Source of the DNA: Schwartzia succinivorans DSM 10502
GTDB taxonomy: Bacteria > Bacillota > Negativicutes > Selenomonadales > Selenomonadaceae
Direction of reading: 5' to 3'
DNA: 64,000 nt
Assembly (NCBI RefSeq): GCF_900129225.1
Contig: NZ_FQUG01000005.1
Span: forward strand, 62,001 to 126,000
Shown: one piece after another, positions 1-64,000 of the stretch
Numbering within the stretch: the stretch's first letter is position 1
Layout of the letters: each line of letters starts with the position of its first letter
Program-made: the position numbers and the translations under genes
The notes under the pieces: generated by a model
Database searches by the model: none
Seen by the model: the letters and a program-made list of their open reading frames with translations, nothing else
Told to the model about the DNA's origin: nothing

Positions 1-35
1 GGGTATGTAAAATCTAAAATATTATGTAAAATTAC

Positions 36-67
36 TTGACATTATATATATATATATATAATGTCAA
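36..67 (+). promoter_or_regulatory. Perfect 32-bp palindrome containing a promoter
   Basis: The half-site ttgacattatatatat is followed directly by its exact reverse complement. The palindrome contains a consensus -35 (TTGACA, 36-41) and a -10 (TATAAT, 57-62) separated by only 15 bp. Because it is palindromic, the same elements exist on the other strand. It lies 27 bp before the first gene of the 94-6464 operon and could be an operator, for example for the XRE-type regulator encoded at 1479, a bidirectional promoter, or a cruciform-forming site. The palindrome is read directly; the regulator assignment is inference. Confidence 0.6.
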
Positions 68-93
68 AAGAATCGTGAAATGGAGGGGGACAA

Positions 94-738
94 ATGCGGG
101 TAAGAAAATTTTGCTGGCTTGTCTTTTTTGTTACATTAGCGTATCTGGTAGGGTTCAAAATGGGTATATGGGGAGTTGATAATAAGAATCCGGCAGATCA
201 GCAAATAGCAAAGACAAGTGCATCAAGCTCAAAGGATAAGAAAAAGACTTCAGATGACCGGGTAATGAGGGTCAGTGAAAATAAGGCTGAGTCTAAAGAA
301 AGTTCTGAGCCGCGCAGTGATAATACAGCGAATAATAAGGGAAAAAAGAGCGAGCCAATAAATTATTCCAGGCAATCAGGACTTAGCGGCACTGTGGAAT
401 CAGTAACACGTCCGAGATCGCTCACAGGACCGATGGGGACAGTGCAAGGACCGTTTGCTCTGATAAATCTAACAATTGTTAATCGAAGCAGTAATGCGGT
501 GAGTATCGTGGGTTATGGTATAAAGCTGATTGACAAACAGGGCAGATCATATTCGCTTAGCAATGCGGCTATGGGAACATTATTTCACCTGCGGGAGGAT
601 ACCTTTCATATGACAGATATTCAGCCGGGGATGAGTAAGACTGCTTATGTTGTATTCGCGATGCCGGCTGATGCGGTGCCGCATAAATTGCACATTCAGC
701 CGCATGGATTTGGACCTTCCTTCGAAGTAGAAATTTAA
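94..738 (+). CDS. Membrane-anchored protein with C-terminal beta-sandwich-like domain
   Basis: This 214-residue protein starts at ATG behind a strong SD (ggaggggg). Residues about 6-27 form one hydrophobic segment, best read as a signal anchor. A low-complexity Ser/Lys/Asp-rich linker follows (about 30-95). The C-terminal part (about 96-214) has alternating hydrophobic strands with LINLTIVNRSSNAVSIVGYG and a late DIQPGMSKTAYVVFAMP segment, which resembles DUF4352/telokin-like extracellular domains that follow a lipoprotein or anchor. It would therefore sit outside the cytoplasmic membrane. It is the first gene of the operon leading to the kinase/vWA/PP2C genes and could be its envelope sensor. 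The domain assignment is by pattern only and the exact function is unknown. Confidence 0.6.
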   Translation: MRVRKFCWLVFFVTLAYLVGFKMGIWGVDNKNPADQQIAKTSASSSKDKKKTSDDRVMRVSENKAESKESSEPRSDNTANNKGKKSEPINYSRQSGLSGTVESVTRPRSLTGPMGTVQGPFALINLTIVNRSSNAVSIVGYGIKLIDKQGRSYSLSNAAMGTLFHLREDTFHMTDIQPGMSKTAYVVFAMPADAVPHKLHIQPHGFGPSFEVEI

Positions 739-757
739 ATAAAAGGAGATGTTGGAA

Positions 758-1453
758 TTGGAAAAAGAGAGTCTTCCAATAGTTAAAATCAAACCTGAGG
801 AAAATTTGTCGGAGAGCAAAGCAGTGGGGGAGGAATCGCTGCCGATAATTAAACAGCAAAAGACGGAGTTAGATGAAATGTCGACAATCAAACGGAATTA
901 TTCAGAGAACAGTGAATTTGAAGAGAAAGGAAATACGGAAAAATTTGAACAGACTTCTGATGATTTGGCTGAAACTCCTGTCAGGAAAGCAGCAGGTTAT
1001 TGCACGGAATGCGGTCATCCTTTGCGGGCCGGCGCAAAATTTTGTGATAACTGCGGTAGGGAAACAGTTGAAGAAACAATCAGAAAAGAAGTGGGCCATT
1101 ATGACGGGTATATAAAAAATAAGATAAAGGAAATGATTAACTTTGATGGCAGACTGAGCCGCGGACAATATGTAAAGATTTGGCTGGTACTTTTCTTCAT
1201 TCATATTATTTTGCGTATTGCAATGATGACAACAGATTCGTTCCTTGGAATTATTATACTTTTGGCCATAACATTGCCTTTATGTGTATTTGGTGTGTCT
1301 GTTAACGTGCGGCGCTTCCATGATCTTGACAGAAGTGGCTGGTACTGCCTGTGGCTGCTCATTCCTATTGTGAATATCGGTTGGCTTATTTATTTGCTCT
1401 GCAAAAAAGGAACGGCGCGGGCTAATAATTATGGGATAGCGCCTTTAGACTAA
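758..1453 (+). CDS. Zinc-ribbon DUF805 membrane protein
   Basis: The protein has an acidic N-terminal region, a four-cysteine zinc ribbon (CTECGHPLRAGAKFCDNCG, about residues 81-100) and a C-terminal DUF805-type membrane domain. The DUF805 hallmarks are GRLSRGQY, then RRFHDLDRSGW, then an N-x-YG near the end. At least three hydrophobic segments are visible. An ATG at 749 is in frame but overlaps the SD aaaaggag (741-748), so I prefer the TTG at 758, nine bases after the SD, giving 231 residues. It sits 19 bp after the preceding gene and 25 bp before the regulator gene. Zinc-ribbon plus DUF805 proteins are common in Firmicutes, with no known biochemical role. Here it is probably the membrane component of the operon. 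Confidence 0.7.
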   Translation: MEKESLPIVKIKPEENLSESKAVGEESLPIIKQQKTELDEMSTIKRNYSENSEFEEKGNTEKFEQTSDDLAETPVRKAAGYCTECGHPLRAGAKFCDNCGRETVEETIRKEVGHYDGYIKNKIKEMINFDGRLSRGQYVKIWLVLFFIHIILRIAMMTTDSFLGIIILLAITLPLCVFGVSVNVRRFHDLDRSGWYCLWLLIPIVNIGWLIYLLCKKGTARANNYGIAPLD

Positions 1454-1478
1454 TTGACAAGAAGGTGAGTGGTCTGAT

Positions 1479-2342
1479 TTGAAAGATATCTATACGGATT
1501 TACGAAATACGATGTTAAAAAGGATGCAGAATTCAGCATCTGAATTGCGTCGATTTATGGGATTAAGCGGGCAGGAGCTCAGCGAATATTTAGGGGTGAC
1601 ACGGCAAACCGTCAGCAATATTGAGCAGAAAAGAACTCCGATGAATATACCGTTGTATCTGGCTTATGGGGCTCTGCTGGATAATTATCTGGGCAAACAC
1701 AAGCAGGATATGAAGGCTATACAAGCTGTTATCCGCCGAAATAATCCGGAAATCGGTGAAGCGGATATGAATTTGGAATTAAATTCTGTCAACGGCTCAT
1801 TTTTGCAGGGGTGGTTTGCGTGTTTCCCAAGCAATGATGATAAGCGCCTATCGGAAGTTCCGGAGTATGAGTGCATGCAGATTTTAGCCAGACAGTATAA
1901 GGTTTTTTTGAATCATGATACGCTTCAAATGCTGGAATGCCGCGAGATGTTGCAAAGATTTACACCTGTACTGCAGGAGTTTAACAGTAAAATTATCGTT
2001 CCTCAGCGCAGTATTGAGTATTTACAGAACAATCTGATGTCCGATGAAACAGAGGTGAGAGAAGCTGCGAAGGTTGGCTTGGATACCTGTCTGAATGCTA
2101 AACGTGAAGGTATCATCAGCATTCATGGAGAGGCGACGGATGGAGAATTATCAGTATTATATCCGGCGGTATTTTCACGGTTTAAGCTGGAACAAAGACT
2201 GCTTCTGATCAGTCAGGATGAAATGCTCCGTAATTCTGTGGAGAAATTGGATGACACAGATGACATACAGGGCTTTCAGGTGCGTACGGGCAGACTGGAT
2301 GATCAGGGGACTTTGCGGATTCTTCCAAGCAATCGGCACTGA
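1479..2342 (+). CDS. XRE-family regulator with a degenerate PIN-like C-terminal domain
   Basis: This 287-residue protein starts at TTG, nine bases after gaaggtgag. Residues about 23-64 are a helix-turn-helix (GLSGQELSEYLGVTRQTVSN), so it should bind DNA. The C-terminal part (about 138-250) lines up by eye with the PIN domain of the next gene: VFLNHDTL versus VLIDTCSL, KIIVPQRSIEYL versus PIIVPASVVNEL, and LLISQDEML versus TLITQDNAL. The first catalytic Asp position reads N/H and the third acidic position is not clearly kept, so nuclease activity is doubtful and it may be a sensing or dimerising domain. The gene is 17 bp upstream of the PIN-kinase gene. It is a plausible repressor acting on the palindrome at 36-67. 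The HTH is secure; the PIN homology needs a profile search. Confidence 0.7.
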   Translation: MKDIYTDLRNTMLKRMQNSASELRRFMGLSGQELSEYLGVTRQTVSNIEQKRTPMNIPLYLAYGALLDNYLGKHKQDMKAIQAVIRRNNPEIGEADMNLELNSVNGSFLQGWFACFPSNDDKRLSEVPEYECMQILARQYKVFLNHDTLQMLECREMLQRFTPVLQEFNSKIIVPQRSIEYLQNNLMSDETEVREAAKVGLDTCLNAKREGIISIHGEATDGELSVLYPAVFSRFKLEQRLLLISQDEMLRNSVEKLDDTDDIQGFQVRTGRLDDQGTLRILPSNRH

Positions 2343-2359
2343 GCAGGAGGGGTTTGTGA

Positions 2360-4123
2360 GTGTTTGAAGGAACGGGTTGGGAGGCACAGGAACGTGTCCT
2401 CAAAAATAGTCGGGTGTTAATAGACACTTGCAGTTTAATCTATATTGAGGAACATCATCTGGATAAGGTCTGGGAAAATTTTTCGATTTTGCACAAATAT
2501 ACCAATAAACCGATTATTGTACCGGCAAGTGTGGTAAATGAGTTAGATAAGCATAGAAAGAAAAAAATATCCTCAGATATCAAGGACCGGACACTGGCAC
2601 AATACGCAGGCAAGGCAATAGACAGACTGGTTGCTATGCAGAAAGAAGATATTGTGCAGATAGCCGGGGATCCGCAGAAAAATTTTGCGGATGCAGAATT
2701 TTTTTCTGCCTTTTACGATTTAACCCAAAATACAAATGTAACGCTGATTACTCAGGATAACGCATTGGCAGAAGGCGTATTGGGAATAAGAAACAATCGG
2801 GCCTTGAAATATGTAAAGAAAATTAATGTTCGAAAAGTCAATCAGAACGGAAGACTGCAAACATTTTATTTCGATGAGATGCTTCGAAGTAAGAACCCTG
2901 ATTTTGGTCGTGGAAAACAACCTTTCACACGTCCGGAAGGGGAAAGACCGGGACATAAATTTCGCTTTTGTACCAAAACCACTGATATCCCCGATACGCA
3001 GCTGCCGCTGACTGAAAGCGTGCAAAAAGGGGAGATGCTTCATACTGATGATAAACAGGCTGTCATACTTGGCGAAATTGTAGGGAGCGGTGGAGAGGGG
3101 AGTATCTTTGACATCGGGAATAATCAGGTGGCAAAAATATATGCTCATCATCGCTTAACGAGAAGGCGTTTTGAAAAAATAAAGCTGATGATTGCCAATC
3201 CAATAAGGTGCGAGGGAATATGCTGGCCGTTGCATATGCTTTACAATGCCCGGGATGAATTTGTGGGCTATACAATGGCGCGGGCTAATGGGCATGTGTT
3301 GGACCCAAACTTGTTTAATCGCACGCTTCTGGAAGAAAAGTTTTCCGGGTGGACGCGTAGGGAAACGATAGACTTATGCATCACTATCCTTGAAAAAATC
3401 AGCTATCTGCACCAAAGAAATGTATTGTTAGGTGATATTAATGCGAAAAATATTCTCATTGTGTCGCCGCAAAAAGTATTTTTTGTGGACACGGACAGCT
3501 ATCAAATAGAGGATTTTCCTTGTCCTGTGGGAACAGAGGAATTTAAGGCACCGGAAATAAAAGCAACTCAATACAGTGAGCTGCTGAGGACATTTGGAAA
3601 CGAGTATTTCGCGATAGCGGTACTTCTCTTTAAGATTATGCTGCCGGGAAAACATCCGTATTCTCATCAAGGCGGAGGCAGTGTAAAAGAGAATATACAG
3701 AAAATGGATTTCCCTTACGCTCTAAAAGAAAAATCCAATCATAATGCTCCTGAAGGGCTTTGGAGATATATATGGAGTCATATGTCATATAAACTAAAAG
3801 AAGCTTTCTATACAACATTTCAAAAAGATGAAGAACATTGCCGGGAAAATAAACGTTACGGACCGGAGGCATGGATTGAATTGTTTAAGCACTACCGTAA
3901 CGCTTTGCCAAAGATGGCTGAAAATGATGAGCTGGCCTTGAGCTTGTTTCCTGACCGCTTAAAGAAAAATGATGGACAGTACTATAACTTCAAAAATGAT
4001 ACAAAAATTACTGAATTGCCTGATGAGGCTTTGAATAGGTCAGAGAATAAAAGCTCCACTAATTTACGTGATATACTGCTTCTTTTAGTTTGGTTATATA
4101 TTTTTTACAGGCTTATACACTGA
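2360..4123 (+). CDS. PIN domain fused to a Ser/Thr protein kinase with C-terminal membrane anchor
   Basis: This 587-residue protein starts at GTG seven bases after caggagggg. Residues about 17-150 are a PIN ribonuclease-type domain with acidic residues D22 (LIDTCSL), E61 (VVNELDKH), D110 (FADAEF) and D132 (ITQDN). Residues about 230-520 are a protein kinase of the kind found beside TerY: glycine loop GSGGEGS, lysine in QVAKIY, catalytic loop LLGDINAKNILI replacing the usual HRD, metal-binding VDTDSYQI replacing DFG, and an APE-like APEIK. A hydrophobic segment ends the protein (ILLLLVWLYIFYRL). It lies in the same operon as the vWA and PP2C genes, giving the kinase, phosphatase and vWA set known as the TerY-P triad. 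The PIN fusion is the unusual part. RNA cleavage controlled by phosphorylation is my inference. Confidence 0.85.
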   Translation: MFEGTGWEAQERVLKNSRVLIDTCSLIYIEEHHLDKVWENFSILHKYTNKPIIVPASVVNELDKHRKKKISSDIKDRTLAQYAGKAIDRLVAMQKEDIVQIAGDPQKNFADAEFFSAFYDLTQNTNVTLITQDNALAEGVLGIRNNRALKYVKKINVRKVNQNGRLQTFYFDEMLRSKNPDFGRGKQPFTRPEGERPGHKFRFCTKTTDIPDTQLPLTESVQKGEMLHTDDKQAVILGEIVGSGGEGSIFDIGNNQVAKIYAHHRLTRRRFEKIKLMIANPIRCEGICWPLHMLYNARDEFVGYTMARANGHVLDPNLFNRTLLEEKFSGWTRRETIDLCITILEKISYLHQRNVLLGDINAKNILIVSPQKVFFVDTDSYQIEDFPCPVGTEEFKAPEIKATQYSELLRTFGNEYFAIAVLLFKIMLPGKHPYSHQGGGSVKENIQKMDFPYALKEKSNHNAPEGLWRYIWSHMSYKLKEAFYTTFQKDEEHCRENKRYGPEAWIELFKHYRNALPKMAENDELALSLFPDRLKKNDGQYYNFKNDTKITELPDEALNRSENKSSTNLRDILLLLVWLYIFYRLIH

Positions 4124-4170
4124 ATATAGTACTAATGAATTTAAAAATGTGAAAATGGGAGAGATTGGTA

Positions 4171-4956
4171 ATGGAACAATACGAACTCATAAAAATAAAC
4201 AAAGAAGATTTGGTGAACAATCCTGCACCGCGTATTCCGGTGTGCTTATGTCTGGATACCAGTGGTTCTATGAATACCATTGATGGCGGAGATGGTGTAG
4301 TGAATGGTCAGATTGTAGAAATCGATGGGAAGAAATACCGTGCATCTACGACAGGTGTGTCCCGAATTGACCGTCTGAATGAGGGGATTAAGCATTTATT
4401 TGAAACCATACGCAATGATGACAGTGCCCGGTTTTCTGTAGAAATCTGTATGGTGAAATTCGACAGTAAAGCAGAGTGTATTCTGCCCTTTGCGAATATT
4501 GAGCGGCAGGTGGAAATTCCTGAACTGGTAGCTTCAAATGATGCACAGGGAAACTCTTTCATGGGAGAGGGAGTGAACCTGGCGTTGGATTTGTTGGAAG
4601 CCCGTAAACAGGAGTACAAGGATAGCGGTGTTGATTATATGCAGCCCTGGCTGATTCTTATGACTGACGGGGAAGCAAATGGCTCTCAGATTGTGCAGCA
4701 GCAGGCAATAGAGCGTATTGAGCGTATGGTCGGCAATAAAAAGATAGTGGTATTTCCGATTGCCATTGGCAGTGATGCGGGCATAGACACATTAAAGCAA
4801 TTTTCTCCGGAACGGCAGCCTTTAAAATTACAGGACATGAAGTACAACGAATTCTTTCAGTTTATCAGCAATATGATGATTGCCAAATCTAATTCCGGAG
4901 ACGGGGAGAAGGTGCGTATATTGCTTTCTGATATTAAAGGCTGGGCGGAAATTTAA
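4171..4956 (+). CDS. TerY-type von Willebrand factor A domain protein
   Basis: This 261-residue protein starts at ATG seven bases after gggagag; an upstream in-frame TTG at 4165 is less likely. It is a single vWA domain with an intact metal-ion-dependent adhesion site: LDTSGSM (DxSxS), a conserved Thr/Ser region around GNSFMGEGVNLAL, and LMTDGEANG for the last aspartate. There is no signal peptide, so it is cytosolic. TerY-like vWA proteins pair with a PP2C phosphatase and a kinase in the predicted TerY phosphorylation triad, thought to link phosphorylation with stress or metal-dependent responses. The gene sits between the kinase (47 bp upstream) and the phosphatase (12 bp downstream), which supports that role. 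Confidence 0.88.
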   Translation: MEQYELIKINKEDLVNNPAPRIPVCLCLDTSGSMNTIDGGDGVVNGQIVEIDGKKYRASTTGVSRIDRLNEGIKHLFETIRNDDSARFSVEICMVKFDSKAECILPFANIERQVEIPELVASNDAQGNSFMGEGVNLALDLLEARKQEYKDSGVDYMQPWLILMTDGEANGSQIVQQQAIERIERMVGNKKIVVFPIAIGSDAGIDTLKQFSPERQPLKLQDMKYNEFFQFISNMMIAKSNSGDGEKVRILLSDIKGWAEI

Positions 4957-4968
4957 TGGAGGAAAAGC

Positions 4969-5706
4969 ATGTGGAAAGCAATTCATGGTGCTGTGCAGGG
5001 GAGAAGCCACAAACGTGAAAACATACCTGGGCAGGATAGGACGTATAGCTATGCCGGGCAAAACGTATTTTGCGCGGCTCTGGCTGATGGTGCCGGTTCT
5101 GAGCCACTGTCGCATATTGGAGCGGAGCAGGCAGTAAAGGCGGGTGCTGTTTACCTGTGTGAACACTTCGATGAGTTTTATGAATCGGGGGAGGATAAGG
5201 AAATACAAGTCACCAAGCTGATTGACTGTGTGCGCCGGCAGTTGGCAAAAACCGCTGCAGAACATGGCCTGGATAATATAGGTGAATTATCTTCGACACT
5301 GCTTTTGGCTGCGGTTAAAGAAGATAAGCTGGTAACAGTGCATATCGGAGACGGGGTGGTGGCTGCAATTGTAAAAGGAAAACCTGTAGTGTTGTCAGGT
5401 CCTAAAAACGGAGAGTATTTGAATGTAACGTATTTTACTACATCAAAGAATGTGATGGAAGGTACGGAAATCTACTGCGGCTTAAACAGGGATATAGAGG
5501 CGGTGGTTCTTATGAGTGACGGCAGTGGGGATAATTTCTATGATCGGCATAAGAACACGTTAGTGCCGATATTGGCTGAGATTGTCCAAAAGCTTAAGCA
5601 TATGCAAGAAGCTCAGGCGGAAGTACAGCTGCGCGGAGTATTGGAATATATAGCCGGGCAAAATACGCAGGATGACTGCAGCTTGGCGGTTTTGGTGCAA
5701 GAATAG
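4969..5706 (+). CDS. PP2C-family protein phosphatase
   Basis: This 245-residue protein starts at ATG behind ggaggaaaag. It carries the PP2C metal-binding motifs: GQD near residue 22, ALADGAGS (about 37-44), VHIGDGVV, LMSDGSGD and TQDDCSL close to the C-terminus. No membrane segment or extra domain is visible, so it is a stand-alone cytosolic Mn/Mg-dependent Ser/Thr phosphatase. It follows the vWA gene by 12 bp and should reverse the action of the PIN-kinase on targets that may include the vWA protein itself. The PP2C assignment rests on motifs and is firm; the substrate is unknown. Confidence 0.88.
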   Translation: MWKAIHGAVQGRSHKRENIPGQDRTYSYAGQNVFCAALADGAGSEPLSHIGAEQAVKAGAVYLCEHFDEFYESGEDKEIQVTKLIDCVRRQLAKTAAEHGLDNIGELSSTLLLAAVKEDKLVTVHIGDGVVAAIVKGKPVVLSGPKNGEYLNVTYFTTSKNVMEGTEIYCGLNRDIEAVVLMSDGSGDNFYDRHKNTLVPILAEIVQKLKHMQEAQAEVQLRGVLEYIAGQNTQDDCSLAVLVQE

Positions 5707-5765
5707 AGAGAATATTGATAGAGTTAAAGTTTCAGGAGAAAACTTTGCGAAATGGAGGAATAATT

Positions 5766-6464
5766 ATGTTTGGGAAAATAAGAGCATTTGGTAAAGTTAT
5801 TAGTGATATTACAGGAATAAGTAAGATGTTTCGCTATAAAGGTTTTGGCGATATAATAAGCGGTGTTGTTGGTTGGCTTCTCTATGGAGTAGTTTTGTTG
5901 ATATTACTTGATTGGATTACGACGGGCTTTCTTCGTAGCAAAGGGGATCTTCTGGAGAAGGGGATTCTTATGATACTTTGCGCAGGAGCGGGTTGGTGCC
6001 TAAAAAATGCTGCTGGTTTTACAATTGCTATTGCGATACCAGTTGTTTCCTATTATAAACTTTCCACTGAATTTAATAGGGATGATTTGATGGTTTGTTG
6101 CGCCTTTGTCTTGTTGTGTACGTTGGTTTATATTGCGGTACTGCTCACCATTCAAGTATCGAAAATAAAAGAGGAAGAGGAAAGTGAAAGGAGGCGTGTG
6201 GAGTGGTATGCGCGGCTTGAGAACCACCCATATGTGTCTGCTTTGCGCGAACTGGCTGAATTAGAAGAGCTGGGGAAAGGCTTGGAAGATCATGGTGGCA
6301 TAGATGCAAAAAAGAGATGTGAGACTATAGTTGAAGCCGTTGAGAAACTTGGGGAGGAGTATCTTAATCGGCACTTTACTGAAAATGGACTTGCTAAAAT
6401 TGAAGAGTATAAGAAAAGGATACGCGATGCGCGTGAGAAAAATGAAGCAGAACGTTTGAAATGA
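5766..6464 (+). CDS. Multi-pass membrane protein with charged coiled-coil tail
   Basis: The ATG at 5766 follows ggaggaataatt at good spacing. Longer in-frame readings starting at TTG 5715 have no SD, so I use 232 residues. Three hydrophobic segments are visible, around VVGWLLYGVVLLILLDW, ILMILCAGAGWCL and the stretch with CCAFVLLCTLVYIAVLLTI. A cytosolic Glu/Lys/Arg-rich helical tail follows (about 155-232), likely coiled coil. I do not recognise a family. It is the last gene before the terminator at 6476-6515, 59 bp after the phosphatase gene, so it is probably part of the kinase/vWA/PP2C operon and may be its membrane target or docking protein. Confidence 0.6.
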   Translation: MFGKIRAFGKVISDITGISKMFRYKGFGDIISGVVGWLLYGVVLLILLDWITTGFLRSKGDLLEKGILMILCAGAGWCLKNAAGFTIAIAIPVVSYYKLSTEFNRDDLMVCCAFVLLCTLVYIAVLLTIQVSKIKEEEESERRRVEWYARLENHPYVSALRELAELEELGKGLEDHGGIDAKKRCETIVEAVEKLGEEYLNRHFTENGLAKIEEYKKRIRDAREKNEAERLK

Positions 6465-6475
6465 TTGGATATAGG

Positions 6476-6515
6476 GACTGTGCAAAGGGAGAGATTCCTT
6501 TGCACAGTCTTTTAT
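6476..6515 (+). terminator. Intrinsic terminator of the kinase/vWA/PP2C operon
   Basis: A 14-bp stem (gactgtgcaaagg with its complement cctttgcacagtc) and a short loop are followed by tttta. It lies 12 bp after the stop of the membrane protein gene and marks the end of the first operon. Confidence 0.85.
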
Positions 6516-6633
6516 ATGTGAGGTATGCTATGCCAGTGTGGGGATGGTTAATCTTACCTCAAATTGTTGGATGTATTTTTCGGCAGAACTTGGTATAGTA
6601 TACATTAAATTGGGTAAGGAGCAGGGGTGTATT

Positions 6634-7347
6634 ATGGCAAAAATATATGCAAAGGAATCTGCATACGCTTCTTCAAAGCGAAAAAATCTCGTACTGACAA
6701 TCATTTTTGGAAGCATCTGTGGTTGGTTATTTATTAAATGGGGGATAAATGTCACCACTTTTACAATGCATTCTCAACCGATTGAACTGATTGTTGCGCA
6801 TATGGCTGCGTTTGTCATCACGGGCGCAATTGCAAGTCATTTTTTGGGAAACTATCGTAAAAGTGATTCAGGTGATACAGGGATTGCCCGTGCGTTAGAT
6901 GTTTTGGAGCAGCTTCCGGCCGGATATCGGGTTTTTACGAATATACGCGCCGGGGAGGCTTTTGTTGGTACGGTAGTGGTAGGACGGAACGGTGTCTTTA
7001 TTATCAACACCAAAAATCATAACGGTGAAATTGTGCCGTCGAATGATCTCAATTGGGAGCAGAGAAAGGTCGGACGCGAGGGCGGAGAATATACCGCATC
7101 TATGCGTAACCCTGTCCAGCAGCTAAAAAGGCAGATACATAATATGGCGCAGCTGCTGAAACGGTATCACATTCGTGCATGGGTGGACGGTATTGTGTAT
7201 TTTACAAATCCTGAGCTGATACTTCGCGGAACGAGCGACAGATTTACGAACCGTGGAGATGCCGTGCTGGAATTTATTTTGGATTATCCTGTTCGGACAC
7301 CTTTGGATGAAGAAACAATTGAGAAAATATCGGCCGTATTGAAGTAA
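6634..7347 (+). CDS. NERD-domain membrane protein
   Basis: The ATG at 6634 has a good SD (aaggagcagggg); the longer in-frame reading from 6538 lacks one. The 237-residue product has two hydrophobic segments (about 22-38 and 49-68), then a NERD (nuclease-related) domain at about 85-200. Its signature is GTVVVGRNGVFIINTKNHNG, followed by a conserved W about 15 residues later and a late VYFTNPE strand. NERD domains belong to the restriction-endonuclease-like fold; biochemical function in such membrane proteins is largely unknown. The usual acidic residue before the VVV strand is replaced here by a glycine-rich AFVG segment, so catalysis is uncertain. The gene stands alone between a terminator and the repeats at 7363-7442. 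Confidence 0.75.
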   Translation: MAKIYAKESAYASSKRKNLVLTIIFGSICGWLFIKWGINVTTFTMHSQPIELIVAHMAAFVITGAIASHFLGNYRKSDSGDTGIARALDVLEQLPAGYRVFTNIRAGEAFVGTVVVGRNGVFIINTKNHNGEIVPSNDLNWEQRKVGREGGEYTASMRNPVQQLKRQIHNMAQLLKRYHIRAWVDGIVYFTNPELILRGTSDRFTNRGDAVLEFILDYPVRTPLDEETIEKISAVLK

Positions 7348-7362
7348 TCTTTAAATACGTAC

Positions 7363-7442
7363 CAAACGCAAAATAAAAATACGTCCTTTTATCAAACGCA
7401 AAAACAAACGCAAAAAAATACGTTTGCTTTTGCGTTTGTTTT
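7363..7442 (+). promoter_or_regulatory. Iterated CAAACGCAAAA repeats: operator or terminator
   Basis: Three direct copies of CAAACGCAAAA (7363-7373, 7393-7403, 7405-7415) and one inverted copy (7428-7438) occur in 80 bp. The last direct copy and the inverted copy form a 15-bp perfect inverted repeat (7401-7415 with 7428-7442) ending in T-rich sequence, so it could also terminate the NERD gene. Two copies of aaatacgt lie between them. The array is immediately upstream of an AlbA-type DNA-binding protein, which makes an autoregulatory operator likely. Confidence 0.6.
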
Positions 7443-7471
7443 GTTGTATGCTGAAAAAGAAAGTGAGGCGT

Positions 7472-8728
7472 ATGAATATGCGGGAAACAAAGGATTTGGA
7501 ATACAAGGAAGCTATATCGAATACGTTTTTGAAGACGGTCAGTGCCTTCGCAAATTACGGAACGGGAAGCATCAAATTCGGAATAAAGGATGATGGCACT
7601 ATTATAGGTATAAAAAATCCGAAGCAGGCATGTCTGGACATTGAAAACCGTATCAATGACAGCATTGATCCTGTACCGGACTATTCACTCAGCATACACG
7701 AAAAAAGCGGAGTTATCACTCTGCGCGTTGAAGAAGGAATGCATAAGCCGTATCTTTACAAGGCGAAGGCGTATAAAAGAAATGATTCGGCAACTATAGA
7801 GGTAGACCGATTGGAGCTTACGCGGCTGGTGCTGGAAGGAGAGAATCTTTCCTATGAGGAAACACCTGCGAAAACACAGACGCTCTCGTTTAAGATTTTG
7901 GCGGAAAAGCTGGGGGAAGCTTTGCATCTTAATGAGGTCACGCAGGATACGCTGAAGACATTGGAGCTGTATGAAGAAAAGACCGGCTACAATGTAGCGG
8001 GGGAGCTTTTGGCAGATGAAAACAGCTTTTGCGGTATTGACATGGTGCGGTTCGGAGACAGTATCAGTGTGCTGATGGACAGGGAGCGTTATGAGCATGT
8101 ATCTGTTCTTGCGCAGTATGATAAGGCACTGGCGCTGTATCGCAAATATTACAGTTATGAAGAGATTCGTGGCAGCCTGCGGGAAAAGAAGGAGCTTATT
8201 CCTGAGGCGGCGTTCCGTGAAGCTGTGGCGAACGCTATCGTACACAGAGCATGGGATATCAGAGCATATATCACCGTATCAATGTTCACGGACAGGATTG
8301 AAATTACGTCCCCGGGAGGGCTGCCCAAAGGAATGAGCAGGGAGGGCTACCTGTCAGGCGGTATTTCCATTCTGAGAAACCGTATCATAGCGAATGTGTT
8401 TTTCCGACTTAATATGATTGAACAATTTGGAACGGGCATACGCAGAATCAATGAGACTTATCGGGACAGCGCAAAAAAACCAACCTACGAGATACTTTCT
8501 GAGTCAATAAGGATGGTACTGCCTGTCATCGGGGGCAAGCAGGAGCTGACTGAGGATGAAAATGCGGTCTATGATTTTGTGAAGGGACACAGCGTATCAA
8601 GCTCGGCGGTTGTTGAAGCTACCGGCTTCGGAAAAAATAAGACGGTTGCGATATTGAAAAAGCTGGTCTCGAAAGGCTATATAGCTAAGGAAGGAAACGG
8701 ACGTGGACTGAAATATTTTGTGAAGTAA
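7472..8728 (+). CDS. AlbA_2/Schlafen-type DNA-binding regulator with RecG-like C-terminal region
   Basis: Two adjacent ATGs (7472 and 7478) follow gtgagg; 7478 has the better spacing (9 nt). The N-terminal domain (about 1-110) is the putative DNA-binding AlbA_2/Schlafen-like fold: LEYKEAISNTFLKTVSAFAN, then GSIKFGIKDDGTIIGI. The middle (about 240-360) is the ATPase-like HATPase_c_4 domain usually annotated as RecG-like: FREAVANAIVHRAW, DRIEITSPGGLP and IEQFGTGIRRI. A winged-helix-like tail ends the protein (VVEATGFGKNKTVAILKKLVSKGYI). Despite the common name it is not a RecG helicase. Members are mostly uncharacterised regulators. The repeats just upstream suggest that it controls its own transcription. 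Confidence 0.85.
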   Translation: MNMRETKDLEYKEAISNTFLKTVSAFANYGTGSIKFGIKDDGTIIGIKNPKQACLDIENRINDSIDPVPDYSLSIHEKSGVITLRVEEGMHKPYLYKAKAYKRNDSATIEVDRLELTRLVLEGENLSYEETPAKTQTLSFKILAEKLGEALHLNEVTQDTLKTLELYEEKTGYNVAGELLADENSFCGIDMVRFGDSISVLMDRERYEHVSVLAQYDKALALYRKYYSYEEIRGSLREKKELIPEAAFREAVANAIVHRAWDIRAYITVSMFTDRIEITSPGGLPKGMSREGYLSGGISILRNRIIANVFFRLNMIEQFGTGIRRINETYRDSAKKPTYEILSESIRMVLPVIGGKQELTEDENAVYDFVKGHSVSSSAVVEATGFGKNKTVAILKKLVSKGYIAKEGNGRGLKYFVK

Positions 8729-8857
8729 CTGTGCAAGGCAAAGGAGTGTGAAAAATAGATTGTATTACTTAGGCTGTTTTCTTGCAAAACTATAAAATAG
8801 CAGTATAATATGTTATATGTTGTATATTAAAAGTTATATATGAGCAAGGAGTATATT

Positions 8858-9754
8858 ATGGAAATCAAAGATATGCAGGCATTTTATGCTGTCGTTGAGG
8901 AAGGAAACATAAGCCATGCGGCTCTGCGGCTGGATATTGCGCAGCCGGCGCTTTCCCGTCAGATGAAAAGACTGGAGACGTCGCTCGGGGTAAAGCTCTT
9001 TGAGCGCGGCAGCCGCCGTATCCGTCTTACGGAAGCAGGCCAGCTTCTGTACTCCCGTGTTGAGCATATCCTGGGTATGGTAGACGGCACGGTGCGTGAG
9101 ATTACGGAAATCGGCACCGGTATCGCAGGCTCCATCCGCATCGGTACAATCGTTTCCTCGGGCGCGCAGTTCCTGCCGCAGCTCATGCGCTCATTTAATG
9201 AACGCTATCCGCAGGTGACGTTTCAGATTTGGGAGAGCGAAGGAACCCGTGTCTTTGAGCTTCTGGACAGCCGTGCTATTGAAATAGGAATTACGCGGAC
9301 ACAGGCTGATGCCAATGTATATGATTCCATTATTCTTTCCAATGAGCCCCTTATCATGGTCATGAACCGTGACAACTGTATCTGCGGCAAAAAGGATGAC
9401 GAGGTTCGCGTAAAGGAGCTGAAAAATCAGCCTATTATTCTTCCCTTCCGCTGGAAGGGCTCGTTCGTCGCACAGTGCAAAAAGGCAGGCTTTACGCCGC
9501 ATCTCGTTTGCGAAAGCGACAGTATCGTGCAGGATATCCTGAATGTCCGCACGGGGCTTGGCATGGCACTTGTTCCTTATTCGGCGTTGAGCCTTATAAC
9601 AGACGACGGGCAGCTGGTGTGCAAGAAGCTTGTTGACCCGGATATGATGACACATACGGTAGTGTCATGGCTTAAAAACCGCACACTTTCGGCAACGGCG
9701 CGTCACTTCATTGACATGTTCCGCGAAATGTATGTAAAGGACGTTCGGGACTGA
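8858..9754 (+). CDS. LysR-family transcriptional regulator
   Basis: This 298-residue protein starts at ATG 8858, six bases after aaggag; an in-frame ATG at 8840 would place the SD inside the gene. Residues 1-60 are the LysR helix-turn-helix (MQAFYAVVEEGNISHAALRL, then AQPALSRQMKRLE). The rest is the periplasmic-binding-protein-like effector domain (GSIRIGTIVSSGAQFLPQLM, and GLGMALVPYSAL). The effector is not evident. It lies 55 bp before the FlK-like thioesterase gene on the same strand and may regulate it, although LysR targets are more often divergent. The upstream 8730-8857 region is AT-rich with likely promoter elements. Confidence 0.9.
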   Translation: MEIKDMQAFYAVVEEGNISHAALRLDIAQPALSRQMKRLETSLGVKLFERGSRRIRLTEAGQLLYSRVEHILGMVDGTVREITEIGTGIAGSIRIGTIVSSGAQFLPQLMRSFNERYPQVTFQIWESEGTRVFELLDSRAIEIGITRTQADANVYDSIILSNEPLIMVMNRDNCICGKKDDEVRVKELKNQPIILPFRWKGSFVAQCKKAGFTPHLVCESDSIVQDILNVRTGLGMALVPYSALSLITDDGQLVCKKLVDPDMMTHTVVSWLKNRTLSATARHFIDMFREMYVKDVRD

Positions 9755-9809
9755 GGCTTTCGAAAAAATATATATTATGGGCTTGACTGAGAGGAGACTT
9801 CGCTTATTT

Positions 9810-10214
9810 ATGGACGCAGCAGAGTATATTAAGGAAGGAATGGAAAAGGCAGCTCTATCCGAGGTGACACAGGAAAACACGGCGCGCTCGATGGGGAGCG
9901 GCTCACTTGATGTATATGCGACACCTGCAATGACTGCACTGATGGAGCAGGCGGCTGCGGAGCTGGCGCAGGAAAAGCTTCCTGAAGGATGGACAAGCGT
10001 AGGAATCGCGCTCTCCATAGAGCACACCTCGGCAACCCCCATAGGAGTACTCACCCGGGCTGTCGCAAAGGTTACGGCGGTTGAGGGGCGCAAAATATCC
10101 TACGAAATAAAAGCCTTTGATGAAGCCGGTGAAATCGGACACGGTACTCACGAACGATTTGCCGTCGAATCGGAAAAATTCATGGCGAAGGCGCAAAGCA
10201 AAGCAACTCATTGA
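9810..10214 (+). CDS. FlK-like hot-dog thioesterase
   Basis: I take ATG 9810 (134 residues); ATG 9777 is also in frame but the extra residues do not fit the family. The sequence matches the fluoroacetyl-CoA thioesterase-like family: MGSGSLDVYATPAMTALMEQ at the N-terminus, ATPIGVLTRAVAKV in the middle and GEIGHGTHERF near the end. Catalytic-region residues recognisable from FlK are the Thr in ATPAM, the Glu in MEQAA and the His in GTHER. Enzymes of this group hydrolyse acyl-CoA; the substrate here is unknown and fluoroacetate is not implied. The gene ends at the terminator at 10222. Confidence 0.82.
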   Translation: MDAAEYIKEGMEKAALSEVTQENTARSMGSGSLDVYATPAMTALMEQAAAELAQEKLPEGWTSVGIALSIEHTSATPIGVLTRAVAKVTAVEGRKISYEIKAFDEAGEIGHGTHERFAVESEKFMAKAQSKATH

Positions 10215-10221
10215 ACCTTGA

Positions 10222-10268
10222 GGGATTGTGAAAAGGCCGTTTTGGGCATTTTTCACAATCCCTTTTTT
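10222..10268 (+). terminator. Intrinsic terminator after the thioesterase gene
   Basis: The stem gggattgtgaaaa pairs with tttttcacaatccc and is followed by a run of T (10263-10268). It separates the LysR/thioesterase genes from the two-component operon. Confidence 0.85.
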
Positions 10269-10433
10269 GTTACACAATTAAAATTCACACTTTAGATAAA
10301 AATTAAAAAATGTTAAACTAATCAGGCACACGGTTATAATTCAGTTAAATAAAAAGAGCGGTGCTATCTTTTTGTTTATGACTGTATTATAGTTAAGTTA
10401 TGAGCTGAATGAATTAACCAGGGAGGTATTCAT

Positions 10434-11123
10434 ATGACAGAACCTATGAAAATTCTTATTGTTGAAGATGAGAGACGGATTGCACGATTCTTACAAATGG
10501 AGCTGGAACATGAGGGGTTTGAGACAGCTACAGAGGCGAATGGACGCCGTGCCTATGAGAGGATTCTGCAGGGGTCGTTCAACCTCGTTTTGCTGGATGT
10601 AATGCTTCCGGATATGGATGGCATGGAAATCTGCCGCAATGTTAGAAAGCTTTCGGATGTTCCTATTATAATGCTGACGGCAAAGGACGACCTTAACGAC
10701 AAGGTTTGCGGTCTTGACCTGGGTGCCAATGACTACATCACGAAGCCTTTCGCTATTCAGGAGCTTTTGGCGCGTATCCGTGCGGTGCTTCGCAACTATC
10801 ACCCGGCAACGGATTCCCCGGACGGGGAGATTCTCGTAGCAAAGGATCTCGTCATGTATCCGTCGCGGTATGAGGTGAGAGTGAAGGAACAGCCGGTAGA
10901 CCTTACGAAGAAGGAATATCTGCTTTTGGAATTCCTGCTCCGCAACAAGCGCACTGTTCTCTCAAGAGACCAGATTCTCCAGAAGGTCTGGGGCTATGAC
11001 TACGTAGGCGATACGAATGTGGTTGATGTTTACATCCGCTACCTGCGTGCCAAAATTGATGAGAAATTTGGAGAAAAATATATCTATACAATGCGTGGAG
11101 TAGGGTATGTCATTAAAGATTAA
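10434..11123 (+). CDS. OmpR/PhoB-type response regulator
   Basis: This 229-residue protein starts at ATG behind ggaggtattcat. The receiver domain (about 6-118) has the acidic pair E11/D12, phospho-acceptor D55 (LVLLDVMLPDMDG), the conserved Thr in IIMLTAKDD, and Lys in ITKPFA. The C-terminal winged helix (about 130-227) is of OmpR type (LTKKEYLLLEFLLRNKRTVL, and VDVYIRYLRAKID). It overlaps the histidine kinase gene by 17 bp, so the two are translationally coupled. It lies directly upstream of the two tpsA genes and may regulate them, but no binding site is proven. Confidence 0.95.
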   Translation: MTEPMKILIVEDERRIARFLQMELEHEGFETATEANGRRAYERILQGSFNLVLLDVMLPDMDGMEICRNVRKLSDVPIIMLTAKDDLNDKVCGLDLGANDYITKPFAIQELLARIRAVLRNYHPATDSPDGEILVAKDLVMYPSRYEVRVKEQPVDLTKKEYLLLEFLLRNKRTVLSRDQILQKVWGYDYVGDTNVVDVYIRYLRAKIDEKFGEKYIYTMRGVGYVIKD

Positions 11124-12615
11124 ACCCCTTCGCATATCCCTGCGTCTTACGCTGCTCTATGCGTCGATTCTCGTCACGATTCTGTTTGTAACAAGTACCT
11201 TCACTGTTATAGGACTTTATTTTTCTGTCTATCACCAGGCAGGAGTAGAGCTTCGTGATACTATCAGGATGACAATGGAAGTTGTTGAGCAGACGGATAA
11301 GGTGCCTGAGGAAGAGCTGCCGCCGAGAACCTCCGAGCAGAACGAGGAATACATAAAAAAACGTCAGGCTCAGGACCCTGAATGGGAGCCGCCGCCGCGC
11401 TTTGCAATGGCGCTTTTCCGCCGTGGCGCAATCATCCCGGGTGTTGTTCTTCGCATAACGAACGAAAACGGACGTGTAATCTTTGACAACGCAGAGCTTT
11501 ATCCCAGCTTTACCGATGTGGAGGGGGCAGTTGTCAAGGACAATCCTGTCTGGGCGAACGATGAGCTTGAGGTATCCATCATGGATAACTTTCACTTCTA
11601 TTTTAAGGAAGTGCCTGTACATTGGCGCGGCAGGGATTACACGCTTCACTTCATGCGAATGATTACCGCTGAACGCCAGTTCATGAACATACTTGCCAAC
11701 GGCTTTTTCCTGTCGAACTTCTTTGGTATACTTGTTGCTCTTGTGGCAGGGTATTTTGCCAGCCGCAAAACGCTCAATCCTATCAGGACAATAAACCAGA
11801 CGGCGCAGGATATAGAGGTAAACGATTTGAGCCGAAGGGTTCCCGTGCCTGAGGCAGATGACGAGCTGAAGCAGCTTGTGGAGACGATAAACAGGATGCT
11901 TGACCGTCTTGAGGCAGGCTTTAAGCAGCAGCAGAGATTTGTTTCCGACGCGTCCCATGAGCTGCGTACCCCTGTAACGGTTATTTTGGGCTACGCCGAT
12001 ATGCTGTCGCGGTGGGGAAAGGACGATCCTGAGGCTCTCAATGAAGCCGTCAATGATATCCGCATGGAAGCAACGGATATGCGCGGCCTTATCGAAAGAC
12101 TTCTTTTCCTGGCACGTGCCGATATGAAACGGCAGGTATTAAATAAGGAAAGAATCAGCCTGGATGAAATCATGGAGAGCTTACCGAAAAAGGCTGAAAT
12201 GATATTCCCGGAGCATCACTTCAAGCTCAACAGAAACGATGCGGGCGTGATTTTTGCCGATGCCGTTACGATTCGTCAGATGCTGAGAATCTTCATCGAG
12301 AACGCGGTGAAATATTCCCCTGCAGGAACAGATATTGAGCTTGCATCCGAGCGAAAGGGAGATTTTCTGGACGTGACAGTCGCCGACCACGGAATAGGTA
12401 TCGCTCCTGAAAATCACAAAAAAGTATTTGAACGCTTCTTCCGCGTGGACAGCTCACGTACCTCAAGTGCCGGAGGTGTAAGCGGAACAGGCCTCGGTAT
12501 GGCGATTGCCCAGTGGATAGCAGATGCTCATGACATTAAACTGTCCATAGAAAGCGAACTGGGAAAAGGTACGACTATACATATGCTCATACCTACGGTT
12601 GAAAATAAAGCCTAA
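11107..12615 (+). CDS. Membrane sensor histidine kinase
   Basis: This 502-residue protein has a first membrane segment at about 9-36, an extracytoplasmic sensor domain (about 37-195), a second membrane segment (about 197-220), and a HAMP domain starting at RKTLNPIRTINQTAQDIE. The HisKA domain has the phospho-accepting histidine in FVSDASHELRTPVTVI. The HATPase domain has N-box IENAVKYSPAG, DHGIGIAPE, and a GTGLGMAIAQW G2 box. It is the partner of the response regulator encoded by the overlapping upstream gene. The sensor domain is acidic and Pro-rich around the PEEELPPR region and does not suggest a ligand. Confidence 0.95.
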   Translation: MSLKIKPLRISLRLTLLYASILVTILFVTSTFTVIGLYFSVYHQAGVELRDTIRMTMEVVEQTDKVPEEELPPRTSEQNEEYIKKRQAQDPEWEPPPRFAMALFRRGAIIPGVVLRITNENGRVIFDNAELYPSFTDVEGAVVKDNPVWANDELEVSIMDNFHFYFKEVPVHWRGRDYTLHFMRMITAERQFMNILANGFFLSNFFGILVALVAGYFASRKTLNPIRTINQTAQDIEVNDLSRRVPVPEADDELKQLVETINRMLDRLEAGFKQQQRFVSDASHELRTPVTVILGYADMLSRWGKDDPEALNEAVNDIRMEATDMRGLIERLLFLARADMKRQVLNKERISLDEIMESLPKKAEMIFPEHHFKLNRNDAGVIFADAVTIRQMLRIFIENAVKYSPAGTDIELASERKGDFLDVTVADHGIGIAPENHKKVFERFFRVDSSRTSSAGGVSGTGLGMAIAQWIADAHDIKLSIESELGKGTTIHMLIPTVENKA

Positions 12616-12739
12616 AAGACAATTAGAAAAAACAAAAAATGGGAGTATAATCCTATTAAGATTTATTCATGCACAAGTAAAATGCAGGCTTGTGCATATT
12701 TTTTTTATTAAAAATAAAAAATCTAGGATTTTTGTATCA

Positions 12740-12767
12740 TTGAATTATGAAAATAGAATGATATAAT
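12740..12767 (+). promoter_or_regulatory. Promoter of the first tpsA gene
   Basis: The -35 TTGAAT (12740-12745) and -10 TATAAT (12762-12767) are separated by 16 bp. The spacer tatgaaaatagaatga is almost identical to that of the promoter at 16007-16034 (tatgaaaataaaatga), which points to common regulation. Transcription would start about 140 bp before the ATG. Confidence 0.7.
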
Positions 12768-12786
12768 TAAATTAACATAAAAGTAA

Positions 12787-12912
12787 GGGTAATTAGAGCT
12801 ATAACAGGGACAAATAGCCCAGTAGTTTATACGAGGTGTTGTTCCCCAAAAGAATTACCAAGGGGCTTGAACCGGCAGGTTAAAAAATACTCAGGGAAAG
12901 AGGTGCTTGGCT
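12787..12912 (+). other. Leader of the first tpsA gene with possible pseudoknot
   Basis: The untranslated leader contains a short hairpin CCCC (12844-12847) with GGGG (12862-12865). Its loop holds AATTACC (12853-12859), which is complementary to GGTAATT upstream (12788-12794); together these would make an H-type pseudoknot. The rest of the 12616-12739 gap is AT-rich with no gene. I could not match the leader to a known riboswitch class. The pairing is read from the sequence; any regulatory role is inference. Confidence 0.35.
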
Positions 12913-15891
12913 ATGAGACTGCAAAGGATTGGTAAAAACGCAAGGTTGGCGGCGGCTATCGCTATGACGCTGTTTTCTGCAAGCGTCTCTGCTGTGTATG
13001 CGATGCCGACAGATGGCGTGGTTAAATCAGGTCAGGCGACAATAAGTTCTGTCGTGGACAACACGATGAATATCAATCAGACAACCGATCGTGTTGCGAT
13101 TGACTGGACGAGCTTCGATATTGCAGCGAACGAAACAGTCAATTTCGTGCAGCCGAATGCAAACAGCATTGCTCTGAACCGTGTGACGGGAAATGACGTG
13201 TCCGAGATTTACGGCGCGCTCAACGCAAACGGAAAAGTGTTTCTCCTCAATACGAGCGGTATTCTCTTCGCTGAGGGGGCCTCCATCAACGTGAACGGTC
13301 TTGTGGCTTCCACCGGAGAGCTGAAGGATATTAACAATACCAATAATCTTTTTGACGTGACGAAGTTCGCCGATGGGAAGGATTTTGTCTTGGAGGTTCA
13401 AAATGATCACGGAAAACCGGAAAATCCTGCGGTCATCAACCGGGCTGACATTAATGCGAGGATAAATGAAGAAGGCGGACTTGTTGTTCTCCATGCGATT
13501 AACGTAGAGAATCACGGGACGATTAAGACAGGAAACGGCGGTATCGTACAGCTCGCCGCAGGCAAGAAGCTGAAGGTCAACTACGACAGCGATAAGGTTA
13601 ACTTCGCTGTGACAGTTGATGATAAGTCTGGCTTAAAAGCGGCCGATGTTCTGAACGCAGGTACAATCTCCGCGCAGAATGGTATCATCGCCATGACTGC
13701 CCGGGGTGCAGATAAAGTAATCAGCTCTGTAGTCAACACCGACGGAGCAAGACTTGAGGCAAATGGACTCGCGGTCAATGAAAAGGGAGAAATCATCCTT
13801 GAAGCGGGAACCGTTGGAAAGACTCCTGATAAGAGCTGGGGCGTTGTTGACATGGGCGGTACGATTGATGTGTCCGGAGTCAATGGCGCTGACGGCGGAA
13901 CGATTACGGCAAAGGCAAGAAGCATCTCCATCGACGGTACGCTTGATGCTTCCGGTGCGAACAGCGGAACGATTGCTCCTGAGTACTCGGGACTGCTTGT
14001 AACGGATAATGCTAAAATCAACATCGCAGCTGCTAACGGTACAAACGGTAAATTCACCGTCAATACCGAAGACACTGTGGACATCAAGAGCGCAGCAACA
14101 GGCCTTAACAGGACAGATGCTGAATATACAAAGAATCTCTACGCTGCGGTAGGACGGGATAATGTCGTTATCAGCAATGTGGCACTTTCAAATATGCTTA
14201 CCGGAACGGATGTAGATATCACGGCTCACAACGTGAAGCACCTGGTATCCGATATCGTCATCTCCGGTGACGTAACGAAAACAGGTGACAGAGAGACGAC
14301 TCTCAAGCTCACCGCAGACCGTAACGTGGTCTTCGGCGGCGCAGTTACATCGGACAAAAAGCTCAACATCACGACTAAGGCCGGTTCGCCGATCATGCTT
14401 GAGCAGGGCAACCGTGATGGGGAACTCTTCGGCGCGAACATCCTCTGGAAGAATGTAAACACGAAGGGCGATATCAACCTTGGCGGAAATACCTTCGTAG
14501 GAATCCTCGACGGAACCTCCGAAAGCGGCCGTGAGATTGCCGGAAACAATGTTACCCTTGGCGGCGACGTTGTCGTTGCGGTAGCAGATACTCTGGAAAT
14601 CAACGCCGAAAAGGATGCTAAGATTGAAGGAAGCGTAAATTCCGGAAACGCTTACAAGGGCGGTACAATTGAAGGAATGACCTACGAAAAGGTCAATGGC
14701 AAGGTCAACTACTGGGCAACAGCACGCAAGGCTGCCAGAAACGGCACAGAGGGCGGCTCTGCGGTAGGCGACAGCTACCTTGTAACAATCACCGACGGCC
14801 TTGAGGATTCGGCGGTTGCCGCAGTTCTCCCAAGCAGGGAAAAGAAGGCATATACGGGCGGAAAAGCTTCGTCGAAGCTGGTCTACGATGAAGTGAACGG
14901 CACAACAACCCGTGAATGGAGATGGGCAGACGGTCCGGAAGCAGGTCAGGTCTACTTCGTACAGACATCGGAAATGAATCGCGGAACCGGATACAGCACA
15001 AAGGCCGTAAGCGGATACGCGACAACCGATGGAACTACCGATACCAAAGGATACACGAACTTCTCGTCCGGAGACCCCAACAATGACGGAGCTAACGGAC
15101 AGACCGTAATGTCGGTAGGCTTCAACAACAGCAACCCGGGATGGTCGGGATACGGCGAGGACTACACGATGTCGCGCTGGGATGATGCTTACGAGGATAT
15201 GGGAAGCAGCTATCTTCTCTACATCCGCGAGACCAATCTCGAAGAGTCCTCCCTCAGAGTCAACGCAGGCGGAGATATCGAGGTAAAAGGCCCAATCGGA
15301 GACAAGAAGAATCTGGCAGAGGTTACACTCAATGCCGGAGGCGGATATCGGTACAATCCTGATGATGCCGCTGTAATCAGACTTGATGAAATCCAGACAA
15401 AAGACTTGATGGCTGCAGCGTCTACGCTCCAGGGTTCTGCAGGCGTAAGGTTTGTGGATTCTGCAAGAGCCGGCGATGTTGAAAAGGTCGCAGGTCTCAT
15501 GGACGGACAGATGCCGCTTTACAAGGTCACGGGAAACAGGATGATTCCTGAAGGACTTCTGGAGATATCGGCAACACCTGATGCGGTCAATGTAAAAGTA
15601 AACCCTGCAGCAGACGGAGTACCTGCCGTACCTAGGACGCGGGATGCAAATCAGTATCGTGAGTATCAGAAAATGCTTGACACTGTGGATGGTGCAGCAG
15701 ATTTCAAACTCACATACGACGGCGCGAGCTTCGAAATCTACCCGGTAGACGGAAACGGACAGGCTGTTCTGCAGAAGGGCGACTCCGCAGGTAATGTGGA
15801 TGTTACCGCAGCCGCACTTCACGCAGCATTCAGTGAAATGGGATTGTCCCTTGAGGATATGGAGGCAGTCCTGGTACACATGAACGCATAA
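12913..15891 (+). CDS. Two-partner-secretion exoprotein (TpsA) with a C-type-lectin-like domain
   Basis: I use the ATG at 12913 (992 residues), well placed after aagaggtg; a TTG at 12907 is too close to the SD. An N-terminal signal peptide ends near AVYA-MP. The TPS/haemagglutination-activity domain follows (about 30-260): INQTTDRVAIDWTSFDI, SIALNRVTGNDVSEIYGALN and a variant LLNTSGILFAEGAS in place of the usual NPNG. The middle is beta-helix-like repeat. Residues about 597-775 look like a C-type-lectin-like domain: SYLVTITDGLEDSAV, WRWADGPEAG, NFSSGDPNNDGAN and the WDDA near its end. The last 80 residues (from NQYREYQKMLDTVDGAADF) are closely shared with the next TpsA. It is secreted to the cell surface as an adhesin-like protein, presumably by a TpsB. 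No TpsB gene is adjacent. Confidence 0.88.
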   Translation: MRLQRIGKNARLAAAIAMTLFSASVSAVYAMPTDGVVKSGQATISSVVDNTMNINQTTDRVAIDWTSFDIAANETVNFVQPNANSIALNRVTGNDVSEIYGALNANGKVFLLNTSGILFAEGASINVNGLVASTGELKDINNTNNLFDVTKFADGKDFVLEVQNDHGKPENPAVINRADINARINEEGGLVVLHAINVENHGTIKTGNGGIVQLAAGKKLKVNYDSDKVNFAVTVDDKSGLKAADVLNAGTISAQNGIIAMTARGADKVISSVVNTDGARLEANGLAVNEKGEIILEAGTVGKTPDKSWGVVDMGGTIDVSGVNGADGGTITAKARSISIDGTLDASGANSGTIAPEYSGLLVTDNAKINIAAANGTNGKFTVNTEDTVDIKSAATGLNRTDAEYTKNLYAAVGRDNVVISNVALSNMLTGTDVDITAHNVKHLVSDIVISGDVTKTGDRETTLKLTADRNVVFGGAVTSDKKLNITTKAGSPIMLEQGNRDGELFGANILWKNVNTKGDINLGGNTFVGILDGTSESGREIAGNNVTLGGDVVVAVADTLEINAEKDAKIEGSVNSGNAYKGGTIEGMTYEKVNGKVNYWATARKAARNGTEGGSAVGDSYLVTITDGLEDSAVAAVLPSREKKAYTGGKASSKLVYDEVNGTTTREWRWADGPEAGQVYFVQTSEMNRGTGYSTKAVSGYATTDGTTDTKGYTNFSSGDPNNDGANGQTVMSVGFNNSNPGWSGYGEDYTMSRWDDAYEDMGSSYLLYIRETNLEESSLRVNAGGDIEVKGPIGDKKNLAEVTLNAGGGYRYNPDDAAVIRLDEIQTKDLMAAASTLQGSAGVRFVDSARAGDVEKVAGLMDGQMPLYKVTGNRMIPEGLLEISATPDAVNVKVNPAADGVPAVPRTRDANQYREYQKMLDTVDGAADFKLTYDGASFEIYPVDGNGQAVLQKGDSAGNVDVTAAALHAAFSEMGLSLEDMEAVLVHMNA

Positions 15892-15929
15892 AAAGGTTCC
15901 TGAAGGAACAAAATAAAGCAATACCAAAG

Positions 15930-15974
15930 AGCTGTGTATATGATGCAAAAGCATTGTATACACAGCTTCTTTTT
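15930..15974 (+). terminator. Intrinsic terminator of the first tpsA gene
   Basis: A long imperfect stem (agctgtgtatatgatgc with gcattgtatacacagct, loop aaaa) is followed by tcttttt. It lies 38 bp after the stop codon. The two tpsA genes are therefore separate transcription units. Confidence 0.8.
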
Positions 15975-16006
15975 ATGAAAATTTTTGGAAAATTGGGATA
16001 AAAGTA

Positions 16007-16034
16007 TTGCGTTATGAAAATAAAATGATAAAAT
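16007..16034 (+). promoter_or_regulatory. Promoter of the second tpsA gene
   Basis: The -35 TTGCGT (16007-16012) and -10 TAAAAT (16029-16034) have a 16-bp spacing and a spacer differing from that of the 12740 promoter at one base. The remaining leader to the ATG at 16184 (about 143 nt) shows only a small agcc/ggct hairpin near 16127 and a strong SD (gggagagggg), and otherwise nothing I recognise. Confidence 0.65.
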
Positions 16035-16183
16035 AAATATCAGTAGATAGGGAAATAAGACTCATGTATGGGACTTAAAAACCATATATAAATGAAGTGT
16101 AGTAAGAAAAATTGCTCAAATACAGAGCCACTGTTGGCTTGTGATGACAATAAGGAATTTTTTTCAGGGAGAGGGGTTTATTA

Positions 16184-19100
16184 ATGAGCTTACCAAGAAT
16201 CAGTAAAAAGGCAAGATTGTCCGCAGCTATCGCAATGTCGCTGTTTTCGGCAAGCGTATCCACAGTATACGCGCTGCCGACGGATGGTACAGTAAAGTCG
16301 GGCGAGGCTGTCATAACGACAACCGGGGACACAATGAACATCACACAGACAACCGACAGAGCAGCTATTGACTGGACGAGTTTTGATATTGCAAGCAACG
16401 AGCATGTCAATTTTAATCAGCGGGGTGCGGATAGCATAGCTCTCAACCGCGTGACTGGAAACGATGTATCGCAGATTTACGGAAGTCTTACTGCAAACGG
16501 TAAGGTATTCCTTATCAACCCCAACGGTGTGCTTTTCGGAAAAGGCGCATCGGTGGATGTTGGCGGACTCGTGGCTTCCACGGCAAAGGTTGATGATACC
16601 TTCATGAAGGGCTTCGGAACAAGCACGGGTGATTTTGCACTTAATATAGAAGAAAATAATACGGCGGCTATTATCAATCAGGCGTTTATAAATGAAAAGT
16701 TGAAGAATGAGGGCGGACTTGTAGTTCTTCATGCCGCTAATGTTGATAATGAAGGCAAGATAACGACAGGCAAAGGCGGCAAGGTTCAGCTTGCTGCAGG
16801 TCAGAAGCTGAACGTAAACTTTGACAGCGCAAAGATCAATTTCACTGTGGATGGTGGATTATCTGAAGCGAATGTCCTTAACGCAGGCACGATTTCTGCA
16901 CAGAATGGCGTTATTGCCATGACGGCCCGTGGCGCAGACAAGGTGCTCAGCTCTGTCGTAAATACTGAGGGTGCAAAGCTCGAAGCAAAAGGTCTCGCTG
17001 TCAATGAAAAGGGCGAGATTGTTCTTGATGCAGGAACAGGCATCACAGCAATAAGCGGAACGGTTGACGCATCAGGTGAAAATGACGCTAATGGCGGTAA
17101 CATCACTGTAAACAGCGATTTCATCTATGTTGACAACAAAGCAGAGCTTAATGCTTCCGGTGCCAACGGCGGAAATGTCTTCATGAAAACCGTGAAAGTG
17201 GCCGTTGAGCCAAATGCCAATATTCACGCAGAGGCTACGGCTGGAAAGGGCCACAGTACCGGTCAGTGGAAGGTCGATGTAAACGGCAGTGTCAACAGCT
17301 GGTGGGGCAACGAAGGACAGATGGACGCTGCCAAAGAGAAACTGGCTGAGGCGAAGAAAAAAGTAGATGAACAGTTTGAAACAGCACAGGCAAAGTATGC
17401 TGAGGCAGAGGCAGCAAAGCAGGCACGTGACGCAGCACAGGCAAAGGTTGATTCGCTGACAAAGGACATTGAAGCAAAGACAGCGGATAACAATGATAAG
17501 AAAGCTGCTATGGCGGCAGCGGAAAAAGAGCTGAAGGCGGCAAAGGATTTATTTGATAAGGCTGACAAAGCGCTGAAGGAAGCACAGAAAACTCTTGAAA
17601 GTGCTAAGTCAACGGACGGAAAAGCAAAGGAAGCACTTTCCGCGGCACAAACGGAAAGAGATAATGCACAGAAGGCGCTGAACGAAGCATCTGCTAAATT
17701 GAAACTGGCAGAGGATAATGCCAGCACAGCCCAAGGTGAGCTAAAAAAAGCGGACGAGGCATTGAAAGCTGCACAGCAGGATTTCAGCGACAAGAGCGAT
17801 GCGTACGACAAATGCGTAACTGCCAGGGATGATGCAAAGAAACTTGCTAAAGCTGCGGCAGAAGTCTACGAAAAGGTAAACGGCTACGTCAGCGATATGG
17901 ATAAATATAGGAAAAAAGGGCTTGGATTGGTATGGAATCTTGTACCTTATAACAATGCCTACAACGATTTGCATGACTTCATGACTAAAGAGGTCGATAA
18001 AGCAAAAGAGGAAGGGAGAGAAGACTGGGGGTTCTGGAAAGTCCTTGGTTATGATATTCTTGACTTTTTTGGGCTTAATGTCGACGAAAGACGTGATATA
18101 GCATATGATGTTCGTGATAATGTTTCAGCAGAAAACACTAGCAAAGCTGAGGCGTACAATTCCGCACAGGGAGCTGTTGATAGTGCACTGACTGAAAAAG
18201 ATTTGGCTGAGGGTAAGATTCCTGGTCTGAAGGACGCTTATGATGCGGCTGAAGCTGATGCTAAAAGCAAACAGGATGCGGTTACTCCTGCCAAAGAAGA
18301 GGCAGATAAAGCGCAGGGAGAATTTGATTCTAAGCAGGGAGCTTATAATACAGCGAAGACGTTGGCTGACAGCGCAGCCGGCACATTTGAAAACGCGAGT
18401 GTTGCTGTGGAGGCAGCAGAAAATGTAAAGAACGGCGCGCAGGGTGTTTTAGACACTAAGCAGGGAGTATACGATACAGCAAAGGGTGCTGCCGAGGCTT
18501 CGGATAAGGAGCTTACAGGTCTGAAAGCTTCCAAAGCTGAGCAGGAAGTAATTGTATCAGCAAAGGGCGAGGCATATAAAACCGCTGACGAAGCTAACAA
18601 GACAAGCCTTAAGGATGCTATGGGTAAGCTTGTCAATGCAAACAAAGCTTATGCTAAATCTGCTTACGACAATGTCAATAAGGAAGCTTACGGCAAAATA
18701 AGCTCACAGGCAATCTCAAAAACACTGGAAAATACGAGTGTCACCATTGTGGCAGATAACGATACGAATACTGCTGATATCGGTATGTACGGCAGCATAA
18801 TACAAAACGAGGGTGCTGATGTAAAATTAACTCTCAGGGCAGACCGTAACGTGATTCTCAGAAGCCCAATCAGCTCGGAGAAGAAACTTACTATCGTAAC
18901 AGAGGCCGGTTCGCCTATCGCGCTTGAGCAGGGCAACCGCGAAGGTGAGAAGTTCGGCGCAACGCTTATTTACTCTGATATCAATACCAATGGTATCCTT
19001 GATATAACAGGAAATACCTATATCGGACATTATATCCGTGGCAATAATGCAGGTGAGGAGACCGGCTACGACATACACAGAGAGGCCGGCAAGATAGCTG

Positions 19101-21478
19101 CCAAGAATGTAAGATTTGGCGGTGATGTAGTCCTTGCAACCGGCGGTACAGTGGATATCACGGCTGACGAGAAATACGGCACGGTGAAGTTCGAAGGAAC
19201 AATCAACTCCGGCAATGCCTACGCCTTCAGAGAGATTTCGAAGGAAGAGCAGGCACAGCTGAAGGCAGAGGCTGCAGAACAGGGTGAAGGCGTACATCCG
19301 AACTACTGGGAATATGCCCGTAAAAAAGCTGCGGAAGGCAACGGACATGTCGCAGGAGAAAGCTATCTTGCAACAATTACCGACGGCATTGAGGATTCGG
19401 CTGCATCTGCTGTCCGTCCAGGCAACTATAATGAAAGCTATGTTGGCGGCAAAGCCGGCGAGTGGGTCAAAAACGAGGATGGCACAGAGACACGCGATTG
19501 GGAATGGGTTGAAGGCCCTGAGGCAGGGGAGACCTTCTTCACACAGACAAGAAATAAGAACAAGAATGTTGTTTCCGGTTCGGTAACTGATGGGTATTAC
19601 TCGAACTTCCTTGCCGGTGAGCCTTCTGACACCAACGCGCTTCAGGATGTACTGGCTATAGAGTATAAGGGCCACTGGGATGATGCTTTTGCAACAGGAA
19701 ATAAGAATGGAAAAAGTTTCGCTGACTCCTACATTCAGGAGATTAACGTCGGAGAGTCATCGCTGAATATCAACTCGCCTAATATCGAGCTCAACGGCGA
19801 AATCGGCAATAAGCGTGCACTGAACAGCATTGGCCTTGAAGGAAACACCGCTTCTATCGCGTCCCCCATCACCACAAAGGGCGATATGACAATCAACGCG
19901 GCGCTGACGGGCAAGAATATTTCACTGACCTCCACAGAGGGCAGCATCACTCTTAATAACACTGTTACGGCAGGTACTCCGAAGGTTGAGGAGGCTGCAG
20001 TTCCACAGCGCAGATTGATGAGGCTTCGCAGTGCAGTGCCGACAGAGGGCGATGTTGAACTCAATGCTGCAAAGGACATCAATAGCAGTGATGTAACTGC
20101 ACAGAATAAGATTTCCTTCAATGCAGGAAACAATGTCAATCTTAATGGTGCGCTTAAAGCCGGAAGCAATGAAAATGGCGCTGTTCAGATTAGTGCAGGT
20201 GACGCCTTCATCAACAACGTTGGCGCGAATGTTATCGACACAAATGGAACATGGCAGGTCTACTCAGAGACTCCGGAGAATGATTTCTTCAACGGTCTCT
20301 ACAGCGAGAATACCGCTGTTTGGAAAGCAGATGGTACTGTCGACAACAACGGAAAGAATACATATTCCTTCAAATATCAGCCGACACTGACGGTAACAGC
20401 AAATGACGTAACAAAGACTTATGGCGACGTAAGCACAGGCGATGGCTACAAAGTTACGAGCAATCTTGCAGATAAGAACAATAAGGATGAAGACCTGAGT
20501 AAAGTCTTCATGGATACAACCCTTGCACCGAAGTCTTTCGTGGAGGGCGTAAACCTTACATCAGATGGCTTTGCATCATTGGCATCGGTTGCTGACTACG
20601 ATATTAAAGTGACGGCTTCCGGCAAAAACGGATACGGTCTTGCTTTCAATGGCGGAAAGCTGACGGTTAATCCGAAGGATGTTAATCTTAACTACGGCGG
20701 ATATGAAATTGTCGACAGCCGGATTAAGGTTCTGGATGGTACTCCTTCCTACGATTCTCAGATTGTAGACGGAGATACTACAGCTCCGAAGGTATCCTAT
20801 GGTACGACGGGACTTGGTGACGGATTGTCCTATGGCGTTGACTACTACGTAAACGGAGAGAAGATTTCTTCCGGAGATACGGTAGGAAATTACCGCTTCA
20901 ATTATGACGATTCGACTGTCATAAGGTTGGATAATCCTGAGAACTATAAGCCTCAGACCAACGAACTGATGACCTCGGCTGTGGCGCTCAAAGGCAACGC
21001 AGATGTTGAACTGAGCCAGAAGACCGCTAAGGTAGACGGCGTAGATAAGGTCGCAGGTCTCATGGACGGAAGACTTCCGCTCTTCAAGTTTGCAGGCAGT
21101 CAGGTTATCCCCTGCGGAATGTTCGACATTTCCAGCACGCCTGATAGTGTAACGATGACGGCATCAAAGATATCCGAGACTGATATGTCTGCGGCTATGG
21201 AGATGCCTGAGCTGGAGGTCAATCAGTATCGTGAGTATGACAGAATGCTTGACACTGTGGATGGTGCAGCAGCTTTCAAACTCACGTATAACGGCGCAAG
21301 CTTTGATATCTATCCGAATGACAACCAGGCAACGGCTCTCCTTGAAAAAGGCGAAGAGACGAACAACGTAAACGTCGGTGCTGCAGCACTCAGCGCAGCC
21401 TTCGGGGAGATGGGACTTTCCCTTGAAGAGATGCAGGTTATCTGCGTACACATGGACGCAAAGGAAATCCTTGCTTAA
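16184..21478 (+). CDS. Large TpsA exoprotein with coiled-coil stalk and C-type-lectin-like domain
   Basis: This 1764-residue secreted protein has a signal peptide ending near TVYA-LP, then a TPS domain with the typical motifs DWTSFDIASNEHVNF and LINPNGVLFGKGAS. Residues about 380-840 are an Ala/Lys/Glu/Asp-rich, heptad-like helical insert (KEKLAEAKKKVDEQ and many similar), interrupted near 575-645 by a hydrophobic/aromatic patch (GLVWNLVPYNNAYNDL). Beta-helix sequence resumes, followed by a C-type-lectin-like domain at about 1040-1187 (SYLATITDGIEDSA, WEWVEGPEAGETFF, NFLAGEPSDTN, HWDDAFA). An MBG-like domain starts near 1400 (LTVTANDVTKTYGD). The C-terminal 80 residues (NQYREYDRMLDTVDGAAAF) repeat the tail of the previous TpsA. 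It is a likely surface adhesin. The coiled-coil insert is absent from the neighbour and looks like a recent domain gain. Confidence 0.88.
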   Translation: MSLPRISKKARLSAAIAMSLFSASVSTVYALPTDGTVKSGEAVITTTGDTMNITQTTDRAAIDWTSFDIASNEHVNFNQRGADSIALNRVTGNDVSQIYGSLTANGKVFLINPNGVLFGKGASVDVGGLVASTAKVDDTFMKGFGTSTGDFALNIEENNTAAIINQAFINEKLKNEGGLVVLHAANVDNEGKITTGKGGKVQLAAGQKLNVNFDSAKINFTVDGGLSEANVLNAGTISAQNGVIAMTARGADKVLSSVVNTEGAKLEAKGLAVNEKGEIVLDAGTGITAISGTVDASGENDANGGNITVNSDFIYVDNKAELNASGANGGNVFMKTVKVAVEPNANIHAEATAGKGHSTGQWKVDVNGSVNSWWGNEGQMDAAKEKLAEAKKKVDEQFETAQAKYAEAEAAKQARDAAQAKVDSLTKDIEAKTADNNDKKAAMAAAEKELKAAKDLFDKADKALKEAQKTLESAKSTDGKAKEALSAAQTERDNAQKALNEASAKLKLAEDNASTAQGELKKADEALKAAQQDFSDKSDAYDKCVTARDDAKKLAKAAAEVYEKVNGYVSDMDKYRKKGLGLVWNLVPYNNAYNDLHDFMTKEVDKAKEEGREDWGFWKVLGYDILDFFGLNVDERRDIAYDVRDNVSAENTSKAEAYNSAQGAVDSALTEKDLAEGKIPGLKDAYDAAEADAKSKQDAVTPAKEEADKAQGEFDSKQGAYNTAKTLADSAAGTFENASVAVEAAENVKNGAQGVLDTKQGVYDTAKGAAEASDKELTGLKASKAEQEVIVSAKGEAYKTADEANKTSLKDAMGKLVNANKAYAKSAYDNVNKEAYGKISSQAISKTLENTSVTIVADNDTNTADIGMYGSIIQNEGADVKLTLRADRNVILRSPISSEKKLTIVTEAGSPIALEQGNREGEKFGATLIYSDINTNGILDITGNTYIGHYIRGNNAGEETGYDIHREAGKIAAKNVRFGGDVVLATGGTVDITADEKYGTVKFEGTINSGNAYAFREISKEEQAQLKAEAAEQGEGVHPNYWEYARKKAAEGNGHVAGESYLATITDGIEDSAASAVRPGNYNESYVGGKAGEWVKNEDGTETRDWEWVEGPEAGETFFTQTRNKNKNVVSGSVTDGYYSNFLAGEPSDTNALQDVLAIEYKGHWDDAFATGNKNGKSFADSYIQEINVGESSLNINSPNIELNGEIGNKRALNSIGLEGNTASIASPITTKGDMTINAALTGKNISLTSTEGSITLNNTVTAGTPKVEEAAVPQRRLMRLRSAVPTEGDVELNAAKDINSSDVTAQNKISFNAGNNVNLNGALKAGSNENGAVQISAGDAFINNVGANVIDTNGTWQVYSETPENDFFNGLYSENTAVWKADGTVDNNGKNTYSFKYQPTLTVTANDVTKTYGDVSTGDGYKVTSNLADKNNKDEDLSKVFMDTTLAPKSFVEGVNLTSDGFASLASVADYDIKVTASGKNGYGLAFNGGKLTVNPKDVNLNYGGYEIVDSRIKVLDGTPSYDSQIVDGDTTAPKVSYGTTGLGDGLSYGVDYYVNGEKISSGDTVGNYRFNYDDSTVIRLDNPENYKPQTNELMTSAVALKGNADVELSQKTAKVDGVDKVAGLMDGRLPLFKFAGSQVIPCGMFDISSTPDSVTMTASKISETDMSAAMEMPELEVNQYREYDRMLDTVDGAAAFKLTYNGASFDIYPNDNQATALLEKGEETNNVNVGAAALSAAFGEMGLSLEEMQVICVHMDAKEILA

Positions 21479-21496
21479 TCGGTTGTAAATGAAATT

Positions 21497-21550
21497 AAAA
21501 ATGGCTTTGACAGGGTGAATGTTCATCACGTCAAAGCCATTTTTGTTTGT
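21497..21550. terminator. Bidirectional terminator between convergent genes
   Basis: The stem aaaaatggctttgac pairs exactly with gtcaaagccattttt, with T runs on both strands. It lies between the tpsA gene ending at 21478 and the metallophosphoesterase gene ending at 21551 on the other strand, so it serves both. Confidence 0.85.
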
Positions 21551-22876
21551 TTATTTTCTCAGTGTCACGTCGTCGATTATCGTTCCGTCGGGCAGGAAGC
21601 ATTGGAAGTGCAGGGTGTTCTCCGAGGCCTCAAGGGTGAGGTAGTTATCCGTTTCCGGCTGCGGAGCGACGGTTTTATCCAGCGGGTGGTCAATCCAGAG
21701 GTCGGGGTAGCGGACGTTTCCTGCTACGCCTGTGAGGATGTAGTAGGGACCGTGGCTGCTTGGCTCGAAGTTATACAGATGACCGCGGTTTCGGTAGGTG
21801 TGAAGGTGCGCTGTCAGTACCACGTCAACTCCGTATTTGTCGAAGATGGGCATGAATCCGCGCCCCACGTCCTCGGAGATTCCGGGGATGCGCTCGGGAC
21901 GTTTTTTGATGCCGTATCTCAGCACGTCGCGGTGGAGAAGAACAATCTTCCATTTCTTCTTTGATGCGGCAAGGTCTTTTGGCAGCCATTCCAGCTGCTC
22001 GTCGTAAATGCCTTCCTTAAAGTCATTCAGCTCGTCCCACTGTGTATTGACTACTGCAAAATGAACGTCGCCGTAATCGTAGGAGTAATAGTGGCGGTTG
22101 AACTCCCTGCTTCCGTTTTCCGGAAGGTCGAATAGCTTCAGATATGCTTCGGGCCAGCGTGTTTTCCAGTCCAGTGTATAGGTTTCGTGGTTTCCCATGA
22201 TAGGGGCGAAGGGGATGCTGCTTATCATGCCGTCAACACCTGTAAGCCATTGGTTCCATTGGTTATGGTCTTCGCCGTTGTCCACGAGATCACCCATGTT
22301 GATGAAAAAGTCCGTGTCAGGATTCCTTTTCCATGCGTCCTGTGCCACGTCGCGCCATGTGACATAGCCGTCGGAGCACTGGGTATCGGGGAATATGAGC
22401 GCTTTGAAGCTTTTTCCGCTGTCTGTTTTAAGAGGCATCCATTCTGTGCCGCTGTCCTTTGCGATGATGCGGTATTCGTAGGAAGCACCCTTGGAAAGTC
22501 CTTCGATGTGGGCGCTGTGGAGATAGATATCCTGCCCGTCGTCTGTATAGTGTTCGTTTGACGCGGGAACGGAAACATATTCCTCTCCGCCTGCGGCGCG
22601 CCAAACCACCTCAGCACCATCCTGTTCATAGGGGGAATGCCACATGATGGTGCGGGAGGTCTGACTGTCCTTGGTTATAATCTGCCTGATGTAATCTGCA
22701 TCAAGGGAGGTGTCTCCTGTAAGGGTTTTTACCGCCTTTCTGAGAGGCTTTGCCGCGTTTTCTACTGCGGCAGGAGTCCCTGAAAGTGCGCAGCCTCCTG
22801 CAAGAGCTGCCAGCGCGCTGCCTGCGATGGTCAAAAATTTACGCCGTGAAATGGGACGCTGTATATCTTTCATCAT
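21551..22876 (-). CDS. Tat-exported metallophosphoesterase, lipoprotein-like
   Basis: This 441-residue protein has a twin-arginine signal (SRRKFLTIAGSALAALAGGC) that also offers a lipobox-like LAGGC cysteine, so it may be anchored as a lipoprotein. Residues about 55-150 form a fibronectin-III-like domain of the purple acid phosphatase type (TIMWHSPYEQDGAEVVWRAA). The catalytic calcineurin-like domain follows: FPDTQCSDG (the first Asp region), NMGDLVDNGE, IMGNHETY, and LTAHLHTYRNRGH with metal-binding histidines. It probably hydrolyses phosphate esters outside the membrane. It starts at one of two adjacent ATGs (22876 or 22873). A terminator-like hairpin lies just upstream, so it needs its own promoter. 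It is a paralogue of the next gene. Confidence 0.87.
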   Translation of the reverse strand: MMKDIQRPISRRKFLTIAGSALAALAGGCALSGTPAAVENAAKPLRKAVKTLTGDTSLDADYIRQIITKDSQTSRTIMWHSPYEQDGAEVVWRAAGGEEYVSVPASNEHYTDDGQDIYLHSAHIEGLSKGASYEYRIIAKDSGTEWMPLKTDSGKSFKALIFPDTQCSDGYVTWRDVAQDAWKRNPDTDFFINMGDLVDNGEDHNQWNQWLTGVDGMISSIPFAPIMGNHETYTLDWKTRWPEAYLKLFDLPENGSREFNRHYYSYDYGDVHFAVVNTQWDELNDFKEGIYDEQLEWLPKDLAASKKKWKIVLLHRDVLRYGIKKRPERIPGISEDVGRGFMPIFDKYGVDVVLTAHLHTYRNRGHLYNFEPSSHGPYYILTGVAGNVRYPDLWIDHPLDKTVAPQPETDNYLTLEASENTLHFQCFLPDGTIIDDVTLRK

Positions 22877-22893
22877 AATGTCCTTTCTTAAAT

Positions 22894-22938
22894 AAAAACG
22901 TCTGATTCTCTACTATCATTGTAAAGAATCAGACGTCA
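22894..22938 (-). terminator. Intrinsic terminator of the second metallophosphoesterase gene
   Basis: Read on the minus strand, agacgt-type stem sequence (22936-22925) pairs with 22909-22898 and is followed by tttttattt. It lies between the two paralogous phosphatase genes and shows that they are not simply co-transcribed. Confidence 0.75.
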
Positions 22939-22983
22939 AAAGTCGAATACCTGTTATGAATTTTAATCTATGCTTCATAAGCA

Positions 22984-24249
22984 TTATTTGTGCAGTATTA
23001 TGTGGTCGATATCAACTCCGCTGGGGAGGTAGCAGGTGAAGGAAAGGGTGCGGCGTGTTGCCTCCATGGTGAGATAGTTGTCCGTCTCAGGCTGGGGCGC
23101 CATTACCTCGTCAAGGGGTGCCTGAGGAAGGTTGTAATAGCGGCAGTCTCCTGAGAGGCCTGTATTGATATATATCGGCCCCTTCCGTTTGCTGTTCTTG
23201 AAATCGCATATGTGGTCTCTGCGGCGATAGGAATGTATGTGGCCGTCGAGAACAGCATCTATGCCCAACTCATCGAAAAGAGGCATGTAGCGGAGGCCGA
23301 CGTCGGAGAATTTCGGCGGACGCACGTCGTAGTTGTAGATGTCGCGGTGCATGCAGACCACATTCCAGGGCTTTGTGGATGCCTTGATATCGCGGCGCAT
23401 CCAGTCCGCCTGCTCCTGAATTATTCCTGTCTTGAAGGAGTTCAGCTCATGCCATACCGTGGACAGCATGATGAAATGAACGGGGCCGTAGTCGAAGGAA
23501 TAATAAAAACGCGGAAATTCGCTGCTGCCGTTGCCGGGAACATCAAAATAGTTAAGATAGGCGTAGGGCCAGCGGAAATTCCAGTTCAGGTCGTAGGTTT
23601 CGTGGTTTCCCACAAGGGGAGCCAGGGGAAGATGCTCCTGGATACCGTCCATGGAGGTGAACCAGTCGTCCCAGTGCTGACTGCTTTCGCCGTTGTCCAC
23701 CAGGTCGCCGAGAAGGAGAAAAAGGTCCGCGTCCTGATTGCGAAGGGAAGCCGCCAGAGCGATACGCCGCCACGTGATGTAGCCGTCCTCGCACTGGGAG
23801 TCGGAAGCGATTATGGCCTTGCAGCGTGTTCCGTCATCTGTTTTCAGGGGATACCAGCTGCTTGCCTTTTTCCCTTCCATGATGCGGTATTCGTACTGCT
23901 TCCCGGGAGTCAGGCCTGTGATTTGTGAGGTGTGGAGTATGAGCGCTGTGCCGTCGTCAACGAAGTAGTCTGCCGTGGCCTCTACGCGGTGTTCTGCAGA
24001 GGTTCCTGCCTCACGCCATACTGCGTGGACATCCCGTCCGTTTTTGTTTGACTGCCACATTATAGTACGCCCGTGCATGTTGTCCCCTGCGACAATCTGA
24101 CGGGGGAAACGCATGTCAGGCTCGCCGTAGGGGGATGCAAAGACCTCCGAAAGCGGCGTGAGAATCGTATCCGCTGCAAGACCTGCCAGCGTGCGAAGAC
24201 TATATTTCATAAACTGCCTCCTTGTTACGGGAGTGGAGAAAAAATTCAT
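22984..24249 (-). CDS. Tat-exported metallophosphoesterase (paralogue)
   Basis: From the ATG at 24249 the product has 421 residues (a GTG at 24261 would add four). The twin-arginine signal is TRRQFMKYSLRTLAGLAAD, without a lipobox cysteine, so this copy is likely soluble in the periplasm. The order matches the neighbouring paralogue: an FN3-like domain (RTIMWQSNKNGRDVHAVWRE) and then the calcineurin-like domain with ASDSQCEDG, LLGDLVDNGESS, LVGNHETYDL and LDGHIHSYRRRDH. Both proteins end with the same pattern (APQPETDNYLT). Duplication followed by change of anchoring is the simplest reading. Substrate is unknown. Confidence 0.87.
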   Translation of the reverse strand: MNFFSTPVTRRQFMKYSLRTLAGLAADTILTPLSEVFASPYGEPDMRFPRQIVAGDNMHGRTIMWQSNKNGRDVHAVWREAGTSAEHRVEATADYFVDDGTALILHTSQITGLTPGKQYEYRIMEGKKASSWYPLKTDDGTRCKAIIASDSQCEDGYITWRRIALAASLRNQDADLFLLLGDLVDNGESSQHWDDWFTSMDGIQEHLPLAPLVGNHETYDLNWNFRWPYAYLNYFDVPGNGSSEFPRFYYSFDYGPVHFIMLSTVWHELNSFKTGIIQEQADWMRRDIKASTKPWNVVCMHRDIYNYDVRPPKFSDVGLRYMPLFDELGIDAVLDGHIHSYRRRDHICDFKNSKRKGPIYINTGLSGDCRYYNLPQAPLDEVMAPQPETDNYLTMEATRRTLSFTCYLPSGVDIDHIILHK

Positions 24250-24359
24250 TTCATGGGACACCTGTTTCTTTGAGTATTATTTTCAATATATACATTTTTA
24301 TTTTATCATAGTCCCGCAAACTGGAAATTATCGCAAAACCTGAACGAATGCGTTAAAAC

Positions 24360-24500
24360 TCGGCAAAGGATGTCCCACACTTCTGTAAGTGGGGATTGGG
24401 ACAGATAACAGGCGGCGAGCATGTCTTATGCCTCGCGCGACGCGAAGCTAGTGCCATTGGCAAAATGCCACAGAAGGAAGTTTGCCTATGGCAAACTTTG
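24360..24500 (+). other. Hairpin-rich noncoding segment, possible IS200/IS605 remnant
   Basis: Three hairpins follow each other: gtccca..tgggac around cacttctgtaagtg (about 24370-24400), an imperfect gcgagcat/atgcctcgc (about 24416-24440), and a perfect palindrome aagtttgcc-tat-ggcaaactt (24478-24498). A CACTT-rich hairpin followed by GGGATT is reminiscent of the 3' end RNA of TnpB-carrying elements, but no transposase coding remains. It sits in the 286-bp gap before the alcohol dehydrogenase gene and could instead be its leader. Confidence 0.3.
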
Positions 24501-24547
24501 ATTTAAGGCATTATAATCATTATTAGCAGAGAATGGGAGGTTATATC

Positions 24548-25729
24548 ATGAATAATTTCACGTTTTACACTCCGACGGAAATCATTTTTGGCAAGGATGC
24601 CGAGGCCAAGACAGCCGAGGCAGTGAAGAAGCACGGCGGAAAGCGCGTGTTTATTGTGTTTGGCGGCGGCAGCGCGAAAAAGAGCGGCCTTCTGGACAGA
24701 ATCGAGGAAGAGCTGAAGACGGAAGGCATACCCTTTGAGGAATTTGGCGGCGTTCAGCCGAATCCGACGGTGGCTCATGCCCGTGCCGGTGTAAAGGCTG
24801 CAGCGAAGTTCGGCGCGGATATGATTTTGGCAGTTGGCGGCGGCAGCGTAATCGACACGGCAAAGGCTGTTGCCCACGGAGCGTCGAATCTTGATACGGA
24901 TATTTGGGAGTTCTGGTCAGGCAAGAAGACGGTGGAGCGTTCCATGCCCGTGGGTGTTGTGCTGACTATTTCGGCGGCAGGAAGCGAGACAAGCAATTCC
25001 GCTGTTCTCACAAATGAGGAAACGGGAAAGAAATGCGGAATCAATACGGACTTCAACCGTCCTGCCTTTGCAATAATGAATCCAGAGCTTACGTATACTA
25101 TCCCGCGTTATCAGCTTGCATGCGGTATCGCGGATATCATGATGCATACCCTGGACAGATATTTTACCCATGAAACGGGAAATAATTTCACGGACAGAGT
25201 TGCCGAGGCTCTTTTGAAAAATGTTGTGCATTACGCCCGTGCGGCTATGGTGAACCATAAGGATTATGAGGCAATGAGCGAGCTGATGTGGTGCGGAAGT
25301 GTTTCTCATAACGGCTTTACCAGTCTCGGACGCACGATGGATTTCGGCGTGCATAAGCTGGGGCATGAGCTGAGCGGAAAATTCGGTGTGACGCACGGTG
25401 CTTCTCTTACGACAATGTGGGGGGCATGGGCGCGCACTGTTTATACTGACGCGCCTGAGAGATTCGCTCAGTACGCGGAGAACGTCTGGGGCGTTTCCGT
25501 GGGCACGGTTGAGGAACGTGCCCGAGCAGGAATACGCGAGACGGAGGAGTTCTGGAAGAGCATCGGACTGCCCCTCAGCTTCAAGCAGCTTGGGATTGGC
25601 GTTCAGGACGAGGAAACTCTCGAATATCTTGCTGATATGTGCACGGATTACGGTAAAAAGACAGTCGCGTTCTTCCATCCGATAGACCGTGAAACGGCGC
25701 TTGAAATGTACCGCCGTGCAAACCACTGA
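24548..25729 (+). CDS. Iron-containing alcohol dehydrogenase (butanol-dehydrogenase type)
   Basis: The ATG at 24548 follows gggaggttatatc and gives 393 residues, normal for the family. The N-terminal dinucleotide-binding half shows FGGGSAKKSG and ILAVGGGSVIDTAKA. The metal-binding half shows ACGIADIMMHTLDRYF (Asp and His), MDFGVHKLGHELSG and THGASL with histidines. It reduces aldehydes or oxidises alcohols with NAD(P)H, in the YqhD/BdhA branch (cytosolic). The SGNH hydrolase gene follows after ten bases with its SD overlapping this gene's stop region, so they are probably co-transcribed, although there is no obvious functional link. Confidence 0.93.
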   Translation: MNNFTFYTPTEIIFGKDAEAKTAEAVKKHGGKRVFIVFGGGSAKKSGLLDRIEEELKTEGIPFEEFGGVQPNPTVAHARAGVKAAAKFGADMILAVGGGSVIDTAKAVAHGASNLDTDIWEFWSGKKTVERSMPVGVVLTISAAGSETSNSAVLTNEETGKKCGINTDFNRPAFAIMNPELTYTIPRYQLACGIADIMMHTLDRYFTHETGNNFTDRVAEALLKNVVHYARAAMVNHKDYEAMSELMWCGSVSHNGFTSLGRTMDFGVHKLGHELSGKFGVTHGASLTTMWGAWARTVYTDAPERFAQYAENVWGVSVGTVEERARAGIRETEEFWKSIGLPLSFKQLGIGVQDEETLEYLADMCTDYGKKTVAFFHPIDRETALEMYRRANH

Positions 25730-25739
25730 GGTGAACTCA

Positions 25740-27032
25740 ATGCGACGGATTACCTCTTTGGCTGCAGGAATACTGCTGTCGGCGGCGGTTATGGGTATGC
25801 CCTCCGCAGATGCTGCCGTACCCGTGGCAGAAAGACCTTCTCTTGCGGCTTTGCCGCAGGTGATGCCTTCTGTAAACTCTGCCAGAACGGATAAGGTGCG
25901 CGTTACCTGGGACGTGTACAAGGACGCTGTCAGATACAGGCTCAGTGTTTGGGCAAGCCCACAGAAAAAGAAGCTTTTGTATCAGAATGAATGGATTTCC
26001 CTGCCGGGCCGTGAGCTTGAGCTTTCATCATACCGCAGGGACAAAACTATAAATATGGATGAGCTGGTGTGGAGCGTGACACCTCTCGACCGCACGGGAA
26101 AGCCCATAGCACCCACGTCAGAGCTTCGGTATCTCCGTGACGGTGAGATACGGCCTGAGTCCCCGAGGATTGTCAGCGAGTATGACAGGATGGAAGACGC
26201 GCCGCTGTATCCTGTTTACGCCTGGCTGTCCGTTGCTGATGCCTCGAGCTACGAGGTAGAGGTCTGGCGCAGAGGGGAAAACGGAAGCCCCGATGAGCGT
26301 GTACGTCACCTCTACACTTATGAAAATATTCTGTACGATGAGCAGCCGCTCACATGGTATGGTAACTATACATGGCGTGTGAGGGCACTTGACGGAAACG
26401 GAAGGCGCTACAGCGAATGGTCGGAATGGCAGAGCTTCGTTGTTCTTGGCAAGGTGAAATACGCGGCTCTCGGCGACAGCATAACTCACGGCGGCGGAGC
26501 AATCTCAACGCCTCCCTGCATGAAGCTTTATAACTGGGAGAGCTATACAGCGCCTGTATCCGTGAAAAATCTCGGCTGCAGCGGAAATACCACGGCAGAT
26601 ATGCTTGCGAGGTTTGAAAGAGATGTGCTTCCCTTCCAACCCGAGGTGCTTGTGATTCTCGGGGGCGTAAATGATTTCCGCGAGGGCACCTACGGCAGTG
26701 AAAGTATCGCGAATCTTGCGCAGCTCAGGGATAAATGCAACGCCTACGGAATCATTCCTGTATTCGTGACTGCTCCTCCAATACGGCCCGAATACATGGT
26801 GGCAATGGAGGAAATGGAGCCTGCGTCAGAGGACTGGAAAAGCGGACAGGAAACCATAAACGAATGGGTGCGTCAGCAGCCCTATCACATCGACATAACG
26901 GAGCCGCTCACGGACGAGGATGGAGAGCTTCGCGCAGGCTATACCAGCGACGGCCTACACCCTGACGCAGAGCCGAAAAAAATAATCGGAGAAATAATAG
27001 GAAAATATTTGTTCAGTCATTTTGGAAAATGA
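25740..27032 (+). CDS. Secreted SGNH/GDSL hydrolase with N-terminal FN3-like domains
   Basis: The ATG at 25740 (SD gaggtgaa) gives 430 residues with a clear signal peptide (MRRITSLAAGILLSAAVMG... ending near ADA-AV). Residues about 35-245 form two fibronectin-like segments (VTWDVYKDAVRYRLSVW, and YPVYAWLSVADASSYEVEVW). The SGNH hydrolase domain starts at YAALGDSITHGGG (catalytic Ser), then NLGCSGNTTADML (Gly), ILGGVNDFREG (Asn) and SDGLHPDAEP (catalytic Asp-x-x-His). It is an exported esterase or acetyl-hydrolase, perhaps acting on polysaccharide or peptidoglycan acetyl groups. A terminator follows at 27046. Confidence 0.88.
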   Translation: MRRITSLAAGILLSAAVMGMPSADAAVPVAERPSLAALPQVMPSVNSARTDKVRVTWDVYKDAVRYRLSVWASPQKKKLLYQNEWISLPGRELELSSYRRDKTINMDELVWSVTPLDRTGKPIAPTSELRYLRDGEIRPESPRIVSEYDRMEDAPLYPVYAWLSVADASSYEVEVWRRGENGSPDERVRHLYTYENILYDEQPLTWYGNYTWRVRALDGNGRRYSEWSEWQSFVVLGKVKYAALGDSITHGGGAISTPPCMKLYNWESYTAPVSVKNLGCSGNTTADMLARFERDVLPFQPEVLVILGGVNDFREGTYGSESIANLAQLRDKCNAYGIIPVFVTAPPIRPEYMVAMEEMEPASEDWKSGQETINEWVRQQPYHIDITEPLTDEDGELRAGYTSDGLHPDAEPKKIIGEIIGKYLFSHFGK

Positions 27033-27045
27033 TTTGACGGCACTA

Positions 27046-27081
27046 AAAAACGACGCGTTCGAAATCGAATGCGTCGTTTTT
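27046..27081. terminator. Bidirectional terminator between convergent genes
   Basis: The perfect 16-bp stem aaaaacgacgcgttcg pairs with cgaatgcgtcgttttt (loop aaat). It lies between the SGNH hydrolase gene and the PilZ gene, which converge. Confidence 0.88.
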
Positions 27082-27085
27082 GTTC

Positions 27086-27535
27086 TCAGAAGAACGGAAT
27101 AGTTTTATGCTCCTTCATACGCTGGAGCACCGTTACCGAGCGCTGCAGCTCTGTACGAAGCTGACGGTTGATATACGCTCTGAAATCTGCGCCCACGAGA
27201 TAGGATTCGTTTCCGTTTTCGGAGGTAATCTTTTCGCAGCGTACAACATCGGCAGGAACTATGAGCTCGTCCATAAACGGGAGATCGGAAATCTTTACAT
27301 CAAGAAGACTGCAGGGGGGAATCGGGTAATCAGACAGGAAGCTGAGCCCTGTAACGCTGAGGTCGGTGGAAATGGCCTCACGGGATTCGGTCATTTCTCC
27401 GTGCTCGTCCTGCACGCGTATTTCCAAAGGTAAAACCGTTGCCAGTCTGAAACAGCGGCGGCGGTTGCTCGGATGCGGATTCTCGTGAATTGAATCCACA
27501 GATTCGTCTACTCTTAATGCACTTTCTAACGGCAC
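27086..27535 (-). CDS. PilZ-domain protein (c-di-GMP binding)
   Basis: This 149-residue protein starts at GTG (27535) behind aaaggaag. It has the PilZ signature in its N-terminal half: RRRCFR (the RxxxR arginines, about 25-30) and then DLSVTGLSFLS (D/N-x-S-x-x-G, about 58-68). A C-terminal region of about 60 residues contains YLVGADFRAY and a basic/hydrophobic helix. It is a likely cytosolic c-di-GMP receptor. No partner gene is adjacent, so the output is unknown; motility or exopolysaccharide are the usual outputs of such single-domain proteins. Confidence 0.88.
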   Translation of the reverse strand: MPLESALRVDESVDSIHENPHPSNRRRCFRLATVLPLEIRVQDEHGEMTESREAISTDLSVTGLSFLSDYPIPPCSLLDVKISDLPFMDELIVPADVVRCEKITSENGNESYLVGADFRAYINRQLRTELQRSVTVLQRMKEHKTIPFF

Positions 27536-27655
27536 GGGAAACCACTTCCTTTCGTTTAGTGTAATTCTATAATACCTTTTACCTATATTTTTGTCAAGAT
27601 AAACAGGTCGTCACAATAAACAGTACCTATGGACCTACCAGTTAAATGAAAAAGG

Positions 27656-28846
27656 TCACATAATTTTCTCTGCTCTATGGGCAATGATATAGAACCAAAG
27701 TGCGCATAGCAGGAGTAAAATCCCGGGTACGAGAAAAACTCCTGCGATTCCGGTGAAGCCTGCCAGAGTCCCTCCAAGAAACGAGCCGGAGGAAATTCCT
27801 ATAAACTGCGCTGATTGATTAAGTCCGTATATGCGCCCAAGATAGTCAGAGGGAGTGTATTGCCGTATGAGGGCGTTTATAGACGGGACAAGTCCTGCGC
27901 TTGCTATGCCAACGAGGAAGCGCAGTATGCCCAGCTCCAGAGGTGTGCTGACGAAGGCCTGAGGCAGAAAGCACAGAGCCGCGGCCACAAGGGAGCAAAA
28001 CAGCACCCGTGACGCTCCGATACGGTCGGATAGCTTCCCGAGAGGTGAGGCGGCAAGCGCGCTTGCGATACCGGTAGCCGCGAAAACCGCGCCTGCGATA
28101 AGGGCGATGTGACTGCTGGCAGGAATAAGCGCGGCTATGTAAATCGTAACAATCGGCTGTATGGTATTGAGGGAAAACTGCAGTATGAGTGTCGTTATAA
28201 AGAGACCGACGATAAGCCGCGGATGGGGAAGCTCTCTCCATACTGTTTTCATCGGAATGGCTGCTGCCTGCGGCTTCGGGTGGAAGGTCTCATGAATGAA
28301 GAACAGGGCGAGGAAGCCCAGGAAGCACCACGCACTGACAATGATGAAGGCCTGGCGGCAGCTCCATGCTTCAATGAGCCATCCGCCGATGAGAGGACCT
28401 ACGAGAGCTCCCGATACCTGTGAGGTAAAGAACAGACCGAGAGCCCAGCCCGAGCGTTCCTTGGGAGTTTCCTGTGCCACAAGAGGGACGGCGGCGCCGA
28501 GAAAACCACTGAGCGCGCCCTGTATAAGACGAAGGATGAAAAGATGCTCAGGTGTCTCCGCAAAGCCGAAGCCAAGCATTATGACAGCCAGCCACCCGCT
28601 GGCCCGGAGCACCATGGGCTTTCTTCCGAAGCGGTCTGAAAGACGTCCCCATATAGGAGCGGAAATCGCAAGCGTCACGAAATTTATTCCAAAAATAAGT
28701 CCCGACCAGCGGGCAATTTCTGCCTCGCCCTTCATTCCCATTTCCGCAAGATAAAGCGGAAGCATCGGAGCGAGCTGGCTCATGCCTATGGAAACAATAA
28801 AGCATGAAAGACAGCAGAGCCAAAGATTTTTTTTCCAAACAGGCAT
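27656..28846 (-). CDS. Major facilitator superfamily efflux transporter
   Basis: This 396-residue protein starts at ATG behind aaaggaggtgcggtc. About twelve hydrophobic segments are visible, arranged as two sets of six. The MFS loop 2-3 motif is GRLSDRFGRKPMV, and its repeat in the second half is GKLSDRIGASRVL. The motif-C-like glycine stretch GALVGPLIGGWL suggests a drug/H+ antiporter of the TetA/MdtG type. The substrate cannot be told from sequence. It is divergent from the rpsF operon; the 28847-29001 gap carries both promoters. Confidence 0.9.
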   Translation of the reverse strand: MPVWKKNLWLCCLSCFIVSIGMSQLAPMLPLYLAEMGMKGEAEIARWSGLIFGINFVTLAISAPIWGRLSDRFGRKPMVLRASGWLAVIMLGFGFAETPEHLFILRLIQGALSGFLGAAVPLVAQETPKERSGWALGLFFTSQVSGALVGPLIGGWLIEAWSCRQAFIIVSAWCFLGFLALFFIHETFHPKPQAAAIPMKTVWRELPHPRLIVGLFITTLILQFSLNTIQPIVTIYIAALIPASSHIALIAGAVFAATGIASALAASPLGKLSDRIGASRVLFCSLVAAALCFLPQAFVSTPLELGILRFLVGIASAGLVPSINALIRQYTPSDYLGRIYGLNQSAQFIGISSGSFLGGTLAGFTGIAGVFLVPGILLLLCALWFYIIAHRAEKIM

Positions 28847-29001
28847 GACCGCACCTCCTTTTTCACTATGATAGCATAAATTTCTTGCAAAGGCAGATAT
28901 CTAATGATATAATAATTCGGTCGAGTCAGGTTTGAATTTATGTTTGAACCTTCCCTGCTCCCTGGAGAAAGGGGGCCAAAGTCCAAAGAGGAGGTGATTT
29001 C
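28847..29001 (+). promoter_or_regulatory. Divergent promoter region and rpsF leader
   Basis: The 155-bp gap contains an AT-rich promoter-like block (tatctaatgatataataatt, about 28897-28917), a wobble-paired hairpin aggtttgaa..tttgaacct (about 28928-28952) and a purine-rich SD (gaggaggtgat) before the GTG start. rpsF operons are often autoregulated by S6:S18 binding to the leader; I could not locate that motif with confidence. Confidence 0.35.
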
Positions 29002-29328
29002 GTGAGAAAGTACGAAGTCATATTCATCGTTAAACCGCTGGAAGAGGAGGCAACGAACGCTGTTATCAGCAAGTTCGCTAACCTTATCAAGAACAACGGC
29101 GGTACGATTGACAAAGAAGATCGCTGGGGCAAGCGCAAGCTCGCTTACACGATTAAAGACTGTGCAGAGGGTTTCTACTGCCTGTTCTATGTATCGTGCG
29201 AGCCGGAGTGCGTTGCTGAGTGCGACCGCGTTATGAAGCTTACAGACGATATCCTGAAGCACATGATCGTAAAGTCGGAAGAGACTGAGTCCGCTGCTGA
29301 GGAAGCACCGGTAGAGAGTGAAGAATAA
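29002..29328 (+). CDS. rpsF: Ribosomal protein bS6
   Basis: This 108-residue protein starts at GTG behind gaggaggtgat. The sequence MRKYEVIFIVKPLEEE, GKRKLAYTIKDCAEGFYCL and ILKHMIVKSEE is that of small-subunit protein S6, which binds S18 on the 30S platform. The acidic C-terminal tail (EETESAAEEAPVESEE) is typical of Firmicute S6. It is the first gene of the conserved rpsF-ssb-rpsR operon. Confidence 0.97.
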   Translation: MRKYEVIFIVKPLEEEATNAVISKFANLIKNNGGTIDKEDRWGKRKLAYTIKDCAEGFYCLFYVSCEPECVAECDRVMKLTDDILKHMIVKSEETESAAEEAPVESEE

Positions 29329-29345
29329 GTCAGGAGGGGCAGGCC

Positions 29346-29786
29346 ATGAATAAAGTGATTTTGATGGGCCGTCTGGCGCGTGACCCGGATGTTCGTTCCA
29401 CGCAGAGCGGCAAATCCGTTGCACGCATGACAATCGCCGTAGATCGTCGTGTAAGCAGAAATGCGCAGCCGGGACAGCCGACAGCAGATTTTCTGAATCT
29501 TGTCGCTTGGGAGCGTATGGCAGAGTTCTGTCAGAACTATCTGCGCAAGGGAACGAAGATTCTCGTTGAGGGACGCCTTCAGTCCAGAAGCTATGAAGCT
29601 CAGGACGGTTCGAAACGGTATGTTACCGAGGTAAGCGTCACGGATATTGAGTTTGCTGAGTCAAAATCACACGATTCAAGCGGCGGTCAGAATTTCGTAG
29701 GCGGACAGTTCGATGCTCCGCCTGCCGCACAGGGACCGCAGCAGGGCTTTGGAGGCCCCGTAACTGACGATGATATTCCGTTTTGA
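29346..29786 (+). CDS. ssb: Single-stranded DNA-binding protein
   Basis: This 146-residue protein has the SSB OB fold in residues 1-105 (MNKVILMGRLARDPDVRST, LNLVAWERMAEFCQNYLRKG, ILVEGRLQSRSYE). A Gly/Gln/Pro-rich linker follows, then the conserved acidic tip DDDIPF that recruits replication and repair partners. It lies between rpsF and rpsR, as in most Firmicutes, and is the housekeeping SSB. Confidence 0.97.
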   Translation: MNKVILMGRLARDPDVRSTQSGKSVARMTIAVDRRVSRNAQPGQPTADFLNLVAWERMAEFCQNYLRKGTKILVEGRLQSRSYEAQDGSKRYVTEVSVTDIEFAESKSHDSSGGQNFVGGQFDAPPAAQGPQQGFGGPVTDDDIPF

Positions 29787-29800
29787 AGGAGGAATGAATC

Positions 29801-30034
29801 GTGATCAGACGTGATAGAGGCAGACGCCCGCGCAAGAAGGTTTGCAGCTTCTGCGTAGACAAGGTTGATCATATCGATTATAAAGACGTAGCAAAGCTCC
29901 GCCGGTTCATCACGGAGCGCGGCAAGATTTTACCGCGCCGTATTTCCGGTAACTGCGCTAAGCATCAGCGTCAGGTGACTGTTGCAATCAAACGTGCGCG
30001 CAATATCGCACTTCTGCCGTTCACCGCAGAATAA
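29801..30034 (+). CDS. rpsR: Ribosomal protein bS18
   Basis: This 77-residue protein starts at GTG behind aaggagg. The basic N-terminus ([11 protein letters not shown]) and the core [20 protein letters not shown] and [19 protein letters not shown] identify S18. Cysteines at 15 and 18 plus the Cys/His in GNCAKH suggest the zinc-binding form. It is the last gene of the operon, followed by a terminator at 30047. Confidence 0.97.
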
Positions 30035-30046
30035 TCAAAAACAAGG

Positions 30047-30073
30047 GAAGAGTCTTCGGACTCTTCTTTTTTT
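30047..30073 (+). terminator. Terminator of the rpsF-ssb-rpsR operon
   Basis: The stem gaagagtc/gactcttc is closed by a UUCG tetraloop and followed by seven T. Confidence 0.93.
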
Positions 30074-30147
30074 ATGCCTTTTCACAGCTTGGTGGATTTG
30101 TGGTATCCTTATTATATGAAAACAAATTTTGATTTTGGAGGATATAA

Positions 30148-31692
30148 ATGTCAAAGCAGGAAGCCGCGTTGCAGATAATCTCGGATGAGCGGCCCTTGAG
30201 AAGAAAACTTTTTACGACGGGAATTATCATCGGAGCGGCAACAGGCGTCGTGATTGCCTTTTTTCGCGGAGCACTGGAGCTTTCGGAGGATTTGCGCCCG
30301 TATTTGGCGGATTTTTTGAATGACTATGGAGCTTTGGGCTATGCGGCATGGTTGTTTGCGCTTCTGGCAGCCGCGTGGATTCTAAACCGTATCGTTTCTT
30401 ATGAGCCTATGTCAACAGGCAGCGGTATTCCGCAGGTGAAGGGAATACTTTTGGGTGAGATGCGTATGCGCTGGCTGTCAGTGCTGCTGGCGAAGGTCTT
30501 TGGCGGCATTATTGCCATCGGCGCGGGTATGTCTCTCGGACGTGAGGGCCCCAGCGTGCAGATAGGCGCATGTGTGGGACAGGGAATAAGCGAGCTGCAA
30601 GGGAAACCCCGCACGGCGACGCGGCTTTATCTCACAGCAGGAGCAGGAGCAGGACTTGCCGCGGCATTCAACGCGCCGCTGGCTGGCGTCATATTCTGCC
30701 TTGAGGAGCTTACAAAAAGCTTTTCACCTCTGGTGCTTATGGCGACTATAGCGGCGACGGTGACGGCAACTGTTGTGACGCAGTTCGTTTTCGGGGGCGG
30801 CCCTGTTTTTCACTTTCCTGAGCTTCTTATGATGCCTCTTGAAACCATATGGCTCATGGTTCCGCTGGGAGTTGTTATAGGATTTCTGGGCGTGGGCTTC
30901 AACAAAGGGCTGTTCTTTATTCTTGATGCTTATGACCGTCTTCCGAAGGGCATTGTTCGTCCGCTGCTGCCGCTTCTCACGGGTGCAGGGCTTTTCATGG
31001 TGCTGCCCCAGGTTCTCGGGGGAGGAAACCGTTTGGTGGATTCATTGGTTGCCCATCCCGAGCCTCTGATGATGCTCCTGATTTTGTTTGTGGTAAAATA
31101 TATGTATACTATGCTCTGCTTCGGCTCGGGGGTTCCGGGGGGAATATTTCTTCCCATGCTGGTGCTGGGAGCTGTGGGCGGTTCAGTCTGCGCGGCTGCG
31201 GCTGAAGCCTTTGGTGTTCTGCCGGGGGAATACGCCGCGAATTTTATCGTGTTCGGTATGGCGGCGTATTTTGCGGCCGTTGTAAAATCTCCTGTCACGG
31301 GAAGTATACTCGTCATGGAGATGACAGGCTCCTTTGAACATCTGCTTGCCCTCATTCTTGTTTCAGTATCGGCGTATCTGACGGCAGATGCCATGCACAG
31401 CAGACCTGTATATGATGCCCTGCTTATGAGGTCCCTCAGGAAGAGAAGGCAGGAAGAGAAAAAAACGGAAAAACAGCGGTCCATAATCGAGTTCAGCATC
31501 GCCGAGGCGAGCGTTATGGACGGAATATACGTGAAGGATTTTTCCTGGCCCGAGGACAGCCTTTTGGTGAGCATACGGCGCGGAGAAACGGAAATCATAC
31601 CCCATGGGACGGTTAAGCTGCAGGCAGGCGACCTCATTTATGTTCTTATTGAGGACAGTGAAATAGATAAAATAAGAAAAGCGGTTGACTAG
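30148..31692 (+). CDS. ClC-family chloride channel or H+/Cl- antiporter
   Basis: This 514-residue membrane protein has the ClC selectivity motifs STGSGIPQVKG, SLGREGPSVQIGA and GSGVPGGIFLPMLV. The position of the proton glutamate is filled by the E in GREGP; the following region shows ten or more hydrophobic helices. The C-terminal part (about 430-514) is a cytosolic TrkA-C-like domain (IPHGTVKLQAGDLIYVLIED), which often binds a regulatory ligand. It sits 14 bp before the GH18 gene, with which it could be co-transcribed. Confidence 0.93.
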   Translation: MSKQEAALQIISDERPLRRKLFTTGIIIGAATGVVIAFFRGALELSEDLRPYLADFLNDYGALGYAAWLFALLAAAWILNRIVSYEPMSTGSGIPQVKGILLGEMRMRWLSVLLAKVFGGIIAIGAGMSLGREGPSVQIGACVGQGISELQGKPRTATRLYLTAGAGAGLAAAFNAPLAGVIFCLEELTKSFSPLVLMATIAATVTATVVTQFVFGGGPVFHFPELLMMPLETIWLMVPLGVVIGFLGVGFNKGLFFILDAYDRLPKGIVRPLLPLLTGAGLFMVLPQVLGGGNRLVDSLVAHPEPLMMLLILFVVKYMYTMLCFGSGVPGGIFLPMLVLGAVGGSVCAAAAEAFGVLPGEYAANFIVFGMAAYFAAVVKSPVTGSILVMEMTGSFEHLLALILVSVSAYLTADAMHSRPVYDALLMRSLRKRRQEEKKTEKQRSIIEFSIAEASVMDGIYVKDFSWPEDSLLVSIRRGETEIIPHGTVKLQAGDLIYVLIEDSEIDKIRKAVD

Positions 31693-31706
31693 AAGGAGGA
31701 AAAGGT

Positions 31707-32831
31707 ATGAAACAGCGTATTGTATGGATTCTTTTGGGATTCATGGTGTTTATGAGCAGCGTCGTAATGGCGGCTCCTGCGGAGAATGCCGCACCGGGAA
31801 GCCGTATAAAGGACCTTCTTGCGGAATGGCGCAAAGGAGACGTGAAGCCTGCCACGGGAAATCGTCTTCCTGGAAAGGTCGGTCTGGTCTGGCAGCCGCG
31901 GCTGGATGATGCCACGGATATGTCTGAGGCAGAACGTATTGACTGTATAAATGTGGTATCGCCCTGCTGGTTCCGCATCTCCTCCGAGGACGGAACGATG
32001 AGCCATGCAGCGCTGTCACCTGATAAGGATTATGTGAAAAAAGCCCAGAAAAAGGGCTACAAGGTCTGGGCGCTTGTTTCCAACAGCTTTGACCCGGATA
32101 TGACACACAGACTGCTTGCAAACCCTGCAGGAATGAAGCGTGCCATTGATGAAATCATGCAGGCAGTGAAGAAATACGACCTTGACGGCATTAACCTTGA
32201 TTTTGAAAATATCGAGGAAGAGGACCGCGACGCGCTTTCGGGCTTTATTTCACGTCTTGGCACGGAACTTCATAAGGAAAACAAAACCTTTTCCGTTGAC
32301 GTGACCTTCCCGGGAGGAAGCCCCAACTGGTCTCTCTGCTATGACCGCGGCGCCATCGCAGCGGCAGCGGATTACGTCATGGTAATGGCATACGACGAGC
32401 ACCCGGGCGGCTCCAAATATGCAGGCTCGGTGGCGTCCATCGGCTGGGTGGAAAACGGTGTTCAGGCTATGCTGAGAGAGGTTCCTGCAGAAAAGCTTGT
32501 TCTTGGAATGCCTCTTTATTCGAGAATCTGGAAAGAATCCGACGGCGTTGTCGAGGATGTGGAGACGCTTTGGATGGAGGACGCGGACAGACTGGTTCGC
32601 GAGAAAAAGCTGGCGCGCGTATGGGATGCGGACGCAGGACAGTATTATTTTGAATATCAGAAGAACGGACAGCTCTGCAGAGTATGGCAGGAAAATGCCC
32701 GTTCCATCGCACTGAAGGCATCGCTCATCAGCAAATATGACCTTGCAGGAGCGGCGCTGTGGCGCAGGGGCTTTGAGACCGCTGATGTATGGCCTGTGTT
32801 GGCGGCAGAGCTTGAAAATTCGCAAAGATAA
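31707..32831 (+). CDS. Exported GH18-family glycosidase-like protein
   Basis: This 374-residue protein starts at ATG behind agaaggaggaaaa. Its signal peptide ends near VVMA-AP. The GH18 TIM barrel is indicated by DLDGINLDFENIEEED, which carries the DxxDxDxE catalytic pattern with the proton-donor Glu, and by MVMAYDEHPGG and LGMPLYSRIW. It is closest in style to the spore/cortex-type YaaH/SleL group of peptidoglycan N-acetylglucosaminidases rather than to chitinases. It probably acts on cell-wall sugar in the periplasm. It lies 12 bp before the ligase gene. Confidence 0.85.
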   Translation: MKQRIVWILLGFMVFMSSVVMAAPAENAAPGSRIKDLLAEWRKGDVKPATGNRLPGKVGLVWQPRLDDATDMSEAERIDCINVVSPCWFRISSEDGTMSHAALSPDKDYVKKAQKKGYKVWALVSNSFDPDMTHRLLANPAGMKRAIDEIMQAVKKYDLDGINLDFENIEEEDRDALSGFISRLGTELHKENKTFSVDVTFPGGSPNWSLCYDRGAIAAAADYVMVMAYDEHPGGSKYAGSVASIGWVENGVQAMLREVPAEKLVLGMPLYSRIWKESDGVVEDVETLWMEDADRLVREKKLARVWDADAGQYYFEYQKNGQLCRVWQENARSIALKASLISKYDLAGAALWRRGFETADVWPVLAAELENSQR

Positions 32832-32843
32832 GGGGAACAATAC

Positions 32844-34742
32844 ATGACACGGGAAGAACATCTGGAAGCCATTAAAAAGGCGGATCACGAGTACTATGAC
32901 CTTGACACGCCTACGTTAAGCGATGAGGAGTACGACGCGCTCAGAAAAAGCTATATCGAAAAGTACGGCGCTGAGGACCTTGACTATACGCCGGGCGGTG
33001 TCAGCGGCGAATTTACCGCCTTTCATCACACTACGCCCGTAATAAGTCTCGGAAAGGTGAAGGCAGGGGAAACGGAAAAAATTCTCGCAGGAATAAAAAA
33101 ACTCTGGCCTGCTGTTCTTGAACCGAAGCTTGACGGACTCACGGTTGTGGCTTATCCCGATGAAAAGGGCGTGTGCAGGTTTGTTACGCGCGGAAACGGC
33201 GCGGACGGAGAGGTTCTTCCCAATTTTATTTCGCGTTATGAAGGAAAGCCTGTAAACCGTACGGGCTATCCTGTGCGTGGAGAGGTTTTTCTCACACGGC
33301 CTGCCTTTGACTCAATAGTAGAGTCCCAAAAAGCCGCGGGAGAAGAGCCCTTCCGTCAGATAAGAAACGCGGCGGCAGGAATCCTCAGAAACAAGGAACG
33401 GAGCCCCTACATAGATAAGCTCAGCTACCTCTGCTACGACGTGGTGGGCCTTGACGTGGCAGAGGGGGAAAAGATGGAGCGCATCGAAAAGGACACAGAT
33501 TTCGACTGCGTAAAAATTTCTTCCTACGAAACGCCTGAGGAAACCGCGGAGGCGATTCAGCCTCTTTACGACAGCATTGTGGAGTCGGGAGCTTTTCCAA
33601 TCGACGGCATTGTTATAAAGACACAGCAGTCCGACAGCCTGAAGCGCTTTGGCTCTACGGGACATCACCCGAACAACGCTTTGGCATGGAAGGCTGAAAC
33701 GGACAAATTCACTACTGTCCTGCGAAAGGTACAGTGGCAGGTAGGCCGCCAGCGCGTGACACCCGTTGCCGTTGTTGACCCCGTTGAAATCGACGGCACA
33801 ATCGTTACCCAGGCAAGCCTTGCAAACCCGGGAGTCATAAGAAAGCTTGGCCTCAAGATAGGGGCAGGAGTCACAATCCATAAGAGCAACGAGATAATTC
33901 CGCAGATTCTCTCTGTAATAACAGAAGGCACGGAGCAGATAGATTTTCCTGAGACATGTCCTGCCTGCGGCTCTGACCTCAGAGAGGAAAATGAGCAGCT
34001 TTTCTGTGACAATCCGTTATGCGCCGAGAAGCTTGCGCAGGGCATCGCGTATATAGGAAGCAAAAAGGTTCTGGATATCGAGGGAATGTCCATAGAAACA
34101 GCGAGAAAGCTGGTGGCAGCATATCCTGAGCTGGTGCGGGAAAAGCAGATTTTTTCCGCGTTCTTCCTTTCAAAGGAAGAAATCGAGGCTCTGCCGGGCT
34201 TCGCAAAAAAATCGGCTGACAAGCTCTATGCTAATATACAGGGAGCTGCACAGAATGTTGATCTGGCGCATTTCATAGCGGCATGCGCGGTACCTGGAAT
34301 CGGCATGACGGTGGGGACGGCGCTTATGGAGCGGTATGGTACATACGAGGCTGTGTTGGCGGCGCTGAATAATGACGCGGAGGATTTTACGGCTATTGAA
34401 GGCATAGGAGAGCTTACTGCCGCAGTCCTTCATGGAGAGACCTTCAGAAGCTCCTTCAGGGCGCTGAGGGAGGCCGTCACTCCTGCCGAATACAAAAAGG
34501 ATGAAAACAATAAACCGGAGCAGCAGCTCACCTTCGTAATAACGGGCAAAATGGAAAAGCCCAGAAGCTACTATGAGGAAATTATACAGAAGGCGGGGCA
34601 TAAAACAGCAGGCTCCGTGTCGGGAAACACGGACTATCTCGTAATCGCGGATACAAACAGCACCTCATCGAAAGCAAAAAAAGCACGGGATTTGGGCACA
34701 AAGCTCATAAGCCCTGCAGAGCTTGAGGAAATGCTGGGATAA
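32844..34742 (+). CDS. ligA: NAD-dependent DNA ligase, compact and divergent
   Basis: The 632-residue protein is shorter than the usual 660-680. Domain order: Ia with a NAD-binding Y/D cluster (HEYYDLDTPTLSDEEYDAL), adenylation domain with the active Lys in EPKLDGLTV and RIRN-like FRQIRNAAAGIL, OB domain, a Cys4 zinc finger (CPACGSDLREENEQLFC, then CDNPLCAE), helix-hairpin-helix repeats (ALPGFAKKSADKLYANI, AIEGIGELTAAVLHG) and a C-terminal BRCT (QQLTFVITGKMEKP). The stretch GNGADGEVLPNFI replaces the common GDGxxGEDVT. The divergence leaves open whether this is the housekeeping ligase or a second paralogue; a canonical ligA elsewhere would decide. Confidence 0.88.
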   Translation: MTREEHLEAIKKADHEYYDLDTPTLSDEEYDALRKSYIEKYGAEDLDYTPGGVSGEFTAFHHTTPVISLGKVKAGETEKILAGIKKLWPAVLEPKLDGLTVVAYPDEKGVCRFVTRGNGADGEVLPNFISRYEGKPVNRTGYPVRGEVFLTRPAFDSIVESQKAAGEEPFRQIRNAAAGILRNKERSPYIDKLSYLCYDVVGLDVAEGEKMERIEKDTDFDCVKISSYETPEETAEAIQPLYDSIVESGAFPIDGIVIKTQQSDSLKRFGSTGHHPNNALAWKAETDKFTTVLRKVQWQVGRQRVTPVAVVDPVEIDGTIVTQASLANPGVIRKLGLKIGAGVTIHKSNEIIPQILSVITEGTEQIDFPETCPACGSDLREENEQLFCDNPLCAEKLAQGIAYIGSKKVLDIEGMSIETARKLVAAYPELVREKQIFSAFFLSKEEIEALPGFAKKSADKLYANIQGAAQNVDLAHFIAACAVPGIGMTVGTALMERYGTYEAVLAALNNDAEDFTAIEGIGELTAAVLHGETFRSSFRALREAVTPAEYKKDENNKPEQQLTFVITGKMEKPRSYYEEIIQKAGHKTAGSVSGNTDYLVIADTNSTSSKAKKARDLGTKLISPAELEEMLG

Positions 34743-34746
34743 AGCT

Positions 34747-34783
34747 AAAAAAGAAGCTGCGTTATATATGCAGCTTCTTTTTT
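34747..34783 (+). terminator. Intrinsic terminator after the ligase gene
   Basis: The stem aaaaagaagctgc pairs with gcagcttctttttt around a short AT loop; the T run is on the plus strand. It ends the ClC/GH18/ligase group. Confidence 0.85.
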
Positions 34784-34871
34784 GATTGTACCCTGTGGAA
34801 AAACAACTCACTAGGTGCTATAATATTTTTATGCATGTTTTTTGAATAATTATTAGTCAGGTGGTAAGAAA

Positions 34872-35537
34872 ATGAGCTTTAATCTGGATTTGGCAGTCAG
34901 TGCAATGCCGCTCCTCTTGATGGGCGCTTTGGTGACTGTGAAGATTACCGCACTCTCGGTAGGTCTTGGCGTTGTTATCGGTTTGTTTGTGGGAATTGCA
35001 CGAATATGCAATGTCCGTATCCTGCGGATACTTTCTGCTGTTTATGTAGATTTTCTGCGCGGTACGCCGCTTCTGGTACAGATTTTCCTTATCTATTTCG
35101 CGGTTCCGGTAATAACAGGAATACGAATGGATCCGTTTGTTGCGGCTATTACGTCCTGCAGTATCAACAGCGGCGCCTACGTAGCTGAAATTTTCCGTGC
35201 AGGTATTCAGTCCATTGACGAAGGCCAGATGGAAGCAGGCCGCTCTCTCGGTCTTACATGGAAGCAGACCATGTGCTACATCATCATTCCCCAGGCGTTC
35301 AAGCGCGTTATTCCGCCTTTGGGCAACGAGTTTATCGCGCTTCTGAAGGATTCCTCACTTGTGTCCGTTATCGGCTTTGAGGAGCTTACGCGCCGTGGAC
35401 AGCTCATAATCGCACGTACCTACGGTTCGCTCGAAATCTGGACCTGCGTTGCGATTATCTATCTCATCATGACGCTCACCATTTCGCGCCTTGTCGCGTA
35501 CCTTGAGCGCCGCAATGCAAAGGGAGGTGCCCGTTGA
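34872..35537 (+). CDS. Polar amino-acid ABC transporter permease
   Basis: This 221-residue His/Glu/Gln/Arg-type permease has about five hydrophobic segments. It shows the family's N-terminal [52 protein letters not shown] (EAA loop contacting the ATPase) and [20 protein letters not shown]. It imports amino acids across the inner membrane together with the ATPase whose start overlaps its stop. No substrate-binding protein gene is adjacent. Confidence 0.94.
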
Positions 35538-36256
35538 TGATAACGCTTAAAAATCTGCATAAATCCTTTGGCGATATAACTGTGTTGAATGGAATCGACC
35601 TTGAAGTGGCTGAAAAAGAGGTTGTCGTTATTATTGGGCCCAGCGGTTCGGGAAAATCGACTCTTCTCCGCTGCATCAATCACCTTGAGCAGCCTACGGA
35701 AGGAACAGTCGAGGTAGACGGAATCCTTCTCGACAGCGAAGCGAATATAAATGCAGTGCGTGCAGAGGTCGGCATGGTTTTCCAGCGCTTTAACCTCTTC
35801 CCGCACATGACGGTTCTGGATAACATCACATTGGCACCTATGAAGGTGCGCGGAGTATCAAAGGAAGAAGCCGAAAAAACAGCCAACGAGCTTTTGAAAC
35901 GCGTTGGACTGGGTGACCGCGGCGGCGCGTATCCGTCCCAGCTTTCAGGCGGACAGCAGCAGCGTGTTGCCATTGCACGTGCCCTGGCAATGCACCCGAA
36001 GATTATGCTCTTTGACGAGCCTACATCCGCGCTTGACCCGGAGATGGTAAAAGAAGTTCTTAACGTCATGAAAAAGCTGGCTGAGGAAGGCATGACAATG
36101 GTTGTCGTAACCCATGAAATGGGATTTGCAAGAGAAGTCGGCGACCGAGTTCTCTTCGTAGATGACGGACGGATTCTTGTAGAGGGAACCCCGGAGGAAA
36201 TCTTCGATAACCCGAAGGAAGAACGTCTTAAATCATTCCTTTCGGAAGTTCTCTGA
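35537..36256 (+). CDS. Polar amino-acid ABC transporter ATP-binding protein
   Basis: The ATG at 35537 overlaps the permease stop by one base (TGATG); SD gggaggtg. The 239-residue ABC ATPase has Walker [11 protein letters not shown]-loop [10 protein letters not shown], signature LSGGQQQR, Walker [15 protein letters not shown] and the switch histidine in VVVTHEMGF. It is GlnQ-like and powers the adjacent permease. The missing periplasmic binding protein must be encoded elsewhere. Confidence 0.95.
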
Positions 36257-36377
36257 AAATACATAAAGAGTTTTATGAATCTTTCATTGACAGACAACGG
36301 ACGGAAGGATATAATGGATATCGTGGTTGACGGAAACGTCGGCCAACAGGTTTTAAGGTTTTAGGAGGAATTATCAC
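36257..36377 (+). promoter_or_regulatory. Leader region of the cold-shock gene
   Basis: The 121-bp region before the cold-shock gene carries a G-rich half (36297-36345, with ggacggaaggatataatgg) holding a TATAAT-like -10 at about 36309, and ends with the SD aggaggaatta. Cold-shock mRNAs commonly have long structured leaders, but no specific structure is evident here. Confidence 0.35.
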
Positions 36378-36581
36378 ATGGTCGGTAAAGTAAAATGGTT
36401 CAGCGCAGAAAAAGGTTATGGATTTATTGAAAGAGAAGACGGAAGCGACGTTTTCGTACATTTTTCTGCAATCCAGGACGAAGGCTTCAAGACTCTGAAC
36501 GAGGGTCAGGATGTTGAGTTCGAGATTGTTGAAGGAGCTCGCGGCCCGCAGGCAGCAAACGTCGTCAAGAAATCTGCATAA
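36378..36581 (+). CDS. Cold-shock protein (CspA family)
   Basis: This 67-residue single-domain OB-fold protein contains RNP1 KGYGFIE and RNP2 DVFVHFSAI, both intact, with N-terminal [11 protein letters not shown]. It binds single-stranded RNA and DNA in the cytosol and acts as an RNA chaperone. Length and composition are typical. It is monocistronic: a leader above and a terminator at 36596 below. Confidence 0.96.
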
Positions 36582-36595
36582 TAGATTCTGACAAG

Positions 36596-36626
36596 GTGTG
36601 GCAAAGCAATTTGCCACACTTTTTTT
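36596..36626 (+). terminator. Terminator of the cold-shock gene
   Basis: The perfect stem gtgtggcaaa/tttgccacac with loop gcaa is followed by seven T. Confidence 0.92.
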
Positions 36627-36848
36627 ATGCCTGTTTTGCAGAGATTGAGCGAAACTGGGAATAATTATGGTTTCTGCGAAATATGATTTGCCTTTACACT
36701 TTGAAAGCGATTTCGCCTCACTAAATATTCTTCAAAGACTTTGCAAAAAATTGAATACATATTGCGAACATAAAGGATAACTGCTAAAATGTAACTCGAA
36801 TAAATAATCAATAAAATCCAAAGTTCTTTGAAGAAATGAGGGTATAAC

Positions 36849-38177
36849 ATGGAATATCCCAGAGAAATATATTTAAGACGATTGAGTGACCGCAAACAAA
36901 ATGGCTTGATAAAAATAATAACCGGTGCCAGACGAGCAGGAAAATCTTACCTGCTAAATGAGTTATACTACAAACAACTGCTAAATACAGGTGTTCCCAG
37001 TAAAAATATCATTCGGTTTGCGTTTGATTCCGATGAAGATATAGATATGCTTGATTCATATTTTCCTGAAGAGCCGACGAAAATTAGAAAAAGTGCAGAA
37101 GTTTTTTTTGTGAATTCAAAGAAGTTTAGGGCATATATAAAAGATAGAACAAATGATACAGATAACTACTATTTGCTGCTTGACGAGGTTCAATTGCTCG
37201 ACAGTTTCATTGGAACGCTTAACGGATTCTTGAGACATACCAATTATGATATTTATGTTACAGGGTCAAATTCCAGATTTTTATCCTCAGATATAGCAAC
37301 AGAATTTAAAGGAAGGGGCACAATCGTACATGTTCTTCCGTTGGCATTTTCTGAATATATGCAAGGGACGGTTGCTGCACCTGAAAAAGCATGGAGAGAG
37401 TATGTAATAACCGGAGGAATTCCTCTTGTAGCGCAGATGAAAAGTGACGAAGAAAAAGCTGCTTATCTTAAGAACTTATGTGAAGAAACATATCTGAAGG
37501 ATATCATTGTGCATAACAATATTAGGAAAAAAGTTGAGCTTGCAGATACATTTGATATTTTGGCATCAATGATTGGCAGTCCGGTGAACACAAAAAAAAT
37601 TACGGACACATTCAAAAGTCTTTTGGATAAAAGTATCACTGCGAACACAATAGGCGATTATGTAGAGTATTTTCAGGATGCGTTTGTAATTTCAAAAGCA
37701 AAAAAATACAATATCAAGGGAAGAAAATATATAAGTGCACCGTTCAAACTTTACTTTGAAGATATCGGGGTAAGAAATGCACGGCTTAATTTTAGACAAA
37801 TTGAAGAGACACACATCATGGAAAACATTTTGTATAATGAGTTGCGATATCGTGGATTCAACGTAGATGTTGGTGAGGTTAATGTCAGTGAAAAAACAGA
37901 CCGCGTGGATGTAAATGGGAAGCATATCTATGCTCAGAAAGCACTTGAAGTCGATTTCGTAGCAACAAAAGGGAATCAGAAATTTTACATACAATCAGCA
38001 CTGTCAATGGAATCTGCTGAAAAACAAGCGCAGGAAAAGCGCAGCTTATATAACATAGATGATTCTTTCAAAAAGGTAGTGGTTGCTAAAACGGGGCTGA
38101 ATCCTGCATACGATGATAAAGGTGTTTTGGTTATTGATTTGTTTGATTTTTTGTTGGGCAAAGAAGGTCAATTATAA
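36849..38177 (+). CDS. ATP-binding protein with DUF4143-type C-terminus
   Basis: This 442-residue protein belongs to the large prokaryotic AAA_14/DUF4143 family. It has Walker A (ITGARRAGKSYLLN) and Walker B-like LLLDEVQLLD, followed by a sensor-like VTGSNSRFLSSDIA. The C-terminal half (about 200-440) has the DUF4143 pattern with FKLYFEDIGVRNARLNF and the DE-x-F-VA-like VDFVATKGNQKFYIQ typical of a restriction-endonuclease-like fold. The family is found beside toxin-antitoxin or defence genes and alone; its function is unknown. It is AT-rich compared with the genes before it, marking the start of the accessory region. Confidence 0.85.
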   Translation: MEYPREIYLRRLSDRKQNGLIKIITGARRAGKSYLLNELYYKQLLNTGVPSKNIIRFAFDSDEDIDMLDSYFPEEPTKIRKSAEVFFVNSKKFRAYIKDRTNDTDNYYLLLDEVQLLDSFIGTLNGFLRHTNYDIYVTGSNSRFLSSDIATEFKGRGTIVHVLPLAFSEYMQGTVAAPEKAWREYVITGGIPLVAQMKSDEEKAAYLKNLCEETYLKDIIVHNNIRKKVELADTFDILASMIGSPVNTKKITDTFKSLLDKSITANTIGDYVEYFQDAFVISKAKKYNIKGRKYISAPFKLYFEDIGVRNARLNFRQIEETHIMENILYNELRYRGFNVDVGEVNVSEKTDRVDVNGKHIYAQKALEVDFVATKGNQKFYIQSALSMESAEKQAQEKRSLYNIDDSFKKVVVAKTGLNPAYDDKGVLVIDLFDFLLGKEGQL

Positions 38178-38198
38178 CGACTTAACTTCGGAGATATA

Positions 38199-38237
38199 GT
38201 GTGGCGAAATGCGAAAGCAATTTGCCACGCTTTTTTA
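38199..38237 (+). terminator. Terminator of the ATPase gene
   Basis: A gtggcgaaat/atttgccac stem is followed by ttttttat. Its stem-and-tail sequence (..caatttgccac..) is close to the cold-shock terminator at 36596, so it may be a copied element. Confidence 0.8.
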
Positions 38238-38540
38238 TGCCAATTTCACATGTACTGAAGGGTTGCTTTGGAGGCAACCCTTTTTTATTTGATTAGCGTT
38301 ATGTTAATGGTAGAACAATTGTCATCAAGTCTCTTGATAACACAAGAAACTATAGGTACGAAATGACATTTTGATGCTGCTGTGTCCTGTCGGGACAGCA
38401 ATATTAGTTGCCTTTATGCTAAGGTTAATATATGAAACCGGTTTCAGCAGATATTGCTATATATGACAATACATATCGTATATAGCATGCTGGAGTAGTA
38501 GTCAAATTAGAAAAACGCAGAATAATTAATTGAATGAGAG
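38237..38540 (+). repeat. Diverged 300-bp noncoding repeat, copy 1
   Basis: This copy runs parallel to 41214-41520. Shared landmarks in order: tttcacatgtactgaa, an aagggttgc/gcaaccctt hairpin with T run (38258-38289), the hairpin tgctgtgtcctgtcgggacagca (38378-38400), a tatat-rich hairpin (38456-38486) and agcatgctg. The spacing is conserved although other positions have diverged, and the tatat stem differs in a way that keeps pairing. It fills the 408-bp gap before the first zinc-ribbon gene. I read no gene in it; it may be a promoter/leader unit or a structured RNA. Confidence 0.7.
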
Positions 38541-38585
38541 TATTCCTGAATCATGGAAGATGAGAAAAATGGAGGCTGATTTAAT

Positions 38586-39299
38586 ATGGCAAAATTCTGC
38601 TCTAAATGTGGTAAAGAATTGGCGGATGATGAGTTTTTTTGCACGCAGTGCGGAACAAAGCAAAAAATAGATAAAGAACCGATTAGGACTAATAATCCTG
38701 TTGTGAGCGATAAACCAATAATGACAAACTCAAACAACGAATTATCTGGTACAGATGCTTTGGAAAACTGCAAGAAGGTAACTTATGTGGCTGGAGCCTT
38801 GACGGCTATATCTGTATTTTGCAACTTTATGGAATTAAACATGCCAGGCTTGATTAATTTGTCATTTTCCATTATGGATATTAGCAGTTTGCTTGGGATA
38901 TATATAATGCTTTTGGGAATAGCAGCTGTATTTGGCACATTTAAAAATGAATATGGCGCTTCTTTTGCTGTGAATCTCGGAATTTTTTTAGGATTTGCAA
39001 TTGGTTTTTTTGATGCGAGTTCCTCGCTTGGAGCAAATCTGAGCAAGGTTATGGGAATGGGAGCATATTTATTGATAGTTGCCCCATTGGTTGGAGCCGT
39101 TGCGAATATTATGTGTCGGTTAGTGAAGTATGGAAAGAAATTTGATGCTGAAAAATTTTTTAGTGAAGTTAAAACTGTTATAAAGCAGGAGACAGAAATT
39201 AATGGAATAAAATTGCCTAATTACGTTATTGCAATATTAGTGATAGTATTCCTGGAAATCATAAGCAGTCAGGTAAATTTCGCTAAAATGGGATGGTGA
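38586..39299 (+). CDS. Zinc-ribbon multi-pass membrane protein 1
   Basis: This 237-residue protein has an N-terminal four-cysteine zinc ribbon (FCSKCGKELADDEFFCTQCG, residues 4-23), a hydrophilic linker, and about four or five hydrophobic segments (first near 58-78; last near 216-234 with NYVIAILVIVFLEII). It starts at ATG after ggaggctgattta. I do not recognise the membrane domain. It belongs to a run of three zinc-ribbon membrane proteins (38586, 39538, 40251), all preceded by the 38237 repeat, suggesting one envelope-associated unit. Confidence 0.65.
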   Translation: MAKFCSKCGKELADDEFFCTQCGTKQKIDKEPIRTNNPVVSDKPIMTNSNNELSGTDALENCKKVTYVAGALTAISVFCNFMELNMPGLINLSFSIMDISSLLGIYIMLLGIAAVFGTFKNEYGASFAVNLGIFLGFAIGFFDASSSLGANLSKVMGMGAYLLIVAPLVGAVANIMCRLVKYGKKFDAEKFFSEVKTVIKQETEINGIKLPNYVIAILVIVFLEIISSQVNFAKMGW

Positions 39300-39537
39300 T
39301 ATGGTGCGAAAATGTGTTTAAAAAGCAATTTTGGGATTTGCTTAATTGCTGACGTTTGTTGTTTTGTTCGTTCGCATTATTTAGAGGGGAGGAAAGCAGG
39401 ATACATAGTAAAAAATATAAGAAGGCTGTGGGACGGAGTTTTAGGTTTGCTCAATGAAAAGCTTGCTGGGGATGTGAATGTAATCCGTTTGTTTAAGTGA
39501 TAATTACATGAAAAATGGTATATAAGGGGGAATAATG

Positions 39538-40206
39538 ATGTTTTGTCCAAAGTGCGGTGCACAGTTAGAAGAAGGTAGTGTATTTTGTGATTCTTGTGGG
39601 ACAAAGTTGGAAAGTGGTTCATCTGAAGGCCGTGTAACCAGCTCTTACCCTAAAAGTGGAAATCAACCGGGTGAAAATGAAAGCTTAAAATTTTGGCAAA
39701 AAAGCTGGGTTATGTGGGTGTGCCTGCTGTTTTTAACACCGGTGGGGATAATTCTGTGTTATATGAACAGGGAGCGCCATGCACATTGGAAAGTTATTTG
39801 TGGAGTCTTCTCTTTTATAGTCCTGGTTGGGATTATGCTGCCGGATGGTGACAATAACACAGCTAGAGAAGCAAAACAAAGGGAATATATCACGGTATCT
39901 GTATCCACATTGGTTAATGAACTGGAAAATAACGCAGCTGCGGCACAAAAGAAATACAAAAATAAATATGTAAAGGTAACAGGAAAATTAGGAACTATAG
40001 ATTCTGATGGCGATTATATCAGTATAGATGATCCTGCGGATGTTTTTTCGATTACAGGTGTACAATGTTTTATTAACAAAAACGATAAAAAACAATCGAA
40101 TTTTGTGTTAAATCTTCGCAAAGGACAAACAGTTACCGCGTATGGCAAAATTACGGATGTAGGGGAATTACTGGGATATCATCTGGAGGTAGATAGATTT
40201 GAATAA
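39538..40206 (+). CDS. Zinc-ribbon membrane protein with OB-fold (tRNA_anti-like) domain
   Basis: I prefer the second of two ATGs (39538), seven bases after aggggg, giving 222 residues. Zinc ribbon at the start (CPKCGAQLEEGSVFCDSCG), one or two hydrophobic segments (WVMWVCLLFLTPVGIILCY and VICGVFSFIVLVGIML), then a C-terminal tRNA_anti-like OB domain (YKNKYVKVTGKLGTIDSDGD, GQTVTAYGKITDVG). These OB domains in membrane proteins may bind a ligand outside the membrane. It is nine bases after no neighbouring gene but 45 bp before the next zinc-ribbon gene, so likely co-transcribed with it. Confidence 0.72.
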   Translation: MFCPKCGAQLEEGSVFCDSCGTKLESGSSEGRVTSSYPKSGNQPGENESLKFWQKSWVMWVCLLFLTPVGIILCYMNRERHAHWKVICGVFSFIVLVGIMLPDGDNNTAREAKQREYITVSVSTLVNELENNAAAAQKKYKNKYVKVTGKLGTIDSDGDYISIDDPADVFSITGVQCFINKNDKKQSNFVLNLRKGQTVTAYGKITDVGELLGYHLEVDRFE

Positions 40207-40250
40207 AGATATGAGTGATAAACAAAAATACAACTTTATGGAGTAGAGCT

Positions 40251-41123
40251 ATGGATAAATTTTGTAAAGTGTGCGGGGCAGAACTTAGAAATAACGCATC
40301 GTTTTGCCATAAATGCGGAGCGGCACAAAAGGCTTCGTCCAGTAATGTAATGGATGATACAAACGATAATAGTGTAAGGACAAAGGAGAGTATAAAAACA
40401 AAAAATCCTAATAATATAAAAAAATATATTGGTGTTTTTGTGCTTATAGTAATATTTTTAGCCAAAGGATATGCAGTACTTCACTCTGGCAGTGGACTTC
40501 TTGAGAGGGTAAAAGGAGCACTTAATATAGGGACTGCTCAGGTGACAACAGAGAATAAATCAAGTACACCTAAAAATGTCTCTTCAGCAAAAGAACCAAG
40601 CACTGTTAATCCTGTAGCAAGTCAGGCGGAGTCTGAACTGAAACAGCATGGAATACAGGGGAAGATAGTGGCAACATCTAAGGGACACAGCAATAGTGGT
40701 TATGTTTCCGTGGTAAATAACAATGGTAAATATCAGATAGTCACCTATGATATAAAAAACAGTCGTATAGGGGTTACGCCGTATGACAAAAATCTATTGT
40801 ATTTTACTGAGAAGAAAACTCAGAACATCGGGCAAGAGCATGTAATATTTAACATGACTATTTTGCATGACAGTGCTGATAGGGATAGTGAAGCCGGTGC
40901 TTGGGAGAATGGCAATCATAATTTGCCAATCTTTGCCATTTATAAGTTTGATAGTGCCGGAAATCTTATTCCGGGTATGCTCACCACAGGAAAAGGGGTT
41001 AAGCCGTCGCATTATCAGGGATATTTTAATGAAGCCCGTAATGTAGATATCATCAATTTATTTCTTACAGAGATGATGGCTTTACAGAAGAATATTGCTG
41101 ATAATAGCGTAGTATTGCCTTGA
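40251..41123 (+). CDS. Zinc-ribbon membrane protein with extracytoplasmic domain
   Basis: The ATG at 40251 follows tggagtagag; in-frame codons upstream lack an SD. The 290-residue product has an N-terminal zinc ribbon (CKVCGAELRNNASFCHKCG), a hydrophilic linker, one membrane segment (YIGVFVLIVIFLAKGYAVL) and a C-terminal domain of about 200 residues presumably outside the membrane, with a beta-rich pattern (GYVSVVNNNGKYQIVTYDI). No family recognised. It is the third zinc-ribbon membrane protein in a row, and the operon ends with the terminator at 41176. Confidence 0.6.
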   Translation: MDKFCKVCGAELRNNASFCHKCGAAQKASSSNVMDDTNDNSVRTKESIKTKNPNNIKKYIGVFVLIVIFLAKGYAVLHSGSGLLERVKGALNIGTAQVTTENKSSTPKNVSSAKEPSTVNPVASQAESELKQHGIQGKIVATSKGHSNSGYVSVVNNNGKYQIVTYDIKNSRIGVTPYDKNLLYFTEKKTQNIGQEHVIFNMTILHDSADRDSEAGAWENGNHNLPIFAIYKFDSAGNLIPGMLTTGKGVKPSHYQGYFNEARNVDIINLFLTEMMALQKNIADNSVVLP

Positions 41124-41175
41124 TTGAGACTGTGAAGAAATGTTCCTGTTACCCAACTCACTCATAGCGACTTGA

Positions 41176-41212
41176 CCGCCGGAATCCAATGCAACGGATT
41201 TCGGCGGTTTTC
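41176..41212 (+). terminator. Terminator after the zinc-ribbon genes
   Basis: The stem ccgccggaatcc pairs with ggatttcggcgg and is followed by tttt. Confidence 0.85.
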
Positions 41213-41213
41213 T

Positions 41214-41520
41214 ATGCCTATTTCACATGTACTGAAAGGTTGCTTTTGAAGCAACCCTTTTTTATTTGATTAGCTGTATATTAGTGATAGAACAACTGTC
41301 ATAAAAGCTATGGATAAAAAAGAAACTGTAGCTGTGAAATGATATTCAGATACGGCTGTGTCCTGTCGGGACAGCAATATGATATGCTTTTATGCTAATG
41401 TGTAACAGATGAAACTGATTTCAATAGATATTCATATATATGATAATTCATATCATATATAGCATGCTGAAATAGTAGGTAAATTAGGGGAAACGTAGAA
41501 TAGTTAAAAGAGTGAGAATT
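41214..41520 (+). repeat. Diverged 300-bp noncoding repeat, copy 2
   Basis: Same landmarks in the same order as 38237-38540: the aaaggttgc/gcaacccttt hairpin (41235-41260), the ggctgtgtcctgtcgggacagc hairpin (41354-41375) and the atatat-rich hairpin with agcatgctg (about 41425-41470). It fills the 418-bp gap before the small XRE gene. The compensating changes in the atatat stem favour a functional structure. Confidence 0.7.
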
Positions 41521-41541
41521 TTCCTAAATTGAGGGATGAAA

Positions 41542-41811
41542 ATGAGCACAGACAAGAAAATGGTTCTTAGACAAATAGGCGCAAAAATCGCTTATTTCAG
41601 AACACTGGTAGGTATCAGCCAAAGAGAACTGGCTGCAAAAATAAATACAACTCAATCCACTATTTCCAAAGTCGAAAGCGGCAACTACAACGATAACCTG
41701 AGCATAGTAATGCTCACGGAAATTGCCGACGCATTGGAGGTAGATTTGTCCCTGCTGTTGGAATTCACAGGGTATGAGAAGGCCATGTGGGACAGGAAGA
41801 GTGGCGAGTGA
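41542..41811 (+). CDS. Small XRE-family transcriptional regulator
   Basis: The ATG at 41542 lies six bases after gaggg (an ATG at 41536 is too close). The 89-residue protein is a single helix-turn-helix domain: IGAKIAYFRTLVGISQRELA, INTTQSTISKVESG, then a C-terminal helix. It has the layout of a phage-repressor or antitoxin-type Xre protein. It lies about 530 bp upstream of the helicase operon, with a small Cys-rich gene and a broken copy of itself between, and could regulate that operon. Confidence 0.87.
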   Translation: MSTDKKMVLRQIGAKIAYFRTLVGISQRELAAKINTTQSTISKVESGNYNDNLSIVMLTEIADALEVDLSLLLEFTGYEKAMWDRKSGE

Positions 41812-41879
41812 GGAGCGGCTAGGAATTTGGTTATTGAGTGGGTTGAAAAGACCGATTCAAATATTCAGGAGGGAAAATC

Positions 41880-42050
41880 ATGAGCACAGTGAAATGGGAG
41901 CCTATATGTCTCTTTTGCGGTAAGAAATGCGGCGGAGGTATAAGCAGATCAGAAAGCGCAGGCGCACCTGCCACGAATCCGCCAACCAGTTCAGGTAAAT
42001 GTCCGTCAAGCCCAGACGGGAAACATAAACCGCGGTGGGAGAAGGTATAG
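41880..42050 (+). CDS. Small cysteine-containing protein
   Basis: A strong SD (caggagggaaaatc) precedes ATG at 41880; the product has 56 residues. It has CLFCGKKCGGG near the N-terminus and GKCPSSPDGKHKPRW near the C-terminus, so four or five cysteines suit a small zinc-binding fold. The linker is Ser/Pro/Gly-rich. I do not recognise a family, but similarly arranged small proteins are common in Negativicutes. It may be co-transcribed with the upstream XRE gene (68 bp). Confidence 0.6.
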   Translation: MSTVKWEPICLFCGKKCGGGISRSESAGAPATNPPTSSGKCPSSPDGKHKPRWEKV

Positions 42051-42063
42051 GGTGTGTATAGTA

Positions 42064-42165
42064 ATGCTCGTGGAAATTGCCGACGTATTGGAGTTAGGTT
42101 TATCGTTGCCGAGGGAATCCGCCGGATATGAGAAGACTATTTTGGACAGGAAAATAGGCGCATGA
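42064..42165 (+). pseudogene. Broken partial copy of the XRE gene 3' end
   Basis: Starting at atgctcgtggaaattgccga, the 34-codon remnant reads MLVEIADVLELGLSL, then GYEKTILDRKIGA and stop. It aligns with the end of the 41542 gene (MLTEIADALEVDLSL, GYEKAMWDRKSGE). No SD or HTH part is present, so it is a diverged tandem duplication of the gene's tail, with the Cys-rich gene between the copies. The rest of 42166-42331 shows no feature. Confidence 0.72.
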
Positions 42166-42331
42166 GTAGGGGGGCGTGAAAATAGTGATCCCTTTGGTAA
42201 GTGAAAATTAATTGTAAGGGAATAAAACACGGTAAAGAAATTGAAAAGACGGCAATTGGATTATGAAGTTATTTGTTTGAGTATATAGAATATCTGAGAA
42301 TGGAAATGCTGTCGGAAATAAAAATCAAGGA

Positions 42332-45300
42332 ATGAGAAAAAATATGGCGATTGATGATGTTGAATATAACAGTGGGATAAGTTCGTATAAAGAAGAAACG
42401 AGACCATTATGCATTAAAACACATAGTAGACCATCTAATAATCGGTATGATCAGTTAGAATATAATAAGGGCAGTTTGTTAAAAAAATACCCAAGGTTTG
42501 GAATGAAAGATTTTGTTGCCACGGATTTTTTTGATGAAATCATCAAAAAAATATTTATAGACGGTATAGCTAAAGATACTTTTGTTCGTAATTATACCTT
42601 TGATGGCAGCAAGAGCCTCAAGTTAGCGATAAGGTACAAGCGCGGTCCACAGGATTATTTGTCCAATATTCTTCCCGATAATAAGACATTGTTATTTAAA
42701 GGATATGTGAGCGGCAATTACTTTATCGTAGATGGCGTGTCCGAGCAGTACAATGAAGAATTGCTGCCTTATGAAGTAGAATGTAGGATTGCTCGTTATG
42801 ATGATGAATCCAGAGTCAGCGGAGCAGGTGGAAATTTCCTTTATGATTTGGCTGATGCTGCAGCCTCGCTTAATGAACACACCAAGCAACGGCTTCAGGA
42901 ATGGAAGGATTACATCGAATGGCGGCGTACCATTGTTCAAAAGCGTATGCATGGCGTACGATATACCAGTGTAGAAAGTAAGGACGGCAATCTCGCCTTT
43001 ACGTTGCAATTCCCAGATAAAGATTCGTATGACGTAGAAGCCAAATGGCTGAAACGTGGAGAATTGGCAGCATACGACGGCAAGGAATATTCCGATGAGG
43101 ATGGCAATTTTGTGTATAACGAAGAACGCCATCGTTGGAATGAAAAATTTGAGCCGGTGGGGAGTCAGATACGTCGCCTTTCAAAGGAGGGGCGTGAGGT
43201 AAATGGTCATTATGAGATTGAATTAGTGTACGCCGTCCCCGATAATGATGAGATCGACGAAATGACGGATGAAGAGCGAGAGGAGTATGTGCAAAATCAA
43301 TTGCTCCCTCGTTATTCATCAATAGGTTTTCTTGCGCCGCTCGTTATCAAGGATTTGTCCCTCTTTAAGCGCCTGGACAGGGCTGTCTCTGATTTGCAGC
43401 AAGATCGCGACTGCCGTTCCCCCAATATGGCCATGTGGATTTTTGATGTGACGCGGGCAAGGCTGCCCCAGCCACAAGACCGGCAGGAGTGGGAAAAACG
43501 AGTAGGTGATAATTGGCTTAATACGAGCGTTGCCGATAATCCCGATCAACGCGAAGCCATATTCAAAATGCTGGAAGCCCCGGATCTTTGCTTAATACAA
43601 GGTCCTCCAGGAACCGGCAAGACTACTGTAATTGCTGAAGCCATCTATCAGCTTGCCCGTCAGGGAAACCGTGTTCTTCTGGCCTCCCAATCCCATGATG
43701 CCGTGGACAATGCGTTGGATAGACTGGCAAACCGTTCTGAGATCAGAGCTATACGTCTTAGTGAACGGGACAGGGATCGTGATGAAGAGCGTAGCAAATT
43801 CGGCTCATCAAAGGCACTTTCCACCTATTATGGTACTTTGCGCCAAGCGGTTACGGACAGATTTCTGGCACAGTGGAATAAAAACCGTCAAGATTATAAT
43901 GACTGCGAACGAGAGCTTCGTGATATTCAGCACGTCACCGCCGATTTGGAGTATTTGAACCATAAGCTTACGGAGCAAAGCCAAAATCTTGAAGATTACC
44001 GACGTAGTCTTTCCACAGCTGAAAGCACTCTTCAAAAGATGGTTGAGGAAAATAGCGAACATGAGAATACCAAACGCCAATATATGAATTTTAAAGGCAT
44101 GGCGGAGCGAAACGAAATCTCTGGAGGAGATTTCTATATCCCTAGTGCTATGGGGGACGTAGTTGCGCCCCTCTTTTGGCAACTTATTCGTAACGCTGCT
44201 GAGCAAGGTATTATGCTTGCATCTTCTGTGAGCGAGGACGTGATACGGCGCGAACCAACTTTGTCGATAAGTAGGATAGCCACGTCTTGTGGCGTGCTGT
44301 TCGCTTTACGTGAAAAATTGTCTGTCGCTGCCCAAAATGCAACTACTGATGCCGATATCGCCAAATTGAAAATGCAGGATATTGACGAACAGATAAGGAA
44401 GATAACAGATCAGCTGGCAGAGGTAGATGACGCAGGGATAAGGAAGGAGTTAAAAGATAAGCGCAACGGTCTCCGAGAGGAAAAGGAAAAACTCGGAGAA
44501 AGCGGCGCATTTGTGTTATCTCCTGAAGAGCTTACTTTATTTGACGAAGAGCGGAAGGCAAAAATTCAGTCTGCTGAAGGACAAGCTCAAATGGTCCAAT
44601 TGCTGTCCAACGTAGAGACAGCGTATCAAAACGCAATTCAAGAATCCTTAAGTCGTATGAGTGAGGTAATTGAATCCTATCAGCCTCAGGATGTCGAGCC
44701 CTTATTAGAGCAAGTAAAGTCACACAAGGGACAAATCAAACAGCTAAAGGAAGAAATGCAGCGTAAGCGAGAAGAAATCGCCGCTAAAGAAAAATTAGGC
44801 GAGACGCTCTCTGATAAATACAGATGTGAACGGAGTGAAATCGAATCCCACATTGAAGCAGAAATGAGTCGTCTGGATGAGGAGTGGAATCGTGATGCTT
44901 CCATTCGACAAGTTTGGCAGGGAACACTGGAAAGATTTGCCGAGCGGCTAGGCGATTCTAAAACTGCCAAGTACGACAAAGAATACCATGAGGACATTTA
45001 TATTTCCTCCTGCAACGTGGTGGGTATTACATGCACGGCAAACATGCGGGATTTGGATGAGAAATTCCCGGACTTTGATGTGGTTATCATTGACGAGGTC
45101 AGTAAGGCGACTCCACCGGAACTCTTGCCACCACTCATGCGGGCAAGAAAAACGATTTTGGTGGGCGACCACAGACAATTGCCGCCAGTGTTCAATGAGT
45201 ATGAAAAATCCTATAATGAACTATTGGAAGAAATAAACGCCGAAACAGATGAAGATGATGATAATGCCGCAGAAATGGTGCTTCGCGAAGAGGATTTGAA

Positions 45301-46159
45301 CAAGTATCGCACGATGGTTACTTCCTCTTTGTTCCGTGAATATTTCGAGCAAGGTGACGAGCGGATTAAGCATTCTCTGCTTACCCAGTATCGTATGCAC
45401 TCGGATATCCAGAAAGTCATCAACCGCTTTTATGATGGGAAACTGGAAAGCGGTGTTATGGAAGACGAAAACAGGACAAAAGCCCACGGGCTAAAAGTTA
45501 CGACTGATAAAGGCGAAAGTTTCCTCCGTCCCGACAGCCATGCTTATTGGGTGGATTCCTCCAGGTTGCAAGGAAAGCTGATGGAGCAGAGTAGATATCA
45601 AGGCAGCACTTCGCTCCATAACATTTTCGAGAGGCACATCATCTTGTCTATGCTCTCAAAAATTAATGATGCGTATGCCGCCATGGGGCAATCTGGCGTA
45701 ACTGTAGGTGTGATTTCCTTCTACGGTTCCCAAGTAGGAGATCTTAGAAAAGCTGTCAAGGATATGCGTAGTCGTGGCAAACTCAAGGCATTAAAAGTTG
45801 ATGTCAATACAGTAGACCGTTTCCAAGGCAAGGAAAAGCAGATAATTATCACTAGTTTGGTTTGCAATACCAAACGTGGCAATGCCAGCCGCCATGTGGC
45901 AGCTTTTGAGCGAATTAATGTTGCTTTTTCCCGTGCGCAAAATTTGCTAATTATTGTGGGAGCCAGAGAACTCTACAGCGGTTTAGCTGTTCCTATTCCC
46001 CGCATGGACACTGGAGAGATTAGGAGTGCTCGTATTTACCAAAACATAATTGATGACATAGCACGCAACGGTGCGTTGATAGCAGGAGAAACACTAATTG
46101 CTTCAGAGGATGCACAGGCGATTATGGAAGAATACGATAAGGAGGCGAAGGAGCGGTGA
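42332..46159 (+). CDS. UPF1/DNA2-like superfamily 1 helicase
   Basis: This 1275-residue protein may start at ATG 42332 or, less strained, at 42344. An unfamiliar N-terminal region (about 1-400) precedes the helicase core. The motifs are: Walker A LIQGPPGTGKTTVIAEA (about 424-438), VLLASQSHDAVDNALDRL (Ia), a coiled-coil-rich insert (about 500-860), DEVSKATPPELLP (II, DExx), GDHRQLPPVF (III), LLTQYRMHSDI (IV), VNTVDRFQGKEKQIIITSLV (V) and NVAFSRAQNLLIIVG (VI). This is a UPF1-like SF1B enzyme that would translocate on RNA or DNA. Its stop overlaps the start of the PIN gene (4 bp), so the products are translationally coupled. The long insert is unusual. Confidence 0.9.
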   Translation: MRKNMAIDDVEYNSGISSYKEETRPLCIKTHSRPSNNRYDQLEYNKGSLLKKYPRFGMKDFVATDFFDEIIKKIFIDGIAKDTFVRNYTFDGSKSLKLAIRYKRGPQDYLSNILPDNKTLLFKGYVSGNYFIVDGVSEQYNEELLPYEVECRIARYDDESRVSGAGGNFLYDLADAAASLNEHTKQRLQEWKDYIEWRRTIVQKRMHGVRYTSVESKDGNLAFTLQFPDKDSYDVEAKWLKRGELAAYDGKEYSDEDGNFVYNEERHRWNEKFEPVGSQIRRLSKEGREVNGHYEIELVYAVPDNDEIDEMTDEEREEYVQNQLLPRYSSIGFLAPLVIKDLSLFKRLDRAVSDLQQDRDCRSPNMAMWIFDVTRARLPQPQDRQEWEKRVGDNWLNTSVADNPDQREAIFKMLEAPDLCLIQGPPGTGKTTVIAEAIYQLARQGNRVLLASQSHDAVDNALDRLANRSEIRAIRLSERDRDRDEERSKFGSSKALSTYYGTLRQAVTDRFLAQWNKNRQDYNDCERELRDIQHVTADLEYLNHKLTEQSQNLEDYRRSLSTAESTLQKMVEENSEHENTKRQYMNFKGMAERNEISGGDFYIPSAMGDVVAPLFWQLIRNAAEQGIMLASSVSEDVIRREPTLSISRIATSCGVLFALREKLSVAAQNATTDADIAKLKMQDIDEQIRKITDQLAEVDDAGIRKELKDKRNGLREEKEKLGESGAFVLSPEELTLFDEERKAKIQSAEGQAQMVQLLSNVETAYQNAIQESLSRMSEVIESYQPQDVEPLLEQVKSHKGQIKQLKEEMQRKREEIAAKEKLGETLSDKYRCERSEIESHIEAEMSRLDEEWNRDASIRQVWQGTLERFAERLGDSKTAKYDKEYHEDIYISSCNVVGITCTANMRDLDEKFPDFDVVIIDEVSKATPPELLPPLMRARKTILVGDHRQLPPVFNEYEKSYNELLEEINAETDEDDDNAAEMVLREEDLNKYRTMVTSSLFREYFEQGDERIKHSLLTQYRMHSDIQKVINRFYDGKLESGVMEDENRTKAHGLKVTTDKGESFLRPDSHAYWVDSSRLQGKLMEQSRYQGSTSLHNIFERHIILSMLSKINDAYAAMGQSGVTVGVISFYGSQVGDLRKAVKDMRSRGKLKALKVDVNTVDRFQGKEKQIIITSLVCNTKRGNASRHVAAFERINVAFSRAQNLLIIVGARELYSGLAVPIPRMDTGEIRSARIYQNIIDDIARNGALIAGETLIASEDAQAIMEEYDKEAKER

Positions 46160-48180
46160 ATTTAGGTAAAGCTAGGATAGCTTATCCCTTCGTGGAATAT
46201 TCGGTTCAAGTGACGCACCACACAGAGCGCAAGTCCACGGTGATGGAATGGATGCTTTTAGAAATCGCTCAAAAGGTCGAGTCATATCCTGATTATGCGG
46301 CAATCCCCTTGGAAAACATTCTAACATCAATTTTCTCGGTAGCGGATGGTAACATACTCCTTCGTCAAGTTCTAATAGACCTTGTGGATGTCAATGCACT
46401 GGAACAAATTCCAGGTTTTAGCGACAAAAGCGAATGGAATCAGCTTAGATGCGGTGATTTGCGGCTGACTGATGACGGTCGCCGCTTGCAGCAGGAGGGC
46501 AAACTTCCGGCAAAGTCACAAACTCAAAAATTATCTGTTGTTTATGATGTGGTCAATAATCGTCTTGTAAACAGCAGTAAAGGTATGGTGGACAACACAG
46601 TGAGTCCCAAAGCTAAAGATATCGGTGAAGGAAATATGCCTGGTTTTCCTAGTTCCTTAATCGCTTTACGAATTGAAGAATGGCAAGCGGATGGCCAAAA
46701 TGCCCCTTCGTGGCTACAACGAAACTCTCGAATCGACAATATTGTCCCGGAAGGGGATGCAAAAATAAAGTGGCAAAATATCAGCCACGAGATTTCCATT
46801 GATAGCAGAGGTAATTTGAGCCTTTTGGGTGCGCCAAATGATGAAATTGCTGAAGTCGTTCTGAAAGATACGGATTTAGGGACGATGCCAGACTATGAAT
46901 TGCCGCTAATTGACGTTGATACTCTTCTGAGCAAGCGAAAGTGTGCAATTTATGATAAGACTTCGGATACTATTGAGAGTTATGCGGCAAAAGCTAACAT
47001 CTTCGTCGTTGCTCCGCAGTTTTCTAACATCATAGATGAAAAAAATAATAAGGTATGCTTGCTGTTGGGGCAGCTGTCGTTTGGGTTCGATGCTACGGGA
47101 AAAAATACAGTAATAAGCCTCCCAGATGCTTTCCCGGAGGGGCTGTGCTATCAGGACATCAGTCGTAGCGTGTATGCCACCGCCGTTGAAGGACATATTG
47201 GCGCAGTTTCTCGTTTGATACCCTATATATACGAGGATGTGAGCGATTTCTCCGTATTCGTCATAAGTCTGGTAAAAAAGTACTATATGCTGGATCGACG
47301 TATGTTGAAGCTTTTGAATCTTGTCGGAGAGGAGAAATATCGAGAGTTTTATACTGCCGATTACATACGGGATTTGCTAAATTCGGCAGAGATACAACAA
47401 CTTACCCCAATAGATAAAATATTGGACAGGCTCTTGAAGCTCGATGTCAAATTGCAAAATGTGTTGGTGGATGTGCCAATCTCCGCAAGCTCTGAAACTA
47501 TCCGTTCTGCACTTTTAGGCAAGGATGTAGAAATTCTTGGGGATGTTCGCGAGTGGACGGCGCAATGGCGAGAGGCATTGGAATCTCTCAAAACTAAGAC
47601 GGACGTGGATGTGAAATCCATGGATTGGCAAGGTACCAACTTTGGTCTATCACTGGAGCGTATGGAGCAAGCGGCAGATGCCGTGGCCGTTTTCTACGAC
47701 GATTCCGCAAGTCGCTATAGTAAGGTGTATGTTTTTGATACTTGTTCTCTGATGCACTATCCCGATGTGCTGGACGATTTTGTGAGCAATAAGGCTTTAG
47801 TAATCATCCCAAAGCAGGTCTTAGTAGAATTGGACGGTCTTAAGACAGCTGATGATGAAAATAGGCGATACCAAGCGCGGCAAGCCATACGAAAAATCCA
47901 TGAATACGGCGATGAGCCTTGGTTGAAGCAAAACGAGGATAATTATCTGGAACTTCTTTCGGATAGTTTCAGGGAATCAGGTATAAAAGATTTTTACATC
48001 CTGTCCGTGGCGGTCAAATATCGCGTAAAGAACCCTGTCATGGTGACGGACGATGAGAACTTCCAGAATTTCGCCCAATCGGAAGGAGTGGAGACAATCA
48101 CGGCGCATAATCTCCATGAAAAACTGACAAATGAGGTTTCTTCCAAGGGCAAGGGAAAAAATAAAAAGAAGAGGAAATAG
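46156..48180 (+). CDS. PIN-domain protein with large N-terminal region
   Basis: The start is GTG at 46156 (gaaggagcgGTGA), overlapping the helicase stop. The 674-residue product has a large N-terminal part (about 1-510) I do not recognise and a C-terminal PIN nuclease domain (about 516-650): VYVFDTCSLMHYP (first Asp), KQVLVELDGLK (Glu), GIKDFYILSVAVKY (Asp) and VMVTDDENFQNF (Asp), followed by a Lys-rich tail. The DTCSL motif matches that of the PIN-kinase at 2360. It is likely an RNA endonuclease working with the adjacent helicase. Confidence 0.82.
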   Translation: MNLGKARIAYPFVEYSVQVTHHTERKSTVMEWMLLEIAQKVESYPDYAAIPLENILTSIFSVADGNILLRQVLIDLVDVNALEQIPGFSDKSEWNQLRCGDLRLTDDGRRLQQEGKLPAKSQTQKLSVVYDVVNNRLVNSSKGMVDNTVSPKAKDIGEGNMPGFPSSLIALRIEEWQADGQNAPSWLQRNSRIDNIVPEGDAKIKWQNISHEISIDSRGNLSLLGAPNDEIAEVVLKDTDLGTMPDYELPLIDVDTLLSKRKCAIYDKTSDTIESYAAKANIFVVAPQFSNIIDEKNNKVCLLLGQLSFGFDATGKNTVISLPDAFPEGLCYQDISRSVYATAVEGHIGAVSRLIPYIYEDVSDFSVFVISLVKKYYMLDRRMLKLLNLVGEEKYREFYTADYIRDLLNSAEIQQLTPIDKILDRLLKLDVKLQNVLVDVPISASSETIRSALLGKDVEILGDVREWTAQWREALESLKTKTDVDVKSMDWQGTNFGLSLERMEQAADAVAVFYDDSASRYSKVYVFDTCSLMHYPDVLDDFVSNKALVIIPKQVLVELDGLKTADDENRRYQARQAIRKIHEYGDEPWLKQNEDNYLELLSDSFRESGIKDFYILSVAVKYRVKNPVMVTDDENFQNFAQSEGVETITAHNLHEKLTNEVSSKGKGKNKKKRK

Positions 48181-48191
48181 GAGGTGGCTAC

Positions 48192-49307
48192 ATGAGTCAA
48201 GAAGCAGAGCTTGTATTTGCCTTGGAGCAGAGAAGACGGGAGGAACTTTTCAGAGCGCGAGTCAGCAATAAGACAAGAGAATTTTATATGCGCTACCAGG
48301 ATCAATATAACGACATGTGTTCCCAAGGCTACCGTGATTATATCCCTGAGGAAATGAGTCGTTTGGAACATGATTTGGATACCATCGGAAGCCTGCTTTC
48401 AAGCAATCCGGTGGCTGCCAGAGAGGTCAGTCAAGAGGTAGGCAGCTACATCCACAGCCTGTGGGGACTTGGCAGTGAGGCTCGGCAAGTTTTTCAAGAA
48501 TCAGCGCGTATTGCTCGTCTTGAGGCCAAGCGTGAAAAAAAGGCGGCGCAAAATTCAGTAATGTCCCGGTATTATGATGTAATCGGCAGTCTGGATTCTA
48601 TAGTGGCTAATTTTGCTGCGGCTGATTTGAACGACATCAAGAATGCCATTTCATCCGGTACTGTTGCCACTGCGCAAGATGTTGAAACAAAATTGGCGAT
48701 GGTTATTAAGAAGGCGAAAACAGAAGCAGCTAATTGGAAAGCGCAGAAGCAAAAGGAGCAAGCTAAACAAGCAGTAAACGAGCAGATAGAAGATGTAAAG
48801 AAGTCTATAGTAGCCGAGAAATTTGAAGATAGTTCCAAATCAAAGGCCCTACTGGATAAATTGGAAGAAATTAAATCCAAGGCAGTTGCGGGCACTGTCA
48901 GCGTCAAGGAGGTTCAAGAGCAGATTCAAGCCGTGACAGAAGAAACAGATGAAACCTTGGTTGGTGAAGAAGTGCGTCGTGAAACGGTCAAGGCCGTTTA
49001 TAAATGGTTTAACGACCATGACTTCACCCTCAGTAAACCGAAGCTGATTGACGGTGCTGTGGTCATAACGGCGCAAAGGCCATCAGGCAACAAAGCTCAA
49101 TTCAAGCTGACACTAGATAATAAGATGTGGTATCGTTTGGATGGATACGAGGGACAAAGCTGTTTGAAGGACATTTCGTCAGCAAAGGCAGATTGGGAGT
49201 CAGTCTATGGGATCAAACTATCGGATGAAGTTGTCAAGTGGCAGAATCCTGACCGTATTTTGCGGCGCCAAGGACAAACGGAATCCAACATAGGAGGGAA
49301 AATGTAA
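48192..49307 (+). CDS. Coiled-coil protein of the helicase/AAA+ operon
   Basis: This 371-residue protein starts at ATG behind ggaggtggctac. A long helical region (about 100-270) is rich in Ala, Lys and Glu (REKKAAQNSVM, KKAKTEAANWKAQKQKEQAK) and is probably coiled coil. The C-terminal part (about 275-371) is a small alpha/beta domain (AVYKWFNDHDFTLSKPKLI, VVITAQRPSGNKAQFKLTLD). No enzyme motif is visible. Its stop overlaps the AAA+ ATPase start by one base. It may link the helicase/PIN module to the AAA+ ring. Confidence 0.6.
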   Translation: MSQEAELVFALEQRRREELFRARVSNKTREFYMRYQDQYNDMCSQGYRDYIPEEMSRLEHDLDTIGSLLSSNPVAAREVSQEVGSYIHSLWGLGSEARQVFQESARIARLEAKREKKAAQNSVMSRYYDVIGSLDSIVANFAAADLNDIKNAISSGTVATAQDVETKLAMVIKKAKTEAANWKAQKQKEQAKQAVNEQIEDVKKSIVAEKFEDSSKSKALLDKLEEIKSKAVAGTVSVKEVQEQIQAVTEETDETLVGEEVRRETVKAVYKWFNDHDFTLSKPKLIDGAVVITAQRPSGNKAQFKLTLDNKMWYRLDGYEGQSCLKDISSAKADWESVYGIKLSDEVVKWQNPDRILRRQGQTESNIGGKM

Positions 49308-51145
49308 TGAGCGATATGTGGCTTGAACACCTTGAGCGGGAGATGAAACTTCGTGGAGCCGTGATTCTCTTTGGCAATACCAATGACATTATCCTTAATC
49401 CTCAGAAGGCTGGGCAGTATACTTCTGTGGTGGATTGTGTCCGGGACATAGCTTTTAAGAGCGGTTACGAGCGTGTAATTATATGGAATCGAGCGGAGGG
49501 GGGCATTTCTTGGGAACGTGGAGCATCTTATTCCTCTGGCCTTGAAGGTACGGAAGTCGAGGAGCCAGAGGGCGGTGACGAATACAATATGGGTCCTGGA
49601 GGCGATGAGCATCGGGCAGGTACAAAAAAATACGCTGATCCTAAAGAGTTTTTTCCCTGGCTTCGGTCATTGCTGGAAAATAAAAGTGGCGGCACAGCGG
49701 CCATCGTGGATTACTCAGATTATCTTTTCGGGGATGGGCGTAGTCTATCGGACGAAGAGCGCAATAATATAACCAACATGATGATTGCCATTGCCAAAAG
49801 CCAGGATTACGGCCTCAATTTCGTGGAGAACAATGGTAATTTACTGGTGCTCATTGCTAAGACCACGGCTATGCTCCCGCCTTCCGTCTATGTGGACAAT
49901 CCCTTGGTGGCGACAATCAACGTCCCCCTGCCGGCAAGAGATGAACGAGCGAAGTATGTGGATAAGGACATCAATCTTCTGAAGTTATCACCAGGTATAG
50001 AGGATAAAAGCGTCAAGGATAATTTTATTGACGCTCTTGATGGCTTCAGTCTGAAAAATATCGCCCAAATTATCAAGCTATCCAATCAAGCGCCGGAACG
50101 TATGAATTTCGAGAAACTCATAAACCTTTATCGCTACGGAGAAAAGAAAAGTCCCTGGGAAGAGTTGTCCTACGAGAAACTCAAAACTGCCAAGGAAACT
50201 TTGGGACAGAGAGTCAAGGGACAAGACGAGGCTGTACAAAAAGTACGGGATGTTATTATCCGTGCCTATACAGGATTTGCAGGGCTTCAACATTCCGCAA
50301 AGCAAAAGAAACCCAAGGGAGCACTCTTCTTTGTGGGACCCACCGGTGTGGGCAAAACGGAACTGGCAAAGTCGCTGGCAGAATTTATCTTTGGTGATGA
50401 AAGCGCATACCGCAGGTTTGACATGAGCGAATACGCTCATGAGCAAAGTGACCAGCGTTTGGTTGGCGCGCCTCCTGGTTACGTTGGTTATGAGAAAGGG
50501 GGCGAGCTTACCAATGCCGTCAAAGAAAAGCCCTTCTGCGTCTTGCTCTTTGATGAGATTGAAAAGGCTCATGGACGTATCATGGACAAGTTTCTGCAAA
50601 TTTTAGAGGACGGGCGCCTAACTGATGGCAAAGGTGAAACGGTCTATTTTTCCGAGACATTTATCATCTTTACTTCGAATATCGGTGCAGCTGGAGCAGA
50701 TATTGCTTTGAATGCCGAGCAAACACGACAATACTTTATCAGTGAAGTAAAAAAACACTTTGTTGAAACTCTAAAACGCCCAGAGATTCTAAATCGTATT
50801 GGCGATGCCAACATTGTGCCATTCAATTTTATCCAGAATGATGAAGTGCTTGTAGCTATTGGGAAATCCAAATTTGCCCCCATAAAATCCTTTATCAAGG
50901 AGCGTTACAAGGCAGATATTCGATTTAATGACGAAGAGGCCGTGTTTGCAGCATTGGGGAGGAGCGCAGACAAAGCAAATGGTGGACGTGGCATGTTGAA
51001 CGTCATGGAGCAGAAACTTATCAACCCATTGTCGGATTTTGTATTCGAGAAAATAGAGAGCCTTGCGCGTGGCGGAAGGACAATTCAAGTTGATATCGAC
51101 GAAACCCCGAGTGGGGAAGTCGAGCTTGATTTTCATCTGGACTAG
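49307..51145 (+). CDS. ClpB/ClpA-D2-like AAA+ ATPase with a diverged N-terminal AAA-like half
   Basis: This 612-residue protein's N-terminal half (about 1-275) resembles an AAA+ domain that has lost Walker A: LRGAVILFGNTNDIIL lacks GxxGxGK. The C-terminal half is a functional ClpA/B D2-type module: KGQDEAVQKVRDVI, Walker A GPTGVGKTELAKSL (about 345), pore loop GAPPGYVGYEKGG, Walker B CVLLFDEIEKAH, TSNIGAAG and RPEILNRIGD with the arginine finger region. It lacks the ClpB N-domain and M-domain. It probably forms a hexameric ATPase that unfolds or remodels a partner, perhaps the helicase/PIN complex. Confidence 0.87.
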   Translation: MSDMWLEHLEREMKLRGAVILFGNTNDIILNPQKAGQYTSVVDCVRDIAFKSGYERVIIWNRAEGGISWERGASYSSGLEGTEVEEPEGGDEYNMGPGGDEHRAGTKKYADPKEFFPWLRSLLENKSGGTAAIVDYSDYLFGDGRSLSDEERNNITNMMIAIAKSQDYGLNFVENNGNLLVLIAKTTAMLPPSVYVDNPLVATINVPLPARDERAKYVDKDINLLKLSPGIEDKSVKDNFIDALDGFSLKNIAQIIKLSNQAPERMNFEKLINLYRYGEKKSPWEELSYEKLKTAKETLGQRVKGQDEAVQKVRDVIIRAYTGFAGLQHSAKQKKPKGALFFVGPTGVGKTELAKSLAEFIFGDESAYRRFDMSEYAHEQSDQRLVGAPPGYVGYEKGGELTNAVKEKPFCVLLFDEIEKAHGRIMDKFLQILEDGRLTDGKGETVYFSETFIIFTSNIGAAGADIALNAEQTRQYFISEVKKHFVETLKRPEILNRIGDANIVPFNFIQNDEVLVAIGKSKFAPIKSFIKERYKADIRFNDEEAVFAALGRSADKANGGRGMLNVMEQKLINPLSDFVFEKIESLARGGRTIQVDIDETPSGEVELDFHLD

Positions 51146-51150
51146 ATGTT

Positions 51151-51723
51151 ATGGCGTACTTGAATTTAGCGGCGATTCGAACATGTACCGAGGCCGAGGG
51201 GCCAGGCAAACGTTTCGCCATATGGAGCCAGGGGTGCCTGCGTCGCTGCCCAGGTTGTTGTAATCCTCATATGCAGCCAATGGAGCGTAAGCACCTCGTA
51301 AAAGTTGATAAATTGATGGAACTGATTCTGAAGAGCAAGGCAGAGGAAGACATTGAGGGTGTGTCTTTTATAGGTGGCGAGCCGGTACTGCAAGCAGAAG
51401 GCTTTGCTGAACTTGCTCAGTATTGCCAAAAAGTTGGGTTGTCAGTATTGCTTTTTACTGGATACTACTACGAAGACTTATTGGCAATGGAGGATGACGA
51501 TATTGATAGACTGCTAAGAAATACTGATATTTTGGTTGATGGTGAATTTATTGAATCGTTACGTGATCAAGAGCGTGATTGGGTTGGATCTGAAAATCAG
51601 CACGTTATATTTTTGAGCGACCGCTATAATGCTGGGATAGAATTTGAGCATGGTGTACATAACACGGAGATACGGATATCGGATGGTGGCGTTGGGATAA
51701 ACGGATGGCCGTTAGAGATATAA
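51151..51723 (+). CDS. NrdG/PflA-like radical SAM activating protein
   Basis: This 190-residue protein has CLRRCPGCCNP, so C29, C33 and C36 (CxxxCxxC) bind the 4Fe-4S cluster that cleaves SAM. The flanking GPGKRFAIWSQG and VSFIGGEPVLQAEGF (GGEP) are as in NrdG and other activating enzymes. It starts five bases after the AAA+ stop, making it the fifth gene of the operon. Glycyl-radical enzymes are not present in the window, so the target is unknown. Its presence at the end of a helicase/PIN/AAA+ operon is unusual and suggests radical-based modification or activation of a partner. Confidence 0.85.
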   Translation: MAYLNLAAIRTCTEAEGPGKRFAIWSQGCLRRCPGCCNPHMQPMERKHLVKVDKLMELILKSKAEEDIEGVSFIGGEPVLQAEGFAELAQYCQKVGLSVLLFTGYYYEDLLAMEDDDIDRLLRNTDILVDGEFIESLRDQERDWVGSENQHVIFLSDRYNAGIEFEHGVHNTEIRISDGGVGINGWPLEI

Positions 51724-51800
51724 CCCCCTTTACTGGATTATATTGCTTTAATTGCACATAACGAATTAGAATCTGCTTTTTTCCAGCCAGGAGGTGATGA

Positions 51801-51839
51801 TTGGCTGAGAAAACAAGTTTCGTATTTATGTTTTATTGA
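51801..51839 (+). other. Twelve-codon open frame with strong SD
   Basis: TTG at 51801 follows caggaggtgatga and opens a frame of only 12 residues (MAEKTSFVFMFY). It could be a leader peptide or the trace of a broken gene at the border of the radical-SAM peptide locus. The 51724-51800 bases otherwise hold nothing clear. Confidence 0.2.
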
Positions 51840-51868
51840 GTTCTGGATGATTAGAGGAGGAGTTTAAA

Positions 51869-51976
51869 ATGATGGAAAAAGAAAACATCAAGGCAGAGGA
51901 TATTCAAGAGGAAAACCGTACGGATATGGAATTGGAAAGCATCCTTAATATGTGCTCTTGGGGCGAATTTAACTAA
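51869..51976 (+). CDS. Candidate RiPP precursor peptide
   Basis: The SD agaggagga lies seven bases before ATG 51869. The 35-residue peptide has an acidic/polar leader (MMEKENIKAEDIQEE) and ends with NMCSWGEFN. The single Cys and Trp plus the Glu, Phe and Asn at the tip look like a modified core; radical-SAM enzymes often link Trp or Phe side chains to neighbouring residues in such cores. Three radical-SAM genes follow in the same direction. No homology was checked. The role is inferred from size, SD and context only. Confidence 0.5.
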   Translation: MMEKENIKAEDIQEENRTDMELESILNMCSWGEFN

Positions 51977-52219
51977 TTATTGGTTGAAGGATAAACAGGT
52001 ATAATCACTTTGTAGGCTGATATGGTGCTTAGGTTTGGTGTCATGCTTGCATAACGAACCACAATATTGTGCCTGACAAGACCTTATTTGACTCTAAATC
52101 AAAGCACCAATATCTCCTTAAATTTAACTTTGAAAGTAAATGCCTGATTTTTTTCTTAATCTGTGTCGTATTAAATTCAAGTATGCTCAACTATCTAGAA
52201 AAAGAGAGGAGAATACAAT
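51977..52219 (+). other. AT-rich spacer upstream of the first radical-SAM gene
   Basis: The 243-bp gap has no gene that I trust. It holds a possible promoter (ttgaaggataaacaggtataat region at 51982-52004) and ends with the SD agagaggag for the TTG start at 52220. A hairpin was not clear. Confidence 0.3.
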
Positions 52220-53215
52220 TTGCAGGTTTATATTTTGCTTACGCAAAAATGTAATCTTCATTGCTCTATGTGTATACGCGGTAAACAAACTGGGAAAGAT
52301 ATCTCTTTTTCTGCCATTAAATCTATAACTGAACGAGGAGATTTCTATGAACAGGATGTAATTCTGACTGGGGGAGAACCAACATATTACGACAAACTTA
52401 CCGATGTTGCAAAATTAATTAGTCAATCGGCAAATCTTGTTATTGTCACTACAAATGGGACAAATGCTAATGCGATAAAAGACTTGCGAGAGATCAAAAA
52501 TTTAATGGTTCAAGTATCTCTTGATGGAGATCAAATAACACATAATAATATTCGAGGCTCAGGAACATTTGAAAGGGTTAAAAAGACAATCGATGTATTG
52601 GAAAAATATGATATGGCATATACTGTAGCTTCGGTTGTTAATAAATCAAATACACATGGCGTGTTTTGTTTAGGCAAAATGTTAGAAAAACAGCCTAAAA
52701 TGAAATATTGGAGTGTTTCTTATGAAATGCCATTTGGAAGCTCCGGTATTGATAAATTAATGACGGCGGCAGAATGGAATAATTTTGTAGATAATTTGAT
52801 AGACAATGTCAGAGTGCGAATAAAAATAAAAAAATTATTCCCTTTGGATCTTTATGAAAAACACTTGGATATAATAAGCAGGATACCTCTGAAAGAAAGA
52901 AGCTTTAATTGTGGTAGCGGTAAAGATAAAATATATGTATATCCCGATTTATCGGTATATCCTTGTACTTGCTTAGAGGATTTTTGTGTAGGAAATTTGG
53001 ACAATCAATCATTGAAACAGATATTAGAAGGGGATATGATAAAGGTTTTTCAAAATTATACAGTAAATCCTGGTACCATATGTTCATCTTGCTCCTATTT
53101 AGATTTATGTCGCGGTGGCTGTATAGGTATGTCGGTACATTATGCCGGTGGATTGGGAAATGGAGATATACGTTGCCCGTATATGAAAACCAATTCAAAT
53201 AAGGAATGTGAATGA
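52220..53215 (+). CDS. Radical SAM/SPASM peptide-modifying enzyme
   Basis: The TTG start is eight bases after agagaggag (331 residues). The radical SAM cluster motif is QKCNLHCSMCIRG, followed by VILTGGEPTYYDK (GGEP) and VTTNGTNANA. The C-terminal SPASM-type cysteines are CGSGKDKIYVYPD, YPCTCLEDFC, and CSSCSYLDLCRGGC, which would hold one or two auxiliary 4Fe-4S clusters. SPASM radical-SAM enzymes typically modify peptides or activate sulfatases. It is 243 bp downstream of the candidate precursor and overlaps the next gene by 4 bp. Composition is strongly AT-rich. Confidence 0.9.
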   Translation: MQVYILLTQKCNLHCSMCIRGKQTGKDISFSAIKSITERGDFYEQDVILTGGEPTYYDKLTDVAKLISQSANLVIVTTNGTNANAIKDLREIKNLMVQVSLDGDQITHNNIRGSGTFERVKKTIDVLEKYDMAYTVASVVNKSNTHGVFCLGKMLEKQPKMKYWSVSYEMPFGSSGIDKLMTAAEWNNFVDNLIDNVRVRIKIKKLFPLDLYEKHLDIISRIPLKERSFNCGSGKDKIYVYPDLSVYPCTCLEDFCVGNLDNQSLKQILEGDMIKVFQNYTVNPGTICSSCSYLDLCRGGCIGMSVHYAGGLGNGDIRCPYMKTNSNKECE

Positions 53216-54105
53216 AAAATATTTTTTATTTTAATATAACCTATGGTTGCAATAGCAACTGTGTGTTCTGTTATTCTCATAACACAAAACACGACGGTAT
53301 AAGCCATCATGATTTATCCGTAGAAACGATGATGTCTTATTTGAAAAAAAACAATATAAAAGAGTATGATCGCATAATTATCAATGGTGGAGAACCATTG
53401 TTGCATCCAGACATAATAAGGATGATTCAAAACCTTAAAGATTTCAATTGCGAAATTCTGATATATACTAACGGTCGTTTGCTGGAAAAATTGCCACTCA
53501 ATATTTTTAACGACAATTTTAGGATTATTATTCCTTGGCATGGAGCTGAAAAAGCACATGACATGGTAACTGGTATAAACGGTAGCTACCATGAAACCAT
53601 GCGGGGAATTAATCATATGCTAAATGGTTGTGCACATATAGAACTCAAAATTATTGTTAATCGGAATATGGTTTCTAAAAGGGATATTGAATCTTCTATC
53701 GTTGCATTGGATCATATTCCAATTAAATCATTTCATTCTGTTCATTTAACTAAAGTTGACGATACCATCATATCTAAACTCAACAAATATCCCCATATAA
53801 GTCATGCAGATGCAGCTATGCCAACATTGAATTTTTTTAATTATTGCGCATCACGGGTGAATTCAATCAAAATATTTGATACCTGTGTAGCAAGTATGCC
53901 ATTGCCTACAAATGAATTACCGGCACTAAAGGAAGAATATGCAGTAATTTTTAAAGACTGGGATCACAATTGGCAAATTCCGTTAAAAGAAAAACATCCT
54001 CATTGCTTAATGAACTGCTCACATAAGAGTTATTGCATATCGGCAGTAAATCATTATACTGCTCTCGAGTATAAAAGTGGTAATTGGCGAGAATTTTGGG
54101 AGTGA
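53212..54105 (+). CDS. Radical SAM protein 2 of the peptide locus
   Basis: This 297-residue protein starts at ATG overlapping the previous stop (GAATGAA). The cluster motif is TYGCNSNCVFCYSH, then IINGGEPLLHPDI and IYTNGRLLE. The C-terminus has only scattered cysteines (FDTCVAS, HCLMNCSHKSYCIS), so an auxiliary cluster is possible but not canonical. It may carry out a second modification or work as a partner of the first enzyme. AT-rich like its neighbours. Confidence 0.85.
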   Translation: MKNIFYFNITYGCNSNCVFCYSHNTKHDGISHHDLSVETMMSYLKKNNIKEYDRIIINGGEPLLHPDIIRMIQNLKDFNCEILIYTNGRLLEKLPLNIFNDNFRIIIPWHGAEKAHDMVTGINGSYHETMRGINHMLNGCAHIELKIIVNRNMVSKRDIESSIVALDHIPIKSFHSVHLTKVDDTIISKLNKYPHISHADAAMPTLNFFNYCASRVNSIKIFDTCVASMPLPTNELPALKEEYAVIFKDWDHNWQIPLKEKHPHCLMNCSHKSYCISAVNHYTALEYKSGNWREFWE

Positions 54106-54110
54106 TTACA

Positions 54111-55229
54111 ATGGAAGAAAACAATGAGATTGCCATAACAATTAAACCCACAATGTCGTGCAATATGAGATGTCGCCATTGTTTTAATGCTGATTTACGA
54201 AAGCAAAGAGATTCTCTTCCATTGTCAACTGCGGTGCGATTCTTGGAATTAGCTGCGGATTTTTCTCGAGATGTAAAAGTGACGCTTCATGGGGGTGAAC
54301 CATCTCTGATGGGAGCTGCATACTATCGTGAATTATTCCGAAACGAACAGCGAATTGCTGCTGAGAAGGGCGTAGTATTTGCTAATCGCTTTACTACAAA
54401 CGCATTGCTATTAAAAGGCGAACTATTAGACGTTTTGTTGGCTAATGATGCACGATTAAAAATATCATTCGATGGGCCATTCAATGATGATCTTCGTGAA
54501 AAAACTGAAATAGTAAAGAAAAACATTTCAGAGGCAAGAGTGCGCGGAGCGAAAATTATAATACTTTGTACGCTTGCTCGAAATGCCAGCAACCATCTGC
54601 TGGAATTGTATAAATGGTTTAACGAATGGGGTCTAGATATAAAATTACTTCCAATTGAGCCGAGAGGTTTCGCATTGTTCAATAACAATCTTTTGCTGCA
54701 GGAAGATGAGTTTGCTAATGCATTAAAAACCGCATACAACTATTGGTTACACGACACTAAGTGCCAAATATCTTGTACAACATTTGAAGATTTTGCAATG
54801 ATAAGATCCACGCAACAGTACAAACCTTTTTGGTTCAGAAGAGAAATTGCATTAAATCCCGATGGGCACATCCATCCATTTGGTAGACCAAATGATATCC
54901 GCTATGATTTGGGCAGACCTGAAGATATAAACAGCTTGGAGGATTGTTTTCAATCCGATGTATATAAGAACTTGATGAATTTTTTGAAGGGAAAAAGAGC
55001 AGTTTATTGCGAAGCATGCCCGGCTTGCGGCTCATGTAACGGGGTCTGTCTTTTTATGGGGTATATGTATACTGATAGTGAAGCTTTGCTTCAGCGAAGC
55101 TGTCGTATATCGAGAAAGATCTTTGATATTGCATTAGAATCTAACGATATTGCATACAATGATTGGCTCAGTGGAAAGCAAAAGTCGCTCAATCCTCGTG
55201 CAATACAAGCATTGCTCTATGACCGTTAA
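54111..55229 (+). CDS. Radical SAM/SPASM enzyme 3 of the peptide locus
   Basis: I use ATG 54111 (SD gggag), 372 residues, five bases after the previous stop. Cluster motif SCNMRCRHCFNAD, then VTLHGGEPSLMG. SPASM-type tail: CEACPACGSCNGVCLF and a further Cys in LLQRSC. The sequence is similar to the anaerobic sulfatase-maturing/peptide-modifying branch. It is less AT-rich than the two genes before it. The three radical-SAM genes together suggest that one peptide receives several modifications. Confidence 0.88.
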   Translation: MEENNEIAITIKPTMSCNMRCRHCFNADLRKQRDSLPLSTAVRFLELAADFSRDVKVTLHGGEPSLMGAAYYRELFRNEQRIAAEKGVVFANRFTTNALLLKGELLDVLLANDARLKISFDGPFNDDLREKTEIVKKNISEARVRGAKIIILCTLARNASNHLLELYKWFNEWGLDIKLLPIEPRGFALFNNNLLLQEDEFANALKTAYNYWLHDTKCQISCTTFEDFAMIRSTQQYKPFWFRREIALNPDGHIHPFGRPNDIRYDLGRPEDINSLEDCFQSDVYKNLMNFLKGKRAVYCEACPACGSCNGVCLFMGYMYTDSEALLQRSCRISRKIFDIALESNDIAYNDWLSGKQKSLNPRAIQALLYDR

Positions 55230-55413
55230 CATAAAGGCAGTGTTGTTATGCAGATTGTTAATCACATTGAATTGCGGGATGTAAAAGATATTTATGATAT
55301 GAGATTTTAATTGAGCTGTTTAATGTTACCAGACATAGCTATTGCCTCCGTGTATGTTTTGTGTGGTAACTTAATTTTACCGATGGCAGTAGACTATGGC
55401 TATTTCTTTATGA
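55230..55413 (+). other. Gene-poor stretch after the radical-SAM genes
   Basis: This stretch contains one 20-codon frame (55248-55310) without a good SD and otherwise shows no support for a gene. Together with the helicase remnant that follows it accounts for the 394-bp gap to 55624. Confidence 0.4.
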
Positions 55414-55575
55414 AACGGAATTTGCGAAAAATATTATACGTTATTCAAAGCCGTTCTTCTTATTGATGCTCAAAAGAGTAAGATTGATGATGCTCTGCAG
55501 CAAAGAATAATGTATGTGGGGTGTTCAAGAGCCAATACTTATTTGCTTATGGCTATCATGGACGATATTGATTAG
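55414..55575 (+). pseudogene. Remnant of a superfamily 1 helicase C-terminus
   Basis: Read in one frame, the bases 55447-55575 give KAVLLIDAQKSKIDDALQQR and then IMYVGCSRANTYLLMAIMDD before a TAG. The YVGCSRANTYL block is motif VI of UvrD/Pif1-like SF1 helicases (YVGLTRA..L), and the short LFKAVLLID before it resembles motif V. No start codon or upstream domain exists, so it is the tail of a lost gene. Its ancestor is not the UPF1-like helicase upstream, whose motif VI reads NVAFSRAQN. Confidence 0.65.
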
Positions 55576-55623
55576 GTGATGAGATTTAGGCGGGAAATTC
55601 ACTGACGCAGGGGGTGTCGGGAA

Positions 55624-56163
55624 ATGAGTAAGATGAATGAGCGAAAGAAAGATACAAAGTCCACGAAAAACCTCGCAAAAATGAGGTTAAAACCGATACC
55701 TTATGATGAGGAATTGAGTCATTTTAGTATTATAGACGGTATGGACTATAGAGACTGTATGTACACTACTTTGATTCTTGATGATTATGGTTGGATGGAT
55801 TATCGCCTGAAGACATTTTTCGATAGTGTGGATTATGGGGATCTGAATATTTTATTTTTCCATTCCGGTGGGACAACGTCTGATATGTTCGTACTTCAGG
55901 ATATGGGCTTAGAAAAATACGCTCACAGAGTAGAATACGACACTGAAATTTTCCAAAGGAATATAACAGTGTTCATGAAGAAGCATATGGAGCAATGGGA
56001 CGAACCGTATGCCTTTGATGGTCTGGAAATAGCCGTTGCGTTTTATAATGATGTGTTGGAGCACTATACAAAATATTTGATAAGAGAATGTTCTCCTGAT
56101 GATGAAATGAATGATGATTTAATGATGTGGTCCGATTTCCATTGTTGGAAGCGACTGAAATAG
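55624..56163 (+). CDS. Hypothetical acidic protein
   Basis: The ATG at 55624 follows gggggtgtcggg. The 179-residue product has a Lys-rich start (NERKKDTKSTKNLAKMRLK) and a mixed alpha/beta body with many Asp/Tyr/Met (DGMDYRDCMYTTLILDDYGW, DYGDLNILFFHSGGTTSDMF). No signal peptide or membrane segment. I do not recognise a family. It lies between the helicase remnant and the HTH genes. Confidence 0.55.
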   Translation: MSKMNERKKDTKSTKNLAKMRLKPIPYDEELSHFSIIDGMDYRDCMYTTLILDDYGWMDYRLKTFFDSVDYGDLNILFFHSGGTTSDMFVLQDMGLEKYAHRVEYDTEIFQRNITVFMKKHMEQWDEPYAFDGLEIAVAFYNDVLEHYTKYLIRECSPDDEMNDDLMMWSDFHCWKRLK

Positions 56164-56232
56164 CAATGTTGGGAATTCGGCTTTTCATGGAGAGAAGAAA
56201 AGCGGGATAAAACTGAAAAAAGAAGGAGAATT

Positions 56233-56784
56233 ATGTCTGGAAAAGAGAAAATGCTGTCCAAGGCTGAAATAGATGAGTATATCCGTCTGCACTATAAGCC
56301 GGAGAAAAAACTTGGAAAGAGCTTTTTGGGGATTCTGAAAGGGACGGGGGCTTGTCTTGGAGGGGCAATATATACCGGAGCTCAGAGGCCTTTAGGGTTA
56401 GAGGATTTGCTTGACAGCGTCCGAAATAAGATAGAGCTGACCTTCTCGGAAAAGCTCATGGAGCTTATCAAGGAGAAGGGGCGGAAACCCGCTGACATCT
56501 ATAAGAAGGCGGATATCAACAAGGATCTATTTTCAAAAATCAAGGCGAATAAGTATTATCGGCCGACAAAGGAAACGGCATTGGCTTTTGCTATCGCGCT
56601 GCATCTAAATCTGAAGGAAACTGCTGACCTCATCGGACGGGCAGGGTATGCTCTGTCAAGCAGTATCAAGAGCGACCTCATTGTGCAGTGTTATATTGAA
56701 GCCAAGGTGTACAATATTATGTCTGTCAATGACTCGCTGGTCGAATACGGATTCAAGCCGCTCACTGGCCGACGGTTTGGATAA
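56233..56784 (+). CDS. HTH protein, copy 1 of a duplicated pair
   Basis: This 183-residue protein starts at ATG after aagaaggagaatt. The N-terminal segment is MSGKEKMLSKAEIDEYIRLH; a variable linker follows; the conserved C-terminal half (about 85-183) has helices typical of a lambda-repressor-like domain: LTFSEKLMELIKEKGRKPAD, DINKDLFSKIKANKYYRP and ETALAFAIALHLNLKETADL. It is a paralogue of the gene at 59064. Such domains occur beside vWA or macro-domain genes in Firmicutes. DNA binding is inferred. A terminator follows. Confidence 0.7.
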   Translation: MSGKEKMLSKAEIDEYIRLHYKPEKKLGKSFLGILKGTGACLGGAIYTGAQRPLGLEDLLDSVRNKIELTFSEKLMELIKEKGRKPADIYKKADINKDLFSKIKANKYYRPTKETALAFAIALHLNLKETADLIGRAGYALSSSIKSDLIVQCYIEAKVYNIMSVNDSLVEYGFKPLTGRRFG

Positions 56785-56800
56785 AAGAAAAAATTTTCAA

Positions 56801-56832
56801 CAGGGTTGCCTGACAGGCAACCCTGTTTTTTT
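56801..56832 (+). terminator. Terminator of the GGGTTGCC family
   Basis: The stem cagggttgcc pairs with ggcaaccctg (loop tgaca), followed by six or more T. Nearly the same hairpin ends the gene at 59624 and occurs at 57800, 38258 and 41235. Confidence 0.9.
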
Positions 56833-56887
56833 AATTATGTCCCATAATAGAGGCAGGTAATTTGTTCTGCATAGGAGGCGTTTTAGT

Positions 56888-57289
56888 ATGAATAATGAGG
56901 TTATGGAAGCGGAGTTCAGGGATATTGAGGCTGAGAAGTATACGGATGAGTATTCGGAGGTAGGGCTTTGGGAAAATATAAAGGATGAGGCAGCCTCTAT
57001 CGGTCTCAGCCTGATTTACTAGGCGCTGCAGCTTTATTATGTTGCGCAGTCGCCCAATTGCCCTATGAAGGTCAAGGCGGGCATTTACGGCGCGCTGGGG
57101 TATTTGATTTCTCCCTTTGATTTTATTCCGGATTTCATGCCGGCAGTGGGATACACTGATGACGCGGCGGCGATAGGGGCTGCCCTGCTTTTGGCACAGA
57201 TGTATATTACCGACGATGTCAAAATGAAGGCTGAGAGCAAAATAAAGGATATTTTCGGGGCAAAGGTTTTGGAACGGCTTGAGAAATGA
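56888..57289 (+). pseudogene. YkvA/DUF1232 membrane-associated gene with an internal amber stop
   Basis: ATG 56888 (SD ggaggcg) opens a frame of 44 codons, then TAG (57020-57022), then the same frame continues to the stop at 57289. Its paralogue at 58652 has a lysine (AAG) at that position, so one base change AAG to TAG explains the break. The rest reads through intact, including GYLISPFDFIPDFMPAVGYT, the DUF1232 core. Either the gene is dead or it is rescued by readthrough or reinitiation at ATG 57065. The frame is well conserved on both sides, so the mutation is recent. Confidence 0.8.
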
Positions 57290-57308
57290 CTATGAAAGGA
57301 AGAGTGAA

Positions 57309-57746
57309 ATGAGCGGCAGGCTTGAATATGTCGAAATTATTTTTGAGAATTGTGAGACTGCAAAGATGGATGCTGAAGATATATCTTATGTTGCCCTTTA
57401 CGACATTGCAGAGAATATTTCCATCAGCGCCAATAGGGAGGGCAATTGCAAGTGGGAAAATGCTGAGCACTATAAGACAGCCAATCTCTGCCTGGTGTTG
57501 CTTAAAAGTGCTGATAAGCACATGGATGGATTAGTCTATGACGTGACTTTGTTTGAGCGTATTCAAATGTGCGATGATATCACGCATATCAAGCTGTATT
57601 TTGATGATTATATGCAGGAATACGCCGTCTATTATAAAGGCAATGAGAATAGTGTATGGCAGACCAGCCGCAAGACCGAGAAGGGTATGGAAATCCGCAT
57701 CGAAAAAGGAAAAAATGTGATAACTGATGAAGACAACCAAGAGTGA
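57309..57746 (+). CDS. Hypothetical protein in the DUF1232/FtsZ-like cluster
   Basis: I take ATG 57309, six bases after aaaggaag, giving 145 residues. The sequence is a mixed alpha/beta protein with alternating strands (GRLEYVEIIFENCETAKMD, MCDDITHIKLYFDDYMQEYA) and no signal peptide or membrane segment. I do not recognise it. It begins 20 bp after the DUF1232 pseudogene, so it is likely co-transcribed with it. Confidence 0.6.
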   Translation: MSGRLEYVEIIFENCETAKMDAEDISYVALYDIAENISISANREGNCKWENAEHYKTANLCLVLLKSADKHMDGLVYDVTLFERIQMCDDITHIKLYFDDYMQEYAVYYKGNENSVWQTSRKTEKGMEIRIEKGKNVITDEDNQE

Positions 57747-57796
57747 TAGTTTTTGAGCACGTTGGGCGAGATTGAATCTAAAAAAGGAGACAATTT

Positions 57797-57820
57797 TTTA
57801 GGTTGCCTGACGGGCAACTT
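57797..57820 (+). other. Hairpin of the GGGTTGCC family without a T run
   Basis: ggttgcctgacgggcaac forms a short stem after a run of T, similar to the terminators at 56801 and 59632 but without its own T tail. It may be a decayed terminator before the FtsZ-like gene. Confidence 0.45.
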
Positions 57821-57881
57821 CGAAAATATGGATAGGCGGTAAAATGAATACAGAATCTTATATGTGCAGGAGGCAGATAGA

Positions 57882-58637
57882 ATGGAATCTTTTGTAAAGC
57901 CGAGTGTAAAGGTGATTGGTGTAGGAGAGCCGGGTTCGGAGGCGTTGTCGAGGCTGCGTGGATGCGGATGGGATGGTGTTGATTTCCTGAAGCTGGCTGA
58001 GGATGATCAGGTTGATTTGCAGGAGGTGTTTAGGGATACCGATATGACAATTATCCTGGCGGATATTCAGAATCTGAAGGATGCGGCGGTTACGCTTGCT
58101 GCTGCGGAGTGTGCCAAGGGTATGGACGTGCTGACTGTGGTCATGACTTCAGCAGGGGATGTGCCGAAGGCTTTGGCTGATGCCGCGGATACTGTAACGA
58201 TTTTGCCGTCAGATGAGGAAGGCAGTGAAGCAGGTACTGTGGATTCTTTTGCGGCAGGCGTTCATATGATTTTGGATATGCTGTCGGAGCGTTCGCTTGT
58301 GTCCATGAGCTTCGATGACTTTAGGAGCTGTTTGTCAAATGTGGGTGTAACGGCTATGGCTTCTGGTCAGGCGGCAGGGAAGAATGTAATCATGGAGGCA
58401 GCAAAGAAGGCCGCTGCTTTGCTGGGAGAAAATGCAAATCTTTCCAAGGCGAGAACCATGCTGATGCATGTGATTGGTTCAGGAGATAATATCGGTGTTT
58501 TTGATATAGGCTCTGCCGGTGCTTTCCTGAGCTGGCAGGTTCATCCTGATGCGGATATTCTCTGGGCTGTTACCGCGGATAAGAGTATGGGGGACAATGT
58601 TGTCGTAACTCTGCTGGGAAGCAGAGTTGCGATTTGA
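57882..58637 (+). CDS. Diverged FtsZ-like tubulin-fold protein lacking the GTPase signature
   Basis: ATG 57882 follows caggaggca (251 residues). The N-terminus VKVIGVGEPGSEALSRLR matches FtsZ's IKVIGVGGGGSNA strand and T1 loop. The second half aligns with the FtsZ C-terminal core: LVSMSFDDFRSCLSNVG (FtsZ NVDFADVRTVMSN), ASGQAAGKNVIMEAAKKAA and ADILWAVTADKSMGDNVVVT (FtsZ AVIDESLGDEVRVT). The tubulin signature GGGTGTG is missing (the segment reads IILADIQNLKDAA), and in the T7 region two of the three polar residues (N, D) are changed to Ser. So it probably does not hydrolyse GTP but could still assemble. There is no C-terminal FtsA/ZipA-binding tail. It is coupled to the DUF1232 gene 14 bp downstream. 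Confidence 0.78.
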   Translation: MESFVKPSVKVIGVGEPGSEALSRLRGCGWDGVDFLKLAEDDQVDLQEVFRDTDMTIILADIQNLKDAAVTLAAAECAKGMDVLTVVMTSAGDVPKALADAADTVTILPSDEEGSEAGTVDSFAAGVHMILDMLSERSLVSMSFDDFRSCLSNVGVTAMASGQAAGKNVIMEAAKKAAALLGENANLSKARTMLMHVIGSGDNIGVFDIGSAGAFLSWQVHPDADILWAVTADKSMGDNVVVTLLGSRVAI

Positions 58638-58651
58638 TGGGAGGAATAATT

Positions 58652-59056
58652 ATGAGGGAAAATGTTATTGAAGCTGAGTTTAATGATATTGATGTTGAAA
58701 AGTACACGGATGAATACTCAGAGGAGGGGCTTTGGGATAAAATCAGGGACAATGTTGCTTCCATTGGTATAGCGCTGATATACAAGGCATTGCAGCTTTA
58801 CTATGTGGCGCAGTCTCCAAATTGCCCAGTGAAGGTCAAGGCCGGTATTTATGGTGCGCTTGGATATTTGATTTCGCCGTTTGATTTTATTCCGGATTTC
58901 ATGCCGGCCGTAGGATATACTGATGATGCGGCAGCAATCGGTGTTGCGCTGATTTTGGCACAGATGTATATTAATGATGATATAAAAATGAAGGCCGAAG
59001 GGAAAATAAAGGATATTTTCGGAGTAAAGGCATTGGAAAAGTTAGAGAAAGAGTGA
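58652..59056 (+). CDS. YkvA-like DUF1232 protein (intact copy)
   Basis: ATG 58652 lies six bases after gggagga (134 residues); the reading frame from 58634 only adds residues without SD. The protein contains an acidic N-terminal part (NVIEAEFNDIDVEKYTDEYS) and the DUF1232 core (KAGIYGALGYLISPFDFIPD, FMPAVGYTDDAAAIGVALIL), which is a membrane-associated helical hairpin. It is about 75 percent identical by eye to the pseudogene at 56888. Function of DUF1232 is unknown; the position between the FtsZ-like gene and the HTH gene is shared by neither copy's surroundings alone. Confidence 0.82.
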   Translation: MRENVIEAEFNDIDVEKYTDEYSEEGLWDKIRDNVASIGIALIYKALQLYYVAQSPNCPVKVKAGIYGALGYLISPFDFIPDFMPAVGYTDDAAAIGVALILAQMYINDDIKMKAEGKIKDIFGVKALEKLEKE

Positions 59057-59063
59057 CAGGAAA

Positions 59064-59624
59064 ATGAGCGGAAAAAGGCGGATGTTAACAAAGTCGGATA
59101 TAGACGAGTATATACGTCAGCATTATAAGCCTGAGGGGGAAAGCTCTTCAGGCTTACTTGATATTTTAACAGGGCCTAGAAAACACCTCCCCGGAATGAG
59201 GGATTTTTCATCTTATTCCGATGATAGCAGTACTCTTCGGCGCTTACTGGATGGAATAAAAAACCGTATTGAGCTGACCTTCTCGGAAAAGCTCATGGAG
59301 CTTATCAAGGAAAAAGGGAAAAGACCATCTGAGGTTTATAACAACGCGGATGTCGATAAGGCTGTTTTTTCAAAAATCAAGGCCAATAAGTACTACCACC
59401 CTACGAAGGATACTGCACTGGCATTCGCTATAGCTCTGGAGCTGAATCTGAAGGAAACGGCGGATCTTATCGGCCGCACAGGATACGCTCTTTCGGCCAG
59501 TTCGGAAAGAGATCTTATTGTAAGCTGTTTTATCGAAGCTGGTGTATATGATATTATGAAAATCAATGAAAAATTACATGATTATGGTTTTCTTCCGCTT
59601 ACCTGTAAACAAGGGTACAGATAA
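59064..59624 (+). CDS. HTH protein, copy 2 of a duplicated pair
   Basis: This 186-residue protein starts at ATG seven bases after the DUF1232 stop (SD acagga). It shares MLTKSDIDEYIRQHYKPE at the N-terminus and the C-terminal helix-turn-helix region (RIELTFSEKLMELIKEKGKR, FSKIKANKYYHPTKDTALAF) with the 56233 protein; the linker in between (about 28-75) differs strongly. DNA binding is inferred. A GGGTTGCC-type terminator follows at 59632. Confidence 0.7.
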   Translation: MSGKRRMLTKSDIDEYIRQHYKPEGESSSGLLDILTGPRKHLPGMRDFSSYSDDSSTLRRLLDGIKNRIELTFSEKLMELIKEKGKRPSEVYNNADVDKAVFSKIKANKYYHPTKDTALAFAIALELNLKETADLIGRTGYALSASSERDLIVSCFIEAGVYDIMKINEKLHDYGFLPLTCKQGYR

Positions 59625-59631
59625 AAATTTC

Positions 59632-59658
59632 GGGGTTGCCGGACAGGCAACCCTTTTT
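59632..59658 (+). terminator. Terminator of the GGGTTGCC family
   Basis: The stem gggttgcc pairs with ggcaaccc (loop ggaca), followed by five T. It ends the FtsZ-like/DUF1232/HTH group. Confidence 0.88.
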
Positions 59659-59732
59659 GATTCCTCAAAATTTATAATTAAATCATCCCAAGGGAAATAT
59701 ATTTACGATGAAAATTTAAGGAGGAATTTATT

Positions 59733-60209
59733 ATGAGCTGGTGTAAAAATGGAATGCTTTTGGCTGCAGGTGGAGTTGCGGGGCTGGCTATCGCGGCATG
59801 GCTTGAGTCCGAGGGGAGTTTTGTAAGCGCACCGAAGCGCGAAATGACCAATGCCGACGGGATGGAGATTCTGCTTGAAAAGATTCGGAGCGAAGCCGAG
59901 TGGGCTATGGATGAGTGCACTACTGATGAGCAGCGTGAAAAGGTGTACGAGGAGGTAAAAGCATCCGTTGGTAAGCTGCAGGCGGCACTTGAGCGAAGCG
60001 GTGAGAAAATCGTTACGGAGCTCAAAGGACAGTATGAGCGTACCTGTAGTGACGAAACTGATGAGGAAATGGATGGAGATCAGATGCTGAGGTACAGAAG
60101 TATGATTGAAAAGCTTCTCAAGGACATGGATACGTCGAAAAAGGCAAAGAGCGAGCAGGCTTCTGATGAAATCAGCGGAATTTTGGCGGCTTCCGGATTG
60201 ACGAAATGA
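59733..60209 (+). CDS. Small membrane-anchored helical protein
   Basis: ATG 59733 follows aaggaggaatttatt (158 residues). Residues about 7-23 (GMLLAAGGVAGLAIAAWL) form one hydrophobic segment, and the rest is charged helix (SEAEWAMDECTTDEQREKVY, ERSGEKIVTELKGQYERT), likely coiled coil. I do not recognise a family. It lies 18 bp upstream of a 55-residue gene with a strong SD. Confidence 0.6.
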   Translation: MSWCKNGMLLAAGGVAGLAIAAWLESEGSFVSAPKREMTNADGMEILLEKIRSEAEWAMDECTTDEQREKVYEEVKASVGKLQAALERSGEKIVTELKGQYERTCSDETDEEMDGDQMLRYRSMIEKLLKDMDTSKKAKSEQASDEISGILAASGLTK

Positions 60210-60227
60210 AAGAGGAGGACGAATATA

Positions 60228-60395
60228 ATGTTTAAAAATGTAATCGACATAAGTGATATAGCCTGTGACTATGACGGCTTCACTGCAGAGATGTCAGGGA
60301 TGGCAAAGATGAAAAGGCTTAAGGATAAGCTTGCGGAGAAGGAGAAGCATTCAGGCACAGGCAAAAAAGAAAAGAAAAATGATATGAAGCGATGA
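60228..60395 (+). CDS. Small basic protein
   Basis: ATG 60228 lies seven bases after agaggagga and opens 55 residues: a short N-terminal part (MFKNVIDISDIACDYDGFTA) and a Lys/Glu-rich basic tail (KMKRLKDKLAEKEKHSG, KKEKKNDMKR). No homology recognised. The SD and position after the previous gene support a real gene. A terminator follows at 60407. Confidence 0.55.
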   Translation: MFKNVIDISDIACDYDGFTAEMSGMAKMKRLKDKLAEKEKHSGTGKKEKKNDMKR

Positions 60396-60406
60396 AAATG
60401 AAAGAT

Positions 60407-60441
60407 ACTGCCGTCAAAGAAATTTTGGCGGCAGTTTTTTT
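60407..60441 (+). terminator. Terminator after the small basic gene
   Basis: The stem actgccgtcaaa pairs with ttttggcggcagt, followed by seven T. Confidence 0.88.
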
Positions 60442-60648
60442 ATGAAAGGGAAGTCTGCACAGTAGGTGCGGTGTCTGTCATGACAGCAGCGGGGGAATTT
60501 TCTTTTAGAAATTTTTCACAAAAAGAAGGTATTCTCAGTTTTGTGGAGAAATATATAGTATATAAAAAATAGTCCTTTTAATTAAGATAATAAAAGACTA
60601 TATGCGGTTCAGTATTGCCGCCAATAATAGGAAAGGGGATGTGTCTTT

Positions 60649-61200
60649 ATGGCTACATTCACTGTAAGAGGAAAAAACATGGAGATTACGCCGGCTCTCC
60701 GCGATTATGTTGAGAAACGTGTCGGCAAGGTAACGAAATATTTCGAGCATGTCGGAGAAATCACCGTGCTCCTGACGGTATCCAAAGGACGTCATATCGT
60801 GGAGGTTACGGTTCCTGTCGAGGGCGGAGTGCTCCTGCGCGGAGAAGAAGCTACGATGGATATGTATACATCGATTGACCTCGTTGTTGAAAAGCTCGAG
60901 CGTCAGATTCATAAGCATAAAACGAAACTCCAGCGTCGCTTCCGCGGCGGCGGATTCAAGGCTGATATGGTAAAGGATGAGGCGCGTCCTGCTCCTGAGG
61001 CTCCGGCAGATGATGAGGATTACACCATCGTCAAGACGAAGCGCTTCACTGTAAAGCCGATGGATGTACAGGAAGCTATCATGGAAATGAACATGCTGAA
61101 CCATGATTTCTATATGTTCCGTAACGCCGAGACCGAAGAGGTCTGCGTGGTGTACCGCCGCACGGACGGAAACTACGGTCTTATCGAGCCGGGCAACTGA
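60649..61200 (+). CDS. hpf: Ribosome hibernation promoting factor, long form
   Basis: This 183-residue protein starts at ATG after gaaaggggatg. The N-terminal domain (about 1-100) is the HPF/YfiA fold (FTVRGKNMEITPALRDYVEK, RQIHKHKTKLQRRF). The C-terminal domain (about 130-180) of the long form is IVKTKRFTVKPMDVQEAIME, then FRNAETEEVCVVYRR and DGNYGLIEP; it dimerises 70S ribosomes into 100S particles. Long HPF is typical of Firmicutes. It has its own promoter region (60443-60648, no gene) and a terminator. Confidence 0.95.
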   Translation: MATFTVRGKNMEITPALRDYVEKRVGKVTKYFEHVGEITVLLTVSKGRHIVEVTVPVEGGVLLRGEEATMDMYTSIDLVVEKLERQIHKHKTKLQRRFRGGGFKADMVKDEARPAPEAPADDEDYTIVKTKRFTVKPMDVQEAIMEMNMLNHDFYMFRNAETEEVCVVYRRTDGNYGLIEPGN

Positions 61201-61219
61201 CAATCAAAGTAACATTACC

Positions 61220-61249
61220 AAAGAGCACTGCAGCCGCAGTGCTCTTTTT
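61220..61249 (+). terminator. Terminator of hpf
   Basis: The stem aaagagcactgc pairs with gcagtgctcttt, loop agcc, then tttttc. Confidence 0.93.
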
Positions 61250-61343
61250 CTGTGCCTGAAAATATTTTGAGTGCCTCCCGTAAGGGATAGGGTGCTATGG
61301 TATATGTAAATTGTTTTATTATATAGGAATTAGAGAAAATTTC

Positions 61344-61372
61344 TTGTGTAAATTAAGTTTTTTGTATACAAT
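61344..61372 (+). promoter_or_regulatory. Promoter of the tpsB-tpsA operon
   Basis: The -35 TTGTGT (61344-61349), 17-bp spacer and -10 TACAAT (61367-61372) give a good promoter about 145 bp before the tpsB start. It does not resemble the promoters of the other tpsA genes. The remaining leader to 61517 shows no clear structure. Confidence 0.6.
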
Positions 61373-61517
61373 ATTTTACATAGGTCTTACGACACGGCTA
61401 AATGCACTTTTAGTAAATTTGGACGTTTCAAATGAAATCTTTTTGAATGAACGCGTGTGAATAGCTTGAAATAGACCTACAGATAAATAGGCAGTATATA
61501 TGAAGGGATTATTTAAA

Positions 61518-63197
61518 ATGACAGGACGTTACAAGATGCAGGCTCTTGCCGCCTGCGCGCTGACGATGTTTGCGGGGATGCAGCATGGTCTGGCGGCTCC
61601 GGCAGGTCTGAACATACCGGATGCCGGTTCGGTTTCGGCAAATGTTGACCAGGAGCGTGAATGGGTACCGAAGGCAGACGACCCGGATATTCAGGTGGAT
61701 CTGGGACGGGTTGAGGATGGAGCTTCGGACATAAGAATTTATCTTAATGAGCTTCGCTTTACAGGGGAGGATGTGCCTTTCTCCACGAAGGAGCTCAAGA
61801 AAATTGTTGCGGATGATGTGGGCAGGGAGGTTACCTTTGCGGATTTGCAGAGGTCCTGCCGCAAGATTTCGGATTTTCTTCATACAAAGGGATATATGAC
61901 GGCAATCGCCTATTTGCCGACGCAGGATATTGTTGACGGTGTCGTTACAATAGATATTCTCATAGGCAAATACGGGACGGTTGCGTACGATAACACATCG
62001 GAGCTGACTACTGGACGGGCGGACGGTCTTGCTCACGCGGCACGCACGGGAAAAATCATCAGGAAGAACGCTCTTGACCGTTCGATTCTTACGCTTAATG
62101 ATGTGCCTGGCATACGTTCTCAGGTATTTATTTCACCCAGCAAAACGCCGAACCGCGCTGATGCGCTTTTCAAGATTATAACAACGGAGCGCTGCGGCGG
62201 AATCACCTATGTGGACAACTACGGCAGCCGCTTCACGGGACGCTGGCGTATCGGCGCAGGCTATCACTGGAACAATCTCAGCCACGTTGGCGACCAGCTG
62301 AATATCGCGTATCTTCAGAGCTTCGGGCGCGGGCTGCAGAGCTATGATGTGCGGTATGAGCTTCCTGTGGGAAACAACGGAACATTTGCAGGTATTGAGT
62401 TCATGCGCACGGACTACACGCTGGGGGAGCAGTTTTCTTCCATTGACGCTTACGGTACATCCCATGGCTGGAAAATTTATTCAAGAACGCCGTGGAAGCG
62501 TACTCTGAATAACAATCTTTACTGGCGCATGGAGGCTTCAACCACGACACTCAGCGACCGTATGAGAGAATACGGTACTGATTCGGAGAAGCACGGCTGG
62601 GCGCTGCGCTTCGGACTCGACGGTGACTCACGAAATGAGCGCTCCGCGTCAAGCTATAAGCTGATGCACACAGTCGGGCATATAAATCCGCGCAATGACC
62701 TTGCAAGAAGCTCTATGAGGCTTGCGGATACCGAGGGGGGCTTTCAGAAGACAACGCTGGATTTGTATCATATCCAGAAGTTTTCCAACCGTCTTTCCAT
62801 GCATGCTTCCTTCGTAGGGCAGTATGCATGGTCGAATCTTGATTCCTCGGAGAAATTTTATACCGCAGGCTATCACGGAGTGAGGGCGTTTCCGCAGGGC
62901 GAGTCGGGAGGCGATCACGGCTTCGTGGCATCGGCGGAGCTTCGCTGGGCGACGGGAAATCCTCACTGGCAGCTGGCGGCATTCTATGACTTTGGCTGGT
63001 CGAAAAACAGAAATGCAAGCGTCGCAGGCTCGGATTCCCGAACCCTTGCAGGCGCGGGAATAGGAATTATCTGGGCAGACAACAAAAATTCATACGCACG
63101 GATTGATTATGCGTTTCCGCTGACTGACCACATGTCCAATACCTACGGTCACGATATAGGGGGAACGGTTTGGTTCCAGTTTGTGCAGAAAATCTGA
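61518..63197 (+). CDS. TpsB outer-membrane transporter (FhaC/ShlB type)
   Basis: I choose ATG 61518 (559 residues), nine bases after gaaggga; an ATG at 61500 lacks an SD. A signal peptide ends near GLAA-PA. Residues about 70-190 contain a POTRA domain region (IRIYLNELRFTGEDVPFSTK, LHTKGYMTAIAYLP). The C-terminal half is a 16-strand ShlB-type barrel with alternating aromatic strands; the L6 motif appears as GYHGVRAFPQGESGGDHG, where the usual VRGF/Y reads VRAF. The chain ends in VWFQFVQKI. It exports TpsA proteins across the outer membrane. Only one tpsB is seen in the window, against three tpsA genes, so it may serve all three. Confidence 0.92.
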   Translation: MTGRYKMQALAACALTMFAGMQHGLAAPAGLNIPDAGSVSANVDQEREWVPKADDPDIQVDLGRVEDGASDIRIYLNELRFTGEDVPFSTKELKKIVADDVGREVTFADLQRSCRKISDFLHTKGYMTAIAYLPTQDIVDGVVTIDILIGKYGTVAYDNTSELTTGRADGLAHAARTGKIIRKNALDRSILTLNDVPGIRSQVFISPSKTPNRADALFKIITTERCGGITYVDNYGSRFTGRWRIGAGYHWNNLSHVGDQLNIAYLQSFGRGLQSYDVRYELPVGNNGTFAGIEFMRTDYTLGEQFSSIDAYGTSHGWKIYSRTPWKRTLNNNLYWRMEASTTTLSDRMREYGTDSEKHGWALRFGLDGDSRNERSASSYKLMHTVGHINPRNDLARSSMRLADTEGGFQKTTLDLYHIQKFSNRLSMHASFVGQYAWSNLDSSEKFYTAGYHGVRAFPQGESGGDHGFVASAELRWATGNPHWQLAAFYDFGWSKNRNASVAGSDSRTLAGAGIGIIWADNKNSYARIDYAFPLTDHMSNTYGHDIGGTVWFQFVQKI

Positions 63198-63252
63198 TTG
63201 AGAAGTTTTCGATTGTATGGATTGTATGGAATGAAAGCAGGAGAGAAGTTCT

Positions 63253-64000
63253 ATGGGATGGAAAGAGGAAAAACGCTTAACAAGGAAAATAATGATTGGA
63301 CTTGCGTCAACGGTGCTTGGCCTTATGCCGCTTGATACTGCCGGTGTGGATATCGGCGTAGCTGCGGCAGAGGCAGGAGCCGCAGGCGAGGCTGTGCCTG
63401 ACGTGCGCCTTCCTGAGGGACATAATGTCGTTGATGGCAGCGTCAAGGTAAATGAGCCTATAAATACCGACGGACATGCTGTCATGGACGTTGTTCAAAG
63501 CAGTGACAAGGCTATAATCGACTGGAATACCTTTGATGTCGGCAAGGATGCAACGGTTAATTTCATTCATCTTAAAACGGAGAATAATGTTACCACGCTT
63601 AACACGGCGGCTTCGACCTTAAACCGTGTAACGGGAGGAAAGCTGTCGGAGATTGCAGGTACAATCAACTCGGTTGGTACATTTATTCTCGTCAACCCTA
63701 ATGGGGCGGTGTTTTCGAAGGGCTCCGAGGTAAACGCGGCAGGAATCGTCGTTTCTACAGCTGATATAACCAATGATAATTATAAAAAGGGCAGTCTCTG
63801 GTTTGAGCAGAACAAAAATCAGAATGCCAATATCATAATGGACGGCAGTATGAATGCGGAAACCGGAACGGATAAGACCACAAATTCCGGTGCCAACAAG
63901 GTTTTGAAGCATATTACCGACCTGAAAAACGAGAAAACGAGTCTTGATGCAGAACTGACAGCGGCGAAGGAGGCAGCGTCTGAGGAAGCAGCCGCGGCGG
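63253..64000 (+). CDS. TpsA exoprotein 3, N-terminal part, runs off the window
   Basis: ATG 63253 follows aggagagaag, 55 bp after tpsB, with no terminator between, so it is co-transcribed. The 249 codons visible have no stop. After a signal peptide with a long extension (MGWKEEKRLTRKIMIG), the TPS domain follows: AIIDWNTFDVGKDATVNFIH, LNRVTGGKLSEIAG and a canonical LVNPNGAVFSKGSEV. The end turns into an Ala/Glu/Lys-rich helical stretch (LKNEKTSLDAELTAAKEAAS), as in the coiled-coil insert of the 16184 protein. It should be the cognate substrate of the adjacent TpsB. Confidence 0.9.
   Translation, partial: MGWKEEKRLTRKIMIGLASTVLGLMPLDTAGVDIGVAAAEAGAAGEAVPDVRLPEGHNVVDGSVKVNEPINTDGHAVMDVVQSSDKAIIDWNTFDVGKDATVNFIHLKTENNVTTLNTAASTLNRVTGGKLSEIAGTINSVGTFILVNPNGAVFSKGSEVNAAGIVVSTADITNDNYKKGSLWFEQNKNQNANIIMDGSMNAETGTDKTTNSGANKVLKHITDLKNEKTSLDAELTAAKEAASEEAAAA

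Follow-up and report, generated by a model that had tools for sequence, protein, structure and literature searches.

Does a run of five closely spaced genes in Schwartzia succinivorans DSM 10502 constitute a single system and, if so, what could a helicase, a nuclease, a coiled-coil protein, an AAA+ protein and a radical SAM protein accomplish together? The genes, here called g1 to g5, are located in the window, that is, the whole stretch of 64,000 nucleotides that was analysed (Table 1). The preliminary description had presented five co-directional open reading frames at 42332-51723 with tight spacing; the coordinates, the overlaps (4 bp for g1/g2 and 1 bp for g3/g4) and the gaps (11 bp for g2-g3 and 5 bp for g4-g5) were all confirmed, and the domain types it had proposed agreed with the matches to Pfam, NCBIfam and PADLOC. 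We propose, with a probability of approximately 0.55, that this cassette is a horizontally mobile, immune-type five-gene system; the immune-type reading builds on the families to which the helicase and the PIN domain belong, on the relation to the Mokosh system and on the neighbouring genes, and both the defence role and the biochemical steps are predictions from sequence comparison.

Table 1. Genes of the five-gene cassette, with positions in the window
Gene	Position	Strand	Product length and start codon	Predicted product
g1	42332..46159	+	1275 aa, ATG start	UPF1/IGHMBP2-like SF1 helicase (Pfam AAA_11/AAA_12)
g2	46156..48180	+	674 aa, GTG start	winged-helix-like N terminus, middle domain, C-terminal PIN_4
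g3	48192..49307	+	371 aa	long helical coiled-coil protein, small C-terminal domain
g4	49307..51145	+	612 aa	AAA+ (AAA_2), ClpB/ClpA-like
g5	51151..51723	+	190 aa	NrdG-like radical SAM (Fer4_12)

The count of consensus promoters and terminators at the cassette was not above that in shuffled sequence. An XRE-type HTH regulator is encoded upstream of g1 (window 41536-41811), and none was seen upstream of the G052 copy of the cassette. At a distance of 4 kb upstream, an AAA_14/DUF4143 protein (window 36849-38177) matched the candidate defence model PDC-S01 (E=9e-99), and the window also encodes two TPS-domain exoproteins and a ShlB/FhaC-type transporter of two-partner secretion (12907-15891, 16184-21478 and 61500-63197). 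Downstream of the cassette (51869-55229), a 35-aa ORF, MMEKENIKAEDIQEENRTDMELESILNMCSWGEFN, with a strong ribosome-binding site lies ahead of three radical SAM genes that start at 52220, 53212 and 54084, two of the three having SPASM-type matches. Together they probably form a RiPP unit of precursor and maturases that is distinct from the cassette; the radical SAM genes (52220-55229) were rejected as further components because they are not conserved with it and sit behind the small putative peptide gene.

Conserved co-occurrence of the five families, which the preliminary description had named as the point to check, was observed without exception. All five genes were present in identical order and on the same strand in 27/27 assessable loci, counted as independent loci long enough to hold five genes, and these loci spanned seven phyla; two loci at contig ends, L045 and L051, were left out, the latter on a Verrucomicrobia contig that would make an eighth phylum. 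The order was kept even at about 20-50% protein identity between loci, and short g1/g2 and g3/g4 overlaps were seen again in many of them. Chance clustering does not account for the cassette. Mean pairwise identities were 36% for g1, 23% for g2, 34% for g3, 54% for g4 and 50% for g5, and the distance matrices of the five proteins correlated with one another (Spearman 0.79-0.93, 351 pairs; values inflated by shared ancestry and given without a null). Searches led by g3 and by g4 returned complete cassettes only, bar one marginal partial g3 match (E=8e-4). Two further genomes of the same family carry the cassette, L022 at 77-86% identity and L021 at 22-51%, and Phascolarctobacterium and Veillonella tobetsuensis have it as well. 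When 84,980 genomes were scanned with the N-terminal half of g4, it turned up in Treponema, Brachyspira, Slackia, Synergistaceae, Fibrobacter, Lachnospiraceae, Ruminococcus, Monoglobus, Tenebrionibacter and Planctomycetota. In V. tobetsuensis (L029:1200-5399) and one Brachyspira MAG (L047:2233-6254), two ORFs take the place of a single g1, reflecting decay, a programmed frameshift or a sequence error.

The first two genes carry the clearest functional signals. g1 matched UPF1/IGHMBP2-type models in addition to the Pfam families, and its SF1 motifs, Walker A GPPGTGKT (residues 424-431), DEVSKATP (921-928), QYRMH (1019-1023) and VAFSRAQ (1197-1203), were kept in alignment across 27/27 loci. DNA2, SMUBP-2 and UPF1 were its nearest solved structures. 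UPF1-like SF1 helicases act on DNA too, not on RNA alone; given this, and given DNA2 as the best solved match, we regard RNA as the probable rather than the settled target, a direction suggested by the closeness of g1 to UPF1 and of the PIN domain to SMG6 and Nmd4. The PIN_4 domain of g2 occupies residues 525-649 (Pfam). Such a C-terminal domain was present in 14 of 22 g2 proteins, a Ppx-GppA domain (PF02541) in one and a PLD domain in none. In the PIN-bearing proteins, acidic residues aligned at DT..LM, VxxELD, D..ILS and T/SxD (Asp/Glu), so placed that the predicted active-site acidic residues of a PIN_4 RNase are present. The AlphaFold model of g2 (mean pLDDT 87.7) gave seven fold matches with E<0.001. 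These included the SMG6/EST1A and Nmd4 PIN domains; SMG5 matched at 0.0075, and the PIN structures of these three proteins were the closest to the PIN module.

The PIN domain is not universal: g2 lacks it in Treponema and in L021, L039 and L043, and the cassette tree implies at least four losses. The Planctomycetota g2 (L050:5788-8880) ends in what reads as a Ppx/GppA-like domain in place of PIN. Because PIN is missing in at least four lineages and a Ppx/GppA-like domain occurs in one, PIN cleavage cannot be the sole possible output. Moreover, PIN is optional and g3 to g5 are never absent, which suggests that the core consists of the helicase, the g2 N-terminal region and the g3-g5 triad, with a swappable output domain.

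The preliminary description could name no characterised system with this content. This held for the whole set, since no complete PADLOC v2.0.0 system (2023) covers g1 to g5, but not for its first two members: g1 and g2 appear distantly related to MkoA and MkoB of Mokosh type I, a system described as degrading viral transcripts (PMC11291487), and this part of the cassette would therefore not be new. Both systems have a UPF1-like helicase followed by a protein with a putative winged-helix-like part and a C-terminal nuclease, and homology is detectable, if distant, for both genes. It might be argued from this that the cassette is a Mokosh subtype whose defence engine would consist solely of the helicase and the winged-helix/nuclease protein, with g3 to g5 as regulatory add-ons. 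MkoA is indeed the best PADLOC match of g1 (E=1e-103, residues 176-1245), real Mokosh loci share the gene order, and 11 of 22 g2 members matched the MkoB model in their N-terminal region with E-values no higher than 0.1, the lowest being 3e-7. However, the MkoA match is limited to profile positions 418-1099 of 1112, and real MkoA proteins scored approximately 190-197 bits on the g1 model, compared with at least 467 bits for cassette members. MkoA has an N-terminal Ser/Thr kinase, visible in L069-L071 as kinase-like N termini (HRDLKPSNIM...IDFGISK), and MkoB a PLD domain, whereas g1 gave no Pfam match to a kinase domain and g2 carries a PIN module, a Ppx/GppA-like module or none. Compared with real MkoB N-termini, those of g2 were collinear but weakly similar (profile-profile E=0.006), and g3, g4 and g5 were all missing from the four Mokosh loci examined, in contrast to the cassette, where the three additional genes are always there. 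Plain Mokosh membership was rejected on the missing kinase and PLD domains, and we consider the subtype explanation unlikely.

Other systems resemble the cassette in part. CoCoNuT types II/III share a UPF1-like helicase, coiled-coil components and predicted RNA targeting, and some have accessory AAA+ proteins in which only the C-terminal ATPase is active (PMC11090510). Their core, however, is a McrBC GTPase with a nuclease, which nothing in g1 to g5 matches, and the passages of their description that were consulted mention no NrdG-like radical SAM protein. In Hachiman (HamAB), a sensor helicase restrains an effector nuclease, but the nuclease belongs to another family, DNA is sensed, and the described pair comes without AAA+, coiled-coil or radical SAM genes (PMC12278908). 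UPF1-SMG6 and Upf1-Nmd4 belong to the helicase and PIN families found among the nearest solved structures to g1 and g2; the cassette has no counterparts of SMG1 kinase, UPF2 or UPF3 of eukaryotic NMD, and the likeness is one of parts and does not amount to demonstrated common descent as a pair. In the literature searched, chiefly papers outside subscription journals, no description of the five-gene set was found, and a newer one may exist. As a set, g3 to g5 match no described defence system, and we found no precedent for this accessory triad.

Of the triad, g3 is the least familiar. Its model (mean pLDDT 81, lower confidence at the C-terminal end) predicts a long helical bundle followed by a small beta-beta-beta-beta-alpha domain, and the alignments revealed a conserved C-terminal patch, D317-x-Y319-x-G321-x-x-C324. 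Residues E259, R262, F278, G299, Y319, G321, C324, Y339, S344, N352 and P353 were kept across the 27 loci. g3 had no significant Pfam match and no match in PADLOC v2.0.0, and its PDB fold search gave no confident match (none at E<0.04). In g4, residues 290-599 correspond to a ClpB second-ring-like ATPase with the motifs kept (Walker A GPTGVGKT, Walker B LLFDE, pore loop GYVG and RPEILNR), and the N-terminal half is conserved but degenerate, without Walker motifs. A full ClpB/ClpA disaggregase was rejected for g4, as only the second-ring-like module matched (255 bits, with 1232 needed); its PADLOC matches, PDC-M37B and DolB, are generic relatives only.

How the cassette is distributed bears on whether it serves the host as a housekeeping function. 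It was present in 5/380 genomes of the class, and in a sample of its own phylum an intact g3 was found in 1/398 genomes, the own genome, with one other, partial match (E=8e-4). A search of E. coli for the cassette returned clpB as the sole match. In a plasmid search, g3 led to cassettes carried by Polaromonas, Photobacterium, Moellerella, Acinetobacter and Leisingera plasmids; an NDM-named plasmid of Acinetobacter and conjugative plasmids of Moellerella are among them. In the tree of g1, g3, g4 and g5, the Negativicutes occupied four separate positions, Veillonella grouped with Lachnospiraceae, and the actinobacterium Slackia was nested among Bacillota; this discordance with host taxonomy indicates horizontal transfer of the cassette. 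The cassette is rare and has been transferred horizontally as one unit. A phage-borne origin was rejected, as the N-terminal half of g4 had no relatives in 2.9 million viral contigs and g3 had none in the phage collection. At the Tenebrionibacter copy, the search for att sites gave no convincing repeats and no tRNA.

The genes flanking the relatives' cassettes include several known defence genes. AbiD adjoins the cassette in four Treponema loci, CARF/Csx1-type proteins occur in three cassette flanks (the one in L037 confirmed at E=4e-83), AbiU adjoins the Planctomycetota cassette, the NADAR-DarT1 antitoxin adjoins the Acinetobacter cassette, and a CRISPR array of 13 repeats (L021:8981-9907) begins 63 bp past g5. 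Several copies adjoin ordinary genes, a point against the immune-type reading. The preliminary description had suggested looking for a position in defence islands, and several copies do adjoin known defence genes or sit on plasmids; this proximity is an association, given as examples without a matched background rate and not as an enrichment figure. By the Treponema cassettes, a conserved block of a CARF/Csx1-type protein, an unknown 250-aa protein and AbiD was seen (L037:12456-14852, with equivalents in L030 and L038). Two unrelated hosts encode proteins with an LRAT domain in the flanks of the cassette (L029:12470-12973 and L055:3936-4601). VakA/thymidylate-kinase-like genes lie right downstream in four unrelated hosts (L028:13464-14045, L034:12579-13151, L040:12509-13069 and L055:14877-15398); in L034 and L055 a radical SAM gene lies next to them, and L028 has an nrdG-nrdD pair there.

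Two further explanations can be weighed against this distribution. The component types would fit RNA decay combined with protein remodelling, and the cassette could be a stress or quality-control system for RNA or ribosome surveillance, with UPF1-SMG6-decay-like logic and a ClpB-type remodeller, rather than an immune system; a patchy, rare and plasmid-borne cassette with a host-incongruent tree and defence neighbours is, however, unlike housekeeping genes, and we judge this explanation distinctly improbable. We give a comparably low rating to the idea that the cassette serves mobile elements as a weapon or for their maintenance, acting in plasmid competition or addiction and not in host immunity. 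Plasmid copies exist; repABC lies close to one of them, and integrases or an ArdA antirestriction gene lie close to others. However, many chromosomal copies lie outside obvious elements and no toxin-antitoxin layout was seen; such a role and defence are also not mutually exclusive.

The radical SAM protein g5 is the component with which the preliminary description could associate no obvious partner enzyme, and this still holds. Its CxxxCxxC cluster motif and GGEP were kept in 27/27 loci, in agreement with the radical SAM signature, and in the window copy the motifs read CxxxCxxCC (C29, C33, C36 and C37), GGEP, GSxNQ and NGWP. The first three are NrdG-like, whereas the fourth Cys and the C-terminal NGWP tail are additional to NrdG, and the cassette has no NrdD. 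Against the NrdG model TIGR02491, g5 scored 99.5 bits (E=1.6e-28), under the curated cut-off of 126.1 bits; a separate NrdG elsewhere in the own genome scored 158.6 bits, above it. The product of NrdG-type glycyl-radical chemistry would be oxygen-labile, and cassette plasmids occur in bacteria usually classed as aerobic, which weighs against the immune-type reading as well. The cut-off, the second NrdG and the copies in such bacteria led us to reject g5 as a plain NrdD glycyl-radical activase. Prokaryotic viperins (pVip) are radical SAM enzymes that act in defence, but the match of g5 to pVip in PADLOC was weak (E=1e-5) and that to NrdG far better; pVip-like genes are present as separate neighbours in a few loci. 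That g5 has a role in nucleotide metabolism, for instance by activating NrdD or making a modified nucleotide, such that the system alters the nucleotide pool, is very unlikely: the GSxNQ motif, the nrdG-nrdD-kinase genes after the cassette in L028 and the kinase-like genes of the other three hosts would favour it, but most loci lack such neighbours, and the three observations that speak against an activase apply here too.

Returning to the immune-type reading, we propose the following mechanism. By analogy with Mokosh and Hachiman, g1 and g2 would assemble into a complex of sensor helicase and effector. In it, g1 would load onto single-stranded nucleic acid of foreign origin, most likely transcripts of a phage or plasmid, and the winged-helix-like N-terminal part of g2 would link the helicase to the C-terminal PIN RNase, leading to RNA cutting. 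For this half we draw on homology and on the precedents of Hachiman, CoCoNuT and Mokosh. More tentatively, from their conserved parts and invariant co-occurrence, g3 to g5 may act as a licensing or reset arm: the g4 AAA+ ring would thread or remodel a protein client, with g3 as its coiled-coil adaptor, and g5 might modify a protein partner by an NrdG-like radical reaction, the DxYxGxxC patch of g3 being the first candidate target; arming or disarming of the helicase-nuclease would thereby be confined to the right state. In its most specific form, which we regard as speculative and doubtful, g5 would post-translationally modify a dedicated partner (candidate: g3 DxYxGxxC), and this mark would allow the AAA+ ring to arm a UPF1/SMG6-like helicase-RNase, by which transcripts of the invader would be destroyed.

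If the cassette does provide immunity, it would be a five-component system with an obligatory NrdG-type radical enzyme, unlike any described system compared here, and if the modification reading is true, a protein-modifying radical enzyme would be the built-in switch of a defence complex. The presence of the cassette on plasmids of culturable bacteria makes it experimentally accessible now. The prokaryotic pair of a UPF1-like helicase and an SMG6-like PIN protein would also resemble the core of nonsense-mediated decay, and it bears on the proposal that genetic conflict gave rise to mRNA surveillance (PMC5031192).

Follow-up and report, generated by a model that had tools for sequence, protein, structure and literature searches.

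A short open reading frame (ORF) followed by three different radical-SAM (rSAM) genes, here named A, B and C, was identified in the analysed stretch of 64,000 nucleotides of Schwartzia succinivorans DSM 10502 (the window), and this locus very probably belongs to a RiPP family with the short ORF as precursor. Comparison of six loci establishes, at the level of the sequences, a conserved precursor, a constant enzyme trio and horizontal spread. The peptide would then be the substrate, and A, B and C would jointly modify it. Taken as a whole, the locus is best explained as an rSAM RiPP cluster in which C, possibly A, makes a Trp-Glu cyclophane and A and B introduce further modifications, a reading held with moderate confidence. 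It is unusual that three different rSAM enzymes travel with one precursor of 26 to 62 residues, and the spread covers Negativicutes-like bacteria, other Clostridia/Lachnospiraceae and Bacteroidota. A description of the trio or of its precursor was not found in the literature searched, many subscription triceptide papers and rSAM atlases lying outside its scope; the findings point to a peptide product that is rare and has spread horizontally, its family being undescribed in that literature.

Table 1. Features of the precursor and rSAM cassette, with positions in the window.
Feature	Position	Strand	Description
Shine-Dalgarno sequence of the precursor gene	51855..51860	+	AGGAGG, read in the sequence; 8 nt before the ATG
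Precursor peptide gene	51869..51976	+	35 aa; ORF, leave-one-out HMM, motif, shuffle comparison
Long imperfect hairpin in the gap between precursor and A	52015..52116 (approximate)	+	possible partial terminator or attenuator, weak here
rSAM A	52220..53215	+	331 aa; radical SAM and complete SPASM cysteine set
rSAM B	53212..54105	+	297 aa; radical SAM core without SPASM match, C-terminal C-x3-C-x5-C
rSAM C	54111..55229	+	372 aa; anSME/DynA-like, SPASM with second auxiliary-cluster cysteines only

The whole locus spans about 3.4 kb (Table 1). As the first-pass annotation of this DNA had proposed, the short ORF is accompanied by three rSAM genes. All three lie downstream of the precursor gene on its strand, and their products all matched Pfam PF04055 (4e-12 to 9e-15). 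The ATG of B overlaps the stop codon of A (ATGA, 53212-53215) and 5 nt separate the stop codon of B from the start of C, so that A, B and C are very probably co-transcribed. The start of A was placed at the TTG at 52220 because of the MQ[IVL]Y N-terminus of its homologues, and that of C at the ATG at 54111, not at the upstream TTG at 54084. A base composition unlike that of the helicase operon had been noted before and is borne out by a GC content of 35.5% in the cassette versus 45.0% in the operon (window 45.6%). The earlier suggestion that the cassette may be separate from this operon is supported by the GC difference and by the flanks read at the other five loci, in whose ORF lists no helicase-operon neighbours were present. 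The low GC content of the cassette relative to the window is consistent with recent acquisition.

Outside the window, the trio was found in five further genomes: a member of the same bacterial family, a Lachnospiraceae, another Clostridia MAG and two Bacteroidota. The gene order is A-B-C in four loci (window; Lachnospiraceae MAG, L006; Bacteroides sp. 224, L007; Candidatus Physcocola equi, L008) and C-B-A in two (uncultured Veillonellaceae RUG043, L003/L031, the same contig as L009; Clostridia MAG, L010). In a search with C, 3 of 200 relatives reached E<=1e-30; one of them (G063, 33% identity, same bacterial family) is the second cassette, and the third (G069) is not a cassette. A single-sequence scan of contigs with C gave no relative. 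A two-row alignment scanned against GTDB contigs gave 25 loci, among them the cassettes L006 to L010; the remaining 20 (L011-L030), for the most part partial and with 22-33% identity, were judged from the tabulated matches to be generic rSAMs. The contig scan depends on exact matches to short peptide patterns, so that the number of six loci is a lower bound. The C relatives L004 and L005 were rejected as members, their neighbouring ORFs lacking W-x-E and the flanks read containing no A or B.

With profile A3, scores of 511-551 bits were obtained for the six cassette genomes, versus 78.5 bits for the match ranking next. Searches of wider sets gave one match each among 393 genomes from the order of L007, 397 from the family of L006, 248 from the order of L010 and 120 from the family of L008, and two among 151 from the family of the window; all of these were query genomes or G063, which was already known. 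Profile A1 gave two matches among 398 in the phylum, one of which (G501, L005) is not a cassette. No match was obtained for C in plasmid or phage records, for A in plasmids, or for A or C in IMG/VR, where B gave three weak rSAM matches (28-35%). Identity to the window enzymes is 39-47% for A, 23-43% for B and 32-45% for C. In small FastTree trees, L031 and L010 were grouped with a support of 1.000 for A, B and C, and L007 and L008 with 0.904 (A), 0.999 (C) and just 0.214 (B). The window and L031 belong to the same bacterial family and to different clades, which makes spread of the cassette by horizontal transfer likely. L007 is flanked by genes for a resolvase, an excisionase-like HTH protein, a tyrosine integrase and AbiL-type defence proteins, which places at least that copy in or near an integrative element.

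The precursor gene translates as MMEKENIKAEDIQEENRTDMELESILNMCSWGEFN; the peptide is present in one copy in its own genome and matched none of the NCBIfam models. Its 35 residues and good Shine-Dalgarno sequence, described in the first-pass annotation, were confirmed. That annotation had also held that a peptide missing beside homologous enzymes would refute the RiPP reading. This was examined, and a short ORF with the ungapped motif N-x3-[CM]-x3-S-[ILV]-x5-W-x-E was found immediately 5' of the first enzyme gene in all six trio loci; in the window the block reads N16-x3-M-x3-S24-I-x5-W31-x-E33, followed by F-N and the stop codon. The other peptides comprise 33 (L006), 26 (L007 and L008), 44 (L031) and 62 aa (L010). 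The L031 precursor begins at an ATG after AGGAGG at L003 1253 (46 aa from an upstream GTG); AGGAGG is also present in L006 and GGAGG in L010, where the ORF overlaps C.

With an HMM built without the peptide under test, the left-out peptide ranked first in six of six loci (E of 9.5e-6, 3.5e-5, 3.5e-8, 2.7e-5 and 2.7e-8, and just 0.12 for L010), the runner-up segment in any locus having an E of 0.12 or worse. For the full motif, which was defined after the peptides had been inspected, and for its short form S[ILV]x5WxE, the six-frame translations of the six loci (235,368 residues) gave six occurrences each, always in the precursor ORFs. The window peptide and the second peptide from the same family are identical at 14 of 35 ungapped positions, and none of 20,000 shuffles was as good. 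Window and L006 share 8 identical residues in an 18-residue block, five of them via different codons, and their nucleotide identity by codon position (11, 14 and 4 of 18) is as expected for selection on the protein; this comparison left out L031, and pairs other than window-L006 were less clear. In the core, Trp and Glu are the sole invariant residues, located at i and i+2 with fixed spacing in all six peptides. Of the crosslinks at Trp or Phe proposed earlier, the Trp is thus retained, together with the Glu; the Phe is replaced by V, N, N, G and G in the other five peptides, and the Cys is not conserved either. Peptides of the C-B-A order extend past the Glu with G-E-E-[TG]-W-G-G.

The eight SPASM cysteines of A (C231, C249, C251, C288, C291, C297, C301 and C319) are invariant in six of six proteins. 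The best solved relatives of A by profile are SkfB (1.3e-29) and anSME, and its best NCBIfam model is DynA (NF041298; 76.8 bits), with PapB at 75.3 and the mycofactocin maturase at 58.5 bits (cut-off 265). In B, C265, C269 and C275 are likewise invariant in all six, and the C-terminal C-x3-C-x5-C is a possible auxiliary cluster site. The radical-SAM core of the B model (pLDDT 83.3) resembles SkfB and BlsE, and HxsC is its best NCBIfam model (72.1 bits, cut-off 267.9). For C, the top profile matches are all maturases of peptides or proteins, namely DynA (100.5 bits, cut-off 450), TIGR04083 (91.9) and anSME (73.9), with lower scores for PapB (62.1), AmcB (53.7 of 425), GrrM/OscB (42.9 of 310) and FxsB (37.7 of 370). 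The C model (pLDDT 80.5, pTM 0.82) resembles anSMEcpe (TM 0.73-0.77), CteB and ChlB, and C can be aligned to anSMEcpe along its length. Its cysteines C300, C303, C309 and C331 are invariant in six of six; cysteines opposite the first auxiliary-cluster motif of anSME are absent in the four C proteins of the A-B-C order and present in the two of the C-B-A order. We take these positions to correspond to the anSME clusters AuxI and AuxII. The earlier assignment of SPASM cysteines to two of the three enzymes therefore holds fully for A and in part for C, and B, with no SPASM match, has its three C-terminal cysteines. The curated NCBIfam maturase cut-offs were reached by none of the three. A viperin or defence role of B and C was considered and rejected, the PADLOC pVip matches (3e-16 and 3.8e-11) being read as generic rSAM-core similarity; B scored 52.6 of 180 on the NCBIfam viperin model.

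In the proposed pathway, the region around N16-x3-[C/M]-x3-S24-[ILV] would serve for recognition and the C-terminal part would be the core. One enzyme, with C as the best candidate and A as a possible one, would crosslink the ring of Trp (i) with the side chain of Glu (i+2), yielding a three-residue cyclophane; A and B would add modifications nearby, either in the backbone or at the variable Cys/Trp of positions S+4 to S+6. Among the neighbours scanned, transporter and protease families were absent, in agreement with the first-pass annotation, and RRE/PqqD were likewise not seen; as no such genes are encoded alongside, leader removal and export would depend on host proteins. A Trp-x-Glu cyclophane formed by C is tentatively favoured from the invariance of W-x-E, from aromatic-x-[DN] motifs beside C relatives and from the i, i+2 links of triceptides. 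Precursor-like ORFs contained 17 [HYFW]-x-[DN] motifs in L004 (shuffle mean 7.1; 0 of 2000 shuffles) and 20 in L005 (10.2; 3 of 2000), and the i+1 control was not enriched (8 vs 7.2 and 14 vs 10.2, respectively). Since A and C match the same maturase models, either could act on W-x-E. Triceptide enzymes join Trp to the Cbeta of residue i+2, which is Arg, Asn or Asp (PMC11002830); Glu is not among the partners given in the accessible part of that paper, so that a W-x-E cyclophane, if true, would widen the set given there. With its invariable trio, its two gene orders and its ungapped motif, the cassette offers a clean system for the division of work on one short peptide, and the small locus is directly testable in E. 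coli.

A short precursor conserved beside rSAM maturases in unrelated genomes, as expected of rSAM RiPPs in general, was present in all six cases. The cassette resembles triceptide systems (XncB, OscB/GrrM, FxsB, YxdB, HaaB) in its SPASM rSAM enzymes, in its core aromatic residue with a partner at i+2 (the aromatic-x-X3 motif being represented by W-x-E) and in the aromatic-x-[DN]-rich ORFs adjoining distant C relatives. In contrast to these systems, three enzymes occur together, Glu occupies i+2, four of the six loci have a very short precursor that contains no repeats, and all scores are far below the cut-offs of the curated cyclophane-forming maturase families. DynA, the dynobactin maturase, is the best NCBIfam model for both A and C, but its cut-off exceeds their scores by far, and dynobactin involves one enzyme, versus three here. 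HxsC, the best model for B, is the partner enzyme of the two-rSAM His-Xaa-Ser system (HxsB/HxsC); B stays below its cut-off, however, and the window peptide contains no His and no His-Xaa-Ser repeats. PQQ and mycofactocin systems (PqqA/PqqE, MftA/MftC) likewise have a short precursor with residues joined by a SPASM rSAM enzyme, but other residues are joined, and the present locus has three rSAMs and no PqqA/MftA match. Several rSAM enzymes for one precursor are also known from Cluster 115, which has 3 to 5 of them; as far as the accessible part of the source describes, its precursor with at least three conserved Cys and an Asp-Cys motif, its peptidase and its hydrolase set it apart from the present locus (PMC9062424).

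With respect to the short ORF itself, short ORFs are common, and this one might be supposed to lie next to three unrelated rSAM genes by chance; this is contradicted by the conservation in six of six loci, the leave-one-out HMM, the motif count and the shuffle comparison, and can practically be dismissed. A regulatory leader peptide (attenuator) in place of a substrate would account for the hairpin located 3' of the short ORF in several loci (z of -5.40 in L007, -2.48 in L003 and -2.47 in L008). The hairpin is weaker in L006 (-1.36) and in the window (-1.84); the one in the window was equalled by 10 of 200 shuffles and has no further copy in its own genome. L010 has neither a gap between precursor and C nor a hairpin. 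Hairpins after the precursor are also usual in RiPP operons. Moreover, the block is kept at the protein level over phyla despite codon changes, and peptides of the A-B-C order have a single Trp codon except L006 (two), so that an attenuator is very improbable.

Other products of a modified precursor were considered as well. In a ranthipeptide- or sactipeptide-like thioether RiPP, a SPASM enzyme would join the core Cys to Glu or a neighbour, e.g. in C29-S-W-G-E33; C-x3-E is exact in the window and L006 peptides, PapB is among the models matched by A and C, and SkfB is the best profile match of A. However, the core Cys shifts in position (S+5, S+5, S+6 and S+4 in four peptides) and is missing from the cores of L031 and L010, and A and C remain below the PapB cut-off of 340, which renders this reading unlikely. 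A small molecule or cofactor of the PQQ/mycofactocin style, in which a crosslinked W-x-E is cut out and a LysA-like enzyme acts on the bis-amino acid in the C-B-A loci, is more doubtful still. It would agree with the very short precursors (stop codon two residues past the Glu in four of six), with the LysA-like PLP decarboxylase directly after A in both C-B-A loci (the L031 copy stops at 204 aa) and with the genes for an HprK-related protein and a geranylgeranyl-reductase-like FAD protein that lie after C in L006, where a gene for an unknown 241-aa protein is also located. Against it stand the variable core around W-x-E, unlike a cofactor precursor, the absence of a PqqA/MftA match and of a dedicated protease, and accessory genes that are not common to all loci; these genes differ between L031/L010 and L006, which suggests that downstream processing differs by locus. 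Only slight confidence is placed in the more specific idea that the trio makes a compact, multiply crosslinked W-x-E unit, excised as a new PQQ-like cofactor or signal, with the LysA-like enzyme acting on a Trp-Glu bis-amino acid. This action would parallel that of the homologue on diaminopimelate. The RiPP with a Trp-Glu cyclophane is thus preferred as the overall reading.

Further genes in the vicinity of the cassette were inspected. The NrdG-like gene at 51151-51723 was considered as a fourth enzyme and rejected, as no such gene was conspicuous among the ORFs listed for the other five cassettes; NrdG-like relatives (about 40% identity) were present in 5 of 79 other genomes searched, and their 1.5 kb flanks contained no other helicase-operon genes. 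At about 55455-55575 there is the impression of a UvrD remnant, with a Pfam E of just 0.21. The neighbour at 59733-60209 gave a sub-threshold match to the conjugation protein TrbI_Ftype (18.1 of 27.4).

Two loci with distant relatives of C, the anSME/DynA-like enzyme of the cassette, carry further putative substrates (table). In L004, from a genome (G069) of the same bacterial family as the window's, the His/Asp/Tyr-rich ORF contains 17 aromatic-x-[DN] motifs ([HYFW]-x-[DN], as in triceptide precursors) compared with 7.1 in shuffles and looks like another triceptide-type precursor. The repeat-bearing protein of L005 (G501; repeats e.g. GCNTHSDSGCNTHSN) is a candidate for a large repeat RiPP substrate.

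Features at the cassette loci and at the loci with C-like enzymes
Feature	Position	Strand	Context
His/Asp/Tyr-rich ORF, 94 aa	L004 1170-1454	+	directly 5' of C-like enzyme
C-like SPASM radical-SAM enzyme	L004 1480-2574		directly after 94-aa ORF
C-like (anSME-like) radical-SAM gene 1	L005 43-1212	-	
C-like (anSME-like) radical-SAM gene 2	L005 1435-2619	-	
Repeat-bearing protein, 385 aa	L005 2641-3798	-	beside the two anSME-like genes
Fourth radical-SAM gene, 435 aa	L008 1714-3021		upstream of cassette
Helicase operon	window 42332-51723		AAA_11/AAA_12 helicase, PIN-domain, coiled-coil, ClpA-like ATPase, NrdG-like radical-SAM proteins
Apparent degraded coding sequence	window about 55240-55620		3' of cassette
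DUF1232-like + HTH pair, unit 1	window 57065-57289 with 56233-56784		
FtsZ-C-like protein	window 57864-58637		flanked by both units
DUF1232-like + HTH pair, unit 2	window 58634-59056 with 59064-59624		

The helicase of the window operon was classified as MkoA-like by PADLOC (1.2e-103), and the operon may have a role in defence or stress, separate from the RiPP.

In the cassette locus of Candidatus Physcocola equi (L008), a DUF4097 protein is located between the fourth radical-SAM gene and the trio. The end of the apparently degraded sequence in the window resembles a UvrD helicase C-terminus, at a Pfam E-value of only 0.21. Between 56233 and 59624, the two DUF1232-like/HTH units around the FtsZ-C-like protein resemble each other.
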